In this document: positions 1-64,000 of the stretch, one piece after another
Numbering within the stretch: the stretch's first letter is position 1
How the letters are laid out: the number at the start of each line of letters is the position of its first letter
Assembly: GCA_030849075.1 (NCBI GenBank)
Contig: JASAOO010003465.1
Span: forward strand, 1-64,000
Direction of reading: 5' to 3'
Length of the DNA stretch: 64,000 nt
Origin: Zelonia costaricensis
Lineage: Eukaryota; Euglenozoa; Kinetoplastea; Trypanosomatida; Trypanosomatidae
The notes under the pieces: model-generated
Databases searched by the model: none
The model's input: only the letters and a program-made list of their open reading frames with translations
What the model was told of the DNA's origin: nothing
Position numbers and translations under genes: made by a program

Positions 1-441
1 CATCGCCACGCGAACGTTCGACATCGAGAAGAACGGCGGCGCATCGTCTTCGTTCTCATCGGGAAGTGCGTTCTGCTTCGCAGGGCTGTCACTGTCGTCC
101 GACGAATGGGGCTTGATGGGGTTCTGAACGTTTTCTTGTGGGTAGTGCGGCTCCTTAGCTGGTGGAGCTGCGTTGGACTTCAGCACCGGCTGGGCTGGGG
201 GTGGTGGCGGCGGGGCGTCGCGCGTGCGGACGGGCGAGGGGGGCGCGGCGTCGCTGGCGGCCGGCGGCGCCACCGGCCCATCTTTCCGTTGCGGAGCCGT
301 CTGCGGCGGTGCAGCCTCTGGGGCCTTACTGGGATCGGCGAAGACGCTCTCGGGTTCCTTCTCGGCCGGTGGTGGTGGAGCAGCGGGCGTGTCCTGCGGT
401 GGCTGCGCCGGAGCCGAGTCGTTGGTGGGGGATTCGCTCAT
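1..441 (-). CDS. Hexose/glucose transporter, N-terminal cytoplasmic part (cut by window edge)
   Basis: A minus-strand frame starts at the ATG at 439-441 and stays open for 147 codons to the window edge. Residues 1-135 are hydrophilic, rich in proline and alanine and acidic near the end. The last visible residues, PPFFSMSNVRVAM, resemble the segment just before the first membrane helix of trypanosomatid hexose transporters; I recall GFFSLENLGVAQV in T. brucei THT1. Glucose transporters also lie close to TOR1 in Leishmania as I remember it. A long hydrophilic N-terminus is the hallmark of the flagellar isoform GT1; an NPI tripeptide at residues 107-109 recalls the NPM motif reported for GT1 flagellar targeting. 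No membrane helix is inside the window, so the call rests on the short pre-helix match and on synteny. The alternative is an unrelated proline-rich protein. Confidence 0.6.
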   Translation of the reverse strand, partial: MSESPTNDSAPAQPPQDTPAAPPPPAEKEPESVFADPSKAPEAAPPQTAPQRKDGPVAPPAASDAAPPSPVRTRDAPPPPPPAQPVLKSNAAPPAKEPHYPQENVQNPIKPHSSDDSDSPAKQNALPDENEDDAPPFFSMSNVRVAM

Positions 442-1855
442 GATGGGCCTCGCACTCGTGTGTAGTGACGAGAGCAACGGTGGGGGAGGTGCTTGAGGAG
501 GCGCGGCGTTGAGGAAAAGGGAACACACGAGTTTGAGGAGGTGGCCCAAGTGCAGGCGCGATAGTGAGGGTCGCGGTGAGTGTGCTGTTGGGGTGTGGTG
601 GTGTAGGTAGGCGAACTAGGGAGAGGGCGTTTTGTTAGGTGTGCTTGGCGCGACGCGTGCAATGCGTGAAAGTGGCAAGAGTGGAACACGTAAAAAGGGT
701 TGGTGCGCGACGTGTTTTAGACGCACCACGGTGAGAGAGGGGGGGTTCAGCCACCATTTCGTCCAAGTGACCAATACCAAAGCAGTGAAGGGAAGACGGT
801 AAAGGGGGTGGGGGTTTGAGGACATCCAGGTTGCGTTACCTCGTGACCGCGACGTTTGCCCTATCCTGCACGACGCTAGTCCACGGTGATCGTTGTTTGC
901 AGACTCATGACACTGGGATGGAGCTCGTGCAGCCTGGGTCCTGCGAGCCCGTAGCGCTCGGCGTTGTCCATACTGCTTACAAAGCAGCAATGAGGCACTC
1001 CTCCCGTCTCTTTATCTTCGCGCTTCTCGTTAACGTGCTTCACTTCTCGTTCCGTCGCTATTACGTGAACGTCGACGCAGCGCACCGCGTCTTTCAGGGG
1101 TCCAGACGGTCAGCTTCTTCAAGAGGGGTGAAGAGTGGGAAAGGCGTGAGAAGGAAAAAGAGGCGGTGCTTGATTTTTTTTTTTTTCGCGCGGGTCACAT
1201 GAGGCGCAGTGCTGATTCGTGGCCCTTACGCAGTACACAAACCGGCTGCCCCTTCATCCCCCCTGTGGCGCTGACACGAACACCAAGAGAACAGAAAAAA
1301 AAGAAGCTGCGGTAGACAAGAACGGAGAGAGAATGCAGTGCCAACCGACGCATCGCTATGCCGACAGTCTTTTGCCAGCACCAGACGAGCCGATGTGACG
1401 ATCCGCCCCCGACGTTTTTATTGCGTGCCTTGTGGGGCGCGGCACGGGAGCGCAGGCACGATGATTGGCGTGTGTGTCCCCCGAGCCCGTCTACCTCTTT
1501 CGACGCTCGCAACCACACGACCACAAAGACCAAAACGGGAAGTGGTGTCGTCAGCAAGCAGGGCCACGAGCCCAAAGGACCAGCCGTCGCACAGTCCCGC
1601 CTGCCCAAAACGCTGACCGGAGTGGCCATTGCGACAACAGCGAAGGCTTGCGCCGCTGCGGCGCGGAAGTGTCCGCACCCAGCACACAAAACGATCGAGA
1701 GTGCACCGGTTGATGCGTTGCGGAGAGGTGCAACCTCCACAAGCGCCGGGCCGCACAAAAACAGAGCGCGCAGACTGCGGGCGAGACCGTAGCGTATGCC
1801 AGAGCCTCGTGAGCGCGGCAAATCGCACGGCCTCGGACCACGCGGCGCGACCACA
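442..1855. other. Intergenic, no gene seen
   Basis: This stretch separates the hexose-transporter-like start from the homocysteine methyltransferase stop. It should hold the 3' UTR and polyadenylation site of the methyltransferase and the splice region of the transporter. A T-run on the plus strand near 1170-1187 is the only obvious low-complexity tract. Open frames here have no recognisable protein character. Confidence 0.6.
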
Positions 1856-2818
1856 TCACACGATGTAGCCGGCGTGGGAAAGTGCAGAAGCCGCCCCAGT
1901 GATGTCGGCTGGGCCGGTACGACAGCACCCGCCGATGAGGCGAGCACCGTTCGCGGCCCATTCTTCCGCTAAGTGGGCCAGCTTCAGCGGCGCGCTGCCG
2001 CTTGCTTCACACGGCGTCCACGTCTTCGTGACAGCATCGTACACCTCGCTGGCGTTGGTGTACACCACAAGGGGTTTCTTGGTCAGCGTGTGCAGATGTG
2101 CCAGCACCGCTGTGGCCTCGTCCAGGGGAGTGCAGTTGATGCCGAGTGCAATAACCTGCGGGGCGGCGTCCAGGAGCGGTACAATCTCGCTCCACCGAGT
2201 GCCGTCGCTGATAGCCTCCGCTGGCGCTGTGCGCGAAGTCGTGAAAGACACCCACGCGCGACACTCGGGGTGCTCGTCCTGCAGCAGGGCCACAAGCGCG
2301 CGCACCTCCGCGGCAGAGGGCTGCGTCTCGATGGCCAACACGTCAACGCCGACGCGCAGCAGCGCAGCGATGCGGGAACGGTGGAACTGCTTGAACTGTT
2401 CAGGGGTGCGGACGTAGTCGCCGCGGTACTCGGAGCCATCGCTGAGGTAGGCGCCGTAGGGCCCGACGGAGCCGGCCACAAAGACAGGGGCGGCGCTGGG
2501 GCACTTCAGCACGCGCTGCTCTCGCGCCGCGTGTGCAATGCGGACCGACTCCTCGATCGCCGCCACGGCTGCTGCCTCGCTGAGCTGGCGGTGCTGCATG
2601 AGGCTCTCCGGTGTCACCTGGTAGCTGGCGGTGATGATGCAACGCGCACCAGCCTCCAGGTACGCCTGTTCAACATCCTGGATGCGAGACTTGGCCTCGA
2701 GGAGCACCTTGCCAGACCACAGCGGGTCAAGCAGGTCGCACCCACGCGCCTCCAGCTCGGTCGCCAGCCCTCCGTCAAGCACAACGACGTGCGTCGGATC
2801 TGCCAAATATGCCTCCAT
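1856..2818 (-). CDS. Homocysteine S-methyltransferase
   Basis: The 320-residue product belongs to the zinc-dependent homocysteine S-methyltransferase family (MmuM/YagD type), which moves a methyl group, typically from S-methylmethionine or S-adenosylmethionine, to homocysteine to make methionine. The N-terminus carries the family signature VVLDGGLATELEARG (residues 12-26). The three expected zinc-binding cysteines are present: C229 in GINCTP and C298/C299 in GGCCRTGPADI. Length is normal for the family and the frame begins at a true ATG. The enzyme is probably cytosolic and would work next to MTHFR (50590-51519) in methionine supply. The methyl donor used in this organism cannot be read from sequence. 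Confidence 0.9.
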   Translation of the reverse strand: MEAYLADPTHVVVLDGGLATELEARGCDLLDPLWSGKVLLEAKSRIQDVEQAYLEAGARCIITASYQVTPESLMQHRQLSEAAAVAAIEESVRIAHAAREQRVLKCPSAAPVFVAGSVGPYGAYLSDGSEYRGDYVRTPEQFKQFHRSRIAALLRVGVDVLAIETQPSAAEVRALVALLQDEHPECRAWVSFTTSRTAPAEAISDGTRWSEIVPLLDAAPQVIALGINCTPLDEATAVLAHLHTLTKKPLVVYTNASEVYDAVTKTWTPCEASGSAPLKLAHLAEEWAANGARLIGGCCRTGPADITGAASALSHAGYIV

Positions 2819-3494
2819 CGTCCTCTGCGGTTCTGCCCAGAAGTGTGAGACGGCCGTGCTGACTGTGCTTTTTCTTTGTCTTCTGCTCCGTTGCGTTGGT
2901 GTGTGGGGGGGTCAGCGCTGAGGTGCAGTGCGGCGTGCGCTAATGAGGCTGCACAACAGCGGCGTTTTTTAAAAAAAAAAAAAAGGAGAGGGCGTGGTGG
3001 TGGTGGTGGGAGGCGGATGACGTGACGTGAGTCGGGTGCGGCTGCACCGGGCGAGCTGCGCAGCGGGGCGGGGGGTGGGGGAGGGGAACTCTGAAACATC
3101 GGCGGGGGCGGGGGGTGGCCCGGATGCACCGGCGATGGCACGACAGCGCTCCTCGTCCCCCCCCCCCCCGTCGCCACTGCGTTCACATACACAGCCACAC
3201 ACACGCACGCACACGAGCCTACCGCAGTTCCGCCTTTTAGCGTCCGCATTGCCCCGCGAATAGTCGCCAAATCGACGCCCCTGCCAGACACTCTCTCGCA
3301 TCGCTTTTACGTTTGCTCTTAACGATTCGCGCAGCGGCTGTGGCTGTTTGTTTTCCTTCTTCTTCGTCTGGCACGAGCAGGGTTCATGCATCGTCGTCGC
3401 ACAACTCAGCCGCCCACGCGCATGCACGCACACCGCAGCTCAGCCTGGGCATGTGCACGCACTACACCGCACGCGCAAGCCCCTCTCGAAACCC
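2819..3494. other. Intergenic, TOR 3' UTR and splice region
   Basis: Plus-strand purine and G-rich tracts around 2970-3110 give pyrimidine-rich transcript, fitting the splice-acceptor region of the methyltransferase gene. An A-run at 2971-2984 and a C-run near 3158-3169 are present. No coding potential seen. Confidence 0.55.
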
Positions 3495-6400
3495 TCACCA
3501 GAACGGGCACCAGCCTTGGAAGTGCACACAAAGGTTCTCGTTGGACGTTGCCTCCTTGATCAGGCGCGTCACCTGCGCTTGCACCGACAAGCCGTCCTCG
3601 CCAATCGACACAGCAGCGGCGGCGCCGGCGCCATTCACGCGGCCACTCGGCAGCGAGTCTTCGCCCAGCTCCCCCATGCGAAGGGCGTCGGCGTCCGTGG
3701 CTGCGCTCGCGGCCGCGTTCGCCTGCCGCTGCCACCCAGCAAACTCCCGCCCCTCCAGCTTCTCACGAATACGGTTCACCACCTTCTTCGCCTCGCTGGT
3801 GTGGGTCACCGACATAGCGCTCAGCATGTCGGAGGAGCGGTCGCTGGCTACCGGTGGCCGCGGCACAGAGGCGCCGGACACGACAGAGGCAGGGGGCATG
3901 CGGAGGGAGCGGCCGCGCTGTGCGAAGGAGCGGGACGCCGGCGTGCGCGGGGCGAAGGCGGTGCGCGACTTCTGGAAGGACTCGCCCAGCGCGGCGTACG
4001 CGGCGCGCTGCGAGTAGTGCCCGGCCGGCGGCGCCGTCCCGGTCGAGCGGACGCTGCTGCTTGGCGCAGCAGACGCGACCGCGGCCGAGGCCGTCGCGCC
4101 GTCCTCCGACTCGTCGCGCCACCACGAGACGAGCGGGTCGTGCACAAAGGCCTCGAGCAGGGCGAGGATGCTGCTGCCCTCCTCCCGCAGCACCCCCATG
4201 ACGGTGATGCAGCCGTGCCGGAAAAGGCCGTCGATGCCGCCCATCTCCATCGCCTTGACCAGCATCCGGGTGAGACGGAAGGGCACCTTCTCCGGGAAGG
4301 CGCTGCGGTTCTGCGCGACGTCGAAGCAGTCGCCGAAGTCGATGTGCACGACGCGGCCGCTGAAGGAGTGGACCATGAGGTTCGACGGGTGGCGGTCGCC
4401 GAGGCCGAGGATGTGGCCGACCATCGACATGGTGGCCAGCGAGCAGACGTACGTCGTGCGGCGGTCAAGCCACGACTCCGCGCTGGGTGCCCGCATCCAG
4501 AGCGAGTTGGCAAGGTCGGTGCCCTCCGTCTGCTCCAGCGCAAACTCGAAAGGCTCCACGTGTTGAATGACTTGCAGGCGGTCGAGGTCGACGTTGAAGC
4601 TAAGCATCAGGTTGACCTCGATGGACAGGTACTTGGAGTGCACGCGGTAGTCCTTGATGAGCTGGTGCAGCGTGTCGCAGTTGTCCACCCACCCCACCAG
4701 GCCCGCGTTCTCGCTAAGCGGGGTGACGGAGAAGACCTGGATCATGCAGTCGCGGCGCTGGATGGCTGAGTGCTTCTCCAGCAGCGTGTTCACGAAAGCA
4801 AGAAGCTGCATGACGCGCTCGTCCAGCCGCAGGTCCTCGTGCCCCTTGAGAAGGAACTTGTACAGCACCCCATCCGTGCCATTCATGTACAAGCGGCGCG
4901 GGTGCTGCTTCGAGTTCATCACCTTCAGCGTGCTCTCGAAAGAGGCGATACGGGGGTAGACACCGGACTCGTTGTACTGGCCAGGCATGACGAGAGAGAG
5001 GTCCTTGCCGCTCTGCGTCAGCCGCGGGCTCACTAGCTGCAGCGCCAGCGAGGCCATGCCGTTGATCTGCTCGTCCATCCGCTTCACCGCCGTCTTGAAG
5101 CGGTTCCACGCCTCCTCCATGTAGACGTGGTTGCCAGTGGAGGCGGCCTTCTCAACGTACTCGCAGGCGCCGCCAAGCAGGTCGCCGAACTCCGCCGCAA
5201 AGTGCGACTCCGCCAACGTGTCGGGGTGCGAGAGCTGCTCGAGCAGGGGCTGCAGCGCCAGGAAGACACCGTGTGCGTTCTTGTCGCGCCCCCACTGGAA
5301 CCACGCCCGCTCCAGCTCGTCAAACCACAGCTCCGTCCACAGGACGGCGCACCGCACCAGCTCCTGGCAGACCAGGGCGGCGTCCTTCACCATGGTGCGG
5401 CCGTGGTGGTGCATCTCCTTGATGCGGCCGAGCAGCCGCTGCGCCGCCTGCTTGCGCTCCATCTGCTCTGTCGAGTTGCTGTCGGGCCCCTGCACGCTCG
5501 AGTTGAGCGTCACGTTGAGGCTGTACAGCAGCGCCTGCGGGTGTGCCTTGGCGACCAGCACGAGCAGTTGAAACACCGACTCCGACACGACGGCGTCGCG
5601 CGAGTGCAGGCGCGCGATGATCTGCGGAATCACCTTGAGCCACACCGTCGGGCTCACCTGCAGTATCTCGGCCTGCAGCGTCGCGTTGCCCTGCACCTGC
5701 GGCAGCGCCGCGTGGATGAACCACAGCGAGAGGAAGCCCAGCACGTCCTCGAGCTCCTGCGAGAAGCACACGCTGCGCACGTAGCCCTCCATGGCCGCTA
5801 CGATGTGGCTCACGTGCTCGTCGCGGCGCGCCTCGGTGACGGCGGCGCGGGAGCGGTGCGTGACGAGGTCGTGGTTGAAGCGCGCCCATGTGTGCCAGAT
5901 GGCGCCGTTGGTGCTGTCCAGGCTCGTCGCCGTCTCCAGGTGGTGACGAATGTAGTCGTGGTACTGCGCCTCCACCGTGCCCTTCTTTTTCTTGGTCAGC
6001 GTGAAGAGCCAGCTCGCGAGCTTCGCGTGGCACGTGGCGAGGCTGGCCTGGCTGCCGGCCGCGGTGCTGGTACCCGCGAGCCCGCCCGCGCTGGCCGCCT
6101 GCTCCATCTTCTGCAAATACGCCTGCAGCAGCCCCACCGCCTTCTCCCGCTCGTGGATGTCGTAGAAGTGCTGGCAGGCCGCCAGCGCGATGGGTGGGCG
6201 CGGCGGCCGTGGCTGCTCCAGCGCCGCCGTAATCGTCTGCCTGCCCAGCAGCTCGAAGAGGATGTCGCGCGAGGTGCGGTCGCGGCCGTGCACGCGGGAC
6301 AGCGAGACGAAGCGCAGCCACATGTCCAGCTCCTGCGTGAGCGGGATGACGAGGGTGTGGTTGGCCAGGGTGCCCGGCCAGCCCTCGTACGCCATTGCAC

Positions 6401-9400
6401 CCAGCCGCTTCTCCCACAGCTCCTGCCAGTGGTCGAGCCCTTGCGGGTTGTCGGCGACGAACGCGAACTCCTCAAGCTCGCTGAGCTGCTGGATGCCAAC
6501 AAAGAGGCCGTAGGCGCGGTCGTAGCTCTCCGCGACGAGCGCCGACAGCGTCGAGTCGAGGCGCTTGCGGCAGTTCTGAATGATGGGCACGGCGTCGTGG
6601 AACTGGCGCTTGTGCGTGGCCAGCACGGCGCGGTGGAAGACGGCGGTCGTGCCAACGTAGCCCTCGTCCGTCATGAAGGCCGTGATCTTCTCCATGTCGT
6701 CCCAGCAGCGCAGCAGCCAGGCCGCGTGGGCCCCGTACGGGGCCAGCTCGCACGCCTCCTTGCGCGTGATGCGTGGGAAGAAGAGCTTCCACGACTCGAG
6801 CAGGCGGCCGTAGTCGCCGAGGTTGTCGAGGGAGCGCATGAGTCCGGCCATGTTGCTGAACTTGTTCGGCTCGGCCTGCAGCCCCTCCTCGTAGGCCCGC
6901 AGGCTCTGCGACCACCACTGCAGCTTCTCAAAAAGCTGCGCGTCCATCATGCGCGGCAGCTCCGACGGCGGCTTGCCGGTGAGAAAGGAGAAGTTGCGCT
7001 GGATGTACTTGAGCATGCCCTCGGCGCTCTCGCGCAGGCCAAGCAGGTTGCACAGGTAGATGCTCTTCTCGCACCACTGCAGCAGCCGCGTCCAGTCCTC
7101 CGGCGGCATTGGGTCCACCTGGCCACGCATCACGTTGCGCTCGTACTCGTACGTGGCTTCGTAAAACTGAATCTCGACGTAGTGCAGCGCCTTGGCGTAC
7201 AGGTTGCACCGCTCGCTGCTGCCCATCAGCGTCTTGAGGTCGAAGAGGAGGCCGGCGTACGTGCTGTGCGAGCCCTCTTTCGGGTTGAAGCGCATCTCGA
7301 GCCGCTCCATGTACTCGGACAGGTTCAGCAGCTCCTGCAGCACCTCCGACGGCACCCGCTCGCTGCGCAGCACGTTGCCCAGCAGCACCCGCACCGTCTC
7401 CTTCGTGCGCGGCTCCATCTCGGCGTAGCAGACGGCAAAGGCGGAGTGCAGCATGTGCCGCGCAAAGGGCTCGTACAGCTGCGCCAGGGCAAACGCGAAG
7501 CCGTGCGCGTTGGACGGGCTCGAGCGCAGCAGCTCCACCGCCAGCTGCTTCAACCACGAGTTCCACTCCTCCTCCGTCTCCCGGTCGCGCGCGACGAGGA
7601 CGGCGCGAAGCTGCGCGAAGCTGTCCTCCATGGCGGCCTTGCGCCGCTGCGCCAGCTGCTGCGTGTTGACGCGGTACCGTGAGGCGTTCTCGTCCTCGTG
7701 CGCCGGGCCGCTCTCCGGCGCCACAACGCGGCCGCTCGTGCGCAGCGTCGTGAGCACGAACGTCTTCACCTCCACCCCGTCCTCGCCGTACGCGTCCAGG
7801 AGCGGGAAGATGAGCGGTGTGTACTTCTCAAAGTCGCTGCCAAGGTTGCGACTGACGTTGCGCACCGCGTCCAGGGCGACGGCAACGAAGGTGCGCACGT
7901 CCGCGGCGGACTGCGCAGCGCCGGCCTCCGCCGCGGCCGCCGACGACGCGGACGCGAAGAGCAGCGGATTCGCCTCCATCTCGCGTAGCACGCGGCAGAG
8001 GCAGTGCACGCAGCGCGACGCGTGGAAGACGAGGCGGGGCAGGCGGCGCGCAAAGTGGCGAATGGCGTCGACGGCGGCGGTGCGGCACGGCAGCGGGTAG
8101 GCGGGGTTGCTGGCCACCTCGCACACGCACGGTACGACGTTGTGCAGGTAGTCGTCCAGCAGGTGGCCCATCTCCACCAGAAAGGCAAAGACGGGCTCGC
8201 CGGCGTGGGCCGCGTCGGACTGCACCGTCTGGATCAGCGGCGGCAGGATGAGTGAGAGGGACGGGCGGAACTCCTCGCGCAGGGTGCAGCGCATCTCGCG
8301 CAACAGACACAGAACCTCGACCAGCACCCCGCGCTCCGCCGAGGGCAGGAACCCGATGCACGTGGTTACCAGCTCGCCAAGGTAGGGGCGCAAGTGCTGG
8401 CCGTACAGGTGCGCGATGCGCGTCATGACCCCGAGCAGGTTCTCGCGTATCTTCGCCTGCAGAGAAATCTGCTGCAGCACCGTCTGCACAATGTCCCGGT
8501 ACATCGGTGCCAGGCAGCCGCCCGCCGCCTCCTTGAGCGACAGCGCGTTGGCAATGACCTGCACAGCGCACAGGCACTGGTCGTCCGAGAGGGACGGCAG
8601 CTGCAGCACGCCAAGGACGTTCTTGACGACGCTCTGCGCAATCGACTCCTCGCTGCGCGATGAGGACAGCTGCAGCGACGCAGGCCCGGCCGCGCCGGCG
8701 GCACGCAGCCCACCGTCGCGCAGGTGGCGCGTGATCTCCTTGGCGCGCACGGGGTCCACGGCACCGATGATGCCCATCAGCTTCAGCACGTCCGAGCGCA
8801 CGGGCCACGTCTCCTTGAAGCCGCCATGCAGCGCTGCGATGAGGACGCGCAGCAGCTCGGGGTTCGTCTCGTACACGTCCACGTCCTTTGTGGTGCGGAT
8901 AATGTCGCCGAGGGCGCGAATCGCCTCGATCTTCTTCTGGATGCTGGAGGAGTCGAGAATGTGCCGAATGACGCACGGCCGCATTGCCGCCACCACGGCC
9001 ACGTCGTCGCCCTCGGCGTACCGCGCGAGCTTCCCAAGCAGCGACAGCAGCGCGGTGATGACCGGCACGGGCTTGTTCTCCTCCTGCAAGCGTGCCACGC
9101 AGTCCTGCAGGAGCGACGAGATGTACGGCCGCGCCATGGCAGGGGCCGACTCCACCACCGCGCTCAGCACCGCAGCCGCCTGCTCCTGCCGCTTCGGGGC
9201 GTGGAAGAGCTGAATGTCGGCCACACACTGCACCATGACCCGCCGCAGCATTGGCAGGATGCTGGCGGGGTTGCGGCTGGAGAGGCGGCCGAGCAGGCGG
9301 ACGGCGGCGATGCGGTTCTGATGGTGGTCGTGCAGGGCAGGAAAGAGCGCCGTGCAGATCTCCTGCAGCGCCAGCGAGTAGTCGTACTCGCCCGTCAGGT

Positions 9401-11327
9401 GCTCGAGTGTGTGCAGGCGGATGTCGCTCTCCGTGTCGGCGACCGCGGCGCTGACCAGCTTGCGGATGACTGTGTTGATGAGACTCATGTGCTCGCGGCC
9501 GCGGTGAATGACGACGCCAACGGCGGTGCGCTCGCACGGGGACTGGGTGCAGCCGGAGAGCGCGAGCTTGAAGCACAGGTCGATGGCGCTGCGCCGCACC
9601 TCCTCGTGTGGATCGGACACGTAGCGGATCACAGCGTCGCACAGGAACTGCAGCGTCGAGTAGCCGGTGAAGTCGAGGCTGCCGAGCGAGTTCAGGTTGC
9701 GCACAATGACGCTGTGGTCTGTCTCACTCGGTGCGCGGGCGTGGCGCGGGCGGTTGCGCAGGCGTTGCAGCTGCTCCTTCGTCGCCTCCAGCACCTTTGA
9801 CAAGCACGTCGACCGCAGCTCCGGGAAGACGGTGCAGATTTTGGCGACGTCGCGCGCGAAGTGCTCCGTGACGGAGCCGGCGAAGAGGGGGCCGAGGAGG
9901 TGGCGCAGAAAGGGTCGCACGGCGTTGGGCTCGACGCCGGAGAGCGTTGCGAAGCAGGTGACGGCCTCGGGGCAGCGGTCGCGGCCCGGCCGCGGCGTCA
10001 GCGATGCCTCGATGTACCTCATCATGAAGTCCAGAAAGGGCACGACTAAGGTGGGCAGCACCGTGAAGAGCCTCGCCAGCACTTGAAACACCAGCGCCCG
10101 CTCATCGGGACCGTCGGTGCCGACGAACGCCGCCGCCGCCAGCTCACGCACCCGCTTGACCGAAATCTCCTTGAAGGTGGTGCAGTCGTACTGGGCCAGC
10201 AGCGGCAGCGCGTTCAGCGTCTCTGTCCGGACGTCGCTGGTGTGCGACGTGCAAACCAAGTTGTCGTTGACGAACGCCCAGAACTGCAGAATGTGCTTGC
10301 GACCCTGATTCGAGAACCCAACCGTGCGCCTCTCCGCCTCCCGCTGCGCCGTCGCGGAGAGCACGGCGTTGAAGGCAAGCGTGCAGCCGTGCAAGACGAC
10401 GTCGCTGCCGTAGGCCACGCTCCGCTCCGCGTCCTCGAGCAGGACGTTCTGCCAGCGGCTGTAGAAGTTGGGATCGGTGGAGCGGTACGAAATCGAGAGC
10501 GTGTGGTAGAGGGCATCGCCACCGCTGACCCGGACGAGCTTGTTGTTGTCGAGCACCGCGCGGCGCAGGCACTCCAGGATGTTGTTCACATGCGGCGCGA
10601 TCGTCGACGGAACGCGGCGCACGAGCTGCTGGATGAAGACGCAGCCGGCCAGCTTCGTGGCGTTTGGGAAAAAGTCCTCCTCTATCACCACGCCACCGTC
10701 GCCGTGTGGCGCCGAGTCCGAAAGCGGCGAGGCGGCTGCCCGCGATGGGGCGCTGCTGTGACCGCCGCGTTGGGCCGCCCCGTCGCGCAAGAACGCCTCG
10801 TCGTGGCCGCCGCGCATGAGCAGGGCGAGTGAAAACTGCAGGCAGTTGTTGATGATGCCCTCGACGACGCTGCTGCCGTTGTTCAGAAGCAGTCCCCACA
10901 CCTCGCCCGCCCCCATGCCCGTGTCGTAGTCGCGCGTCTCGAGCACGCAGCGCACCAGCAGCTCCGAGAAGAGCTTTGTCATCTCGTTCAGTTCAACGTA
11001 CTCGACAGAGAGCAGCGCGCGCAGCACTCGCACGCCAGCCATCTGTGTCTGCGGCAGCTCGAAGAGGTGTCGCAGCTGCGCGTTCAGCCAGTTAGGAAAA
11101 ATGCGGGCGTTGGCCGTGTACGACTTGATGGAGTTGCGGTGAAAGAGGGCGTCCCTCTCCTCCTCAATCACGTACTCCAGCTTCAGGATGATGGAGGGCA
11201 GCGTCTGCGGGGTTGCGGACTCGAGCTCGACAAAGATGGGCCGCAGCTGGCCAATCAGCGGGTGCCGATTGCTGCTCGTACTAGCGTCGCCACTGCCGCT
11301 GCTGCCAACAGTGCTCTTGACCTCCAT
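3495..11327 (-). CDS. TOR1: Target of rapamycin kinase, TOR1-like (PIKK family)
   Basis: The 2610-residue protein has the full TOR layout: HEAT-type helical repeats over roughly the first 1250 residues, a FAT region, an FRB domain near residues 1995-2090, a PI3K-like kinase domain, and a C-terminal FATC ending CVHFQGWCPFW. Kinase residues are intact: GLGDRHPSN (D2311, N2316) and HIDFGD (D2330), at the same spacing as in mTOR. In the FRB domain the residue aligned with mTOR Ser2035 is Trp2009, which should block FKBP12-rapamycin binding. About 170 low-complexity residues lie between kinase core and FATC. The upstream frame begins with GTG, so the ATG at 11325-11327 (MEVKSTVG) is used. Family knowledge: TOR complexes control growth, translation and morphology. 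Assignment as TOR1 rather than TOR2 rests on remembered neighbours (glucose transporters, MTHFR). Confidence 0.95.
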   Translation of the reverse strand: MEVKSTVGSSGSGDASTSSNRHPLIGQLRPIFVELESATPQTLPSIILKLEYVIEEERDALFHRNSIKSYTANARIFPNWLNAQLRHLFELPQTQMAGVRVLRALLSVEYVELNEMTKLFSELLVRCVLETRDYDTGMGAGEVWGLLLNNGSSVVEGIINNCLQFSLALLMRGGHDEAFLRDGAAQRGGHSSAPSRAAASPLSDSAPHGDGGVVIEEDFFPNATKLAGCVFIQQLVRRVPSTIAPHVNNILECLRRAVLDNNKLVRVSGGDALYHTLSISYRSTDPNFYSRWQNVLLEDAERSVAYGSDVVLHGCTLAFNAVLSATAQREAERRTVGFSNQGRKHILQFWAFVNDNLVCTSHTSDVRTETLNALPLLAQYDCTTFKEISVKRVRELAAAAFVGTDGPDERALVFQVLARLFTVLPTLVVPFLDFMMRYIEASLTPRPGRDRCPEAVTCFATLSGVEPNAVRPFLRHLLGPLFAGSVTEHFARDVAKICTVFPELRSTCLSKVLEATKEQLQRLRNRPRHARAPSETDHSVIVRNLNSLGSLDFTGYSTLQFLCDAVIRYVSDPHEEVRRSAIDLCFKLALSGCTQSPCERTAVGVVIHRGREHMSLINTVIRKLVSAAVADTESDIRLHTLEHLTGEYDYSLALQEICTALFPALHDHHQNRIAAVRLLGRLSSRNPASILPMLRRVMVQCVADIQLFHAPKRQEQAAAVLSAVVESAPAMARPYISSLLQDCVARLQEENKPVPVITALLSLLGKLARYAEGDDVAVVAAMRPCVIRHILDSSSIQKKIEAIRALGDIIRTTKDVDVYETNPELLRVLIAALHGGFKETWPVRSDVLKLMGIIGAVDPVRAKEITRHLRDGGLRAAGAAGPASLQLSSSRSEESIAQSVVKNVLGVLQLPSLSDDQCLCAVQVIANALSLKEAAGGCLAPMYRDIVQTVLQQISLQAKIRENLLGVMTRIAHLYGQHLRPYLGELVTTCIGFLPSAERGVLVEVLCLLREMRCTLREEFRPSLSLILPPLIQTVQSDAAHAGEPVFAFLVEMGHLLDDYLHNVVPCVCEVASNPAYPLPCRTAAVDAIRHFARRLPRLVFHASRCVHCLCRVLREMEANPLLFASASSAAAAEAGAAQSAADVRTFVAVALDAVRNVSRNLGSDFEKYTPLIFPLLDAYGEDGVEVKTFVLTTLRTSGRVVAPESGPAHEDENASRYRVNTQQLAQRRKAAMEDSFAQLRAVLVARDRETEEEWNSWLKQLAVELLRSSPSNAHGFAFALAQLYEPFARHMLHSAFAVCYAEMEPRTKETVRVLLGNVLRSERVPSEVLQELLNLSEYMERLEMRFNPKEGSHSTYAGLLFDLKTLMGSSERCNLYAKALHYVEIQFYEATYEYERNVMRGQVDPMPPEDWTRLLQWCEKSIYLCNLLGLRESAEGMLKYIQRNFSFLTGKPPSELPRMMDAQLFEKLQWWSQSLRAYEEGLQAEPNKFSNMAGLMRSLDNLGDYGRLLESWKLFFPRITRKEACELAPYGAHAAWLLRCWDDMEKITAFMTDEGYVGTTAVFHRAVLATHKRQFHDAVPIIQNCRKRLDSTLSALVAESYDRAYGLFVGIQQLSELEEFAFVADNPQGLDHWQELWEKRLGAMAYEGWPGTLANHTLVIPLTQELDMWLRFVSLSRVHGRDRTSRDILFELLGRQTITAALEQPRPPRPPIALAACQHFYDIHEREKAVGLLQAYLQKMEQAASAGGLAGTSTAAGSQASLATCHAKLASWLFTLTKKKKGTVEAQYHDYIRHHLETATSLDSTNGAIWHTWARFNHDLVTHRSRAAVTEARRDEHVSHIVAAMEGYVRSVCFSQELEDVLGFLSLWFIHAALPQVQGNATLQAEILQVSPTVWLKVIPQIIARLHSRDAVVSESVFQLLVLVAKAHPQALLYSLNVTLNSSVQGPDSNSTEQMERKQAAQRLLGRIKEMHHHGRTMVKDAALVCQELVRCAVLWTELWFDELERAWFQWGRDKNAHGVFLALQPLLEQLSHPDTLAESHFAAEFGDLLGGACEYVEKAASTGNHVYMEEAWNRFKTAVKRMDEQINGMASLALQLVSPRLTQSGKDLSLVMPGQYNESGVYPRIASFESTLKVMNSKQHPRRLYMNGTDGVLYKFLLKGHEDLRLDERVMQLLAFVNTLLEKHSAIQRRDCMIQVFSVTPLSENAGLVGWVDNCDTLHQLIKDYRVHSKYLSIEVNLMLSFNVDLDRLQVIQHVEPFEFALEQTEGTDLANSLWMRAPSAESWLDRRTTYVCSLATMSMVGHILGLGDRHPSNLMVHSFSGRVVHIDFGDCFDVAQNRSAFPEKVPFRLTRMLVKAMEMGGIDGLFRHGCITVMGVLREEGSSILALLEAFVHDPLVSWWRDESEDGATASAAVASAAPSSSVRSTGTAPPAGHYSQRAAYAALGESFQKSRTAFAPRTPASRSFAQRGRSLRMPPASVVSGASVPRPPVASDRSSDMLSAMSVTHTSEAKKVVNRIREKLEGREFAGWQRQANAAASAATDADALRMGELGEDSLPSGRVNGAGAAAAVSIGEDGLSVQAQVTRLIKEATSNENLCVHFQGWCPFW

Positions 11328-11360
11328 TGGATCGTGCTTTTCGTTGTGTTTCACTTGGTG

Positions 11361-11454
11361 CTTGTGTGCGTGGGCGCGTCGGCACGGACGTGTTTAGGCG
11401 TTTTCCCCCGCCAAGGAAGGGGGTATCGAGTGTACGAGAAGAAGAAGAGAGCGG
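11361..11454 (-). promoter_or_regulatory. Predicted spliced-leader acceptor region of TOR
   Basis: In the transcript a pyrimidine-rich run (11435-11454) is followed by an AG at 11361-11362, about 34 bases before the TOR ATG. This matches the usual arrangement of a trans-splice acceptor and supports the chosen start. Other AGs nearby could also be used. Confidence 0.4.
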
Positions 11455-14400
11455 GTGGTCGAGGGCGGCCCTGGAAGCCCCAACGAGACGCAGGGTACGG
11501 TGCGACGACACGAAAGCACAAAGCGGCAGAGAGGACCGTCGAACTCGGCGCTGGAAAGGATGACGAAGACGTGAGAGGCTTCGTTATGCGATAGCGGGTT
11601 CAGCGGTCCGTCCTCGTCCCCCCCCCTCCTCTTTGCCCCTTCTTAGCGGAGCAGCAGACGGCAAAGCGAAGGCTGCGCGCGAGCTGACCGAGTGGCGGCC
11701 AGGGCTGCAGCAGCTGCCGTTACAGGGTGCCACAGAGGGCGCGGTAAACAAAGAGAACAGGCGACGCGACCGGAGGGCCGGTGCCTAGAAGCTCGGCACC
11801 AAGTCAACACACGGGGTGCCCACAGAAAGAAAGCGTGAGTCCCGAAGTGGAGTGAGGGAGGGGGAAGCGAAAGTGATGCGATGCGCGAGTGCACGTGCGA
11901 AAGCGTGAGAGCGCTGTGGGGCGCACCACGTCTACTAAGCTCGTGTTTCCTGCTGACGCGCGTGTTGTGGCCGAGGCGATCGATCGAGGGGTGGGGAAGA
12001 GGGGAAGCGTAGACAGCACATCACAACAACGTTTCTGCTGCACCGCACTCGAAGTCGCTGCCCAGCAAACCAGCGCGCCGCATGCATGACACAGTAGCCA
12101 GGTGATACTGGCAGCGGCTATCCGCCTGGGAAGTGCGCCTTTCCACGCCTTCCGTAGAGAAAAAAAAAGGAACGAGTGCAACGCGCGGGGGCAACTGTGC
12201 ATTCCTCGGCTTTTGTTTTCTTCTTGTGCTGTTGGGCGTGGTCGCGGCATTTTTTTGGTGTGTGGCGTGCGATGTAGTCAGGCCAACGTGTTGACCCCGA
12301 CGAGGTGCAGCCGCTTGCCTCCCTGGGAGGTGGGACCGGCGAAGGGGTTTCAGCAGTAGCGGTAAGGACCACGTAGGAGGCAGATGCATCTAGGTGCGTG
12401 TGAATACCTCAACCTGCACAGCGGAGGGTGGGAGAAGTGGGAAGAGGAGGGGAAGGAAAGGGGCGCAAAGCCGCCTCGTCACTCGCCGCCGCCGCCGCCA
12501 CCACTCCCACCCAGCAGACGATGAGGGGAAAGCACGCACCACGAGCGTACAGCGTCAGACTGGTTCGTGAGGAAAATCAAAGGAGAGTGCTGGGCACGGC
12601 ACAAGTGTTCACTGGAGCATCAACTCACATATTCAGCTGTCGGTGACTGTGTGTGTCTGTGAGGGGGTTTGGGTGTGTTTGGGTGTCTTCGGAGGGGGCT
12701 TAATGGGTCAGCAATCACAGGAAAGGCAGAGGCGATAGTGGACCGAGCAACCGTGTGGGCGTGCAAGAGAGCGCCACTCTGTGTCTCGGAAAAAGATGGA
12801 CACGCTGATGCCGCACAGTGCACCACGCGCAGTGCTGTGCGTTTTTTGCGGGGCGGCGGCGTGAGGCTTGTCAGTCGTAACAGTGCCTGAGTCCGAGGAC
12901 CGCTCAGAGTACACGGTGACAGCCCCTGGCATCCTTCGTATCCGGGTGGAGCCGTTCTCACACACACCAACCTTCTTTCAAGCAGCGGTGGAGCGTTGGC
13001 ACGTATCTGAAGCAGAGACGTTTCTTTTCTTTTGGGGGAGCGGAGGGGGTCGTCCCTTCTTTTTTATTTTTTCGATGGAAGTGAGAGGGTTGAGCTGAGG
13101 TAGCTCAGACAATGGAGGGTGGGAGCCAAAGGGGAGGGGGGCGGGCGAGGCTTCGCGCTTGCCTCTGCAGCCTGCGGAGGCAAGCGCCTTGCAACACGAG
13201 CGACGGCGATGGTTCTCGCCACGGCAAAGCAGCACGCACCCCCCTCCCTCCCTCCTCGTCGCCCCCCGCCCGGCGCTGCGCCAGAGGCAGGGACAAAAGT
13301 GCTCGACGATGGCGGGCGGAAAATGATGAATGCGTGTGCGAGGGCCAGGCACCGTCCTTGCTGCCCTGCCCCGCCACCGCCACCCCAGCGCACACCCTCC
13401 TCTCCCCGCTATGCCGCAGCGGGTCCGCGCGGCGAGCGGGGCAGCCCCGACAGTACCTGCTCGAGCAGGCGCAGAAAGGACAAGACCAGGCGGAGAAGGG
13501 CGGACGGTGAGAGGAGGTCTGGGCGCAATTGGACTCTCCGGCGGTGTGGCGTCGGGCCGCCGAAACAGCGGGAGCGGATCACAGGAGCCCGTGGCCGGGC
13601 GGCAAGGGCGCACAGAGAGGGGCAACAGAGACGCCAAAACAAGAGGCGCCGGCCAGGGCGGGGGAGGCGGAAAAGGCGACGACGGCGAGACGGGGGCGAC
13701 GCACCGCGGCCGCCGGCCCGATGCACAAAATGCCAAACCGTCAAGAGCCTCACGGAAAAGATGTGCGTGTGCCCCCGTACGCTCGTGCAGGGTGCTGTGA
13801 TGCAGCGAACGCACCGCGGCACAGCGAGAGGGGGGGGGGTCGAGGATGCGTACAGACACAATCACACGCTTCCACATCGACGACTACGCGAGTTGGCTCC
13901 TCTCGCAGTGCACGCGAAGAGAACGACCCCCGCTTCTCTGCACGTGGGCACAGACGCGACGGGGCGGAGGGGGGCCGCTGAGCGCGTCGCAATTGAGACA
14001 GCAAACGGACGCGTGCCAATCTCAACATGTGCCCGCTAAAGTGGTCCCGCAAGGAGGACGAGGTGTGTCCAAGAACACAAACAAGAGGGACAGGAGGGGG
14101 GGCAAAAGAGTCCATGACAACACACATCGGCGGGAAAGTGACAACAAACTGACAACACAGAGGGAAGCCGAACAGCGCTCGCACCTTTATGTGCACACAG
14201 AGAAGCCAACAGACAAAGAAAAAAAAAAGAAGAGACACGCAGCCGCTCGCACACGCGCAAGGGAGGTCGATGGGAGATGGCGCGTACCAAAGCAGCGGGA
14301 AGGGAGGTTGAGATGAGAGAGAGGGGGAGGAAGAGAGAAAAGCGGGTGAAGAAAAACAAAAAAAAAAAGGCGAGGAGGGGAGGAGGAAAAACGACGGCGT

Positions 14401-17265
14401 CTGAAGAGTTGTGCGGGGCGTGCCCGACCGCGCAACCACACGAGACGCGTGAAAGGGAAAAAAAAAAACCGTCGTCCGCCATCGTTAGCGATTTCGCATT
14501 ACTTACTTTATCCTTACTCAGTTATTCCTTTTTTGGTGGTGACTGGTGCTGCCGAATGTGACGCGCGTGCACTCGACGCAGTGATGCTGCGATTGTCTTG
14601 AGCCGGGTGGAGGGTGCGTGTGTGTGCCGCCGCCGCGCGCGTAGAAGCCGTTGCTGAGCGAGACAACGGAAGGGAGAACGGCAAATCGAACGCAACGCCC
14701 TTTGACGTCGGTCGCGAAGAGATCAGCAGGCATCGGAAGGTCCAGAACAACACGAGCATTTTTCAGCGCGCTCTTTCATGTCCTGCCGAGTGTTTATCGC
14801 CTTCACGAGTCCACGCGCACCCACGGCTTCGACGGCATATGAGACACAAAAAGAAAAGAGAGCCCTCTGCTTGACAAACCCGACAGAAGAACACCACAGG
14901 ACCCACCACGCCGCGCACGCCCAGTCACGTCCCGCACGCACCCGCACACGAGCCCGTACGAAGATTTGCACTTGCACCGACGCACACACACGCACACAAA
15001 CTCACGCGAACGCATCACTCTACACGAGGAAGAAAGAAAAAAAAACAGAGAAACACGCCAGCAAAACGAAAAGAATGGAAGGAGCTTTCCGAGGTGCCCG
15101 AACCCGTCTGTGAGGAAGACAGTGCCCAAGGCACCGCGAGGCAAGCGCAACCAGCAGAACACAGCGTAAGAGAAGACCGAGCCACACCGCAGACACACAC
15201 ACACACGCACGCACACATTTGAGAGGAAAATGCAGCAACAACACCAGCGGCAGTGCAGCGGGTTCACGGGTGGGTGGCCGCGCGACCCGTGCTTGCCAAA
15301 AAAGAGCCCGGTCACGCCCATGCGACCGAACAGAACGGCTAAAGCGAGCTGCAACAACAAAAAAAGGGAGAGGCGTCCCAGGGCACCGCTGGCAGAGGCA
15401 CATATACACACACAAACACGCACGAAGACACGTGACAGGCGTAGATAGATACATGTATGTGCCTACGCAGTCACCACCCGCACTGTCGAGTCTCCGGAGC
15501 TACGCGGCCCGGGCACCCACTCCGCGCGCGGTGCCACGGACATGGAAGATGAGGTGCGCATCACGGCGCCCGCAGAGACAAGAGGAAAGGTGGCCGCCCC
15601 ATGTGCGGTGACATGCGCCCGACCTGCTCGCTCTGCCTGGTGGCCGCCCGCAAGCGCGCAGCAACCCCCGCTCACGTGGGAGGGTGCGTGCAAGAGCTGC
15701 GCACTGGCCGTCCCACAGCCGCCGCAACACCCCCCCCCACAACCCTCCCCACTGTCTGACACCACCTGGACCTCTGCGCGGCCTGTCAGTGGACCGTACA
15801 CAGGACACCCGTGTCTGCGGCGCACTCGCACCAGGGGAAGGCACGCAAATGGAAAACGAAGAAGAGAACAAGACCCGCCAATCGCGCGAAGCAAGAACAG
15901 TAGACGTCAGCGTGAGGGGAGGGGGGGGGCAAGCCAAAACAAATAAAAAAAGGGGAAAGCAGAAGGGAGGACGCGGCAAGACGCGGCGCGAGAGACAAGG
16001 CCGTAGCGGGGAGAGGAGGGAGGGGGGGGAAGCGAAACATCACAAAGAAGGATCGGAGAAGGTGGAAAGGGGCAAGCGAGAGAGAAGCACGTGGAGGCGG
16101 GCGTTGAACCAAGCGCCGTGCAGCGCTGGCACCCTGCCTGGCACATCGACAGGCCTCTCTTTTGATGGATCGTGCCGGCGCATGCGGGGCGCAGAGGAGG
16201 ACGATGCCAGCTGAGTTCTTCGGATGACTCGCATGTAGAAGAGAGAGAGAGCGATGGCGGCTGCGAAGAAGACAGAGAAGGGGCCGCCAAGCAGAGCGGC
16301 GCAGAGCGCCGGTGAAATTACACACATGAAGCGACACGTAAAAAAAAAAATCTAAACAGTATGGGCGAAGGAAGCCGCGTACGGAGACACGCACCACCAC
16401 AAGGAATCGGGCACCTTGGGAGTCGAGAGGCTTCGCGCGTAGGCGATACGCTGCTGCGATCACTAAAGACGCGCACAACAAAAAAAAGGCGAAAGGAGGA
16501 AGAGAAGGGAGGGGAGACGGCGCGAGCTGCGCAAGCGTCAGCGTTCGAGCAACCACAAGGCGCGAGCAAGAACTGGAAAAACGAAAAGACCCAAAGCCAC
16601 CGCCACCACTCACGAGAAAGACAACGGTCGCACACGCAAACCAACAGCCACAAACATTTGAGCACCCACACGCCGGCTTGCACGAACACACGCACACACA
16701 CTGTGGGGTACGCACCGACCCAAAAACCGAGCCCGGCACCTTTTTCCCAAGCAGAGACGGAGGATATACGAGAGACAGCAAGGAAAGAGAGGCGCCGGGA
16801 TCGAAGGGCGGCGCACTCGAGTATGCGGCAGTGCGCGGACCAACAGAGGCGCCAGGCCCCCCCCTTCCCGCCCAGCCCGTGCCAGTGCAGCACCAAAGGT
16901 GCGAAAAGCTACTCTGAGGTGCTGCAGGCGCACCAAGTTGGAGCCGGTAGAGACGAGGCAGGGGGGAGACCGGGAAACCAAAAATGCAGCAGCGCCGTCG
17001 CGCCAACGAAAAAAGAGCTGCAACAACGCGGCCGCGTGAAAGGAGGCGGAGGTGCGCGCGATGGACATCAGGGTGCTCGATACACCACAAACGGAAAAGC
17101 AAAGAGGGAGGTGGACGACGCGGTGGGCGTGTGTGCAGGTCACGTGCAGCGGCGAGGATCGTGCGCTTGGGCCTAAGCGCGCAGGGGAGGGCCAGCCCTG
17201 CGCTTTCCGAATGCGGCGCACCCGCAAGCTTCCCCCCGCCCCAACATCGCAGACGAGCGGCGGTT
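11455..17265. other. Very long intergenic region without a credible gene
   Basis: Almost 6 kb separate TOR from the PEX11-like gene. The plus strand is strongly purine- and G-rich (for example 13100-13270, 14280-14400, 15900-16080, 16490-16520), and A-runs and CA-rich stretches occur (14900-15010, 15185-15225). Open frames of up to about 540 codons exist on both strands, but they are arginine-, proline- and cysteine-rich shadows of GC-rich DNA without recognisable motifs. It probably holds the long 3' UTR of the PEX11-like mRNA and the TOR 5' region; a degenerate retroposon or non-coding RNA genes cannot be excluded. Confidence 0.5.
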
Positions 17266-18099
17266 TCAGCCGTCGTCCCCGCTACCGCTGGCGCCGTCGC
17301 CCTGGCTGTCCAGCACGCACACCGCGCGCTGCAGCGCGTCCTTGTTGGGGCACACCACGTCGCTCTCGACGAGGGGTGGAAGGGCCGACAGCACATACCG
17401 GGTGTCCTTCCACACAAGCCACACGCCGATGATGCCAGACACGAGCCCGCACGAGTACTCGAGGGTCTTGATCGGCTCGTAGCCAGGGATCCACTTGAAG
17501 TAGACGTACATGTCGCACAAGGTGCGCACCGTCAGCGCGTTCGACACCCGCATGTCGAGGTCGGCGTGGAGCTTCTGCTCTGGCGTCACGGCGTTTCGCA
17601 CCGCCCGCCGCAGGGCGCCGCGCCGCGTCACCTCAACCATGAGGCAGCACGTCAGGGAGAAGGACTTGAAAAACCGGTAGAAGAAGGAGAAGGTGTCACG
17701 GCTCCAGTTGCTGAAGACGACCTTCTGCAGGTAGTTGAGGTCGCCGCTGAGCTGCTCCGGCACGCGCAGAAAGAAGGAGAGCCAACTGAAGACCCAGTGC
17801 CACATCTCCAGGCGGTCCCCCATCGCGAACACCCTGAGCCCCTGCCGCAGGGTGATAGCTGGTCGGCCAAAGTTGCACAGCATGCGGCACTCAATGATGG
17901 TGTCCGCCAGAGTAAAGAACTTCTTCTTGCTGTCTGCGTCGTCGGTGTACAGCATGCACAGGCGGGCAATGTTGAGCACCGACTTGAGCACCATGTCCAC
18001 CCCAACGCCCTTCTTCTGGTAGTCGCCGAGTGCGGTGAGGAAGGGGACAAGGGAGACGGCGCTGCTGCCCGTGCCCTGCGGCCGCGGCGAGTGGCTCAT
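17266..18099 (-). CDS. PEX11/GIM5-family glycosomal membrane protein (probable)
   Basis: The 277-residue product begins at a true ATG. Its N-terminal half resembles PEX11 proteins: a helical start (FLTALGDYQKKGVGVDMVLK) followed by a region with DSKKKFFTLADTIIECRML and CNFGRP, comparable with the 'MNFGKP' region I recall from trypanosome PEX11. Further hydrophobic or amphipathic helices follow (about residues 95-160, and again near 215-240, LVSGIIGVWLVWKDTRYV). The C-terminus is short, acidic and glycine/serine-rich. Family knowledge: PEX11, GIM5A and GIM5B are abundant glycosomal membrane proteins affecting organelle number and shape. I infer that this is one of them or a more distant PEX11 relative; a profile search would be decisive. 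Confidence 0.6.
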   Translation of the reverse strand: MSHSPRPQGTGSSAVSLVPFLTALGDYQKKGVGVDMVLKSVLNIARLCMLYTDDADSKKKFFTLADTIIECRMLCNFGRPAITLRQGLRVFAMGDRLEMWHWVFSWLSFFLRVPEQLSGDLNYLQKVVFSNWSRDTFSFFYRFFKSFSLTCCLMVEVTRRGALRRAVRNAVTPEQKLHADLDMRVSNALTVRTLCDMYVYFKWIPGYEPIKTLEYSCGLVSGIIGVWLVWKDTRYVLSALPPLVESDVVCPNKDALQRAVCVLDSQGDGASGSGDDG

Positions 18100-18607
18100 G
18101 GCTGCACGCTGCAGACGAGGACCAGCTGTTCAGCACGGAGGCCTACAAAGCAGAACACAAAACGTGGACCTCTGACGCGAAAGCAGAAACGTGTGACTGG
18201 CGCTTTTTCTTTTGTTGTGTCGCGGCAAGTTCACCCAAGTGCTTCGTGTTCTACCGAGTGTTGCGCCGCGCGTGTCGCTGATGGCTAGTCGAGCAAACAA
18301 ACGGCAGAACCAAAAAGCCAGACGCGACTGCGCTGCGACGAAGCCGGAGGATGGCAGGAAACCGACCTGTAGCTGCCTCGTGATACGCGAAGGGAGAAGT
18401 GTGTGGGGGGAGGGGGGGCACAGGACAAAGAGAGCCGGGAGGGGGGCTGAGCAGGAGAGAAGGCTGGCAATAGAGCGAGATGAGGAAGATGGTGGACACC
18501 ACGAGAATTGCGTTGAATATCGATGCAGAGGCGAGGAAAGCGAACTCGCAGAGGAGGGGAATGGGAGGAGTGAGGAGGGAGACTCTTGGTGCAGTGATAG
18601 CCTATGT

Positions 18608-18610
<3 letters not shown>

Positions 18611-18642
<32 letters not shown>
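18611..18642. repeat. (GT)16 microsatellite
   Basis: Sixteen uninterrupted GT units lie in the non-coding region upstream of the PEX11-like gene. Confidence 0.95.
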
Positions 18643-18643
<1 letters not shown>

Positions 18644-19130
18644 GGCGCGTGGAGTTTCTTTTTGAGGGTTTTTTTGAAGAAAGCCGGAAGGGCGCTTTCT
18701 GTGTTTTGAGTTGACGAAGATCGAGAAGTACGGCGATTGATGAACGGAGACCAAAGACGGTCACCACAGCGCAGAGTAGCGCGCGGCCGCGGCGACGGGG
18801 CAGGAGGTGAGTCGCTGGCAAAGGAGAACAACAACGTGGAGGCGGCACGTAACGAAGAAAACGAAGACGTGGAGAAGCAAACGAGTGGTAAAGCTGGGAA
18901 TCAGTATTAAAGGTGCCTAACAAAAACAGGGGAAGACAAGGCTAAACGGAAGACAAAGTCAAGAGCAAGAGATCCACCAAGTGATGGGGCGGGGGGAGGG
19001 GGGGGAAGAGAGGTGGAGTAAAACAAAGAGGGGCTGAGTGACAGGGGGGGAGGGGAACGAAGGACAGAGTGCGGGGCAGCTCCGAGATCGTATCCACCAC
19101 TTCTGGCGGCGAACGCGTGGCGCGCGGAAG

Positions 19131-19150
19131 TGTGTGTGTGTGTGTGTGTG
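19131..19150. repeat. (TG)10 microsatellite
   Basis: Ten uninterrupted TG units lie in the same non-coding stretch as the (GT)16 run. Confidence 0.95.
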
Positions 19151-19933
19151 TTGGTTTAAGCGGTACAGTGATCAGAGAGGACGAGAGAAGAGGAGAAGGT
19201 TGTGCAGGCGGTAAGATGCGAGAGCGGACAGGAAAGTGCATTGGCGCGAGCATGTCCCTCACTACGGTGAGACTGCGCAGGTCAACACAAGGGAGAGGCC
19301 GACCCGCCATACACGGCGAATGAGGACTGTGTGTGTGTGTGGATTCTCGCGTTTCCTCTCAGCGGATGAGAGGGCGCCGTTGCACCTTTGTTGTTCTTGT
19401 GTTTCGTCGGGTCGTCCTCCATGGCATGAACAGCAGGTGATGAACCTTGATTCCTCAAAGCTCGAGGCGTGGGCAGGACGCTGCCGCACAACGCAGCAGC
19501 GCCAGCCTGCCGTTCCACGTCGTGGTTGACCACAGCATCCACCACGCGGCTAGAGGAGGAAGAGAGAAGAGAAGGAGAGCGGAGCAAGAAAAAGAAAGGC
19601 CAGGACAGCAGCTGCTGCTGCGGAGAAGCGGTGCACACACACCACTCAGCAGGTGAAAAAAAATCAAGCGAAAGAGCGAAGGGGTGTGCGGCGCGTGTCT
19701 GTTGCGCCCCTCGTCGCGCTGAGCCACCGCCATCCCCCACACACACGCGCACCCACACCCCGCTCTTCATTTCCCTCATTCCTCATCTCAGACTTCTGTA
19801 CATCGAGACGACGTGTCTCGCTCGCCGCGATGAGCAAGGACACGTCTCACAAGTCCTCGCCATCGAGTTGGCAGTCTGTGTGGCACCTCCCAGCGAGAAA
19901 AAAGAAGTCACAAGTGTGCCTCTCAGGAGGTAG

Positions 19934-22900
19934 CTACTCCTCGTCCGAGTTCGGCGGCAAGTTGATGTCTTGCTGGCCGTCGTCGAGGGCTACAGAGAGC
20001 TGCGGCGCCTCGTCCTCGTCCACGACCCGGGCGTTGAAGTCCGTGTCCATGTCAGCGCAGTTCTCGATGCTGTAGTACAGCTTGCGCTTCATCACCTCGA
20101 GGGTGCTGTAGTCGGGCAGCTCAATCGCAAAGAAGCACGTCGCAGCGCGCGGCAGAACCGTGTCGGCGTCTGCCTGCGTCGTCAGTGGCAGCACGCGCAG
20201 CTTCACCGGCAAGCGGTCTCGGCCCGAGACGAAGCGGAGGAACAGCCGTCGCTGCAGTGGCGACGCCTCCTCGAGTGCCTTCCAGAGCAGCTGCACGCGC
20301 CGGTCCTCGCTCGTCAGACCCTCGTACGAGGCCCCTTTGCGCAGCTCCTCGGGTGTGTAGTCCGCCTGCCCGCACACGCGCAGCTCTAGCTCCTCCGGGG
20401 TGAGAAGCAGCACCGCCACCTCCGGCACCACCGACAGCAGACCCTCGCGCATCTTGCGCAGTTGGAGGTCAAACTCATGCAGCCGGGCTTGCAGCAGCGC
20501 CTCGGCGTACTCGGCGCTGCGCGCCAGCGTGACGCGGGTGTGCGCGCCGTCGTCGATCAGCTCCCTCGTCGACTGGTCGCTGAGCTGCGTGACGAAGAAC
20601 TCCTCGCCAAAGACGTCCTCGAACAACTCCGTCGCCGTCCCCTCCGAGTCGTCGCCGTCGGCGCGGGCGGCGGTCGCCTCGTCGCTGGTGCTGAGGGTGC
20701 GGAACTCCCGCACGCACTGCACGCAGATCGCATCCACCTGCTCCACCTCCGCCTCCGTGATCGGACACGCACACAGGTAGCGCCACACGAGCGGCGGCAA
20801 GAAGAGGTCGAGCGGGTCCTCGCTCCGCAGCGCGCCGCCCATGAGCTTGCCAATGAAGACGAAGGCCTCGAGGTCGTACGTCGAGCGCGCCGAGGCGGCC
20901 GGCACGTAGGCCTCGCGGTGGCTGCCGGTGTTGTGCACGTGGTTCGCCGTCGGGACGAAAAAGGGCAGCCGCGTCGACATGAGCTCGCGGCACATCTCGC
21001 TCAGGTGCTCCCGGAACGGGCCACCGGCGTCCTCGGCGCCCTCGCCGAGGAAGACGGTGTTCCAGAAGCGCTGGTGCGTCTGGAAGATGCGCGGCGACTG
21101 CGCCCCGAGCAGGGCAAAGGTCTGGCCAAAGATGGACGCCTTCACCGACTGCCCCTCCGTGTGCGCCTTGGCGCGGTTGATGGAGATGCGGTACTGCTCC
21201 GCCCGCACCGAGGACACGGTGAGGACACTCTCAACGAGCTTGCGCCGCACGGCGCGGAAGAGCAGCGTGCGCAGCGAGAGGAAGAGCAGGGTCATGAGCG
21301 AGGGGTGCGTCGTGTTGAGGGAAAGGAAGGGCAGCAGGGCGTGGACCACCTTGCTGACTGCCTTGAGCACCTTGAAGACGTCCCACGAGCGCTCGGCCAG
21401 CGCCGCGGCGCTGGAGGGGCCGCCGCTCGTCACCGGGTATGTGTAGGCGGCAAGGTACTGCGCCAGCTCCTCCTCCGCGTTCTTCGTGAACGCCTTGGTC
21501 ACGTCGCTCGAGAAGCTGTCGATGGCCTGCACGACAAGGCGGTAGGGCTGCAGGTTCTTCTCGAACGCCTCCATGGACCACGAGTGCACCGCAGGTGCCG
21601 ACACCGCCGTCGTCGCGGTCGACGTCGTCGGCTGCAGCGGTGGCGACACGGTTGCCGCCGACGTGGTGGACTCGCTGTCCATGGTAGGGTGGACGCGACG
21701 CAGCACACGCCACGCCTCCTGCATCGCCAGCAGCCGCTGCTGCGTGCTCGCCGCCGCGGCGTTGTTGTAGAAGGTGTCCATCCGCTCGTTCCACGAGTCG
21801 GGCACGCCAAGCGGGTTGAAGCCCTCTGGTTTGAACTTGAAGGGGGAAGAGCCGAAGTTGAAGCTGACGGCGCCGCCGGAGCGCAGCGACACGGCTGGGA
21901 CGTAGTAGAGCCCCTGCGGGACGCCGTGAAAGGTGCACGTCTCCGTCAGCGGCGACCCCGACTCGAGGGCGGCGGTGCCGGTGACGGGGCGCCCGTTGAG
22001 GTAAAAGCTCAGCTCGCCGTGCGCCATGTCCACCGCACAGCCCACCACGTCCCCGGTGGCCCAGCGCCGCGGCAGGTTCACCGGCTCCGGCACCCCGCGG
22101 TGCCACATCACGCGCCGGAAGAGGTCCACCGACCACGACGTCGACGAGTCGCCGACGCCGCGACCGTTGCCGTGGGGCACCTCGCCTTTCTGCATCCACC
22201 CAATCTGCATCAGCCCCTGCGTGCGCAGCGTCACCTCGAAGTACCACGCGCCGGCGCCGACCGCGCAGTCGCCCGTCACCGTCTCGAACTCGAGCCCGGC
22301 GTTTTTCACGTCCTCCATGTTCACCTGCACACTCGCGGACGCGTGCACCGACACGTGTGCCGGGCCCACGCGCTCCGTCGAGCCGGCAAAGGGGTCCGCC
22401 TCCTCGTGGTAGAAGGGCGGCAGCGGGTAGTGGCCACCGGTGAGCAGGTGCGCGGCGATGTCCTGCAACGCCCGCATCTGGTTGTACGGGAACAGGGTGC
22501 CTAGTGAGAGGTTCGTCGGGTCCACCGGCAGGCAGCCGGACGGCAGCTCGTGCTCGAAGTAGGCCGCCCCAAAGTTGAGCGAGACCGAGTCCGTCTGCTC
22601 CAGCGACACGTACGGGTAGTACGCCACGGGCGCCATGGCGTCGCGGCCCACCGTGCGCTGGCGCGACTGCCGGGCGCGACGCGCGCGGGCACCACCGCCG
22701 TCGTCGCCGCTAGCCTCGCCCGCCCCCTCGTCGTCGCTGGTCAGCGCCGAGGCGTCGCGCGCGCCAGAGGCCGCGGCAGCCGCAGACGCCGCCGCTGCGG
22801 TGTCGCCGTCCGCCGCGGCCGCCTCCGGCCCGAAGGCGAAGGAGGCGGCCTGCACCCCGTTTACCAGCACGGTGCAGCGCTGCGCGGGGATGTCCATGAC

Positions 22901-25900
22901 GACGCCGAGGTAGTCGCGGCTGAACCACAGCGGCGCCGTCGAGAGGCTCTGGTGTGGCTGCTGGTGCCGCCCCGCGCGGTGCAGCACGCCGGTGCAGCCG
23001 TTCAAGGCGACCGGCTGGTGCCCCTGCATCATCGCAGCGGTCAGCGGCAGCGGTGTCTCCTGGTCGCCCAGCAGGGCCATGGGGACGGGCAGGACGCCGA
23101 TGGAGATGTTGCCCGTGCCGCCGACGCGCAGCTCGTAGTACCAGCGGCCACCCGTCAGCGGCACACCGGCCACGACCGACCCGCCCAAGCCCTCGCCGCG
23201 CACGATGCACACGCCGTCGCCGTTCCACTCGAGTCCCAGGCTCTGCGGGTTGCGCAGCTTCTGCACGCTGACCCGGTCCGCGCTGCTGTCACGCTGGCGG
23301 TACAGCCGCAGCTGCTCCTGCCGCTGTTGCTGAAAGTGCGATGATGCGGCCCCCGCGTCGGTCGATGCAGTGGAGGTGGCAACTGCGGTGGCGCCGCTCA
23401 ACGGCTCGCTGAGCACCCGCGGCGTCTGGGCAGCCTGCCAGCACTGCGTGGCGTCGCGCTGCATCACGTAGCCCTCCATGCCGATCTGTATGAAGCGGGC
23501 GAGGACGCGCTGGGTGAGCAGGCGGCGCCGGTAGTGACGCAGGGCCATGCGGCGCACATCGTGCAGGAGCAGCGGCAGCGACAGCGGCGGCGGCGCGGTG
23601 CGGAAGCGCTGACTATACAGGAGAAGGTGGTTGAGACACGTCAGCGCAAGCAGCCGCGTCTTGCTGGTGTTGCGCTGGGCGACGGCACGCAGCGCCTGCA
23701 GGCACTCGGCCGACCACACGTACGCGACCGCCGAGCCCGACGGCGCGTCGATGGTCAGGAAGGTGGCCAGGGCGCTCTGGAAGAGACGCATGGCGCGTAG
23801 CTGGGGCTGGTAGTCATGCACGACGGCGACGCGGTGGCCCCAGTTGGAGGACTCCGCGGCGGAGCGCACCGTCAGGAAGAACTGCGGCAGCGCCACCTCG
23901 AAGGAGCAGAGCGCCGTGCTGCAAAACTCAGACAGCAGCGCACCGAGCGTCCGGTCCGCCGAGACGGTGACCAGCCGCCAGCTCGCCACACTCCGCTCAT
24001 CGATGAACACCGCGTACGCGCGCTGGCCCGCCACCTGCACCTCGTACACGTCCGAGGCGAAGGGCCGCTGCGGGTGCGCTGACTCGAAGACGCGCATGTG
24101 CTGCGAGCGCTGCGCGATGCGGAGCAGCTCGCCCAGCAGCGCGTTGCCCATCTCCCACATCGCCGTCACCTTCGCCGGCTCCTCGCTGCGCCAGCTGCTA
24201 GCGCGGCTGAGGGACAGCCACATCTCGCCCAGCAGCGTCGCCATGTCGGTGCCAGACGTCGACACCGCCCAGTGCGCCAGCCGCGCTACACAGGCGTCGT
24301 CCTTCAGGGCGAGCATCGTGCTCTGGTCCGACTCCGCGAGACCGGCTGGCGACTTGACCACGTGGCACAGCGCATGGGCGAGGATGTGGGCACTGTAGAA
24401 GGCGACAAGCTGGTGGTAGCAGCTCGCGCAGATGTTGAGCAGCTGCTCACGCGACTGGCTGCGCTTGCGATGCCACAGGACGGCTTGCTGCGACGGCAGC
24501 GGCTCGCTGAGAGTGCGCAGGTCCGTCTCCTCCGACTCGGCGCCGAAGTCGACCTCCTGTGCGCTCGCCTCGCGTGCCTCGCTGGGGCGCGCTGCAACCT
24601 CCTCCGACTCGTCGAGGTACCCCACGTCACCCTCCGTCCAGATGTCCAGCCCGACTGACACCGGCGTCCGCGACGCGTTCTCGATGCCGGTGCGCGACGT
24701 CCTCAGCAGCAGCGCGAGGTGCGACTCGAGGAACGTCGAGAGGGACGAGTTGAGGCGACGCAGCTGCTCCACCATGGCCGGCCGCAGCGCCAGCTCGTAC
24801 ACCCGAAAGTTCTTCATGTCGCCAATGAAGGCCGTCGCCGCCAGCTGCCCGGGAATGCCGCCCAGACGCAGCTCCTCCTGCAGCAGGGCACCCCCACCGC
24901 CCCGCATCGTCCGCGTGTCCAGCAGCAGGCCGCCACGGAAGAGGGAGAGCGTCGTGCCGGACTGCACAAAGGTGATGCGAATCCACGCGTTGACATCCGC
25001 GTCGGACAAGGCAAAGGCGCAGATCGTCGCGGGGTCGGCCGGATCGCACGCTGCCTCGCCGCCGGGCGCGCAGGGCAGCCAGCCAAACTCGAGGCTGCCG
25101 CGCGTGATGCGGGCCACCATCTGCACCGCCGTCGCAGCCGATCCGCCGCGAAGGGACTGGGCAAAGAGAATCTGGTGACGCTCCACGTTGGTGGCGCGCA
25201 GGAGGAGGTCTACCGTGAAGCTCAGCCCAACTGGCGCGCCACTCACGACGCGCACGCAGCCACTGTTGAAGTGGATCGTGTCGAAGGCCTCCCGCTCGGC
25301 CGGCAGGAAGAGCGCGTCCGGCGTCGACGACACCGACAGGCCCGGGTCCGTCTGGGCGAGGCCGGTGGTGCCCATCACCGTGGCCGCGGCCGTCGCCGTC
25401 GTGCGCGACGGCTCCGCCTCGTCCTCGTCGCCGCCGTCCTCCTCATCGTCCATGTCGTACACGCCGTGGAGGGGGTAGAGGCCGCCGGCGCCGTCGCCGA
25501 GGTCGGAGTCGACGTCGTCGTCCACCTCGCTGCCCTCGTCGTTCTCATCGTAGGCCATGTCCGGCTCCTCTGGAGCCTCGCTCAGCAGCTGGCGGTGGAG
25601 GGCGGGGTCGAGCGCCGCAAACGTGCGCAGCCGCATCGACGCCGACGCGAAGGAGGCTGGCGCGACGGCACCGCCGACGCGCACGAGTCCGCGCCCGCCA
25701 CTCACCCGCTGCTGCGCTAGCCGCTCGCCGCCGCTCATGCGGGCCGCACGCTCGGCACGGGCGGTGCTGAAGGAGTTCTGCGGCTGCCCGCGCCGCTGCC
25801 GGCACTGCAGAAGACCCCACAGGCTCAGCACCAGCTCCAGCCGCACCTGGCTTATGTTCGACGTCACGTCGTCGGCCATGCCCGTCAGCTGGGAAAGGGG

Positions 25901-28900
25901 CCGGATGAGATCGGGCGGAACCGTCACGACGTGGCGCTCGGCGCAGCGCACGAGCACGCAGGTGAGCTGCGCGACGAGGCAGACATCCTCGCCGAAGCGG
26001 GACGACGGCGTCACGTTCGGGAACCACGCCTGCGCCAGCCGTGCGACCACCGCGGCCAGCTCCCCGTGCGCCGCGTCCCCCTTGATCGGAAACGTGTCCC
26101 CGGGCGGCTCGTCGCCGCGCACGGTTGCGTGCACAAAACGCAGAGGCAGACGCTTGATGACGCGGGCGGCTGCCGCATCGCTGGACTGCAGCTCGAGCAC
26201 CTCGCACGTCTCCTCCGCCCACGAGGCGTGCAGGAGCAGCACCGGGGCAACGGTGTGCGGGGCCAGGTGCGCCATGACTCGGTCCCCAGGCACCGCCAGC
26301 CGGGGCACCCCGCCAAGCACGGCAAGGGCGAGCAGCACGTCGCGGCCACTGCCGCCCTTGCCCCCGCCTGCCGCCGTTGCCGCCGCCGACAGCGTCGCCT
26401 TGAGCCACGTGTGCAGCTCTGCGCGCCACGCGTGGTGGCTGTGCACGTCGCGGTCGGTGTTCAGCTGCTGCAGCAGCGACAGCGCCAGCCAGTGCGCCGT
26501 GTCGCAGGAGGTCACGATGGTGGGCGTCGAATTCGCCTCCAGCACGTGCCGCGTCTCCGAGGCCGACATGCGAGTGTCGTTGGTCGTGATGATGCAGCCT
26601 GCCAGCTGCAGGAGGACGTGCAGAAAGCTGGGCAGCGGCGCGGCGGACGTGGTGGCCGCCGAGGCGGCCGTCGGCGACTTCGCACGCGCCGCGGCCAGGG
26701 AGCCGGGCGTGCTGGCGGCGGGCGCGGCGGCGGAGTGCGGGACCGAGACGGAGGGCGGGGTGAGGTACATGGTGTGGTACCACGCGGTCAGCAGCGCCGT
26801 GACGGCCTCGCTCTCCTCCGGGGTGAAGAGGACGGCGCGCGAGGTGGTCAGGAGCCACCGCGTCGCCATGCGGGTCAGCAGCGACGCCACGCGGCTGGTG
26901 TGGACGGTCATCACGTCCTCCGGGACCCCGCGCAGGAGCTTGCAGAGCAGCGTCAGGTGTCCCAGCAGCGTCGTCGCGTAGCGCGCCGGGATCGGCAGCT
27001 GGGCGAGCGGCACTTCCGCCGCGGGGCTGAGGGCGCCGACGAGGGCGTCGAGGCAGCGGCCAGCGCTCTCGGCGAGCTCGGCCATGGACGTGGCGGCGAC
27101 CGTGCCGGCAGCGGCGTGGTCCGCCGCGTCGCGCACCACCGTCGCGGTGCGCATGGAGAAGAGCCGAAAAGCGTCCCAGCCGTCCCACGACGACGTCTCC
27201 AGGTCGTAGCCGGCCGTGCCGGGCCGCACGGCGCCAGCGGACCCGGGCGGCGACAGTGCGCGCGATGGTGAGACGGGTGCCGGCGTGGGCCAGCTTTGGT
27301 ACATGAACGGACGCGCGCCGAAGTTGACCAGCACGCAGCCCTTGCCCTTCATCCCAATGAGCGGGCAGATTTGCTCCGACGTGAGCGCAGCCTGAAGGGT
27401 GTGCACGACCTTGCCGTTGCGGGTCCAAAAGACGTCGCCAACCTCGCTGTACCAGCCGCAGCCCACCACATCGCCCATGCCAAAAGTCGAGCCAATGACG
27501 CGCGCGTTGCGGTTCGTGTACACGGCCCCCTCCAGCCCGTCGTACGCGAGCGAATCCGTGTCCCAGCCGGGCATCTGCGAGAGGCTGTAGTCCGCCGGCC
27601 CGAGACCGACGCTGACGTAGCCGCCCTGGTACAGGTCTACGATGTCCACCTCGTAGTAGAAGGAGACACCGTCTCGCCGCTGCGTGCGCGTCCACGTGCA
27701 TGGCGCGACGCAGCTGCCGCGCCCGCCGGCGGAGCGCAGCGTCAGGCCCGTGGCCCCGACCGTCATGGTGGACGCACACCCAGCAGGCGAGAGCTTCGTC
27801 GCGCGCAGCGGCCAGGGCAAAGTGCCATTGACGCGCTGGTAGAGCTGCTCCGGTGATGCCTCGGGGGCCCAAAGCCGGCGCAGCACGTCGGCAGAGACAC
27901 TGGTGTTGCGCAGCTTGCGCAGGTCGGTGCGCCGAAAGGGACAAGAAAAGAGCGCCGCCAGCAGCAGCACCCACGGCTGTGCGTGCGTCTTGACCCCCTC
28001 GTACGCCTTGACCGCAGCGTCGAGAAGCAGAAAGAAGGCGCCCTGAAGGCGCGACAGCTGCTCGACCGAGCACCCGTCGACGCCGTCGGCGTAGTGCCAC
28101 CCGCACAGAGTGCGGGCAATGACGGGGTGTAGGACGCGGGCTAGCAGCACGCTGTGCCGCGCCTCCTCGGTCAGCTGCCAGAGCAGCTGCAGGCCTACGA
28201 GGCGGTACTGCGCCTTCCTGGCACGCCACGCCACCGCGGCCTCCATCTCGGCCGTGCACACCTCGCTCTGGAAGCACGCCACAACCTCGGCGCCGACGTT
28301 CATGTCAGCCGCCTCCTCCCGCGATGACATGAGCGCCTTCAGCTGCCGCATAGCCTTCCAGCTGCGGAAGAGGCGCCGCCATCGCTGCCGCTGTGTCATG
28401 CGAGCGGCGTGGGGGTCTGCGGTCGCGGCCGCGGCGGCCGACGCACCGGCACGCACCCGCGCCAACGCCCCTGCCGCGCCACCCGCGCCGGGCCCGGTCC
28501 CCGGCGTCTCGTCGTCGCCTACCTCGGCGATGGGCTCGAACTGCGCGAGAAAGACGGCGCGCTCGCGCATCAGCGCGACGTACTCCTTTGACTCTTGCCG
28601 CTTGGACAAGAGCCACGGCCGCAGCTTCAGCACCAGCTGGAAAGCCGGCAGGAGCAGCTCCGCCGTCGCCTCGCGCAGGGCTCGCGTCGGTAGCAGCAGC
28701 GCGCAGCACGCGGCCATCACTTGCCGCTCCGTCTCCCGCAGCTGCTCGTCGCGCACTACCCGCAGCGCCGAGACGTCCTTTTTCTGCAGCTCCTCGAACA
28801 CCCGGCTAACAACGCCGACACCGCTCTGCAAGTTCTTGATGAGGGCGTCCCGCTCGGTGCTCAGGCGGCGCTGGCCGTTGCAAAGGACGCGGAGGTAGGA

Positions 28901-31900
28901 CGGGTGGTACGAGGCGGACGTGGTGTCTGCAACGCCAACGCCGCGTGAGGTGCCAGACACCGACTCGCGGTCCTGCGACGACGGGAGCGGGTCGAGCAGG
29001 GTGCAGCCGAGCTGCGCGAGGGAGTAGGTGAGGGCGACACACAGCCGCGAGGCCCACCGCTTTGCCTCCTCGCCTGGAAAACGGTCCACGAGCACGAGGA
29101 GGGACTCGCGGCATTTCTGCAGGGAGGCCGAGCACGCAGCCAGTGCGGAGGTGGGCAGCAGTGGAAGCGACACGGCGAAGGAGGCGAGCAACGCGCCGAC
29201 CGGGCTGAGCTGCAGACACTGGAGAAAGGTCCCCTCCGCGTCGGGAAGCTGGCGCAGCGCCGCCGACACGGCGTCCACCATCCTCTCGCAGCAGCGCAGC
29301 AGCGCCGTACTGAAGGCGCACTGCAGTGTCTCGAGCCGCACGGCGTCACCGTCCAGCCCGCACCCCGACAGCAGCACCTCAGCCAGGACCTCCAGGAAGT
29401 GGCTCGTCCGCTGCAACTCCTCCACGCTCTTCACACGCAGAGAGCGGTCGACTTGGTATATGGCCTCCAAGAACAGCGCCGTGAAGAGCGAGGCCAGCTG
29501 CTTGGCGGGTTGATTGGCAAGCAGCTTGCAGCACGTGTGCAAGGAGCTGTAGAAGGAGAGCAGACAGCAGTACACCGTCTCCGCTGCCGGCGAACGCTGC
29601 TTGCCGGAGTGGCTCTCGAGGAACTGCAGCCGCCCCGCTTCGGTGAGGAAGCACTGGCAGCAACACTGCAGCAGAGCTGACGACGACGCCGCTTGCAGCC
29701 GGGTGCGGCGCAGGGCAAACTCGACTACGCTGTCGCGGAAGTGCGACGGCGGCCGCGTCGCTGCGCTGCGCCCGTTCCCCTCGCCGCCCTCAGTCCCCGC
29801 CGCAGCGCGTAGAAGCTGCTCCACCGACTCGTAGCAGCCGCCGACTCGCACGGCGAAGTCGACCGGCGAGTGGTACAGCCGAGCCAGCAGGTTGAGCTGG
29901 AGTAGGGTGCACGCCGGCTCGGCCATCTCGGCGGCAGCGGCGGCCACCGGCGTCGTCTGCTGCGCCACCCGCAGCAGCAGCGCAAGCACCGCATCGTCGG
30001 AGTCGAGCAGAAACGGCGGCACAACAGCCGCCCACGCGGACTGGTCGGTCAGATACTGCATGGCGCGCAGTAGGCGCTGGGCGTGTGCTGCGCCGCGCTC
30101 GAGGACGGCCTTACCGCACTGCCACGACGTCGTGTACGGCGCGTGTCGAGCCGCCTCGTTGTGCCCGGCGTAGGCCCACATCTCCCAGATGAACACCTGC
30201 GTCACCGCGTTGGCCCCACCGGCCGCCGCCGCGGCTCCTCTCGGTGGCGCCGCGACAGCGCAGCAGCACAGCGAGTCGCGCGCCGGGTGCGCCGTCACGC
30301 TCTTGACCGTCCACGATACGGGCAGCTCTACGCTTCGCTGGGCGACGAGGCAGCGCCGGTAGCGAGCGTAGTCGAATATGCAGAGCGTGTGGTCGGAGCG
30401 GACGCCCGCCACCGTGTACGAGTCCGGCGACGCGGCGAAAAAGACGTCGTCGGCCTCCTCGATCCAGGCCTGCGGTACAAAGTCGAGCACGAGCCGTCCG
30501 TCCACCGAGTCTTCGACCACGGGGAACGTGTCGACGGCGCACCAGTACGGCTCGCCGTGAGGCAGCAGGGCGTGCTCGTGGTGCGGCGCGTAGTCCATGA
30601 TGACGTTGCCGTACCCCTCGTTGAGCGGGAAATAGCCGCAGAGGCCGTCTTCGTTGCCGTACAGAGGCCTGCGCGCGTCTCGGGCGAGTTCGGCGGCGGT
30701 GCGGGTATGCTGCCACGCGCGCACCTCTGCCATCAAGCCGACGAAACTCTTGCCCACCACGCACTTTGCCTGAGCGATCGAGTTGGGCGACACCAACGCG
30801 GGCTGGCGGCTGACGAGCTTAAAGTCGAGCCACAACTCCCACGCCGCGCCGTTGAAGTTGAGCGCGACGTGCCACCACCGCTCCAGAACCGAGAGCTTCC
30901 CGGCAGATGTGTACGTTGCGAACGACGGCCCCAGCCGCGGCGTGCGAGCCCCGCCACGCCACCGCACGCCGTCGCCGACCGGCTCGAGCCCGAGCAGCAC
31001 CTCATCCACGCTTTTGTCGCCAATGGAGAGAAAGACCTGATCCTTTGTCACGCTGCGCGGAAAGACCCACATTTCGATGCAAAACGGGTGCAGCTTGTCC
31101 TTGAGCGTCACCCGACCCACGGACACAGACACAGACTTGGTAAAGTGGAACGCGGCGCGGCGACCGGAGGCAGTGTTGAAGGAGGGGTTGCGCAGCAGCG
31201 GCGCCAGCTCCGTCGCAGTGGCGGCACCGGCGAGGACGTCGCTGAGGACGGCCTCGCCGACGTAAAGGCAACCGCGTGTCCGCTGCGGCGGGTGAGACGA
31301 GACGAGGCAACACAGCCTGTCCTCGCCGCCCATGCAGAAGCGGAACCGTACGTCCGCCAGCGACAGACCAGCCGTGCGCAGCGACAGCCGGCCGTGCCGC
31401 TCGCTGTCTGGGCCTGTTCGGTGAACAGAGAAGTGCCAGCTCTGCTCGTCCCGTCCAAGCGCGCGAATGCACAGCACGTCAGCCTCGCCGAGGAACAGCA
31501 CCGCATCGCCGCGTTGGCCTGGCAGCGGGCCGACGCGGCGCTGCGTAAGCCGCGTGCCCATCGTGCCCATTGCCTGGTACTGCGCGACGTGCGTGTTGCC
31601 GAGGACTAGAAGAGTGCGACCATGGGCGGAGCACCGTATCGGGTCTCTCGGACGGAACTGGGGCGGCAAGATCAGCGCCTTGACGAGAAAGTCCGCCATC
31701 GTCGCGGCGAGGACGCTGACGCACTGCGAGGAAAGCCGCGGCGGAAAAACCGGGGGCTCGAGCGGAAGGGCGCCGCCACTCGCCTCCACGATGCACTTGA
31801 GCAGCGGACACAGGCGACAGCTCCGCAACGCCAGACCTAGTTTTGTGCGCACGACAGCGGCGTGCAAGTTGCCGTCGGCCGCGGCGTCGCCGGCGTGCGC

Positions 31901-32413
31901 CTCGACGATGCGGAACAGCTCCAGGCACGACTGCGGTGACGCGAGGTCCCAGTTCACGTGCGCGACGCTGTCGAGCAGTACGGACGTGTACGTGGCCCCT
32001 CCGTCGCCCTGTGTGAGGGCGCCGAGCAGCGCGATGGTGCTCAGAAGGCTTGCGTGCTGCTCCTGCGTCGGAAGCGATGCACCCATTGAGACGACAGCCT
32101 CGCTCAGCCGCTCCCGAATCTGCTTTGAGGAGGATAAGGACAGCTTGACCTTGCGGAAGCGCACCGCAAAGACGCGCTCGATGCGTGTCGAGCGCGCTGA
32201 AAGACGTCTCTGCAGGGCGGACAGAAGCCCCTCTTGTAGTCCAGTTGCCAGCGACGCCTCCAGCAGAAAACTCGGCACGCACGCCTCATCCAAGGCGGCG
32301 GGAGCGTGAGCCAGGGCAGCGCTGCCATCGCGCTCGTCTGCCGCAACGACACTGTCAACAATGTCCGCAACGCTAAGCAGACCCCAGTCATCTGTGGCAC
32401 TTGCAGAGCTCAT
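19934..32413 (-). CDS. Giant HECT-domain E3 ubiquitin ligase with SPRY and lectin-like domains
   Basis: The 4159-residue protein carries, in order, a concanavalin A/laminin G-like domain (about residues 390-610), a SPRY domain (about 1540-1710), a second lectin-like domain (about 2375-2560), an acidic stretch, two more SPRY domains (about 3050-3290 and 3365-3535), and a C-terminal HECT domain (about 3750-4130). The catalytic cysteine is C4093 in ATCFFAIELPDYST, matching the HECT consensus; the 67-residue tail from that cysteine ends in PPNSDEE. HECT enzymes take ubiquitin from E2 on this cysteine and pass it to substrates; SPRY and lectin-like domains probably recruit partners. The frame is open another 205 codons upstream, but the splice-like AG at 32449-32450 lies just before the ATG at 32411-32413 (MSSASATDDWG), so this start is preferred. 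The frame is intact over 12.5 kb. Confidence 0.93.
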   Translation of the reverse strand: MSSASATDDWGLLSVADIVDSVVAADERDGSAALAHAPAALDEACVPSFLLEASLATGLQEGLLSALQRRLSARSTRIERVFAVRFRKVKLSLSSSKQIRERLSEAVVSMGASLPTQEQHASLLSTIALLGALTQGDGGATYTSVLLDSVAHVNWDLASPQSCLELFRIVEAHAGDAAADGNLHAAVVRTKLGLALRSCRLCPLLKCIVEASGGALPLEPPVFPPRLSSQCVSVLAATMADFLVKALILPPQFRPRDPIRCSAHGRTLLVLGNTHVAQYQAMGTMGTRLTQRRVGPLPGQRGDAVLFLGEADVLCIRALGRDEQSWHFSVHRTGPDSERHGRLSLRTAGLSLADVRFRFCMGGEDRLCCLVSSHPPQRTRGCLYVGEAVLSDVLAGAATATELAPLLRNPSFNTASGRRAAFHFTKSVSVSVGRVTLKDKLHPFCIEMWVFPRSVTKDQVFLSIGDKSVDEVLLGLEPVGDGVRWRGGARTPRLGPSFATYTSAGKLSVLERWWHVALNFNGAAWELWLDFKLVSRQPALVSPNSIAQAKCVVGKSFVGLMAEVRAWQHTRTAAELARDARRPLYGNEDGLCGYFPLNEGYGNVIMDYAPHHEHALLPHGEPYWCAVDTFPVVEDSVDGRLVLDFVPQAWIEEADDVFFAASPDSYTVAGVRSDHTLCIFDYARYRRCLVAQRSVELPVSWTVKSVTAHPARDSLCCCAVAAPPRGAAAAAGGANAVTQVFIWEMWAYAGHNEAARHAPYTTSWQCGKAVLERGAAHAQRLLRAMQYLTDQSAWAAVVPPFLLDSDDAVLALLLRVAQQTTPVAAAAAEMAEPACTLLQLNLLARLYHSPVDFAVRVGGCYESVEQLLRAAAGTEGGEGNGRSAATRPPSHFRDSVVEFALRRTRLQAASSSALLQCCCQCFLTEAGRLQFLESHSGKQRSPAAETVYCCLLSFYSSLHTCCKLLANQPAKQLASLFTALFLEAIYQVDRSLRVKSVEELQRTSHFLEVLAEVLLSGCGLDGDAVRLETLQCAFSTALLRCCERMVDAVSAALRQLPDAEGTFLQCLQLSPVGALLASFAVSLPLLPTSALAACSASLQKCRESLLVLVDRFPGEEAKRWASRLCVALTYSLAQLGCTLLDPLPSSQDRESVSGTSRGVGVADTTSASYHPSYLRVLCNGQRRLSTERDALIKNLQSGVGVVSRVFEELQKKDVSALRVVRDEQLRETERQVMAACCALLLPTRALREATAELLLPAFQLVLKLRPWLLSKRQESKEYVALMRERAVFLAQFEPIAEVGDDETPGTGPGAGGAAGALARVRAGASAAAAATADPHAARMTQRQRWRRLFRSWKAMRQLKALMSSREEAADMNVGAEVVACFQSEVCTAEMEAAVAWRARKAQYRLVGLQLLWQLTEEARHSVLLARVLHPVIARTLCGWHYADGVDGCSVEQLSRLQGAFFLLLDAAVKAYEGVKTHAQPWVLLLAALFSCPFRRTDLRKLRNTSVSADVLRRLWAPEASPEQLYQRVNGTLPWPLRATKLSPAGCASTMTVGATGLTLRSAGGRGSCVAPCTWTRTQRRDGVSFYYEVDIVDLYQGGYVSVGLGPADYSLSQMPGWDTDSLAYDGLEGAVYTNRNARVIGSTFGMGDVVGCGWYSEVGDVFWTRNGKVVHTLQAALTSEQICPLIGMKGKGCVLVNFGARPFMYQSWPTPAPVSPSRALSPPGSAGAVRPGTAGYDLETSSWDGWDAFRLFSMRTATVVRDAADHAAAGTVAATSMAELAESAGRCLDALVGALSPAAEVPLAQLPIPARYATTLLGHLTLLCKLLRGVPEDVMTVHTSRVASLLTRMATRWLLTTSRAVLFTPEESEAVTALLTAWYHTMYLTPPSVSVPHSAAAPAASTPGSLAAARAKSPTAASAATTSAAPLPSFLHVLLQLAGCIITTNDTRMSASETRHVLEANSTPTIVTSCDTAHWLALSLLQQLNTDRDVHSHHAWRAELHTWLKATLSAAATAAGGGKGGSGRDVLLALAVLGGVPRLAVPGDRVMAHLAPHTVAPVLLLHASWAEETCEVLELQSSDAAAARVIKRLPLRFVHATVRGDEPPGDTFPIKGDAAHGELAAVVARLAQAWFPNVTPSSRFGEDVCLVAQLTCVLVRCAERHVVTVPPDLIRPLSQLTGMADDVTSNISQVRLELVLSLWGLLQCRQRRGQPQNSFSTARAERAARMSGGERLAQQRVSGGRGLVRVGGAVAPASFASASMRLRTFAALDPALHRQLLSEAPEEPDMAYDENDEGSEVDDDVDSDLGDGAGGLYPLHGVYDMDDEEDGGDEDEAEPSRTTATAAATVMGTTGLAQTDPGLSVSSTPDALFLPAEREAFDTIHFNSGCVRVVSGAPVGLSFTVDLLLRATNVERHQILFAQSLRGGSAATAVQMVARITRGSLEFGWLPCAPGGEAACDPADPATICAFALSDADVNAWIRITFVQSGTTLSLFRGGLLLDTRTMRGGGGALLQEELRLGGIPGQLAATAFIGDMKNFRVYELALRPAMVEQLRRLNSSLSTFLESHLALLLRTSRTGIENASRTPVSVGLDIWTEGDVGYLDESEEVAARPSEAREASAQEVDFGAESEETDLRTLSEPLPSQQAVLWHRKRSQSREQLLNICASCYHQLVAFYSAHILAHALCHVVKSPAGLAESDQSTMLALKDDACVARLAHWAVSTSGTDMATLLGEMWLSLSRASSWRSEEPAKVTAMWEMGNALLGELLRIAQRSQHMRVFESAHPQRPFASDVYEVQVAGQRAYAVFIDERSVASWRLVTVSADRTLGALLSEFCSTALCSFEVALPQFFLTVRSAAESSNWGHRVAVVHDYQPQLRAMRLFQSALATFLTIDAPSGSAVAYVWSAECLQALRAVAQRNTSKTRLLALTCLNHLLLYSQRFRTAPPPLSLPLLLHDVRRMALRHYRRRLLTQRVLARFIQIGMEGYVMQRDATQCWQAAQTPRVLSEPLSGATAVATSTASTDAGAASSHFQQQRQEQLRLYRQRDSSADRVSVQKLRNPQSLGLEWNGDGVCIVRGEGLGGSVVAGVPLTGGRWYYELRVGGTGNISIGVLPVPMALLGDQETPLPLTAAMMQGHQPVALNGCTGVLHRAGRHQQPHQSLSTAPLWFSRDYLGVVMDIPAQRCTVLVNGVQAASFAFGPEAAAADGDTAAAASAAAAASGARDASALTSDDEGAGEASGDDGGGARARRARQSRQRTVGRDAMAPVAYYPYVSLEQTDSVSLNFGAAYFEHELPSGCLPVDPTNLSLGTLFPYNQMRALQDIAAHLLTGGHYPLPPFYHEEADPFAGSTERVGPAHVSVHASASVQVNMEDVKNAGLEFETVTGDCAVGAGAWYFEVTLRTQGLMQIGWMQKGEVPHGNGRGVGDSSTSWSVDLFRRVMWHRGVPEPVNLPRRWATGDVVGCAVDMAHGELSFYLNGRPVTGTAALESGSPLTETCTFHGVPQGLYYVPAVSLRSGGAVSFNFGSSPFKFKPEGFNPLGVPDSWNERMDTFYNNAAAASTQQRLLAMQEAWRVLRRVHPTMDSESTTSAATVSPPLQPTTSTATTAVSAPAVHSWSMEAFEKNLQPYRLVVQAIDSFSSDVTKAFTKNAEEELAQYLAAYTYPVTSGGPSSAAALAERSWDVFKVLKAVSKVVHALLPFLSLNTTHPSLMTLLFLSLRTLLFRAVRRKLVESVLTVSSVRAEQYRISINRAKAHTEGQSVKASIFGQTFALLGAQSPRIFQTHQRFWNTVFLGEGAEDAGGPFREHLSEMCRELMSTRLPFFVPTANHVHNTGSHREAYVPAASARSTYDLEAFVFIGKLMGGALRSEDPLDLFLPPLVWRYLCACPITEAEVEQVDAICVQCVREFRTLSTSDEATAARADGDDSEGTATELFEDVFGEEFFVTQLSDQSTRELIDDGAHTRVTLARSAEYAEALLQARLHEFDLQLRKMREGLLSVVPEVAVLLLTPEELELRVCGQADYTPEELRKGASYEGLTSEDRRVQLLWKALEEASPLQRRLFLRFVSGRDRLPVKLRVLPLTTQADADTVLPRAATCFFAIELPDYSTLEVMKRKLYYSIENCADMDTDFNARVVDEDEAPQLSVALDDGQQDINLPPNSDEE

Positions 32414-33182
32414 TTGCGCGTGCGGTGATGGCCGGCTGGCGAGCGGCACTGACAGAAGGACAGGGCTGGAAATGCTTGAACAGTGTAGGAGCCGGTGGAG
32501 GCGTCGGGACGGCTTGACCTCAGCAAACGAAGGCCTAGAACAGTGTTTGTAGCCAGGAAAGCACCTCGGCACTAGGCAGGCTTGGTTTTCTTTCGTTGAC
32601 AACAGGAGACGCTGGGGCAAAGGGAGTTGTGATTCAAGGGAAGCAAAGAGTCGTTGGGGAAACGAAGAGAAACAAAAATCAAAGCAGCGAACTCTTGTGT
32701 GTACGCCAGTGCTGTTTTTTGCTAGAAACAGAACCGCAACTCGAGAAGTCAGTTTCTGTGCGGAAAGGCACTTTTCTGATGAAAATGTAGCGGCAAGCGG
32801 AGTCGATGTGAGAAATCCGCCTGAGTAACAGAAGAAAGGGGGAAAAAGAAGGAAAACTGAAGGGACATGAAAGACGAGGAGCAGACATCTCGGCGGCTTT
32901 CGCCTTCGTGCTGCACGTGGCTGAAGCGTGACAAAGTGGGCTACAAGAGGCACGTAGTGCTCGTCTCTCTCTCTTATGCGTGTCATCACATACAGAGAAG
33001 CTTTAGCGCAATTCATGCTCAAGCGCACCTTCGTCGGTGACGCACTTGTTTTTCTGTGTTGCGCCTTTTTTCCCCTCCACAGGAAAAAAAAAATGTGGCA
33101 AAGCCGCTGTTCAGCTGCGAAGCTGCTGATGGCACGTTCAGCACCTCACTCGCGAAAAAGAGGAGGCATCACAAAAACGCCG
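32414..33182. other. Intergenic with splice region of the HECT gene
   Basis: In the transcript a pyrimidine-rich stretch ending TGTCCTTCTGTCAG puts a good acceptor AG at 32449-32450, 36 bases before the HECT ATG. The rest (A-rich, 32640-32880) should include the 3' UTR of the next gene. No separate gene seen. Confidence 0.5.
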
Positions 33183-33761
33183 TCACCCGTTTTCGGGCGA
33201 AGAAAGAGCGTTGTTTATTTGAGTCACCAGCGGACTGGTGAACTCGACAGGAAGCTCAGCAGCACTGACGTCGATTTCAAGGCGTGCACAGGCGTTCAGC
33301 AGGCACGCCCGGGCGGCTGCCTCCGGAAAGAGGCAATACTGGTTTGCATAGAGACGTTCACACAGCGCTAGCGCGACGCGCCCGATGCACTCGCGAACGC
33401 GTAATGGTAGCGGGCGGTGGAGGGCCAGGCGCTTGAACTCCTTGCGCAAGCACCCTTCAATCAGCACCACGTGTGGCCGCACGAACTCAAATATCATCAT
33501 TTCGACTGCAACAACGTCGACCTCGCCGGGCAGTGGCATCAGTTCTCCTGCACTGGGACATTTCGCACTAAGGCGTCCAAAGTTCAGTGCGTATGAAACG
33601 CATGCAGAGCGAATCACGTCTGGTTCGACATCCAGCCGCAGCGTTGCGCGTGTAAGATGGTAAATCACGGCAGCTCGATTGCGTATACTGCGAGCGCAGT
33701 CCAAGTTGCGGAAAGGGTGAGAGTGAGTGGGGCATTGCAGCTGTTCGCTGGACTCACACAT
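33183..33761 (-). CDS. Hypothetical protein, 192 residues
   Basis: I do not recognise the family. The product (starting MCESSEQLQ) is rich in cysteine, arginine and leucine and mostly helical in appearance: two helical blocks, around RNRAAVIYHLTRATLRL and around RVRECIGRVALALCERLYAN, are joined by a short acidic, valine-rich part (PGEVDVVAVEMM). There is no signal peptide or membrane helix. The open frame continues 142 codons upstream, but that part is lysine-rich and crosses a poly-A and pyrimidine tract; a splice acceptor AG at 33781-33782 lies 20 bases before the ATG at 33759-33761, so the shorter protein is preferred. A cyclin-like helical fold is possible but unproven. Confidence 0.6.
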   Translation of the reverse strand: MCESSEQLQCPTHSHPFRNLDCARSIRNRAAVIYHLTRATLRLDVEPDVIRSACVSYALNFGRLSAKCPSAGELMPLPGEVDVVAVEMMIFEFVRPHVVLIEGCLRKEFKRLALHRPLPLRVRECIGRVALALCERLYANQYCLFPEAAARACLLNACARLEIDVSAAELPVEFTSPLVTQINNALSSPENG

Positions 33762-33780
33762 CTTGGTCTTGCCTGAGCCA

Positions 33781-33811
33781 CTTTTTTTTTTTTTGAGAGA
33801 GGGAGAAAGTT
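33781..33811 (-). promoter_or_regulatory. Predicted spliced-leader acceptor of the 192-residue gene
   Basis: In the transcript a pyrimidine run (33795-33811) is followed by a pure A-run and the first AG at 33781-33782, 20 bases before the ATG. This decides the start codon of the downstream gene. Confidence 0.5.
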
Positions 33812-34347
33812 CGGGGAAGAGAGCACCACAAGAGAGTTGAGATAAAAACACGTGCGTCCTTCGACACATGCGCTTGTCACCTTCTCTCTTTTTTTTCTCT
33901 GCTAACCACGTTGCTGAGCTGCGACGCATGCCGTCACATCTGGGAGAGCCAGGCCACCAAGAAAAAAAAAAAATGTGTACGCTTCCGCCCTCGGGTGACT
34001 GCACCCATTCGCATTTTCTTTTGCGGCAGAGAGTGCTCCCGTTCCTCTCCTCTTCTTTTTTTTTTCCGACGACAACACTACCTTTTGCTTTTGTTTCTTT
34101 GTATGCTTGTACCAACAACTCCCAAACACCGCGAAACAACAAAGGCAAAAGCCAAGGGGCGCAGCAAACGCCAGCCCGCCACGTCACAACACACTCTCAC
34201 ATATACGCAGATACACTAGCGATAAGCGTCGTGGAAGACGAGAACAAAACACGCAGTCGGTGTCCAGAAACGACACCTGTCGAGAGCCTGCTGCGTTGAC
34301 AAAAGGAACAGAAGGCAAGAAAACCCGCTCCGCCACCTGCTCGACCT
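33812..34347. other. Intergenic, no gene seen
   Basis: AT-richer than the surrounding coding DNA, with A-runs at 33961-33973 and T-runs at 33888-33896 and 34053-34066. It probably holds the 3' UTR of the 77-residue gene. Frames here are short and lysine- or phenylalanine-rich because of homopolymers. Confidence 0.5.
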
Positions 34348-34581
34348 CTAGCTCGCCTCCGTCGCGGAGTCGGTGATAGTGTCAGAAATCTGGATACCCT
34401 GCATCATGCCAACCGCGAACGTCAGCACGGCAATGAGCGCAACGCCAACAGTCAGCCCCGTGGCCGCCGTGCTAGACATGGAGATGGTGACTACGGAGTC
34501 GTTGGAAGACGAGCTGTCGGCAGCACAACCCACAGCCGCCAAGAGTGACACCGTCACCGCAGTAAGAAACATGAGCTGCAT
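34348..34581 (-). CDS. Small secreted or membrane protein, 77 residues
   Basis: I do not recognise the family. The frame starts at a true ATG and encodes a typical signal peptide (MQLMFLTAVTVSLLAAVGCA, residues 1-20), a serine-rich linker (about 21-40), one membrane helix (about 41-62, TGLTVGVALIAVLTFAVGMM) and a short threonine/serine-rich polar tail. The layout suggests a type I membrane microprotein with only some 20 residues outside. The sharp hydrophobic pattern in a long gap argues for a real gene despite its size. The function is unknown. Confidence 0.55.
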   Translation of the reverse strand: MQLMFLTAVTVSLLAAVGCAADSSSSNDSVVTISMSSTAATGLTVGVALIAVLTFAVGMMQGIQISDTITDSATEAS

Positions 34582-35156
34582 GGCTACGACGTTTTCCTAT
34601 TTTTTTTTTTTATTGCGCTCAAATGGGGCTAGTAGCGGAGAACGTTCAAATGCTTCGAGGTGGACTCGCAAGATATGTGTGCGCTTGACGTCGGCAGCGT
34701 CGGAGTACTCGAAGTCAAGACGTTTTTTGTGCCTCTTTCTTTTTTTTCCCCCTCTGATCTCTGTAATGCGAGAAACCAAAAAGTGGACGCCGTGCTTTTT
34801 CTTCTGTGCATACGTCAATCAGCAAGATGTTGTCACTCATGTGCACGATGACAACAGCACGCCGAGCAAAATCACAAGTGGGGAGAAAAAGAGTGAGGAG
34901 TTGGTTAAAAGAAAAGGCAGCGAGCTTGCTAGTCGTGTGTGCTGATGCGCAGCGCTGCAACGCGGCAGAGCACCACACAAGGTTCAGCACCAAGTGCCAG
35001 AGTTCGTTGTGCTCTCCTTTGCCAACGGTGGCAACAGCAGTTGTGCGCTTCACGACTCATGTTGTGTGTCTTGCGGTTGCACTAATTCAAGTTTCTTTTT
35101 TGTTGTTCTGTGATGAGAGCAGATACACCCGATTAGAAACGGCCATTCTCCGTTAC
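34582..35156. other. Intergenic, no gene seen
   Basis: T-run at 34600-34611 and A/T-rich patches. One 112-codon frame on the minus strand (34715-35053) has mixed composition but no recognisable features and probably falls in the 5' UTR or intergenic part of the transcript. Confidence 0.45.
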
Positions 35157-35741
35157 TTACACTTCCTTCTTGCCTTTGACGTGCCGTAGATACCAGGCCG
35201 ACCAGGCGTTACGTTCACCTTCCGGCACGGAGGCGTAGCTTTGATAGTCGGCAGTGTCTCGCTTCAGTTTGAGCCAGCGGCGAAGCGTCTCCTCGTCTGT
35301 CACGTCGTCGCCGAGAAGCTCATTATCCAAGAGCGGTAGATCACTCAAATCGATGTGCTGCAGGCGGTCGACCGCGTTTTCTTCGAGCATAAGGTCGTCG
35401 ATTAGCTCGTCCACAATGCTGGCGCTGCTGCCCGCGTAGTCGTCAGAGGGCTCTTTACCGACAAATGCAATGTCATCAAAGATCTGGGCGCAGTCGACGT
35501 CTTTCGCGGCAGCGCGGTTGATGCTGGCGCGTTGCCGGATAGCGTCGTGGATGGGTACGCGCTTCTTCACGTCGCCAAGAAATTCGAGAGCTGTATCCCG
35601 GCGCTCTTGCAGGTACCGCTGCTTCCATGCGTGTCCATCGGAGCTGTCGTGGAAGTCGGAAAAGGAACGCTTGAAAATCACCAAGGTATGCAGACAAAAA
35701 AATGCGAAGTGCTGTGTTCGGCGAGAGCGCTGCATTTGCAT
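35157..35741 (-). CDS. Hypothetical protein, 194 residues, possibly mitochondrial
   Basis: I do not recognise the family. It begins MQMQRSRRTQ with a basic, hydrophobic first 30 residues that could act as a mitochondrial targeting sequence. The middle is charged (WKQRYLQERRDTALEFLGDV), then strongly acidic (about residues 95-150, with DELIDDLMLEENAVD and DNELLGDDVTDEETLRRW), and the end is aromatic and basic (AWYLRHVKGKKEV). Mature length, charge pattern and tail would suit a kinetoplast ribosomal or RNA-processing accessory protein, but this is only inference. No other in-frame methionine precedes the acidic part, so the start is fixed near 35741 or 35735. Confidence 0.6.
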   Translation of the reverse strand: MQMQRSRRTQHFAFFCLHTLVIFKRSFSDFHDSSDGHAWKQRYLQERRDTALEFLGDVKKRVPIHDAIRQRASINRAAAKDVDCAQIFDDIAFVGKEPSDDYAGSSASIVDELIDDLMLEENAVDRLQHIDLSDLPLLDNELLGDDVTDEETLRRWLKLKRDTADYQSYASVPEGERNAWSAWYLRHVKGKKEV

Positions 35742-36444
35742 TCACGCAGCTTCTTCCACGCAATGATGGTTTCCCGCAAATCCGGAAAACCTCTGCAAGT
35801 GTTTTTTTCTTTTAACGGCCGGATTTGTGGGCCGACAGCGCTCAGCAACGGAGCCCAATTTGAACAGCTGGTGACGAGCAGGTGATGTGGTAGCAGCAAC
35901 GACAAAAAAAGAGAGTAGTTGGAAACACGTTTTCGTAGCTTTTTTTTTCTCTTCCTATCGTCTCGAACATGCGGGATAACAAGACGAGAGGAAAGCGTAA
36001 CAAAATGCATGCTTTGAATGCGACAGCGGCAGGTATGAGCCTCAAATCGTTTTGCTCACGCTGAGGGTGCCTGTGCAGTGCACCGTTTTTTTTTTTTTGC
36101 CGACGACGTTGTTGTACGTGATTTGCCATTCTTTCTATTGTTGTATTCTGCTCTTGAAAGCGTCTAGAAACACTTCATCGTGCTCTAGATTTGAGGTCGA
36201 GGCTGAAAGGGGAATCTCAAAGTGCTACGGTACAGAAAAGAAGATGAAGGCCAAGGAGGAAGAGAGCGATCGGCTCCAGAATGAGGGCATGCTGCTTTTC
36301 TGTGGCAAGCCAGCAAAAACAAAAAAAAAAAAGTGTCGCTGCGCACCACGAAAGCAAACGAGGCATTGCCGCGCTGCAGAGTGAAAAAAAAAAGTGAGGA
36401 GGCGAACACACGGGCGTGGTCATCACTTTTCTTGACCCTTTTGC
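35742..36444. other. Intergenic, no gene seen
   Basis: A/T-rich homopolymers (35940-35950, 36087-36099, 36320-36332, 36384-36393) separate PARN from the 194-residue gene. It probably holds the PARN 3' UTR and the splice signals of the next gene. Confidence 0.5.
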
Positions 36445-37977
36445 TCAGATACTGCGCAGTGTGATGTGATCGAGAAGCGTAAGATCTACACTTGTCTCGC
36501 TAGACAGCTCTTTTTCGCGAAGCGACTGCAAACGTGCAAGGACCTCGTCCAGACTCGCGCCCTGCTTCATGCGCACACAAAAAGCTGTGTACTTTTTGGA
36601 GGAGGCTACAGGTGTCAAGCCGTTGATGTGGTAGCTCAGCTTTCGCAGGTCCACTTTGCCGTTCTCTGGTGTTGATGTGGGCGGCGGCGTTTCCGTGGCA
36701 AAAAAAAGTGCCTCAATTTGCTCACAGTAGCACGGCACGGTGGACTCGAGGACGTACGTGCTGGGACTGATGAGTTTGTCTTCGGTGTCAACGCAAAAGT
36801 AGTAGAGGCTGCCGTACGCTGAAATGACGTTCTTGACGTTCTGGCAGGCGTCGGGGTAGAGCTGGAGCATCAGCGAAAATGCGACCCCGGTCATGTACGC
36901 GTCATAGGCTGCCTCGTGCGCTTTGTTTTGCAGCCGGACGGCGTAGTCGTTGTAGCTGTAGAACCCGGGCGGCAGACGGTAGCGCTGCGTGAATTCGTCG
37001 CTGCCGAGTGCGGCGCGGCGGCGACACTCCTCGTAAACGAATCCCAAGTGCGTGGCCTGAAACGCGTCGACGCCGGCCCACATCGTGGCCATGGTTTTGG
37101 TGTCGTAAATTACGGGAAGGGTGCACTGCAGCTGCTGCTTGAAGACGTCGTAGTCCGTTGGCAGCGGTGTTTCGTGCATGTGCATCATGAACATGACGTC
37201 TTGCATAAAGTTGTGCCCAATGATGGGCTTGTTGCTCTGCACGAGGACTTTCCAAAACTGTCGGAAACCCAGCTGGCGCGCGCGGTCGCGCTCGCGCTGC
37301 ATCAGGCGCTTTTCCTTTTCGCCGACCCATGCGTTCTGGTCCAGCTTGGTGAATTTGAATTTCATCTTTTGGGCAAGGAACGGGCGGCCGTCGAATGTGA
37401 CGGTGATGCGGTAATCGTAGCGGCGCCCGACGAAGCCGTGAACGCGGCGCGCGAGGTCTGCAGTGCAGGACGTTTCAACGGTGAGAGGATCGCCGTCGGT
37501 GGCGATCCAGTCGTCGACAGCCTTGAGAAGTTCATCGACGGTTTGCTGCTCGTCCGCGTCGAATGGGGCGGCGTGCTTTTTTTCGTAGGCGGCCTCCTCG
37601 TCGGCGTTGCAAAAGGACAAGCCAGAAGTGAGCCACGTCTGGAAGTTCATGTGATTTGCCGCAAGGAACGAAATCGCGGAGAGGCTGAGGCGCAGGTCGC
37701 CGGCGTCGTTGAGGAGGTAGAAATTGTACGGGCGAACCTCGTACGTGTTGGCGCCCGTTTTTGTGAAGAGCGCGATGCCCATTTGAAACGCGTTGTACGC
37801 CTCGACGGCGACGCGCTTGGCGTGGTAGACTGCCTCGGGTGAGGCGCCGAGGGGGACCGTCGTGCCAGGCACATCGACACCCGTCATCTCCTGGTCGACG
37901 GCGCAGAAGTCGCAGCGCGCCACCTCAGCGGCAAAATCGGCGAGCGCCACCGTCTGGTTGAATCGCGTAATGTCCAT
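36445..37977 (-). CDS. PARN: Poly(A)-specific ribonuclease PARN (deadenylase)
   Basis: The 510-residue protein is a DEDD-family 3' exoribonuclease of the PARN type, which shortens mRNA poly(A) tails and trims some non-coding RNAs. All catalytic residues are visible: D28 and E30 in FCAVDQEMTGV (same numbers as human PARN), D260 in IIGHNFMQDVMF, and H354 and D359 in HEAAYDAYMTG. A region resembling the RNA-binding middle part lies between about residues 140 and 230, and an RRM-like C-terminus follows. The frame is open 146 codons upstream, but that part is proline-rich and crosses pyrimidine-rich DNA, so the ATG at 37975-37977 (MDITRFNQT) is preferred; it also aligns with the family N-terminus. 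Trypanosomatids have several PARN paralogs; which one this is cannot be told. Confidence 0.93.
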   Translation of the reverse strand: MDITRFNQTVALADFAAEVARCDFCAVDQEMTGVDVPGTTVPLGASPEAVYHAKRVAVEAYNAFQMGIALFTKTGANTYEVRPYNFYLLNDAGDLRLSLSAISFLAANHMNFQTWLTSGLSFCNADEEAAYEKKHAAPFDADEQQTVDELLKAVDDWIATDGDPLTVETSCTADLARRVHGFVGRRYDYRITVTFDGRPFLAQKMKFKFTKLDQNAWVGEKEKRLMQRERDRARQLGFRQFWKVLVQSNKPIIGHNFMQDVMFMMHMHETPLPTDYDVFKQQLQCTLPVIYDTKTMATMWAGVDAFQATHLGFVYEECRRRAALGSDEFTQRYRLPPGFYSYNDYAVRLQNKAHEAAYDAYMTGVAFSLMLQLYPDACQNVKNVISAYGSLYYFCVDTEDKLISPSTYVLESTVPCYCEQIEALFFATETPPPTSTPENGKVDLRKLSYHINGLTPVASSKKYTAFCVRMKQGASLDEVLARLQSLREKELSSETSVDLTLLDHITLRSI

Positions 37978-38569
37978 TTTTGGAGGATCCGAGGTAGTCC
38001 GAGGAGTAGGGGGGGGGTAAGGAAGGGCTGTGGTGACGGTGTGTTTTTGCTCTGCAGGTCTACGGTGAACGGTAACTGAGCGTGTGACGAGGGCGGGGGG
38101 GGTGGCGGGAGGTGAATGGAGGGCGAGAGTTGAGCGAGGGGGCGAAGCACGGTGCCACCGCGACGTGGGCGACGAGCGGTGTCTGGGGTTCTGCTGGGGT
38201 GATGATGCGAAAAGGGAGTGCTGGGAGGGGGGGGGAAGGGGAGGTGGCGGGCGAGTCACGGTTTGATCGGCACTGTCGAGGTGCGACAGTACGACGTGGA
38301 CATTAAAAAACCACGGCTGCTTGTTGCTCACGGGAGCTGAGAAAAACAAAAAAGGAATGAACCGCAGAGCAGGCGGCAGGGGAAAAAGGTGGTTCATGCC
38401 CTCGCGGGGCCTCAAAATGTGGTAGTGAGGTTAGGGGCGCTGCCTAGTAAAAGTCGAGGCAGCGGTCCTTAACAATGCTTGAACGGGATGGCTAGGATCG
38501 ACGACAGGTGTTGTGCGCGTAGGAGTTCTCCTTTGGCGTGCTTTGTTTTCGCGGAGGGAAGCGGTCGTC
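37978..38569. other. Intergenic between PARN and the tRNA cluster
   Basis: Plus strand is G-rich (38000-38030, 38088-38120, 38220-38260), giving the pyrimidine-rich splice region of PARN. No further RNA gene recognised directly upstream of tRNA-Cys. Confidence 0.5.
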
Positions 38570-38641
38570 GGATTCATAGCTCAGTGGTAGAGCATTCGGC
38601 TGCAGTCCGAATGGTCACCGGTTCAAACCCGGTTGGGTCCT
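38570..38641 (+). tRNA. tRNA-Cys (GCA)
   Basis: A complete 72-base cloverleaf: the acceptor arm GGATTCA pairs with TGGGTCC, the anticodon arm TTCGG/CCGAA encloses loop CTGCAGT with anticodon GCA, and the T arm ends GGTTCAAAC. A T5 run at 38645-38649 directly downstream fits RNA polymerase III termination. It lies against the direction of the surrounding protein genes. Confidence 0.95.
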
Positions 38642-38695
38642 CCCTTTTTCCCGTTTTCTGGCCCGCACAGAGCAGGCGCCGGCGTGCAAAAAAAG

Positions 38696-38777
38696 TGATG
38701 AGAGTGGGGTTTGAACCCACGCCCTCGAAAGGATTGGAACCTTAATCCAACGTCTTAGACCACTCGACCATCTCACC
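38696..38777 (-). tRNA. tRNA-Leu (AAG)
   Basis: A class II tRNA of about 82 bases. Acceptor arm GGTGAGA pairs with TCTCATC, the anticodon stem TTGGA/TCCAA encloses loop TTAAGGT with anticodon AAG, the long variable arm forms CCT-TTCG-AGG, and the T arm is GTGGG/CCCAC. An A-run at 38688-38694 gives a T-run terminator on this strand. Confidence 0.95.
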
Positions 38778-38844
38778 TTGCGAGCACTCGTTTTGTGCTG
38801 ATGAAGCTGAGGCGCCATACACTCCGCGGGGGCGCGAAAAAGTT

Positions 38845-38916
38845 TAGCACCGATTGGTTTCGATCCAACGACCTATGGGTTATGAGCCCATCGCGCTTCC
38901 ACTGCGCTACGGTGCT
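38845..38916 (-). tRNA. Initiator tRNA-Met (CAT)
   Basis: A complete 72-base tRNA with anticodon CAT in arm ATGGG-CTCATAA-CCCAT. It has eukaryotic initiator hallmarks: first pair A1:U72 (acceptor AGCACCG/CGGTGCT), three consecutive G:C pairs next to the anticodon loop, and a T-loop reading ATCGAAA (A54 and A60) instead of the usual TTC. These separate it from elongator tRNA-Met. An A5 run at 38837-38841 supplies the terminator on this strand. Confidence 0.9.
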
Positions 38917-38989
38917 GCCGATCATCCGGTGCCGGTCTTAGGGGATAGGTAGTGTGATCAGCGCCCACGAATAGGGATGGCGGAGGCAA

Positions 38990-39061
38990 GGTCGTTTGGT
39001 CTAGTGGTATGATTCCTGTTTTGGGTACAGGAGGTCACGGGTTCAATTCCCGTAACGACCC
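38990..39061 (+). tRNA. tRNA-Pro (TGG)
   Basis: A complete 72-base cloverleaf: acceptor GGTCGTT pairs with AACGACC, anticodon arm CCTGT/ACAGG encloses TTTGGGT with anticodon TGG, and the T arm is CGGG-TTCAATT-CCCG. T-runs just downstream (39065-39068) fit polymerase III termination. Confidence 0.95.
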
Positions 39062-39283
39062 TTGTTTTCAAAGGAGCGGAAGGAGGCGGCGGGGCGGGCG
39101 ATTGGGGGGGGGGGGTTCTGCAGCGCGCTTTTTTCTTGTGGCGCAGCTACGCTGCCTTTTCGAAACGTGAGTGGGTGCGGTTTTGCACGGTGGCGGTTTC
39201 TGGTGCGGCTGCCCTCTCGCTTGGATTTTTTTTTTTTTTTTGGGGGGGGGGGTGTGTGTTCAGTTAATCGATGCGGTCGTGTG

Positions 39284-40081
39284 TTACTCGTCCTCGTCAG
39301 CGCGCAGGTGGCGGCGAGTGGCCATCGTGAGGCGACGCTGCTCGGCCTGCCGCTTTCGCTGCCGCGCCTCCTCGCGGGCATGCACGCGCCGGCGCGCGCC
39401 GTCGGCCGAGCTGTCCGCCTTCTTCACCGACACGGCCTTGCGCGACCCCGACCCCGCCGTGGTGGCAACCGCGGCCGCCGCGTGGAACTTGACGGCGCGC
39501 TTCGGCAGCGTCACCGGCGCCTCCTCGCGCACCTCAGCAACGGGGCGCAGCCGCCGCGACAGCTCCGCGAGCGCCGCGTCCGTCGGGGCCGGGCGGCGCT
39601 GCATTGAAAAGCCAGTGAGCGGCAATACCGTCACCGTCTCCGGCGTGCCGTCCCAGATCTGCGTCAAAATCTCGACGTCGTCGTCGTCCATCAAGCTTGG
39701 CACGCGCAGGCCCTTGGCCGACTGCAACTCGTCCTCCTCCGCCTGCCGCGTCGCCTCGAGCACCTTGATGCGGCCCAGCGGCGGGGTGCGCTGCGCCTGC
39801 AGCGCCGTCACCTCGGCTATGTTGCGGTTCACGTACAGCCGCACGAGCAGCGCCACCGTCGCCTCCGGCACCGCTGCGCTGGTGTGGCCGAGGGCGATGC
39901 ACTGCTCACGGAACCAGAAGAAACGCATCAGCTGCAGCGTCTGCTCCGTCTTCAGCTTCGTCTTTTGTGCCTCAAGCTTGGTGGCGCGCTTCTCCTTCTT
40001 CTCCAGTAGCCGGACAGAGCGGTCGCGCGGGTGCGGGACAGCCCGCTTCTCGCGCGCCGAGTTCAGCAAAACGCGCCGCAT
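39284..40081 (-). CDS. TMA16-like protein (translation machinery-associated, probable)
   Basis: The 265-residue protein begins at a true ATG. The order of features resembles TMA16: a basic N-terminus, a coiled helix (LEKKEKRATKLEAQKTKLK) leading into LMRFFWFREQC, a helix with VRLYVNRNIAEVTALQ, a pivot GRIKVLEATRQAEEDELQ, and then the family-like segment GLRVPSLMDDDDVEILTQIW followed by DGTPETVTVLPL, comparable to the 'PDL..DNV..LREWDGD' end of TMA16. After residue 180 comes a basic, alanine- and arginine-rich tail that yeast TMA16 lacks. Family knowledge: TMA16 binds late nuclear pre-60S ribosomes. The assignment is from motif memory; a profile search would settle it. Confidence 0.65.
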   Translation of the reverse strand: MRRVLLNSAREKRAVPHPRDRSVRLLEKKEKRATKLEAQKTKLKTEQTLQLMRFFWFREQCIALGHTSAAVPEATVALLVRLYVNRNIAEVTALQAQRTPPLGRIKVLEATRQAEEDELQSAKGLRVPSLMDDDDVEILTQIWDGTPETVTVLPLTGFSMQRRPAPTDAALAELSRRLRPVAEVREEAPVTLPKRAVKFHAAAAVATTAGSGSRKAVSVKKADSSADGARRRVHAREEARQRKRQAEQRRLTMATRRHLRADEDE

Positions 40082-40430
40082 GACGTTTCTCTGTGTTTCT
40101 GTGCTTTTTGTTTTGCTTCGGGGAGGGGGGGGGAGGGGGAGGGGGAGGCTGAGGAGGTGGTTGTGGATGAAGGGGGTAAATGAGGAGGAGAGGGGGGCAT
40201 CTCGGCACGTGCATCAGCAGCGGGGGCTGCGTTTTCGTCGCTCGCCGGGGGCTGCGGGTGGGACGTTCGCTCTCGGCCCCGCTCCGGCAGCCGCGCCGCG
40301 CCCACCGCCGGCTTTTACCCTTCTCGCTCGTGCGCTTTCCTTTTCCTCGCCCTCTTGCGGCGTGGCAAACGGGGAGAGAGAGCGAGTACACACAACGGGC
40401 ACGAACAAGAAAAAAAAAGAGGAAGACACA
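40082..40430. other. Short intergenic spacer
   Basis: Plus strand has a G-rich tract at 40121-40150, giving the pyrimidine tract ahead of the TMA16-like gene in the transcript. An A-run at 40411-40419 lies just before the CAS1-like stop. No gene. Confidence 0.55.
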
Positions 40431-42206
40431 CTACGGCGGGGAGGCGGCAAAGTTGAGGGCACACCACGCCGCGTGGAAGCTGTACGTGCCGGTCAGCACG
40501 CACAGCACCACCGCCTGGTTCTCGAGGATGGCGACCAGCGACGCCTGCTTTGGCAGCACAAACTGCTCCACGAGCGGCAGCGCCGCACGCACCCGGTACG
40601 AGACCCACACCACGCCGCCAAGGAGAAGCGCAAAGTCGCACATCGGGTACTCGCCCGGAAGGAGGCGGAGCGTGTAGAGCACCTTGCCGTTCGCCTCCGG
40701 CGTCGCCATGAACATGTGCGTCTGCACCACGTACGCCTCCATCGCGAACGACCCCACAAACGCGCAGGCCGGCACGTAGCCCCGCCGCAGGCGTGCAAAG
40801 ACGTTCCGCAGCGCTGCGTACGCCACGATCGGGACCCACGAGGTGTACGGCAGGAAGAGGGTGTACGCGACCGTGTCGTAGCGGAACGCCACCACCGCAA
40901 AGCCAACGAGCAGCAGCGCCGCGACGCACGCCACGGCGACCTTGGCCAGCGCGCCAACACGCTCGCCCGCGTCGAGCCGGCGCAGCAGCCGGTCCACCGC
41001 CGCCGAGTGGTGGCCAACCACGACGCCAACGAGCCAGATCCAGTGATCCTGGCGCGTGCGGAACTGCCACTCGTGCAGCGGCTCCACCTTCAAGATCGGG
41101 TTGTCGTACCGCACCAGCCACAACAGCGGCGACCAAACGGTGCGAAACAGCGCCGGCGACACGGGGAGGTCCCACAGAACGCAGCACAGCAGCGCCACGA
41201 ACCCCACCTTGACGGCAAACGTGCGCTCCGTACGCCACGCGCCCGGCCCCAGCTGCGTCAGCGCGTACACCACCACCAAGATGAGGCTCAGCTCGGCAAA
41301 GAGGTGGTACAGCATATACTGGTCCCGCAGCACGGCGCACGCCGCGACGACGAAGGCGTTGAGGCGCCACAGCAGGCGCAGCAGCAGCACGACACCCTGC
41401 TGCGGCCCCATCTCGGCGGCGAAGTGGCGGTAACTGACCACACCGCTCACAAACGTGAAGGCGGACAAAAAGACCCGCACCGGGCGGTCGAGGGCGGTGT
41501 TGTCAAAGTAGTTGTATGCCATGAAGAGCAGCTGCTGCCAGCCCAGCCACTCCTCCAGCTGGCACCGGTTCAGCCACGCCATGGCCGCCGGCTGCACTGG
41601 CGGTGGTGCCAGCTGGGGCGACGGCGGCGCTGGCGGCGGCACAGACGACGAGGACCCCGCCGCCCCGTCGAGCGCCAGCCCAGACACCCTCCGCGCCGTC
41701 ACGAGCACGCCCGCGAGGGAGGCGAGCACGAGGAAGCCAAAGGCGTCACCGTCGTACTGCCGCGGCCGCTGTGGCAGCAGCGTGGTGCGGTCGCAGATGA
41801 AGAGCAGCAGCAGGTACACGCTCAGCTCACTCAATGCCCGCAGCGCGGCGGCCGTCTCGTGGCTGCACCGCATCCACGCGTGCACGCAGTTGGACGCGTG
41901 CAGCGCTATGGCGGTGAAGCAGAGCGAGAAGGCGGTGAGCTGCACCGGTGTCAGAGGGCCGGCAGGGAACTCGGTCGGGTGCATGCGCACCATCAGCGAA
42001 AAGAGGCAAGTGCTGACCAGCGAGATGAGGAAGACGAGGACGGACGTCATGATCGACACCGCCGGCACCTGGCTGAGGCGCCGGAGCACCGGTGGCACCC
42101 ACGCCCCTTTGCACGTCGCCTCCTCCACCAGGAAACTGCTGTCAGACTCGCGAGACTCGCCGAGGCTGCCGTGCAGACACTCAGACAACCACACCGACGA
42201 CGCCAT
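40431..42206 (-). CDS. CAS1-like multi-pass membrane protein (O-acyltransferase membrane module)
   Basis: The 591-residue protein has about ten or more hydrophobic helices. A central segment, NRCQLEEWLGWQQLLFMAYN followed by YFDNT and RVFLSAFTFVSGVVSYRHF (about residues 208-260), matches the conserved start of the CAS1/CASD1 membrane domain (RdQTeEWKGWMQ...FLxYHYF...iRvfvaaYvfmTG). Family knowledge: these proteins help O-acetylate glycans in the secretory pathway (sialic acid in animals, capsule and cell-wall glycans in fungi and plants). The catalytic lumenal SGNH part with a GDS motif is not visible in the first 190 residues, so this looks like the membrane module alone. The frame upstream begins with GTG; the ATG at 42204-42206 (MASSVWLSE) is used. 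The substrate is unknown; Leishmania is not known to make sialic acid. Confidence 0.8.
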   Translation of the reverse strand: MASSVWLSECLHGSLGESRESDSSFLVEEATCKGAWVPPVLRRLSQVPAVSIMTSVLVFLISLVSTCLFSLMVRMHPTEFPAGPLTPVQLTAFSLCFTAIALHASNCVHAWMRCSHETAAALRALSELSVYLLLLFICDRTTLLPQRPRQYDGDAFGFLVLASLAGVLVTARRVSGLALDGAAGSSSSVPPPAPPSPQLAPPPVQPAAMAWLNRCQLEEWLGWQQLLFMAYNYFDNTALDRPVRVFLSAFTFVSGVVSYRHFAAEMGPQQGVVLLLRLLWRLNAFVVAACAVLRDQYMLYHLFAELSLILVVVYALTQLGPGAWRTERTFAVKVGFVALLCCVLWDLPVSPALFRTVWSPLLWLVRYDNPILKVEPLHEWQFRTRQDHWIWLVGVVVGHHSAAVDRLLRRLDAGERVGALAKVAVACVAALLLVGFAVVAFRYDTVAYTLFLPYTSWVPIVAYAALRNVFARLRRGYVPACAFVGSFAMEAYVVQTHMFMATPEANGKVLYTLRLLPGEYPMCDFALLLGGVVWVSYRVRAALPLVEQFVLPKQASLVAILENQAVVLCVLTGTYSFHAAWCALNFAASPP

Positions 42207-43014
42207 CGGCACGAGAAAACAAACAAAAAAACGAAAACAAAGCCGAAACTAACACAGTCAACGGAGCTCCTCCGTTTCACCCTACTCTCCAGCGCCCTTC
42301 AGATCGCACCGAAGTCGCGCTCCGGTCGACCACGCCGGGTAGGACGTATGAGAGAGAGAGCGGCGTGCCGCAGGAAGGGAGGGGGACAAGGGAGGGAAGA
42401 AGGGGCGCAAAACAAATGCAGACGCACACACGCACAGGGATACGCACGCCTGTAAACGTGCGCACACAAACAGACAACAAAATAGAGCAACTAGAGGAGC
42501 AACGTTGGTCGAAAACGGAGGAGCTGGCCGTTTGGACAAGCCGGAAAGCAGAGCACTGTGGGGGTCTGGTGAGGAGCAGAAATGCGAAGCGGACCGAAAG
42601 GGGGAGAGAGAGAACGCTGAGAGGAAAGGGAGGGGGGGGGGGAGGGGAGGGAGGGAGACAACAAGGAGCGCACGGTGCGGCGGTGAAGAGGCCGAGTCGC
42701 GGCACAGCCCGCGGGTCAACTGCACACCAGGTTTCTAGGAAGACGCACACACGCGGGGCGAGGCAGCGCGTGTGCCGCTGACCGGACGGATGGGACACAC
42801 GTGCTCAACGGAACGCACCGGGGCATTAAAAAAGGGCACCGACGTCCCACTACGCTTGTGTTGACACGCACAGCGATGGATGGTGTGCGGAAGGGGGGGG
42901 GAGGGAGGGGCCAAGTGGGATAGCGCTACGGCAAAAGCAGCGTGGCCCAACACACCCTGGTCGTGGCGCCGACGCTGCTGCTTCACCGTGTGCTTACGGG
43001 TAACGTGCGTGCGT

Positions 43015-43036
43015 ATGTGTGTGTGTGTGTGTGTGT
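43015..43036. repeat. (GT)n microsatellite
   Basis: About eleven GT units in the gap between the CAS1-like and TBC genes. Confidence 0.9.
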
Positions 43037-43557
43037 ATTTGAGCCAGGAGGCGGCATGAAGGGGGTCACAGAGGGAGAGTGGGGAGAGAACAGTGGGGTT
43101 TCGCGCGAAGACGTGCATAAAAGCACGGAGGCACGGCGCCGCCTGCTGGATCGCAGGCGCTCGAGGCTTCAGAGGACGCTTTACCACCTCGTTTGTGTTC
43201 ACTCTGCATCATTGAGCGCAGAACTGGATGAAAGAAAAAACGGTACTTGCGGGTGACTTCACCCGTTCTCTTCCATACTCCCGCTCAGACTGTTTTGGAG
43301 GACGCGAGATGCACATCGGCCCCTGTCGGCGAAACCCACATCAGCACCGCAGACAGTAGCAAGCGGCTGAATGTGCGTCTTCATCTTTGCTTTCACGAGC
43401 GCCTTGTTATGGGGTTCTTACGCTTCGTCCTCCGCCCTCTTTTTCCAGCCTCCTCCGCCCCGAACTCGCCGACGCACGTTCACGTCGGCCCGGGAAGACG
43501 AGCGAGGCGCGAAGGAAGCAGAGAAGGAGAGGGGGCGACGAGCGGGATTTCCCTGAC

Positions 43558-43561
<4 letters not shown>

Positions 43562-43589
<28 letters not shown>
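43562..43589. repeat. (CA)14 microsatellite
   Basis: Fourteen uninterrupted CA units directly downstream of the TBC gene stop, probably inside its 3' UTR. A second short CA run follows at 43592-43600. Confidence 0.9.
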
Positions 43590-43638
43590 TGCACACACAC
43601 AACAACATACAGGCTTGATAGGTGCAGCCGCAGCACCG

Positions 43639-45993
43639 CTAGAACTTCTCAAAGGTGACGTCGGGGTGGGACGCCTTGCAGTCGTTGCACACGGCCCCAA
43701 GGTCGTCGTTCCACCACGCGGGCCTGTTCTTATCGCAGATATTGCACGGCTCAAACGTCTCCGTCTTTGGCGCCCGGTGCAGCCGCGGCGCGATGTTCTT
43801 CTCGTAGACCACGCTGCGAATCAAGTCGATCTTGTTGCCGTCTTCGCCCAGGTCAATGGACGGTGCGCGCTGCAAGATGGCGCGCACGTCCTCGCGGTCG
43901 GCGACGCGTGAGTCGAGCCGCATCAGCTCGTACAGCTCGTTTGCCTCCGCCGACGTCTTGATGGCAAGCAGCTGCGAGCGGAAGTGCTCGACAATGGCGA
44001 GGCAAAAGCGGATCAAGTACCGGGGCCCGCCTGCCATGAAGGCGTCGAGGAAGTCGAACAGCTCGTCGAACTGGAGCACGTGAATGCACAGGCCGGTGAG
44101 GATCTTCTGCAGGTAGGTGTCCGGCCAGAACTTCAGCGCATCGAGGTGCTGGGCCACTTCGGGCTGCACCTTCTGCATAAAGTGCTCCACTACCCACGCA
44201 CTCGTGGCGAAGCCGACCGCCTCGGCGGCCCAGTGCCCCTTGAGGTACTCGGTCGCCACAAACCGAATGACCGCCGCCGCCTCGTCCTCTGTCATCACCA
44301 GCATGCACAGCCCGGCCAGGTAGCTCATTGCCTGCCCGTACGCGTTGAACTCGTGGTAGAGCGCGTGCAGGAAGGCCACCATTTTTGCGCGGTGCTCCTC
44401 GTGGAAGAAGGTGCGGTGCGCATCTTTGATGATGACGCGCACCACCTCCTCGTCCTCGTCCTCGATCTTCACGTACTCCAGCGGCTTGCGGTAGAACGCT
44501 GCCTTCGCCAGCCACTTCTCCATGCGCGGCCGCAGCTCGTCCTTGTGCGCCTCGAGGAAGCCGTTGTTGAGGTTCAGCAGCGGCGCCCGCTCGACCACCT
44601 CGGCGGCCCAGAAGTGCGGCATGTCAAAGTACGGGCCTGTGAAGTGGGTCGGCTCGCAGTACGTCGGCGGCTTCTTGGGAGCCGCCGGAGGCTCGGTCGG
44701 TGGCGGAGCGGACGCTTGAGACCCGGACTCCACCGGCGCTGGTGCGCTCGCGGGAGACACGGTGCCAAAGCCGAAGGAGATGGGCGCTGCGGCTCCTGCC
44801 GGCGACGCAGCCGCAGACGGCGCGGCCGTCCCAAACGCCGGCGCCGCCGTGGGCGCCGTCGCTGCCGCTGGCGGTGCTGTGCGGAAGCCGAAAACGGCGG
44901 CGCCGTTTAGCGGGGTACCGAATCCGAAAGAAGCCTTGGGCGCCTCGCCGAGAACAGAGCCGTTCTTCGCTGCCTGGCCAAAGAGCGAGCCGGTCTTCGG
45001 CGCCTCGCCGAGGACGGAGCCGCTGTTCGCTGCCTGGCCAAAGAGCGAGCCGGTCTTCGGCGCCTCGCCGAGGACGGAGCCGCTGTTCGCTGCCTGGCCA
45101 AAGAGCGAGCCGGTCTTCGGCGCCTCGCCGAGGACGGAGCCGCTGTTCGCTGCCTGGCCAAAGAGCGAGCCGGTCTTCGGCGCCTCGCCGAGGACGGAGC
45201 CGCTGTTCGCTGCCTGGCCAAAGAGCGAGCCGGTCTTCGGCGCCTCGCCGAGGACGGAGCCGCTGTTCGCTGCCTGGCCAAAGAGCGAGCCGGTCTTCGG
45301 CGCCTCGCCGAGGACGGAGCCGCTGTTCGCTGCCTGGCCAAAGAGCGAGCCGGTCTTCGGCGCCTCGCCGAGGACGGAGCCGCTGTTCGCTGCCTGGCCA
45401 AAGAGCGAGCCGGTCTTCGGCGCCTCGCCGAGGACGGAGCCGCTGTTCGCTGCCTGGCCAAAGAGCGAGCCGGTCTTCGGCGCCTCGCCGAGGACGGAGC
45501 CGCTGTTCGCTGCCTGGCCAAAGAGCGAGCCGGTCTTCGGCGCCTCGCCGAGGACGGAGCCGCTGTTCGCAGTGGTTGTCGACGGTGTCGATGCTTTCGC
45601 AAAGGCGGCGAACGGCGACGGCGTGGCAGACGACGGGGGTGCCGGGGCGCTGGACGGGAACGCGGCCGCGACGGCCTTGAAAGGCGACGCCGAGGCGGCC
45701 GGCGTGGCCGCTGCCTCGGCGGGGTACATCTTCCACACCTCCGCGTCCGACTTGCCCGAATTGGCCTTGATTTCACGCGCCTTGCGGTAGATTTCGCGCA
45801 GCTCAGCGTTGATCTTCTCCGCGTTTGTGTGTGCCACCTGAGTGTCGGCAAAGTAGTCCGCCGGAATGGAGGAGAAGGATTGCGCAAAGGACGCCAGGGC
45901 CGCTGCGTAGCTGCCGAAGGCACTGAAGCACTCCTTCGCACGGGCCTCCTGCAGCCCAGTCACTTTCTGCAGGTCGGCGGCGGTGGCTGACAT
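43639..45993 (-). CDS. TBC-domain GTPase-activating protein with FG repeats and a C-terminal zinc finger
   Basis: The 784-residue protein starts at the ATG at 45991-45993 (MSATAADLQ); the 12 codons before it begin with TTG. Residues 1-40 look like a small helical UBA-type bundle. Residues about 141-351 are a perfect 20-residue repeat (NSGSVLGEAPKTGSLFGQAA), followed by a non-repeated FG region with FGFG, VFGF and AFG motifs. A TBC domain spans about 515-690 and keeps both catalytic fingers: R527 in IIKDAHRTFF and Q554 in AYGQAMSYL. The C-terminus has CNIC and CNDC, a probable zinc finger. TBC domains stimulate GTP hydrolysis on Rab GTPases. FG repeats belong to nucleoporins, and I recall a T. 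brucei FG/TBC protein co-purifying with Mex67 and Ran, proposed as a RanGAP; this is probably its orthologue. Confidence 0.88.
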   Translation of the reverse strand: MSATAADLQKVTGLQEARAKECFSAFGSYAAALASFAQSFSSIPADYFADTQVAHTNAEKINAELREIYRKAREIKANSGKSDAEVWKMYPAEAAATPAASASPFKAVAAAFPSSAPAPPSSATPSPFAAFAKASTPSTTTANSGSVLGEAPKTGSLFGQAANSGSVLGEAPKTGSLFGQAANSGSVLGEAPKTGSLFGQAANSGSVLGEAPKTGSLFGQAANSGSVLGEAPKTGSLFGQAANSGSVLGEAPKTGSLFGQAANSGSVLGEAPKTGSLFGQAANSGSVLGEAPKTGSLFGQAANSGSVLGEAPKTGSLFGQAANSGSVLGEAPKTGSLFGQAAKNGSVLGEAPKASFGFGTPLNGAAVFGFRTAPPAAATAPTAAPAFGTAAPSAAASPAGAAAPISFGFGTVSPASAPAPVESGSQASAPPPTEPPAAPKKPPTYCEPTHFTGPYFDMPHFWAAEVVERAPLLNLNNGFLEAHKDELRPRMEKWLAKAAFYRKPLEYVKIEDEDEEVVRVIIKDAHRTFFHEEHRAKMVAFLHALYHEFNAYGQAMSYLAGLCMLVMTEDEAAAVIRFVATEYLKGHWAAEAVGFATSAWVVEHFMQKVQPEVAQHLDALKFWPDTYLQKILTGLCIHVLQFDELFDFLDAFMAGGPRYLIRFCLAIVEHFRSQLLAIKTSAEANELYELMRLDSRVADREDVRAILQRAPSIDLGEDGNKIDLIRSVVYEKNIAPRLHRAPKTETFEPCNICDKNRPAWWNDDLGAVCNDCKASHPDVTFEKF
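44941..45570 (-). repeat. 60-bp tandem repeat array in the TBC gene (nine identical units plus edges)
   Basis: Nine consecutive 60-bp units (45001-45540) are identical base for base. One diverged unit (44941-45000) and a half unit (45541-45570) flank them. Each unit encodes 20 residues with one LFG motif. Identity at silent positions means recent expansion or gene-conversion homogenisation. Because the period is a multiple of three and the unit lacks stops in most frames, long spurious frames appear on both strands here. Confidence 0.97.
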
Positions 45994-47238
45994 GGCGGGC
46001 GGCGTCGTGACGGTGGTGATACGAGCCAACGTGATGCGTGAGAAGAAAAAGGAGAGAGAAGGTGAACCACTGGTGAGGAGGCGTCACGCTCGGGGCACGG
46101 TACAGGAGGGTGGGAGGGGGCGGTGGAGAGAGAGAGAGACACGTTTGGGAGTGCAGAAGAAAGTGAACGGCGTAGACGTGAGGACGGTGAGGCGAAGTCG
46201 ACCTATTTTTTTCTTTGCTTAGCTTACAACACAATTACACCAGCTGCGCGTTACAAAGGCGGAGTCAGGTATGGGAGGTACGAGCACAATAGGAAGACAA
46301 ACGAAAAACGAGGGCAGGGCGGCTGTGTCGGGTACAGGGAGACCTCCAACTGCATCCAAGTACCTGTGAGCGCGTGTGTGTGTGTGTGGGCTTTGATGTG
46401 CGCGCCTGCCAAGGTGGAAAGGAGAGGGAAGGCGGGGTGTGTTTCGGCCGCTCAGAGTATTATGCTCTATGGTGTGAGGAGGAGGGATAACCTGCGGCAC
46501 AACTCCGACGCAGGGGTGGGCTCTGCAAAGTGGAGGGGGAGGAGGAGAAAGAAAACGAGGAAAGCAGCGTTGCAGCTTCGAGGAGGGTAGGCAAGGGGTG
46601 ATGCAGAGGGAGAGACGAGGTTAGGGGGAGGTTATGTGGGAGAGCGTGTGTGAGACCAGTGCCTTGAGGCGTGCCGCGTCGCGCAGCATGAAGCCGCACG
46701 CGTTTTCCTAGTCCCCGTGAGGGGAGTTGAAGCGCGCGAGAACGCGGGACGGCATGACTTGCGGGCTTACACGCCGTCGCCGAACGGCTATCCTTGTGGG
46801 CGCGGAGCTTGTGCTTTTAGACTGGCGAGACAAAGGAAAGAAAAGGTGGAGGAGTTCATCTAGTAGACATGCACACGGTCCCAGACCCACCTCCCGCTTT
46901 CTGGGCGGGATCGCCCAAAAAGAGGGACGGGGCGAGAAGTGCGGACCAACGCAAACGCACGTGCATCAGACCCAACACAGGGGGAGGAAAAGGAAGACAG
47001 GGGAGCCGAGCGGAGGAAGGGAGGGGGAGGGCGAGGAGTTTGAGAGTGGGTGGGTGGTGTGACGGGCGCGGGACGGCGGCAGCACCGTGCACATGATCGC
47101 CATCACCTCGCGCTCAGCCCTTCAGCGGTTGCGCCAACGCACGACCCGACCGCCGCCCCCTCCCCCAGGGAGCCATCCGTTCAGCCTAGGGCGAGCGAAC
47201 TGAAAGTGTACATCAGGCTTGAACGGCTCAGCTGTCGC
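45994..47238. other. Intergenic, no gene seen
   Basis: Plus-strand purine tracts (46035-46140, 46510-46570, 46970-47045) indicate the pyrimidine-rich splice region of the TBC gene and the 3' UTR of the EFHC-like gene. No credible coding frame. Confidence 0.55.
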
Positions 47239-49482
47239 TCAGAGAAAAAGAAGGCGCTGGATTTCCTGCACGGGCAGCCGCCGCGCCATCCAGTCGTTGA
47301 GCCCCGGCATGTGGTAGAACTTGTAGAGCAGCGCGCCGAGCTCGTCGTCGGACATGGGCGTCTTGAGACGCTCCTTCACGCAGTCTTGAAACTCGGACAT
47401 GCCGAGGTTGCCGTCGTAGGCGGACTGCGAAGCGGTGCGGAAGGAGCGCACGGCGAGCGTGCGGCGGGCCTCGATGAGCGTGAGGAAGCGCTGCAGCGCT
47501 GTCTCGGCCTGCGCCTCGGCGTCGGCCCGCTTCGCCAGCATCAGCGCGCTCTGCACCGGGCCGCGCTGCACGGTCGCACCGCCGCGCGTGTCGCCCCACG
47601 CCCGCTGCGAGTCGCGTGGCTTGAAAGTTGACATGAACTGCTGCTGCATGAGCTGCTCGGTGAACTCGGCGAGCGTGACCCATCCGTCGCCGTCCCCGTC
47701 GGCGCGTGCCATGACGAGGTCCAGCTCGGCATCCGACGCGTGCACGCTCGCGTCGCTGAGCACCTCGCGGACGTTTTCGCGCGTCAGCCCAGCCGTCGAG
47801 GAGGAGGCGTAGTGACGGAACGCGTCCGTGGTGCGCGAAAAGTGCTGCTGCAGGTAGGACGCAACCTTGCTAAGGATCTCCTGCGTGCGGAAGTACGCCT
47901 CCTCCATGTTCGGCATCCCCATCTCGAGGTACCGCTTCGTCCGCACGTCCATTTCCTTGAGCCGGTAATCGACGCCTTCCAGGCGGATGGTCTTGCCCAC
48001 CTCCAGCTGCGTCGGGTCACGGAGCTCATCAACCGCGCGGCGAGCGAAGATCTTGCCGCCGAGGTGGCCGCTGTTGTGCACCGGTAGCTCGTAGACAGAG
48101 ACGGTGTCGTCGGCGAGGTAGTAGCAGATCATGAACTGCCGGCCCTCGTTCTCCTCTGACGGGTTGACCATCTCCGCACCAAAGCGGAAGACGTCCTGCG
48201 CGTAGCGGGTCAGCTTCACCGCGTCCTTCTCGGCCGCCGAGTCGTCAAAGATCATCGTCGATGCACCGAAGCGCTTTGGCAACGCCGCACCCGCGGCGGC
48301 CGTGTAACCTCCGCCGCGCGCCTCCTTCGCCACGCGCGGCCGCCGCTTGCCGACTTGGATCTCGTCCCCTTCGCACGGCGGGGCGGCGACGGCGGGCTGG
48401 GGGATGCCGCGCGCCTGCATGTAGGCCCGCGTGTGCTCGTCGCAGTCGTAGACAAAGAAGGAGCGGGTGAAGATGTCCACCGTGGTGCCGGTGCGCAAAT
48501 CCTCGGCGGTGAGGCACACCGGCGCTGGCCCCTGCGGCCGGTTGAGCGTCTCGGGAGAGAGCAACACGGCGCGCGCCTCCTTCGGGATGCGGCGGCGGCG
48601 CACAAAGACGGGGTTCGGGTCGCGGCCGTCGTTCTCGGCACGCTCGAAGAGCACCGCGATACTGCCGTCGGCAAGGTAGTAGTAAATGTGGAACTGCCGC
48701 TTCTCCCACACGGCGTAGAACCGCAGCACGTTGCGGTCGAACTCGAAGAAGTCGCGGGCCTTGGTGCGCTCGGCAGGGGTGAGCAGGCTGGCATGTGTGC
48801 CGGCGCGCGTCGCGGCCTGCACCTCGATGACGCGCCGCATCTCAACGTGCTGCTCATCCATGCCGGCGGCGCGGCGCATCGTGCTCGCCTCAAACTCGTC
48901 GCGCGGGTAGTCGAGCGGCTCCGGCTGCGGCATCCCCATCACCTCGAAGAACTCGCGCGTGAAGGCGTCGCAGTCGACGAGCTGGTAGTCGATCGCGCGG
49001 CACGGGATAGAGGCGCCGATGCACAGCCGGAAGACGTCCACGTCGTCCGGGCGGAAGCGCGAGACGGTCGTGCCCTTCTGCAGGCCACTGTTCGCCACCG
49101 CGGGCGTTTCCGTGACGCTCATCGACCCGTCGGCGAGGAAGTAGTGAATCTTGACCTTGCGCACCCGCCACGTCTCGATGGTGCTGCCCACGACGTCCTC
49201 GGTGTAGTAGGCAAAGAAGCGCAGCACCTTGTCGTCAAGGGTGCGCCACATGGGAAAGCGCTGAAGAATGACGCGCACCGGGATGCCGCACCCCTCCGGC
49301 CCAACCACCGCCTTCACCGCCGACCCGTCCAGCGCCGCCGCATCGCGAATCGTGCGCGTGCCGTCCTCGTCAACGGTGCAGTACTGCCGCCTACCGTGGG
49401 AGGCGGGGTGGTTCAGCTCCGCAAAGGCGAAGCCCGGCAGCTTCGGCAGCGCGTTGTACACCGTCTTCTCGCGGACGCTCAT
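47239..49482 (-). CDS. EFHC/RIB72-type axonemal protein (three DM10 domains plus EF-hand)
   Basis: The 747-residue protein begins at a true ATG. It has three DM10 domains at about residues 70-175, 225-360 and 420-535; each shows the core pattern of aromatic residues followed by a '(Y/F)YLADGS/D' strand (IHYFLADGSMSV, IYYYLADGSIAV, ICYYLADDTVSV). A canonical EF-hand loop follows near residue 625 (DGDGDGWVTLAE, ligands D1, D3, D5 and E12), and a degenerate one (YDGNLGMSEFQDC) near 710. Length and layout match EFHC2 and Chlamydomonas RIB72, which sit inside doublet microtubules of the axoneme. It should therefore be a flagellar microtubule inner protein. Calcium binding looks possible at the first EF-hand only. 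Confidence 0.9.
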   Translation of the reverse strand: MSVREKTVYNALPKLPGFAFAELNHPASHGRRQYCTVDEDGTRTIRDAAALDGSAVKAVVGPEGCGIPVRVILQRFPMWRTLDDKVLRFFAYYTEDVVGSTIETWRVRKVKIHYFLADGSMSVTETPAVANSGLQKGTTVSRFRPDDVDVFRLCIGASIPCRAIDYQLVDCDAFTREFFEVMGMPQPEPLDYPRDEFEASTMRRAAGMDEQHVEMRRVIEVQAATRAGTHASLLTPAERTKARDFFEFDRNVLRFYAVWEKRQFHIYYYLADGSIAVLFERAENDGRDPNPVFVRRRRIPKEARAVLLSPETLNRPQGPAPVCLTAEDLRTGTTVDIFTRSFFVYDCDEHTRAYMQARGIPQPAVAAPPCEGDEIQVGKRRPRVAKEARGGGYTAAAGAALPKRFGASTMIFDDSAAEKDAVKLTRYAQDVFRFGAEMVNPSEENEGRQFMICYYLADDTVSVYELPVHNSGHLGGKIFARRAVDELRDPTQLEVGKTIRLEGVDYRLKEMDVRTKRYLEMGMPNMEEAYFRTQEILSKVASYLQQHFSRTTDAFRHYASSSTAGLTRENVREVLSDASVHASDAELDLVMARADGDGDGWVTLAEFTEQLMQQQFMSTFKPRDSQRAWGDTRGGATVQRGPVQSALMLAKRADAEAQAETALQRFLTLIEARRTLAVRSFRTASQSAYDGNLGMSEFQDCVKERLKTPMSDDELGALLYKFYHMPGLNDWMARRLPVQEIQRLLFL

Positions 49483-50589
49483 GGTGCCGTGCGTGCTGTG
49501 TTTCCCTTGTCCTTCGTAGGGGTGTCCCGTGTGCAGAGAGGTGCTGTTGAGAGCTTTATGCGAAGGAAAGGGGGAGGGGAAGGAAGTGAGGTGGAGAGAG
49601 ACAGAGAGGCAGGGTGTAGGTATGCCGCCGAGAGTTCAGAATAAACGGCGAGCAGGTCCAATCGCGCGCTGCTGTCCTGCTGTGGGAGGGTGCCGAATCG
49701 AATGGAGAGGAGAGGAGGGGGGGGGACGGGAGGCGAGAGTGGGGGCAGGCCAACAGAGCATCGATTGCGCGGGAAAGAGGGAGGGGGCTCTGAAGCGGCC
49801 GGCAGGGTCTGTGCACGCTCGTCGTTTGAGCTCGCTGACTCTGCGTCTGCGAGGGCCGCTGCAGGCGTGCGCCTTTACGAAAGAGGGGAAAAAAGGCCGC
49901 CGCCGGCGGAGAACGGCCCGGGCCGCAGCGGCCCAGCCCATTCATCGGGTGTGCAGATTCCCATTTTATGCGATGACGTCGCGGAGGTGGGGCACCGCCA
50001 GAACGTGGAAGGGGAGCACGTGACAGCGAGTGGGAGAAAGAACGAAAGAAACACACGAAAACAACAATACGAGAAGCGAAAACGGGAACATCAAAGGTGA
50101 CAGAAGAAAAGAACAAAGGCAGGAAGGGGCGTTACTGAAGGGGCGCACCCACCTCCCCGCAACGCAGACACGCAGATGCCTCGGACTCACGTCTCGCCAC
50201 CGGCGCGTGAGGAGCCCTGGCACACCGCACCCCCACCCTAACGCAAATGCCACGATATGGCACGTGCAGTAACTGTTACCCGTACACTGCGTCTTCGCGC
50301 CATGACCGCGCCACATGATGAGGGAGGGGGTGGGGGCAGAGGAGCTGAGGCAGAAGAAATTTTCGTCATGTGGTCTACGCGTGCACGCGCCACGTGCCCT
50401 CAGTGACGCACACAGGGAGTCCGCACCTGCTCCACGCATCTCGGGAGCGCACTAGACACGAACGAACGTGCGAGGACGGTTACCCAACCACAGCACATGC
50501 GTTTCTGTGTTGTGCGGACCCGGGAGGGAGGTGGTGACCGGCAGACAAGTGACACACCGCCGTCCTCCCGCTTCACCGGTGCGCGTGTC
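49483..50589. other. Intergenic, no gene seen
   Basis: Plus-strand purine-rich stretches (49560-49610, 49700-49800, 50030-50140) fit the splice signals of the EFHC-like gene; the right part is the likely 3' UTR of MTHFR. Nothing else recognised. Confidence 0.55.
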
Positions 50590-51519
50590 TTACTCCACCA
50601 GCACGTCGAGCTCCTTCAGAATCTTGAGGGTTTGCCCAGTGCTATTGAGCGTATAGAAGTGGAGGTGGTGGTAGTCGAGCCCAGACGCGCGGATGTACTC
50701 GATCATGCGCACGCACTGGTCCACGCCGTACGCCTTTAGGGCATTGGGGTCATTCTTCAGCTCCTCGACGCGCTGGCGCACCTCAGCCGGGACGCTGGTG
50801 CGGCACAGCTTCACCATGCGCTCGAAGCCGCCGTAGGTGGTGATGGGGAGAAGCCCAGCGAGGATGGGTACCGTGATGCCGATCTCCCGACACCGCTTCA
50901 CGAACTTCACGTACAGGGAGGGGTCGTAAAAGAGCTGCGTGATGATGAAGGCAGCGCCGGCGTCCACCTTCTCCTTGAGGTACTCCAGCTCCAGCGCGTA
51001 GTCCTCCTCGGAGATGGTGCCGTCGTCGTTGATGCGACTGGGGTGGCCCTCGGGGTACCCGGCGACAGAGACGCAGAAGTAGCCGTCGTAGGTGGCGTGG
51101 ATGTAGCGCACGAGGTCCTTAGCGCACGCAAAGCCGTCGGGGTTGGCCTGGAACTCCGCCCCGCTCGGCGGGTCGCCACGCAGGGCAAGAATGTTGCGGA
51201 TGCCGTGCGTCTTGGCAAAATCGAGGCCCTCCTTGATGAGGCCCTGCGGCATGTTTGTGCATGTGATGTGCATGTTGATCGGCGTCTCGGGGTACGCGTG
51301 CTGCAGGTCCTTGCAGAGGCGCATCGTCGTGTCACTCGTGCGACCGCCGGCGCCCCACGTGAGGTCGAGAAAGACGGGCGACTGCCGCATAAAGTCCGGG
51401 ACGAGCGTCTGCATCATGTCCACCTCCGCCTTCTCGCTGCGAGGCGGGTAAAACTCGAAGGAGGTGTACCACTTGTTCGCATCCTCGGCGGCGAGGGCGT
51501 CGCTGATGAATCCGGACAT
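50590..51519 (-). CDS. MTHFR: Methylenetetrahydrofolate reductase, catalytic domain only
   Basis: The 309-residue enzyme is a flavin-dependent reductase converting 5,10-methylenetetrahydrofolate to 5-methyltetrahydrofolate, the methyl donor for methionine synthesis. The start is a true ATG. The barrel signature WYTSFEFYPPRSEK (catalytic Glu at residue 22), the segment DLTWGAGG, and NILALRGDPPSG (with the conserved Asp) are all present, followed by GYPEGHP and the Gln-containing FIITQLFYD. Length equals bacterial MetF; the C-terminal S-adenosylmethionine-binding regulatory domain of most eukaryotic MTHFRs is missing, so feedback inhibition by that route is not expected. Several brucei-group trypanosomes are thought to lack this gene, which supports a Leishmania-lineage source. 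Confidence 0.95.
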   Translation of the reverse strand: MSGFISDALAAEDANKWYTSFEFYPPRSEKAEVDMMQTLVPDFMRQSPVFLDLTWGAGGRTSDTTMRLCKDLQHAYPETPINMHITCTNMPQGLIKEGLDFAKTHGIRNILALRGDPPSGAEFQANPDGFACAKDLVRYIHATYDGYFCVSVAGYPEGHPSRINDDGTISEEDYALELEYLKEKVDAGAAFIITQLFYDPSLYVKFVKRCREIGITVPILAGLLPITTYGGFERMVKLCRTSVPAEVRQRVEELKNDPNALKAYGVDQCVRMIEYIRASGLDYHHLHFYTLNSTGQTLKILKELDVLVE

Positions 51520-53475
51520 GTCGAGACCTGCAGGAGCTCAGCGAGCAAACGGCACCACACACGCAAGCGCACCCCGGGGGGGGGAGGGGGGGGGGGAGGG
51601 TGGCTGCGAAGTAAACCAAAGAGGCTGAAGCGATAGAGCAAACAAAGCAGAGCTGAGTAAGGCCAATCACACAGACACACAAGNGGGGGGGGAGGGTGGC
51701 TGCGAAGTAAACCAAAGAGGCTGAAGCGATAGAGCAAACAAAGCAGAGCTGAGTAAGGCCAATCACACAGACACACAAGGGCCCACGGAGGTACACGGAG
51801 GAGGCTACACCCGCACACTCACCGACAAACAGTCAAGCCGACTCGTACACGCAAAGCTGAGAAAAGAAGAAAAAATGGCACTTATAAAGAAAGGAAGGAG
51901 GCGATCCTCGCCTGCGCAGAAGCTGCAGAGGGAGTAGACTCACAGAGGAGAGAGGGAGCAGGGGGAGGGGAGGGGAGGGGGAGGGGGGAGAGAGGGAAGG
52001 GAGTCAAGTGTGTGGCTTGTGGACGCGGCAGCCAAGAGTGTGTGAGTGTGCGTGCGGGGGTGGTTGTGAAACGGAGGATGGAGGTCAAGTCGCTTGGCCC
52101 ACTAGAGGGACAGAAAGCTGGTGAACGGGGGGCAGACCTGCTTGTCTGCAGCACCTTATTGAATGGAGGGGGTCAGAAGAGGAGCGGGACGGAGGTGTAG
52201 GGTGTCGCTCTGACTTGCCGCTCAAGGGAACTGCGGTGTTGGGGTAATGAGAGGGAAGGGGCGGTGAATAAGCAGAATGCTTGCAGCATGGTAGTAGATG
52301 AGAGCAAGTCGGGTAAAGGAGGGAAGCGCGCGTGTGTGTATGTGTGTTTGTTTCGTGATGTAATCGAGGAGGGGAGCGAAGGAAATCGGAATAGCGAGGC
52401 GAAAAGGCGATCGTGCTGGCAGTGCAAGACCGAAAAGTCAGAGAAGTCAAGGACAGTAGTTGCGGGTGTCGAGTGGCTGAGGCGTTCAGTGGCGCCCGCA
52501 AACGCGTCACAACTTCCCTTCTCGGGCGAGAGACGGGCAGAGGGTGAGCACGTCGCCGTTGGCAGCGCTAGAGAGAGAGACGCCAATGCCAGCCGAGGTG
52601 CCACGGAGACGGAGGCAGCGTTGCTTCACTGAGCTTTCCGAGCAGCGCCGGGCTGCGTTTCTGTGCTGTGCTATCTTCAGGAGGGCAAAAGGAGGACGTA
52701 CACGGAGCACAGCATCCATTTCATACAAACTTCTCAACCACCACGGAGACGCACGCAAAATAAAAAGTCCGGCGAGGGACAGCGGCAACTCAGCCGCTGA
52801 TGTTGCACAGTGAGAGCAACTCAAAAACAAAAAGAAAACCGGCGAGGCCGTCTCGTCCGCACCCGCGGACGCGTGAGGAAAACGCAAAAAGGAGCGCACA
52901 GCTGCGCCCGCCCACGCCAATTCCGGCGTCCACCACCAGCACGCGCTTCGCTCATCCCTCCAACCCTTCCGCTGTCGATTTCCTGCCACCGCGCAGAGAG
53001 AGACAGTCACACGTAAGAGGGGAGGGGAAAGGGAGGAGGTGCGTGCGGACCGGGACTTAATCGAAAGACGTTACGACGACATAAACGAGAAGAAGAGGAG
53101 AGGAGGCACAACGGGTGCTAGCACGCATGACGATGGCGCGAAGCAGCGATCTTGCAATGTCGTCGTAGCAGTGCCACCTGTGTCCCCTCAGCTCCCTTTC
53201 CTCACTAGTCGCCTTTCTCGTTTTATGGTTCGTTTAACAAAAAAAGGAAGGAACAAGCTCAGCAAAGGAAAACGCGGAAAGGTGAAGGGGTCGGGAGGGC
53301 GGAGAGAGGGGTACAGGCCCACTTCTTACTCCCCTGTTCCCATCCTCGACCTTCACACCTACACGTCCACCACAGACACGGCGGCGGTGCAGCGCACAAG
53401 CAGAGAAGTCACCCGGAAAGAACGCAAGACGCGTGCAGGGAGGATGAGGATTGGGAGCACAACGCGAGCGGCTCC
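51520..53475. other. Intergenic with assembly join
   Basis: About 2 kb without a credible gene. It holds the G-rich (transcript C-rich) region upstream of MTHFR, the N-flanked duplication described separately, a purine-rich block at 51955-52000, and the 3' UTR of NSA2 towards the right. Confidence 0.55.
51589..51779. repeat. Exact 95-bp direct duplication around a single N (probable contig join)
   Basis: Bases 51589-51683 are repeated exactly at 51685-51779, with the only ambiguous base, N, between them at 51684. Both copies begin in a G-run and end ACACACAAG. An N of length one between overlapping copies is typical of two contig ends joined without recognising their overlap. True sequence probably contains one copy. 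Confidence 0.9.
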
Positions 53476-54258
53476 CTAAACGAGCAGCACGGCGTTGATG
53501 CAGCCGTCGTTCTCTGGGTTGTTGGTGACCTGCGCGTACTTGCCCCAGACCACCTTACCCGACGGCGTCACCAGACCCAGTTCAGACACGTTCACTTCAA
53601 TCACGGAGCCCTTCGTGATGACGCCGAGGCCGGTGTACATCTTGCCCTGCGGGTTCTTCTTGACGGAGATGATGGGAAGATAGAAGGTGGCCTTCAGCTC
53701 AGGGTGCGTGACGTGCGCCTTCTTGAAGCGCAGCGCCATTGGGCGGATGAAGCGCTCCATCTTGGGCATGCGCCGCGTGAAGGTCTCGCCAACAAAGGTG
53801 ACCTTGTTCACGAGACGCTTCCACGACTTCTTGCCGCGCTTGCCGGAGGTGACCGCCTTCAGCATCTCATCCTCAGACACGGTCTTGACCTTCTCGATCG
53901 GCACAGCCCACTTCCCCGCCTTCTCCTTGCGCTTCTGCTTCAGCGAGTTGGACAGCACCTTGGCGCGGTCCGCCTCGCTGCGGTCCATCAGGAAACCCGG
54001 CAGCGCATTCTTCGGGCCCTTGTCCTTCACCTTCTCGGTCGTCTGCTTCTCCTCGTGCTCGCGGATCTTCTTGCGGATCTCGGCCTTCTCTGCGTAGCGC
54101 GCCTTCTGCGCCAGCTTCGCCTTCATGCCACGAACACGCTTGAGGTAGTTGGCCTCCGTGTGCGCCTTGCGGGCCTCGCGCTTGCGAGTCCGCTCGACGT
54201 GGTCGAGACGCTTGCCATAGCGCTTCTGCGCCTGCTCGATGTACTCGTTCTGCGGCAT
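53476..54258 (-). CDS. NSA2: Ribosome biogenesis protein NSA2
   Basis: The 260-residue protein is a full-length NSA2 (TINP1) homologue: length is the same as in yeast and human, the N-terminus [20 protein letters not shown] is characteristic, and the strongly basic coiled first half (to about residue 120) is followed by the eS8-like beta domain (from about [20 protein letters not shown] to [13 protein letters not shown]). NSA2 is a nucleolar assembly factor of the pre-60S ribosome needed for 27S rRNA processing and recruitment of Nog1-associated steps. The start is a true ATG and no insertions are seen, so conservation is very high. Confidence 0.96.
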
Positions 54259-55041
54259 GGCGGCAGTGTGCTAGAGGATGAGGGGATGAAGTAGAGGGTG
54301 TAGGTGGGTGTGCAGGCTGCGTCGAAAGGTCAAGGGGGTGGGTGGGCGAGACGCAGTTTCCCGCTGTGTGCGTTGCGGGTGACGGAGAGGAGATGCGTGT
54401 AAGCGTGTTGGGTAAGGTCTGAGAGTCACCTGTGCTCACACCGGCTCGAAATAAGCACGAAAGAGTGAGGGAGGAGATGTAACAACGTCACACACGAGTG
54501 CGTGGGTTGAGTTGCTGTGTGTGTGTGTGCGGGTCGAGGGAGGAGGGGAAATAGAGAGAGTGAGTGAGAGGACGATTCGTAAAACAAAGAATGACCGTGA
54601 CACCCGGCAAGCCACGCAGCTTGAGAGCGGACACGCCGCGGTGTTAGCCACCGCTCTTATCGAGGTGCGGGGTTGCTCGACAGGCGTCGACAATCAGCAT
54701 CTCTTCTTTTCTTTGTTTTCTGTGCACAGAGGCCCTCACGGAACTGTGCATGTGGAGGGAGAGGGGTGGGGGGGGAGGGGCTGGAGACAAACACAAAAAC
54801 GACAGCGGCGAGGGGGCACACGTCGACGGCGCTGAGGCGCCACACGGAGAGAGCGCACAGCAGACACTTGCGGCCCAGGAAAGGCACACCTGTGGTCACC
54901 TCAGGAACGGGGAGGGGAGGGGAGAGGCGGCGGTCAGTGTATAGTACATCGCAGCAAGGGGATGGTTGAGCCAGCGCCACAACAATAGACACAGGAAACA
55001 CACACACACACACACAGCCGCCGCTCTTCGCGAGATGGTGC
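54259..55041. other. Intergenic, no gene seen
   Basis: It includes purine-rich plus-strand tracts (54535-54565, 54755-54785, 54905-54935) and a (CA)9 run at 54999-55016 close to the stop of the next upstream gene. No credible frame. Confidence 0.55.
54999..55016. repeat. (CA)9 microsatellite
   Basis: A short CA run in the probable 3' UTR of the 148-residue hypothetical gene. Confidence 0.9.
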
Positions 55042-55488
55042 CTACTTGACCCCCTTGGCGCTGGCTCCCTCGGGTGGAGGAAAAAAGAGGACGCCGATAA
55101 ACTCATGCACCAACGCATCCATCACGTGCTGCTCGTGCTTGGGCAGGCGGGATGTGTCGAAGGTGGGGTAGGCGCTAACGGGTGGGACCATGCCGGGACC
55201 CATGGATGCGGACACGCTCACCTCAGATGGAGTTGGTCCAGACACCGCGGAGAGCGACTCGGCCGCACGGGGCGAGGGAGGGCTGCGTGTGAGGTCGTCG
55301 TCGCGCGTCCGGTTGCGCTTCACGATGCGGAGACGGTCCTCTACCGAGCCAAGGGCACTGCTGCTGGTCTGCAGCGGCACCACACCGGCCACCGGAGCGG
55401 AGCTGGGCCGCTCGTACACAGCCGACGTCGCGTGCCGCGGGCTGAGGCCGCCTGTGCCAGAGGCACTGCGCCGCGACCGAAAGAGCAT
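55042..55488 (-). CDS. Hypothetical protein, 148 residues
   Basis: I do not recognise the family. The frame starts at a true ATG (MLFRSRRSASGT). The first 110 residues are serine-, proline- and arginine-rich and look disordered, with several basic/serine sites that might be phosphorylated. The last part contains one likely helix (LPKHEQHVMDALVHEFIGVL) ending in FFPPPEGASAKG. This helix, ordered in contrast to the rest, is the best argument for a genuine gene. It is placed alone in the 2-kb gap between the CCDC81-like gene and NSA2, in the same direction. No function is proposed. Confidence 0.5.
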   Translation of the reverse strand: MLFRSRRSASGTGGLSPRHATSAVYERPSSAPVAGVVPLQTSSSALGSVEDRLRIVKRNRTRDDDLTRSPPSPRAAESLSAVSGPTPSEVSVSASMGPGMVPPVSAYPTFDTSRLPKHEQHVMDALVHEFIGVLFFPPPEGASAKGVK

Positions 55489-56239
55489 CTGCCTGTGCTG
55501 CCGTCCACAGCGTTGAGAGGTGCAGATGAGGGCGATCCGAAGACGCGGGGGGGGGGGTGAGTCGGTGGGCTGGTGAGAAGGAAGGGGGGGGGACCGGTGA
55601 AGGGTGGCCCCGTGTAGAGGCGATCTAATCTATGACAAGAGGGCCGCTGCGTGGGAAGGGCAGATGCGCCGTGAAGAGGGGCAGCGTGTGGAGGTGTCGA
55701 GGGGGGAACCTGACGCACACGTCGGACATGTCGGTAAGGGCCTGCAGCCGCAAAACTCTCTCCCTCCCCAAGCGGACAGGGCGCAGAAAAGTTGCCACCA
55801 CGCGGCAAGAGCACACTGTGAGCTTCAAAGGCTTGTCTGCGAGAGCGCCGCCGAGTCGCTGAGTGTGGTGCCCGGGGACTGGCATCGCCTTCCCAGTCCC
55901 GATACGTGCAGAGACGGCAGCGGTGTCACTACCCCAGTTGAACTCGTGTCGCCACAAGCCGTCGGGTAGACGGGGCGCATGGGCTATGACGTTGCGTCGT
56001 TTCTTTTCTTCTTTCAGGAATGGTAGAGAAGTCGGAAAGGGACAAAGGAACGGCGTCTGTCCGCGATGCACACCGGTAGACGCTCCACCTCGACTGCGCC
56101 AGAGGTGGGGCGGGGTCCTCGATGAGATGCGCGTGGCGCTGACGAGGCCGCACGGATTGTATGTGTGTATGGAAGCGTGCATTTGTGCAGGCGTGTACGT
56201 ACGCGCACGCGCGCGTGTGTAACCTCCACCACGTCGCTC
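55489..56239. other. Intergenic, no gene seen
   Basis: The left part has a G-run on the plus strand (55549-55557, 55584-55592), giving the C-rich splice region of the 148-residue gene. The right part is the likely 3' UTR of the CCDC81-like gene. Nothing else recognised. Confidence 0.55.
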
Positions 56240-57922
56240 TCACCTCGTCTTCCCAGCCTCCGTGTCTTGTCCGTACTCGCGGTACTGCAGCAGGGTGCCG
56301 ACGTGGTCGTCGTCGAGCGGGTTCTCTACGAAGCGCTTGCGGCCGAAGCGGAAGACGTCGTCCTGCGTCTGCCCAGCCTTCGCGGACGCCAGCGAAGGGG
56401 CCGAGACGTTCACGTGGGGGCTGGCAGGTTCTCGCTGCACCGGCGCTGCCGATGACGACCCTGCGGGAGCTGCCCCAGCTCGAGCCCGCGACGGACGGGA
56501 CGGGGCTTCGTAGGGCTGCGAGTAGATGAGGTCGCGGGCCGCGCTCGACTCGTGGTACATCTGCCGTGAGATGGGACGGCTAAAAGTCTCCTCCTCCCGT
56601 AGAATACGCTCCAGCTCAGCGTTCTTGTGCAGCTCCGGCTGGTGCTCTTGAGTTGGCACGGCACCACAGTCGTGCGTGTCGTCGACAATCTCAATTACCT
56701 CAACGTGTGGCTCCTCCTCGCCTGCCGCACCCTGCTGCCGTCGGTTCTGGCGGGTTGAGGCCACCGCGGCGCTGCCGTGGCGGCCATGGTACTGGTAGGA
56801 GGTCGCGGGGGTGGGTGCGCCGTGTGGCACAAGGTCGTAGATGGACTCGCCAGACGCGGTCGGCGGCCGCACCATTCGCGCGTGGTCGCCGTCAACGCCG
56901 CCCACAACGGGGTGCGGATACGGCTCGTACGCGTCGTCCCCCTCTTCCTCGCCGTAGTCCGTGAATCCTCCTGCACCGTACAAGCCTTCCGCCTCCGCGA
57001 CGGGGTCGGCGTGGTAGCCAAAGTCGTAGGCCCCGTAGTGGGCAATGCGACGGTCGAGGTCGGCTTGACGGCGGTGCTGCTCTCGCTGCGCCTCCACCGC
57101 CGACTGCGCCAAGCGCCGCCGCTGCTCCGCCTGCTGGGCGATGTCGTCGAAGAGGCGGCCGGACGGGGCAGCCGCCACGAAGACGGGCTTCTTCGGCTCC
57201 GCGTCGTCCCCGGCCTCTGCGGCACCAGCCGGTGCGGCGCGCCAGCTCGCCAGTGACAAGCGCGCCGTCGACGGGCGGGAGGAGGCGATGGAGGAGGCGG
57301 CGGTGCCCTGCGCCTGCAGCACCTCGTACCCCTCGCGCTGCACCTCTACGGGCCACTTGCGGCTGTCGATCTCGTACAGCTCGCGCCGCAGCTCCTCGTT
57401 CATGCTCAGCACCGCCTTCTGCCGTTTCATTGCAATCGTGGCGACGCCGGGGATGGACAGCTGGAAGACGCGGCCGCGCGAAAGGCCCTCGCCGAGGTAC
57501 AGGAAGAACTCCTTCAGAGCCGCAGCGGCCGTCCGCGCCGGCACCCCGCACACAGCCACGATGTCGGCCATGCTCACGCGCACGTACCCCTCCCCGCCCG
57601 GCCGCTCCAGCGGCACCTTGCTCTTGTCGATGCCGTAGCGGTTTGCGTAGTTGATGTTGATGCCGAAGCAGAGCTTGCGTGTTGTGTACGGCAGCTGCTG
57701 CCGGTCCCGCAGCAGGACGTACTCTTTTGTCCACAGCGCCCCGAATGGGGAAATCTGCACGGCGGCGCCGTCGAGCAGGAGGCGCCGCGCCACGACGGCG
57801 ACGGCCACCCAGACCTTCTCGAGCTCGCTGAGCAGGAAGACACTCTTGTCGGACGCGTTCTGCCCGGCGGCGCACTCGACCAGCGCCACATTGGTCGTAA
57901 CAGCTCCTCGGCTACTCAACAT
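56240..57922 (-). CDS. CCDC81-like protein with probable HU-type domains
   Basis: The 560-residue protein begins at a true ATG (MLSSRGAVTT). The first 175 residues look like two HU-type domains in the manner of CCDC81: an opening helix (FLLSELEKVWVAVAVVARRL) then the beta arm LLDGAAVQISPFGALW and KEYVLLRD (domain 1), followed by SMADIVAVCGVPARTAAAAL and a second arm with GRVFQLSIPGVATIAMKR (domain 2). The remaining 380 residues are charged and disordered, with a possible coiled helix (DDIAQQAEQRRRLAQSAVEA) near residue 265 and a conserved-looking end DDVFRFGRKRFVENPLDDDH. CCDC81 proteins are linked to centrosome and basal body. Identification rests on pattern similarity, so a structure-based search is needed. 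Confidence 0.6.
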   Translation of the reverse strand: MLSSRGAVTTNVALVECAAGQNASDKSVFLLSELEKVWVAVAVVARRLLLDGAAVQISPFGALWTKEYVLLRDRQQLPYTTRKLCFGININYANRYGIDKSKVPLERPGGEGYVRVSMADIVAVCGVPARTAAAALKEFFLYLGEGLSRGRVFQLSIPGVATIAMKRQKAVLSMNEELRRELYEIDSRKWPVEVQREGYEVLQAQGTAASSIASSRPSTARLSLASWRAAPAGAAEAGDDAEPKKPVFVAAAPSGRLFDDIAQQAEQRRRLAQSAVEAQREQHRRQADLDRRIAHYGAYDFGYHADPVAEAEGLYGAGGFTDYGEEEGDDAYEPYPHPVVGGVDGDHARMVRPPTASGESIYDLVPHGAPTPATSYQYHGRHGSAAVASTRQNRRQQGAAGEEEPHVEVIEIVDDTHDCGAVPTQEHQPELHKNAELERILREEETFSRPISRQMYHESSAARDLIYSQPYEAPSRPSRARAGAAPAGSSSAAPVQREPASPHVNVSAPSLASAKAGQTQDDVFRFGRKRFVENPLDDDHVGTLLQYREYGQDTEAGKTR

Positions 57923-58507
57923 CTTGCGCGAGTAGGGGGAGCAAGCTTATTCTATGTCGACGTATGTGCCAAATTTGTTGTTTTTATGTGTATGTGTATG
58001 ACGAGGCTCGTTTGTGTCCGCCAACGCGGTACTGCTGTGCGGCGAGCGGGACGAGACTCTCTCTGTGCGTGTATTCGTGTGTGTGTGTGTGTGTGCGCGC
58101 TAGTGTGAACGTAAGTGACACCGCGCTGGTGCGATGTGCAACATTTGTTTTGCAGGAGAGAGTAAGAGCGAGAGGAGGGGGTTTCCAAAAGAGAGAGAGA
58201 TGGGATTGCTCCGCACATATCGAACGGCTACATCAGCCAAGCAGTGCTGAGACCCTGGCAGACGCGCGAGCGACTCCCATATCGGAAAAGCAGCAACACA
58301 CACGGCGGTGTGGCGTAGGGTCACTCGACTGGCGCGCAGAGACGAATTGATGCTGTTGGTGATGAGGGGGAGGAGGTGGAGTGCGTGACGAAGCCCAAGA
58401 TTCAACGACAGGCTCGCAAGCCCTTCGCTGTCAGGAGTGCAGGGGGAGACAGTGGGGAGGCAGAGCGGAGGGTGAGGGGGGCGGGGCGGCAGGGTGGGAG
58501 GGGACCA
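57923..58507. other. Intergenic, no gene seen
   Basis: It contains a short GT run (58079-58095) and purine-rich plus-strand DNA (58160-58200, 58440-58500). It probably holds the 3' UTR of the REEP-like gene and the splice region of the CCDC81-like gene. Confidence 0.55.
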
Positions 58508-59329
58508 TCAGTAATCGAAGGGGTCCGACGGGTCGTGTGCGCGGTGCGCGCGGTTGACGACTGTCTGCGGCTGCCGTGCCGCCACCCTGGGGCGTCGCGC
58601 CAGCTCCTCGCTGGTGATGTCGTACCACGGATCCGCATCCGTGACAGCCTCCGCCTCCAGCGAGTAGTTGACCAGCCCACGCGCCGGCCGCCCACGCTCC
58701 TCTGTCTCTGACTCGTCGTAGTAGAGCGACGGCGGCTGCTGCGGCGTCGCGTGCCCCACCGACCGCGTCGGCGGGGACGAGCGCAGCGGCAGTGGACTGT
58801 CGGCACGCTGGAGTCCGCGGTCGTCACGCTCCTGTGACATGCGGCGCGGCAGGGCGGCGGCGGGCACCGTCGTCGTGGCCGATGCCTCCAGCAGAGCCTT
58901 TGCCATGGCAGCGAGGGCGGCAAGGCCGCGCAGCATCCCGGTGCACATCTGCGTCCCGTACTGGATCAGGCCCGAGTCGCCAATGGTCTGCACGTGGCGC
59001 ACGACGATGGAGTCGATGACGGGGGAGTAGACGTCGACGAGGCTGGCGAAGACGCGGCGGTACACCTGCACGGCGCCGAGAAAGCGCGGGTGGGCCAAGT
59101 AGAGGGCGAGGACGATGCGGCCGCACAGGTAGAGCCAGCGCATCGCAATGAAGGAGGAGATGAAGAGGACGTCGGCCACCTCGAGCAGCCACGCAAAGAT
59201 CAGCGTCAGCGTCACGTTTGTCACCTGCAGCGGATCAGGGGCGGCAGCGTGGCAGAGCTGCGCGCCGTAAATCACGGGCTGCACAAAGGACAGGTACACA
59301 AGGTACCCACGCAGCAACAGCTCCAGCAT
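58508..59329 (-). CDS. REEP/Yop1/HVA22-family ER membrane protein
   Basis: The 273-residue protein starts at a true ATG and has the TB2/DP1/HVA22 layout. Hydrophobic hairpins lie at residues 1-25 and about 36-95, followed by an amphipathic stretch with a family-like run: WLLEVADVLFISSFIAMRWL, then RIVLALYLAHPRFLGAVQVY and a segment ending VYSPVID, comparable with 'fPxYYxxKxxFlxWLxxPxtxGaxxlY'. Family members bend ER membranes into tubules. The C-terminal 120 residues are disordered, serine-, proline- and arginine-rich and have no clear motif. There is no cleavable signal peptide. The call is moderately sure; the fit of the hairpin region is good. Confidence 0.72.
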   Translation of the reverse strand: MLELLLRGYLVYLSFVQPVIYGAQLCHAAAPDPLQVTNVTLTLIFAWLLEVADVLFISSFIAMRWLYLCGRIVLALYLAHPRFLGAVQVYRRVFASLVDVYSPVIDSIVVRHVQTIGDSGLIQYGTQMCTGMLRGLAALAAMAKALLEASATTTVPAAALPRRMSQERDDRGLQRADSPLPLRSSPPTRSVGHATPQQPPSLYYDESETEERGRPARGLVNYSLEAEAVTDADPWYDITSEELARRPRVAARQPQTVVNRAHRAHDPSDPFDY

Positions 59330-60692
59330 CGCTCCCGCTGAGGAAAATAAAAGGAGGAGGAGGGGGGAGGGTAGTGAAGGAGCAGGTCAACAGGTGCCGC
59401 TGCTGTAGGGAGGTGGCGGGTGCCGCACAGCGTCAACAGCACGCGCAGCAGCAGAGTGCAGCCCAAACGAAGCAGAGTTCCGTGGCTTAGACGGAAGGGG
59501 GGGGGGGGAACGTGAGGGTTGTGGTGGTAGAGGCGACCGCCAAGCAGGGCGGATCTCAAGCGATGGCTGCGTTGCCAAAACGACAACGAGAGAGAGAGCA
59601 GACGCCGGTGTATGGGGCGCTGTGCGGCGGTGCAGGGCAGAGGAAGGATGGGCATAGAGCTTCTGCATCGAACAACACGACATGCACGGACCGTGTTGTT
59701 CACGGGGTGCGTGCGTTAGCGGGAGAAGAGAGCAGGGGAGAGGAGGGGGGGGGGCGGCGGCCTTGCCGGCCGTCAACCCACCACACGAGACTGCACCGAC
59801 GAAGTGCCAGCGAGAGCGGTGAGCTAACCCGCGGAGGTGTCACGGGCTCTGGGCGGCTTCCGGCCTGCCTTATTTTTGCTTCGTAGCCAACTCAGCGCAA
59901 GAAGAGCGCACCTGGTTCGCGTCCCCTGCGCCACACCTTGTTGGCACCTCCGTCCGATGGAAACAACAACAACCGAATTGAACTGGCGTTTAACGGGCGA
60001 GTGACGGCGGGTACCATCGCCACGCGTTTCAGCGCACCCCCAGCGCTGGGCTTTGTGCGCAGAAACACAACATCGCTCTTCATCCGTGGCGGCGCGTTTG
60101 TAGAGAGGAGACGGGCGAGGGCGGACGAGGGGGGGGGAGAGGAGGGGCCTGTGCGCAGACTCAAAAAAGGGTGCCCGCCTCAACCAGAAGAATCAACGAA
60201 ACACTCGGACACACCAACACGACGACTGAACACCAAACACACACAAACACACACACACAAGCGCTCTCTCTCTCCGAGGTGCGAGAGCGGGAAGGAGGAG
60301 GGGGGGGGGACGGGAAGGCGGGGTCACGCAGTGCGCGGCGATCAAATGCAGCGTGCCGCATTCGAAACTCAAATTCCTCGGCGCAGCGTAGCAGAGCCAC
60401 TGCGCGGTCTCGTGGCACGCCAGACGTCTTCGACGCGTACTCCTCCTCCTTCTGTCTCTCCCCAAAGCACCGCCACCACGTACATCTGCGCACACAAGGG
60501 CCCAGTGGTGGCGCAGAAGTTGCGTGGTCGGCGAGCCGCGGGGCGGAGGGGGGCGGGCGGGCGGAAAAGGGCTGTCGCTCTTGTCTACCCGGTTGTACCC
60601 CTGTTGCTGTGGACTGCCCCTCTTCCACGCACCAAGCACCCGCCAACAAAGCGGCGCCGTTGCCCCGCGCTTCCTCTTCGCCTTTCACGGCG
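59330..60692. other. Intergenic, no gene seen
   Basis: This contains purine/G-rich plus-strand tracts (59355-59375, 59499-59508, 59731-59756, 60110-60145, 60285-60315), a CA-rich stretch at 60238-60262, and no credible frame. It should hold the 3' UTR of SEC23 and the splice region of the REEP-like gene. Confidence 0.55.
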
Positions 60693-63191
60693 TTACTGGG
60701 CGACGGCGAGCTTCTTGAGGTGCTGCATAAAGACCTGCAGAGAGGCGTCGTCTGTGTAGACGAGCTCGCCTTCGTGTGAGCCGTAGGCGCCGGCGTCGGC
60801 CGACGCGTAGGAGCGGCTGGGGTTGATGCGGTTGTACAGAATGCGCGCGTCGGGGTCGTCCTGGCACACGTCGATGAGGCGCGGGGTGGGGTAGCGGGAG
60901 TCGACGAGCACGTGGGCGTCGGCCAGCGGCACCTCCAGGAACTCCTTGAAGTAGGCGTAGTCCTCCTGCTCCGCGTAGCCGGCCTTCTTCCACGCCGCGA
61001 TGGTGGCGCCGTAGTGGATGAGCACCTCGAAGAACGTGTCGAGCAGGAGAATGTTGTCAGGCTGGATAGCGGTGCTGTCAAGCGGCACCGGCTGCGGCGC
61101 GCCGTCCATGCGATAGCTGTACAGGGTCGGCTGGATCTGCACAATGGAGTCCTCGACGCTGGACTTGAGCAGCTGCAGCCGCAGGAAGGCGGTCTCGTCG
61201 GGGCTGGAGTTGAAGATCTGCAGGTAGCCAGACCGGCGCAAGTGGTACATGAAAGCCGGGAAGTACACAAACTGCTGTGGCAGCCGCAGCGAGTCGGGCT
61301 GGTCCTTTGTGTACTCCCCGAAGCGGGCGACGAGGCGCACCACCGTGCGGTCCAGCCAGCGCAGCACGTCGAAGAGTGGCATGCTGTCCGTCTTGTGCAC
61401 GGCCTCCCGCGCGAGCAGCACCGCCGCCGTCTCCTGGTCGAAGGCGGCGACGAGGTCTTGAATGGGCGGATTGGCGGCCTGCCGCAGCGTCAGCGTCGTC
61501 ACGCGTGTGTGCGTCTCCCAGCCGATTTCGTACCGAGTCACAATCTGCGTGTACCGCAGCGCGCTCTTCGCGGCCTCGCCGGACTGAATGCCGGCGGTGT
61601 CGAAGTAGATGGCAAACGTCGTGGTGGCGTCCAGCTGGCACGTTGTCCACTGGCAGGTGCCGCCAAGCCCGATCTCGTAGTCGGCGACCGACGTGGACTT
61701 CTTGCCGGTGCCGACGCAGGGCCCGATGACGCCCTGCACCTTCCACGTCGGCGACGTGATCACGTCCATGGTGGCGTTGAGGCCGATCTTGAGGGTGCCG
61801 TCCTCGCGGCGGGCGAAGAACTGGTGCAGCGAGATGCGGAACGGCTCCTCCAGCCACGACTCGGCGTTCAGCACGACGCCGCCGGACGACTGCACGCACG
61901 TCTTCATCTCTGCCAGCCCGAACTGGTCGAGGGAGGCGACGAAGCAGTTGAGGGAGTGGCCCTGGGCGACGATGCGGTGCATGAGCTTCTCGTAGAAGGT
62001 GCACGACGCGCTCCAGTACGTGGCGGCGGCCGTCTCGTCGCGAATATCAGCATGAACACGAATCATCTTCTCGCGGCTCACGTCCACGACGATGCCCGGG
62101 CCAGAGGTGCAGACACCGGACATGAAGGTCAGAATGCAGGACCCCGTGTTGGGCGACATCATCTGCAGCAGACTCGCCGCGACGGAGAGGGCGGCGCCGG
62201 TGCACCGCAGCGGGCGGTGGTCCTTCATCACAGGCCAAAGGTCACGTGACATGCCCGAGATGAGCTGCGTCACGTGGCTCGCACACTGCTTCAGCGGCAC
62301 GACGAAGCGGGCCGGGTCGGTCAGGATCGGCTTCAGCTGCTCCACCGTCATCTCCTGCGTGCCGCGCAGCACCATGGCGCGCGGGTACGACGCGGGCCCG
62401 GCGATCTCGTGCAGGCTCACCGTCGTGCCGTACGACACGATCGCCACGTTTGCGTACTCGGGGATCATCAGCAGCGCCTGCAGCAGAAAGTCGCGCAGAC
62501 CGTGCAGCTCCTCGTCCGTGTCAAGGCACGTGTCGATGACAAGCACGAACGTCGGCGGGTTGCGGGTCGGCATCCGCGCGACGTACTCGATCGTCGTCGA
62601 CCCCGGCTGCATCTCGGGCGGCAGATTGTACTCGTTAACCTGCTGGTGCATTGGGGGCAGCGAGTTCTTGGTGACGCACAGCGGGCAGCTCCAGGTGCGG
62701 GTGCGGGGGTCTAGAGTCGCGTACGGGTTCAAGACGCCACCGCACACGGTGCACTGCGTCGGCGCATAGTTCAGCTGCGTGCACGCCGCCCCGAGCGGGG
62801 AGTAGAGGCAGCCGAGCGGTGCCACCATGCGGGCGCCGTCAATGCGGTTCATCGGGTAGAGGGACCACGACCACCGCGTCGCGCCCCCCTCTGCGGCGGG
62901 GTCGTCCACGACGCCCATGGCTGGCGGTTCAAAAGGGGCCGCCGCTGCCTGCTGTGCCTGCTGTGCCTGCTCTGCCTGCTGCTGGTAGTGCTGCTCGTGG
63001 TACACCTGCTGGTGCTGCTGCTGCTGCTGATTGCCGTTGGCGTAGGATGCGTACTGCTGGTACGCTTCGTTTTGTGCGCCGTAGCCGCCATAGCCGTTCC
63101 CCTGCGCCGCGCCGCCGTATGCCGACTGCTGCTGCTGCTGTTGCTGGCCGTACTGGGCGGCGTAGCCGCCGTACCCGTAGTCGGCGCTCAT
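60693..63191 (-). CDS. SEC23: COPII coat subunit SEC23
   Basis: The 832-residue protein is SEC23, the GTPase-activating subunit of the COPII inner coat that forms vesicles at ER exit sites together with SEC24 and SAR1. A zinc finger has C147, C150, C169 and C172 (CTVC...CPLC), then the trunk signature PPTFVLVIDTCLDTDEELHG, the beta-sandwich and helical domains, and a gelsolin-like end with IQPDNILLLDTFFEVLIHYG and TDDASLQVFMQHLKKLAVAQ, as in other SEC23 proteins. The arginine in the DARIL segment lies where the GAP arginine finger is expected. Unusual is a 100-residue N-terminal extension rich in glutamine, glycine and tyrosine. The upstream codons start at TTG, so the ATG at 63189-63191 (MSADYGYGGY) is used. 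Confidence 0.95.
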   Translation of the reverse strand: MSADYGYGGYAAQYGQQQQQQQSAYGGAAQGNGYGGYGAQNEAYQQYASYANGNQQQQQHQQVYHEQHYQQQAEQAQQAQQAAAAPFEPPAMGVVDDPAAEGGATRWSWSLYPMNRIDGARMVAPLGCLYSPLGAACTQLNYAPTQCTVCGGVLNPYATLDPRTRTWSCPLCVTKNSLPPMHQQVNEYNLPPEMQPGSTTIEYVARMPTRNPPTFVLVIDTCLDTDEELHGLRDFLLQALLMIPEYANVAIVSYGTTVSLHEIAGPASYPRAMVLRGTQEMTVEQLKPILTDPARFVVPLKQCASHVTQLISGMSRDLWPVMKDHRPLRCTGAALSVAASLLQMMSPNTGSCILTFMSGVCTSGPGIVVDVSREKMIRVHADIRDETAAATYWSASCTFYEKLMHRIVAQGHSLNCFVASLDQFGLAEMKTCVQSSGGVVLNAESWLEEPFRISLHQFFARREDGTLKIGLNATMDVITSPTWKVQGVIGPCVGTGKKSTSVADYEIGLGGTCQWTTCQLDATTTFAIYFDTAGIQSGEAAKSALRYTQIVTRYEIGWETHTRVTTLTLRQAANPPIQDLVAAFDQETAAVLLAREAVHKTDSMPLFDVLRWLDRTVVRLVARFGEYTKDQPDSLRLPQQFVYFPAFMYHLRRSGYLQIFNSSPDETAFLRLQLLKSSVEDSIVQIQPTLYSYRMDGAPQPVPLDSTAIQPDNILLLDTFFEVLIHYGATIAAWKKAGYAEQEDYAYFKEFLEVPLADAHVLVDSRYPTPRLIDVCQDDPDARILYNRINPSRSYASADAGAYGSHEGELVYTDDASLQVFMQHLKKLAVAQ

Positions 63192-64000
63192 TGCCGTGCC
63201 GCGCGTCCTTCGAGAGTCCGTTGACAATGGTCAGAGCAACGTGCGCGTCAAGTGTGGCACGTGTGCGACTGCGGGTGGGATGCAAAGCCGGCCAGTGCGC
63301 CTCGCTATGTCAACGACGGCACAGCGGACCCGACGAAGTCAAAAGGGCAGCAGCTGGGCCGGCACAGGACGGAGGGGGTGGGGTGGGGTGGATGAATGCG
63401 AGGCGGTGGCTGAACAGGACAATGTGCTCGTGCCAGACACGAGATGAGAGCGGCTACCAAATCACTCTCCTTTCTACGCTGCACGCTGTGACGCGCTGGG
63501 GGCTGGTGAGAAGAAGGGGATTGGGGGAGGGGGGAGGGTAAGCGAGCTGGAGGCGAAGAAGAGAGAGAGGACTGGCTCTGACCGAGGCCGCTTCTCCTCT
63601 CGTGTCCCAGCGGGCACAAAGGAGCAAGGCGAGAAGAGCGCACGGTGGCACCCCCGCCGGTCAGAGCGGCAGCACCTGACCTCCAAGGGCTGGGGACGCG
63701 CGCGCCGCGGGACACTGCTGCACTTCTGTGGGAAGGCGACACAGCACCACAGGAAACAGGATGCGGATTGCCGGTATTCGCAGTTACAGTCCTCTGTCAA
63801 GTACCTTCTTGTCTTCGCCTGCCGCGGAGTGCCAGGGAGAGAAGGCGAGTGCAGGAACTGGAGGAAAAGGTGCGACCGTCAATGCTTGGAAAACGCCAGC
63901 AAAGGGAAACGTGACCACCGCACGAATGCACACACACACACGCACACACACATGCTTGCATGCACGGACGCACTCGTTCGACACCGCGAACGGCTGCCGC
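63192..64000. other. Right-edge intergenic, no gene seen
   Basis: Upstream flank of SEC23. Plus-strand purine tracts (63365-63385, 63515-63575) would give the pyrimidine-rich splice region of SEC23. A CA-rich stretch lies at 63927-63950. No gene reaching the right edge is supported. Confidence 0.5.

What the first reader, a model, noticed from the sequence alone, without database searches (positions are those of the whole stretch)
43639..45993. FG-repeat TBC protein: possible trypanosomatid Ran/nuclear-pore GAP
One protein joins an FG-repeat region (LFG about ten times, then FGFG and AFG motifs), a TBC GAP domain with both catalytic fingers (R527, Q554) and a C-terminal CxxC...CxxC zinc finger. 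TBC proteins normally act on Rab GTPases; FG repeats normally bind transport receptors at nuclear pores. Seen directly: all motifs in one uninterrupted frame. Established: FG and TBC roles. From memory: a T. brucei FG/TBC protein co-purifies with Mex67 and Ran. The inference is that a Rab-type GAP fold was recruited as RanGAP in this lineage.
Basis: partly seen in the sequence, partly recalled or inferred. Interest (0 to 1): 0.75.

Follow-up and report, generated by a model that had tools for sequence, protein, structure and literature searches.

The report
Trypanosomatid RanGAP-like protein with UBA-like domain
This gene is the counterpart of a trypanosome nuclear-pore protein already proposed to switch off the transport GTPase Ran, and its front end looks like the pore-binding domain of mRNA export receptors, which suggests how it could sit at the pore.

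Summary
In detail: one 784-aa frame (43639-45993, minus strand) holds FG repeats, a TBC domain with R527 and Q554, and a C-terminal CxxC...CxxC finger. The main inference is not new: the T. [quoted passage not shown] I saw no GAP assay in the passages read.

Pfam TAP_C matches 20 of 31 N-terminal pieces; the five best PDB rows for the predicted fold are Mex67/Nxf2 UBA chains (two entries). The window copy alone is below Pfam's cut-off. A family profile finds the domain in 62 of 78 sequences, 11 of which have at most one FG upstream of the TBC part.

Best reading: a TBC-type RanGAP docked by a TAP_C-like domain, its FG linker a possible site for Mex67. Docking and Ran activity are inferred. The 2025 pore paper leaves anchoring open; this makes it testable. 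Ten FG units are identical at DNA level.

The parts
43639..45993 (-). whole coding sequence, 784 aa, FG/TBC protein (counterpart of T. brucei Tb927.10.7680 / TBC-RootA / RanGAP)
   Evidence: literature passages
45850..45981 (-). residues 5-48: UBA-like domain of TAP_C / NXF1-Mex67 type
   Evidence: TAP_C matches 20 of 31 N-terminal pieces; PDB profile hit 4wp2, E=0.084; predicted fold, top rows Mex67/Nxf2 UBA; window alone E=0.011, below cut-off
45706..45843 (-). residues 51-96: conserved helices following the UBA-like domain (I61, N62, L65, Y69, R73, W87 in 28 to 31 of 31 rows)
44674..45705 (-). residues 97-440: low-confidence (probably disordered) FG linker
   Evidence: pLDDT mostly under 50; FG excess over shuffles
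44968..45567 (-). ten identical 60-bp (20-aa) units NSGSVLGEAPKTGSLFGQAA
43966..44463 (-). residues 511-676: TBC (RabGAP) domain
   Evidence: fold matches to solved TBC domains
44413..44415 (-). R527, arginine finger (IxxDxxR)
   Evidence: R in 76 of 78 rows, gap in 2
44332..44334 (-). Q554, glutamine finger (YxQ)
   Evidence: Q in 77 of 78 rows, K in one 240-aa fragment, P0075
43678..43746 (-). residues 750-772: C-terminal four-cysteine zinc finger, B-box-like in some relatives
   Evidence: each of the four Cys in 77 of 78 rows, gap in 1; zf-B_box matches 19 of 78 members, best 1e-8; ArfGap 18 of 78, best 0.0036; DUF7573 47 of 78, best 0.00063

Best explanation
It is a kinetoplastid TBC-type GTPase-activating protein that most likely acts on Ran at the cytoplasmic face of the nuclear pore. 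Shown here: a TBC domain with both catalytic fingers, an FG-rich linker, a four-cysteine finger, and an N-terminal domain with the family profile and predicted fold of the TAP_C (UBA-like) domain of NXF1/Mex67. Inferred: the TAP_C-like domain docks the protein on FG nucleoporins such as Nup140/Nup149, as the homologous domain does in export receptors; the FG linker offers a site for Mex67-Mtr2 arriving with its mRNP; the TBC domain then supplies the Arg and Gln fingers for hydrolysis of Ran-GTP, giving direction to mRNA and protein export.
Against: No Ran GAP assay seen. TgTBC9 of the same nominal clade prefers Rab2. The window piece scores TAP_C E=0.011, below cut-off, and TAP_C is not listed for the full-length window protein; of the named relatives, T. 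equiperdum P0033 reaches only E=0.13 and L. major P0006 shows no TAP_C match. Foldseek E-values for the N-domain are weak (0.46 at best); in the PDB profile search four unrelated sequences rank above 4wp2. The Trp of the ctMex67 'NW' motif is not kept: it aligns with a Gly. The helices after the domain might cover the FG pocket; not tested. FG motifs are few or absent in 11 of 62 sequences that keep the domain, and P0058 has FG motifs but no detected domain. Ran keeps the Tyr and Gln used by the classical RanGAP mechanism (roles recalled), which does not discriminate.
Confidence: 0.66

Rival explanations
1. It is a Rab GAP (for example for Rab2) that has been moved to the nuclear rim; Ran co-purifies only because it rides on Mex67 or karyopherins.
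For: TBC domains typically act on Rabs; TgTBC9, placed in the same RootA clade, prefers Rab2 and needs both fingers (PMC11101121, passages). The matched solved relatives are RabGAP/TBC domains.
Against: The T. brucei member is at the pore and does not rescue TgTBC9 loss; Ran and RanBP1 are both recovered with Mex67; BioID places it on the cytoplasmic pore side.
Confidence: 0.13
2. It is mainly a scaffold: the UBA-like domain and FG linker bind each other or ubiquitin, and the protein works as a mobile nucleoporin whose GAP activity is minor.
For: FG motifs and an FG-receptor-type domain in the same chain could bind in cis. UBA domains elsewhere bind ubiquitin (recalled); UBA_4 and UBA_8 match 3 and 2 of 78 rows.
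Against: R527 and Q554 are nearly invariant over 78 rows, which a scaffold would not need; the domain is kept in sequences with at most one FG, so cis binding is unlikely to be its only role.
Confidence: 0.13
3. The N-terminal domain is only a three-helix bundle that resembles UBA domains by convergence and has no FG-binding role.
Against: Sequence and fold both single out the NXF/Mex67 subtype rather than UBA domains in general; two relatives pass Pfam's cut-off.
Confidence: 0.08

Closest known systems
T. brucei Tb927.10.7680 (TBC-RootA, 'RanGAP', TbTBC9)
   Same: Same protein in a relative: dual-finger TBC, about 200-aa N-terminal extension, pore localisation. The T. equiperdum row P0033 has the same layout with 6 FG in all.
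   Different: The window copy has a longer linker (347 against 84 residues in P0033) with ten identical SLFG units. The TAP_C-like domain is not mentioned in the passages I read about the T. brucei protein.
NXF1/Mex67 TAP_C (UBA-like) domain
   Same: Profile and predicted fold; Cys at the FG-pocket position.
   Different: Placed at the N-terminus of a GAP instead of the C-terminus of an export receptor; the Trp of 'NW' missing; followed by more conserved helices.
Classical RanGAP (Rna1/RanGAP1, LRR type)
   Same: Proposed substrate Ran and cytoplasmic-side placement.
   Different: Different fold (TBC instead of LRR) and a dual-finger active site; classical RanGAP works without an arginine finger (title of a reference seen). 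A 2011 survey found RanGAP candidates in excavates only in its weakest category (PMC3032688, passages).
Toxoplasma TgTBC9 (RootA clade)
   Same: Dual-finger TBC; same nominal clade.
   Different: ER protein linked to Rab2; the T. brucei member cannot replace it.

Membership tests
TBC-domain GAP | TBC domain over Pfam cut-off | tested here: met
   PF00566 59.6 bits, cut-off 25.2; matches 78 of 78 rows at E<=10
TBC-domain GAP | IxxDxxR and YxQ fingers | tested here: met
   IIKDAHR and YGQ
TBC-domain GAP | measured GAP activity | not testable with these tools
   needs a hydrolysis assay
Kinetoplastid TBC-RootA / RanGAP | orthology to Tb927.10.7680 | tested here: met
   Full-length relatives through Trypanosoma, e.g. 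P0033 (T. equiperdum), in one tree with the window. The T. brucei record itself was not fetched, so this step rests on its near relative.
Kinetoplastid TBC-RootA / RanGAP | acts on Ran at the pore | not testable with these tools
   published localisation and co-purification only (passages)
TAP_C (NXF/Mex67 UBA-like) | Pfam score over gathering cut-off in the window protein | tested here: not met
   15.7 bits against 21.3 on residues 1-88; relatives P0037 and P0051 pass
TAP_C (NXF/Mex67 UBA-like) | fold of NXF/Mex67 UBA | tested here: met
   (predicted fold; weak Foldseek E-values)
TAP_C (NXF/Mex67 UBA-like) | binds FG peptides | not testable with these tools
   Cys at pocket position kept in 25 of 31, Trp not
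FG nucleoporin | FG repeats beyond chance in a disordered region | tested here: met
   41 of 53 relatives reach p<=0.01 in the part upstream of the TBC domain, fragments included
FG nucleoporin | stable component of the pore | not testable with these tools
   only published localisation of the T. brucei counterpart
LRR-type RanGAP | leucine-rich repeats | tested here: not met
   none among the Pfam matches

The most novel reading that the evidence does not exclude
In kinetoplastids the Ran switch and the mRNA export receptor share one docking system. RanGAP carries the NXF-type FG-binding domain that is not detectable on Mex67 itself, and also carries FG repeats, so it can bind cytoplasmic FG nucleoporins with one part and Mex67-Mtr2 with another. 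It would thus be the Ran-driven, TBC-based replacement for the missing Dbp5/Gle1 remodelling step.
Probability: 0.27. Interest if true: 0.82.

Novelty: new variant of a known kind. Interest (0 to 1): 0.5.

Why it matters
The 2025 pore paper says the way trypanosome RanGAP is held at the pore is likely unique and does not name it, and the 2016 paper could not say how Mex67 meets Ran. A named 44-residue FG-receptor-type domain and an FG linker on that very protein give two specific, separable constructs to test. A RabGAP fold serving as RanGAP would also be a clear case of one GTPase switch system replacing another.

Full report
WHAT IS THERE. The minus-strand frame 43639-45993 encodes 784 aa without interruption. 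From the N-terminus: a small helical domain (residues 5-48) and further helices to about 96, a long low-confidence linker with FG motifs (97-440), a TBC domain (Pfam 511-676) with R527 and Q554, and a four-cysteine finger at 750-772. FG motifs exceed shuffles even with the repeat array collapsed or removed. Ten units of 60 bp are identical to the base. That points to very recent amplification or homogenisation, or to an assembly effect, and it means the 'LFG ten times' is one event. Related linkers carry the same SVLGEAP motif in fewer copies (seen by eye).

WHAT FAMILY. Two protein searches, each scoring about 8000 candidates that share most words, gave 53 and 73 relatives, 77 different proteins in all. 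The rows with an organism name are kinetoplastids, apart from one transcriptome record whose name is cut short in the listing (P0039); many rows carry no name. The TBC fold is confirmed by structure: the nine Foldseek rows at E<=0.001 are all TBC domains. R527 is R in 76 of 78 rows with 2 gaps, Q554 is Q in 77 of 78 (K in a short fragment), and each of the four cysteines is C in 77 of 78 with 1 gap.

ALREADY KNOWN. The T. brucei counterpart is Tb927.10.7680, called TBC-RootA, GAP, RanGAP or TbTBC9. From passages read: Mex67 captures Ran, RanBP1 and TbTBC-RootA (PMC4758718); [quoted passage not shown] That last paper states that its way of pore localisation is likely unique and may involve Nup140 and/or Nup149. 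A Toxoplasma paper notes a 200-aa N-terminal extension and the dual fingers in the T. brucei protein and finds that it does not replace TgTBC9, a Rab2-linked relative (PMC11101121). The clade-defining paper of 2013 is not held.

DISTRIBUTION. A profile made from the 31 pieces finds the domain at E<1e-10 in 62 of 78 sequences, the window included (the profile is built from some of these rows). Of the 62, 51 have at least two FG upstream of the TBC part and 11 at most one; this count includes any FG inside the domain itself. Of the 16 without it, ten begin near or inside the TBC part (P0054, P0055, P0056, P0061, P0063, P0067, P0068, P0074, P0075, P0076). The other six are P0038 and P0058, which have FG motifs but no detected domain, P0071 (about 109 aa upstream), and P0052, P0053 (Perkinsela) and P0066, which reach about 180 aa upstream, have 2, 0 and 1 FG there, and match the profile at most in its trailing helices (P0066 E=1.3e-4, P0052 E=0.04). 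The tree of the TBC part (73 of 78 rows; P0068 and P0074-P0077 left out; quick method) puts most FG-bearing rows in one clade of 55 (SH-aLRT 98); outside it P0051, P0052, P0057 and P0058 have two or more FG, and several domain-bearing rows have none. Long branches and unnamed rows leave the root, and hence the order of gain and loss, undecided.

PARTNERS IN THE SAME GENOME. Ran is present (L020; best PDB hits are Ran, E=4e-100) and keeps the switch residues, so it does not discriminate between GAP types. Mex67 is present (L043, PF23056 E=1.2e-114); no TAP_C is found in its tail by the method that finds it in RanGAP relatives. A published statement says TbMex67 lacks a canonical UBA (PMC6609230). 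I do not claim a domain transfer, since the Mex67 tail is itself conserved and may be a diverged UBA. A direct search shows the window gene as the only strong carrier of this N-domain in the genome (next hit E=0.04; only the best candidates are scored).

HOW IT MOST LIKELY WORKS. Inference: the TAP_C-like domain docks the protein on cytoplasmic FG nucleoporins (Nup140 has 101 FG and Nup149 has 18; both co-purify with Mex67; PMC4758718, passages); the FG linker offers a binding place to Mex67-Mtr2; the TBC domain supplies Arg and Gln to Ran-GTP. The first two steps are untested, the third is supported by position and partners only.

NOVELTY IN PRINT. Searches naming RanGAP, TBC domain, UBA, TAP-C, the gene id and trypanosomes listed no paper that, from its title, abstract start or the passages I read, describes this domain on the protein. 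In some searches not all papers found were listed (20 of 29, 20 of 117, 15 of 23), and the stem 'trypanosom' matched nothing because whole words were asked. Subscription papers and preprints are not held, and two directly relevant papers could not be read. So 'undescribed' holds only for what I could see. The protein itself is known; the domain and its distribution are the addition, hence 'new variant of a known kind'.

Noticed in passing
L043:2767-3117 and relatives P0078-P0107: The Mex67 C-terminal tail is conserved (in 22 of 32 printed tails that were aligned, Ala, Arg and Trp are invariant) and looks UBA-like to the eye, although Pfam finds no TAP_C or UBA in it. It bears on the published statement that TbMex67 lacks a canonical UBA.
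   Followed up: partly
P0052, P0053 (Perkinsela), P0066: These relatives keep the TBC and zinc finger but show neither the UBA-like domain nor an FG-rich linker; either joint loss or an older state.
   Followed up: partly
window 44935-45570: Tandem array of 10.6 copies of 60 bp, ten of them identical; copy number may be assembly-dependent.
   Followed up: partly
window 43558-43601: (CA)n tract about 40 bp downstream of the stop codon.
   Followed up: no
P0077 (Trypanosoma melophagium): A second, 345-aa protein with the N-domain and no precomputed Pfam domain; a paper reports two TBC-RootA copies in T. theileri and T. grayi (PMC5399786, passage).
   Followed up: no
P0044, P0045, P0046: In these three relatives the FG motifs lie in front of the UBA-like domain instead of behind it.
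   Followed up: no
window 50590-51519 and 1856-2818: Methylenetetrahydrofolate reductase and homocysteine S-methyltransferase genes lie in the same window.
   Followed up: no
window 47239-49482, 40431-42212, 36445-38415, 60693-63227: Neighbouring minus-strand genes by Pfam: triple DM10 protein with a weak EF-hand match, Cas1p-type acyltransferase, CAF1-family ribonuclease, Sec23/Sec24-type protein.
   Followed up: no
window 19934-33028: A minus-strand open frame of 4364 codons in the mechanical ORF list; not examined.
   Followed up: no
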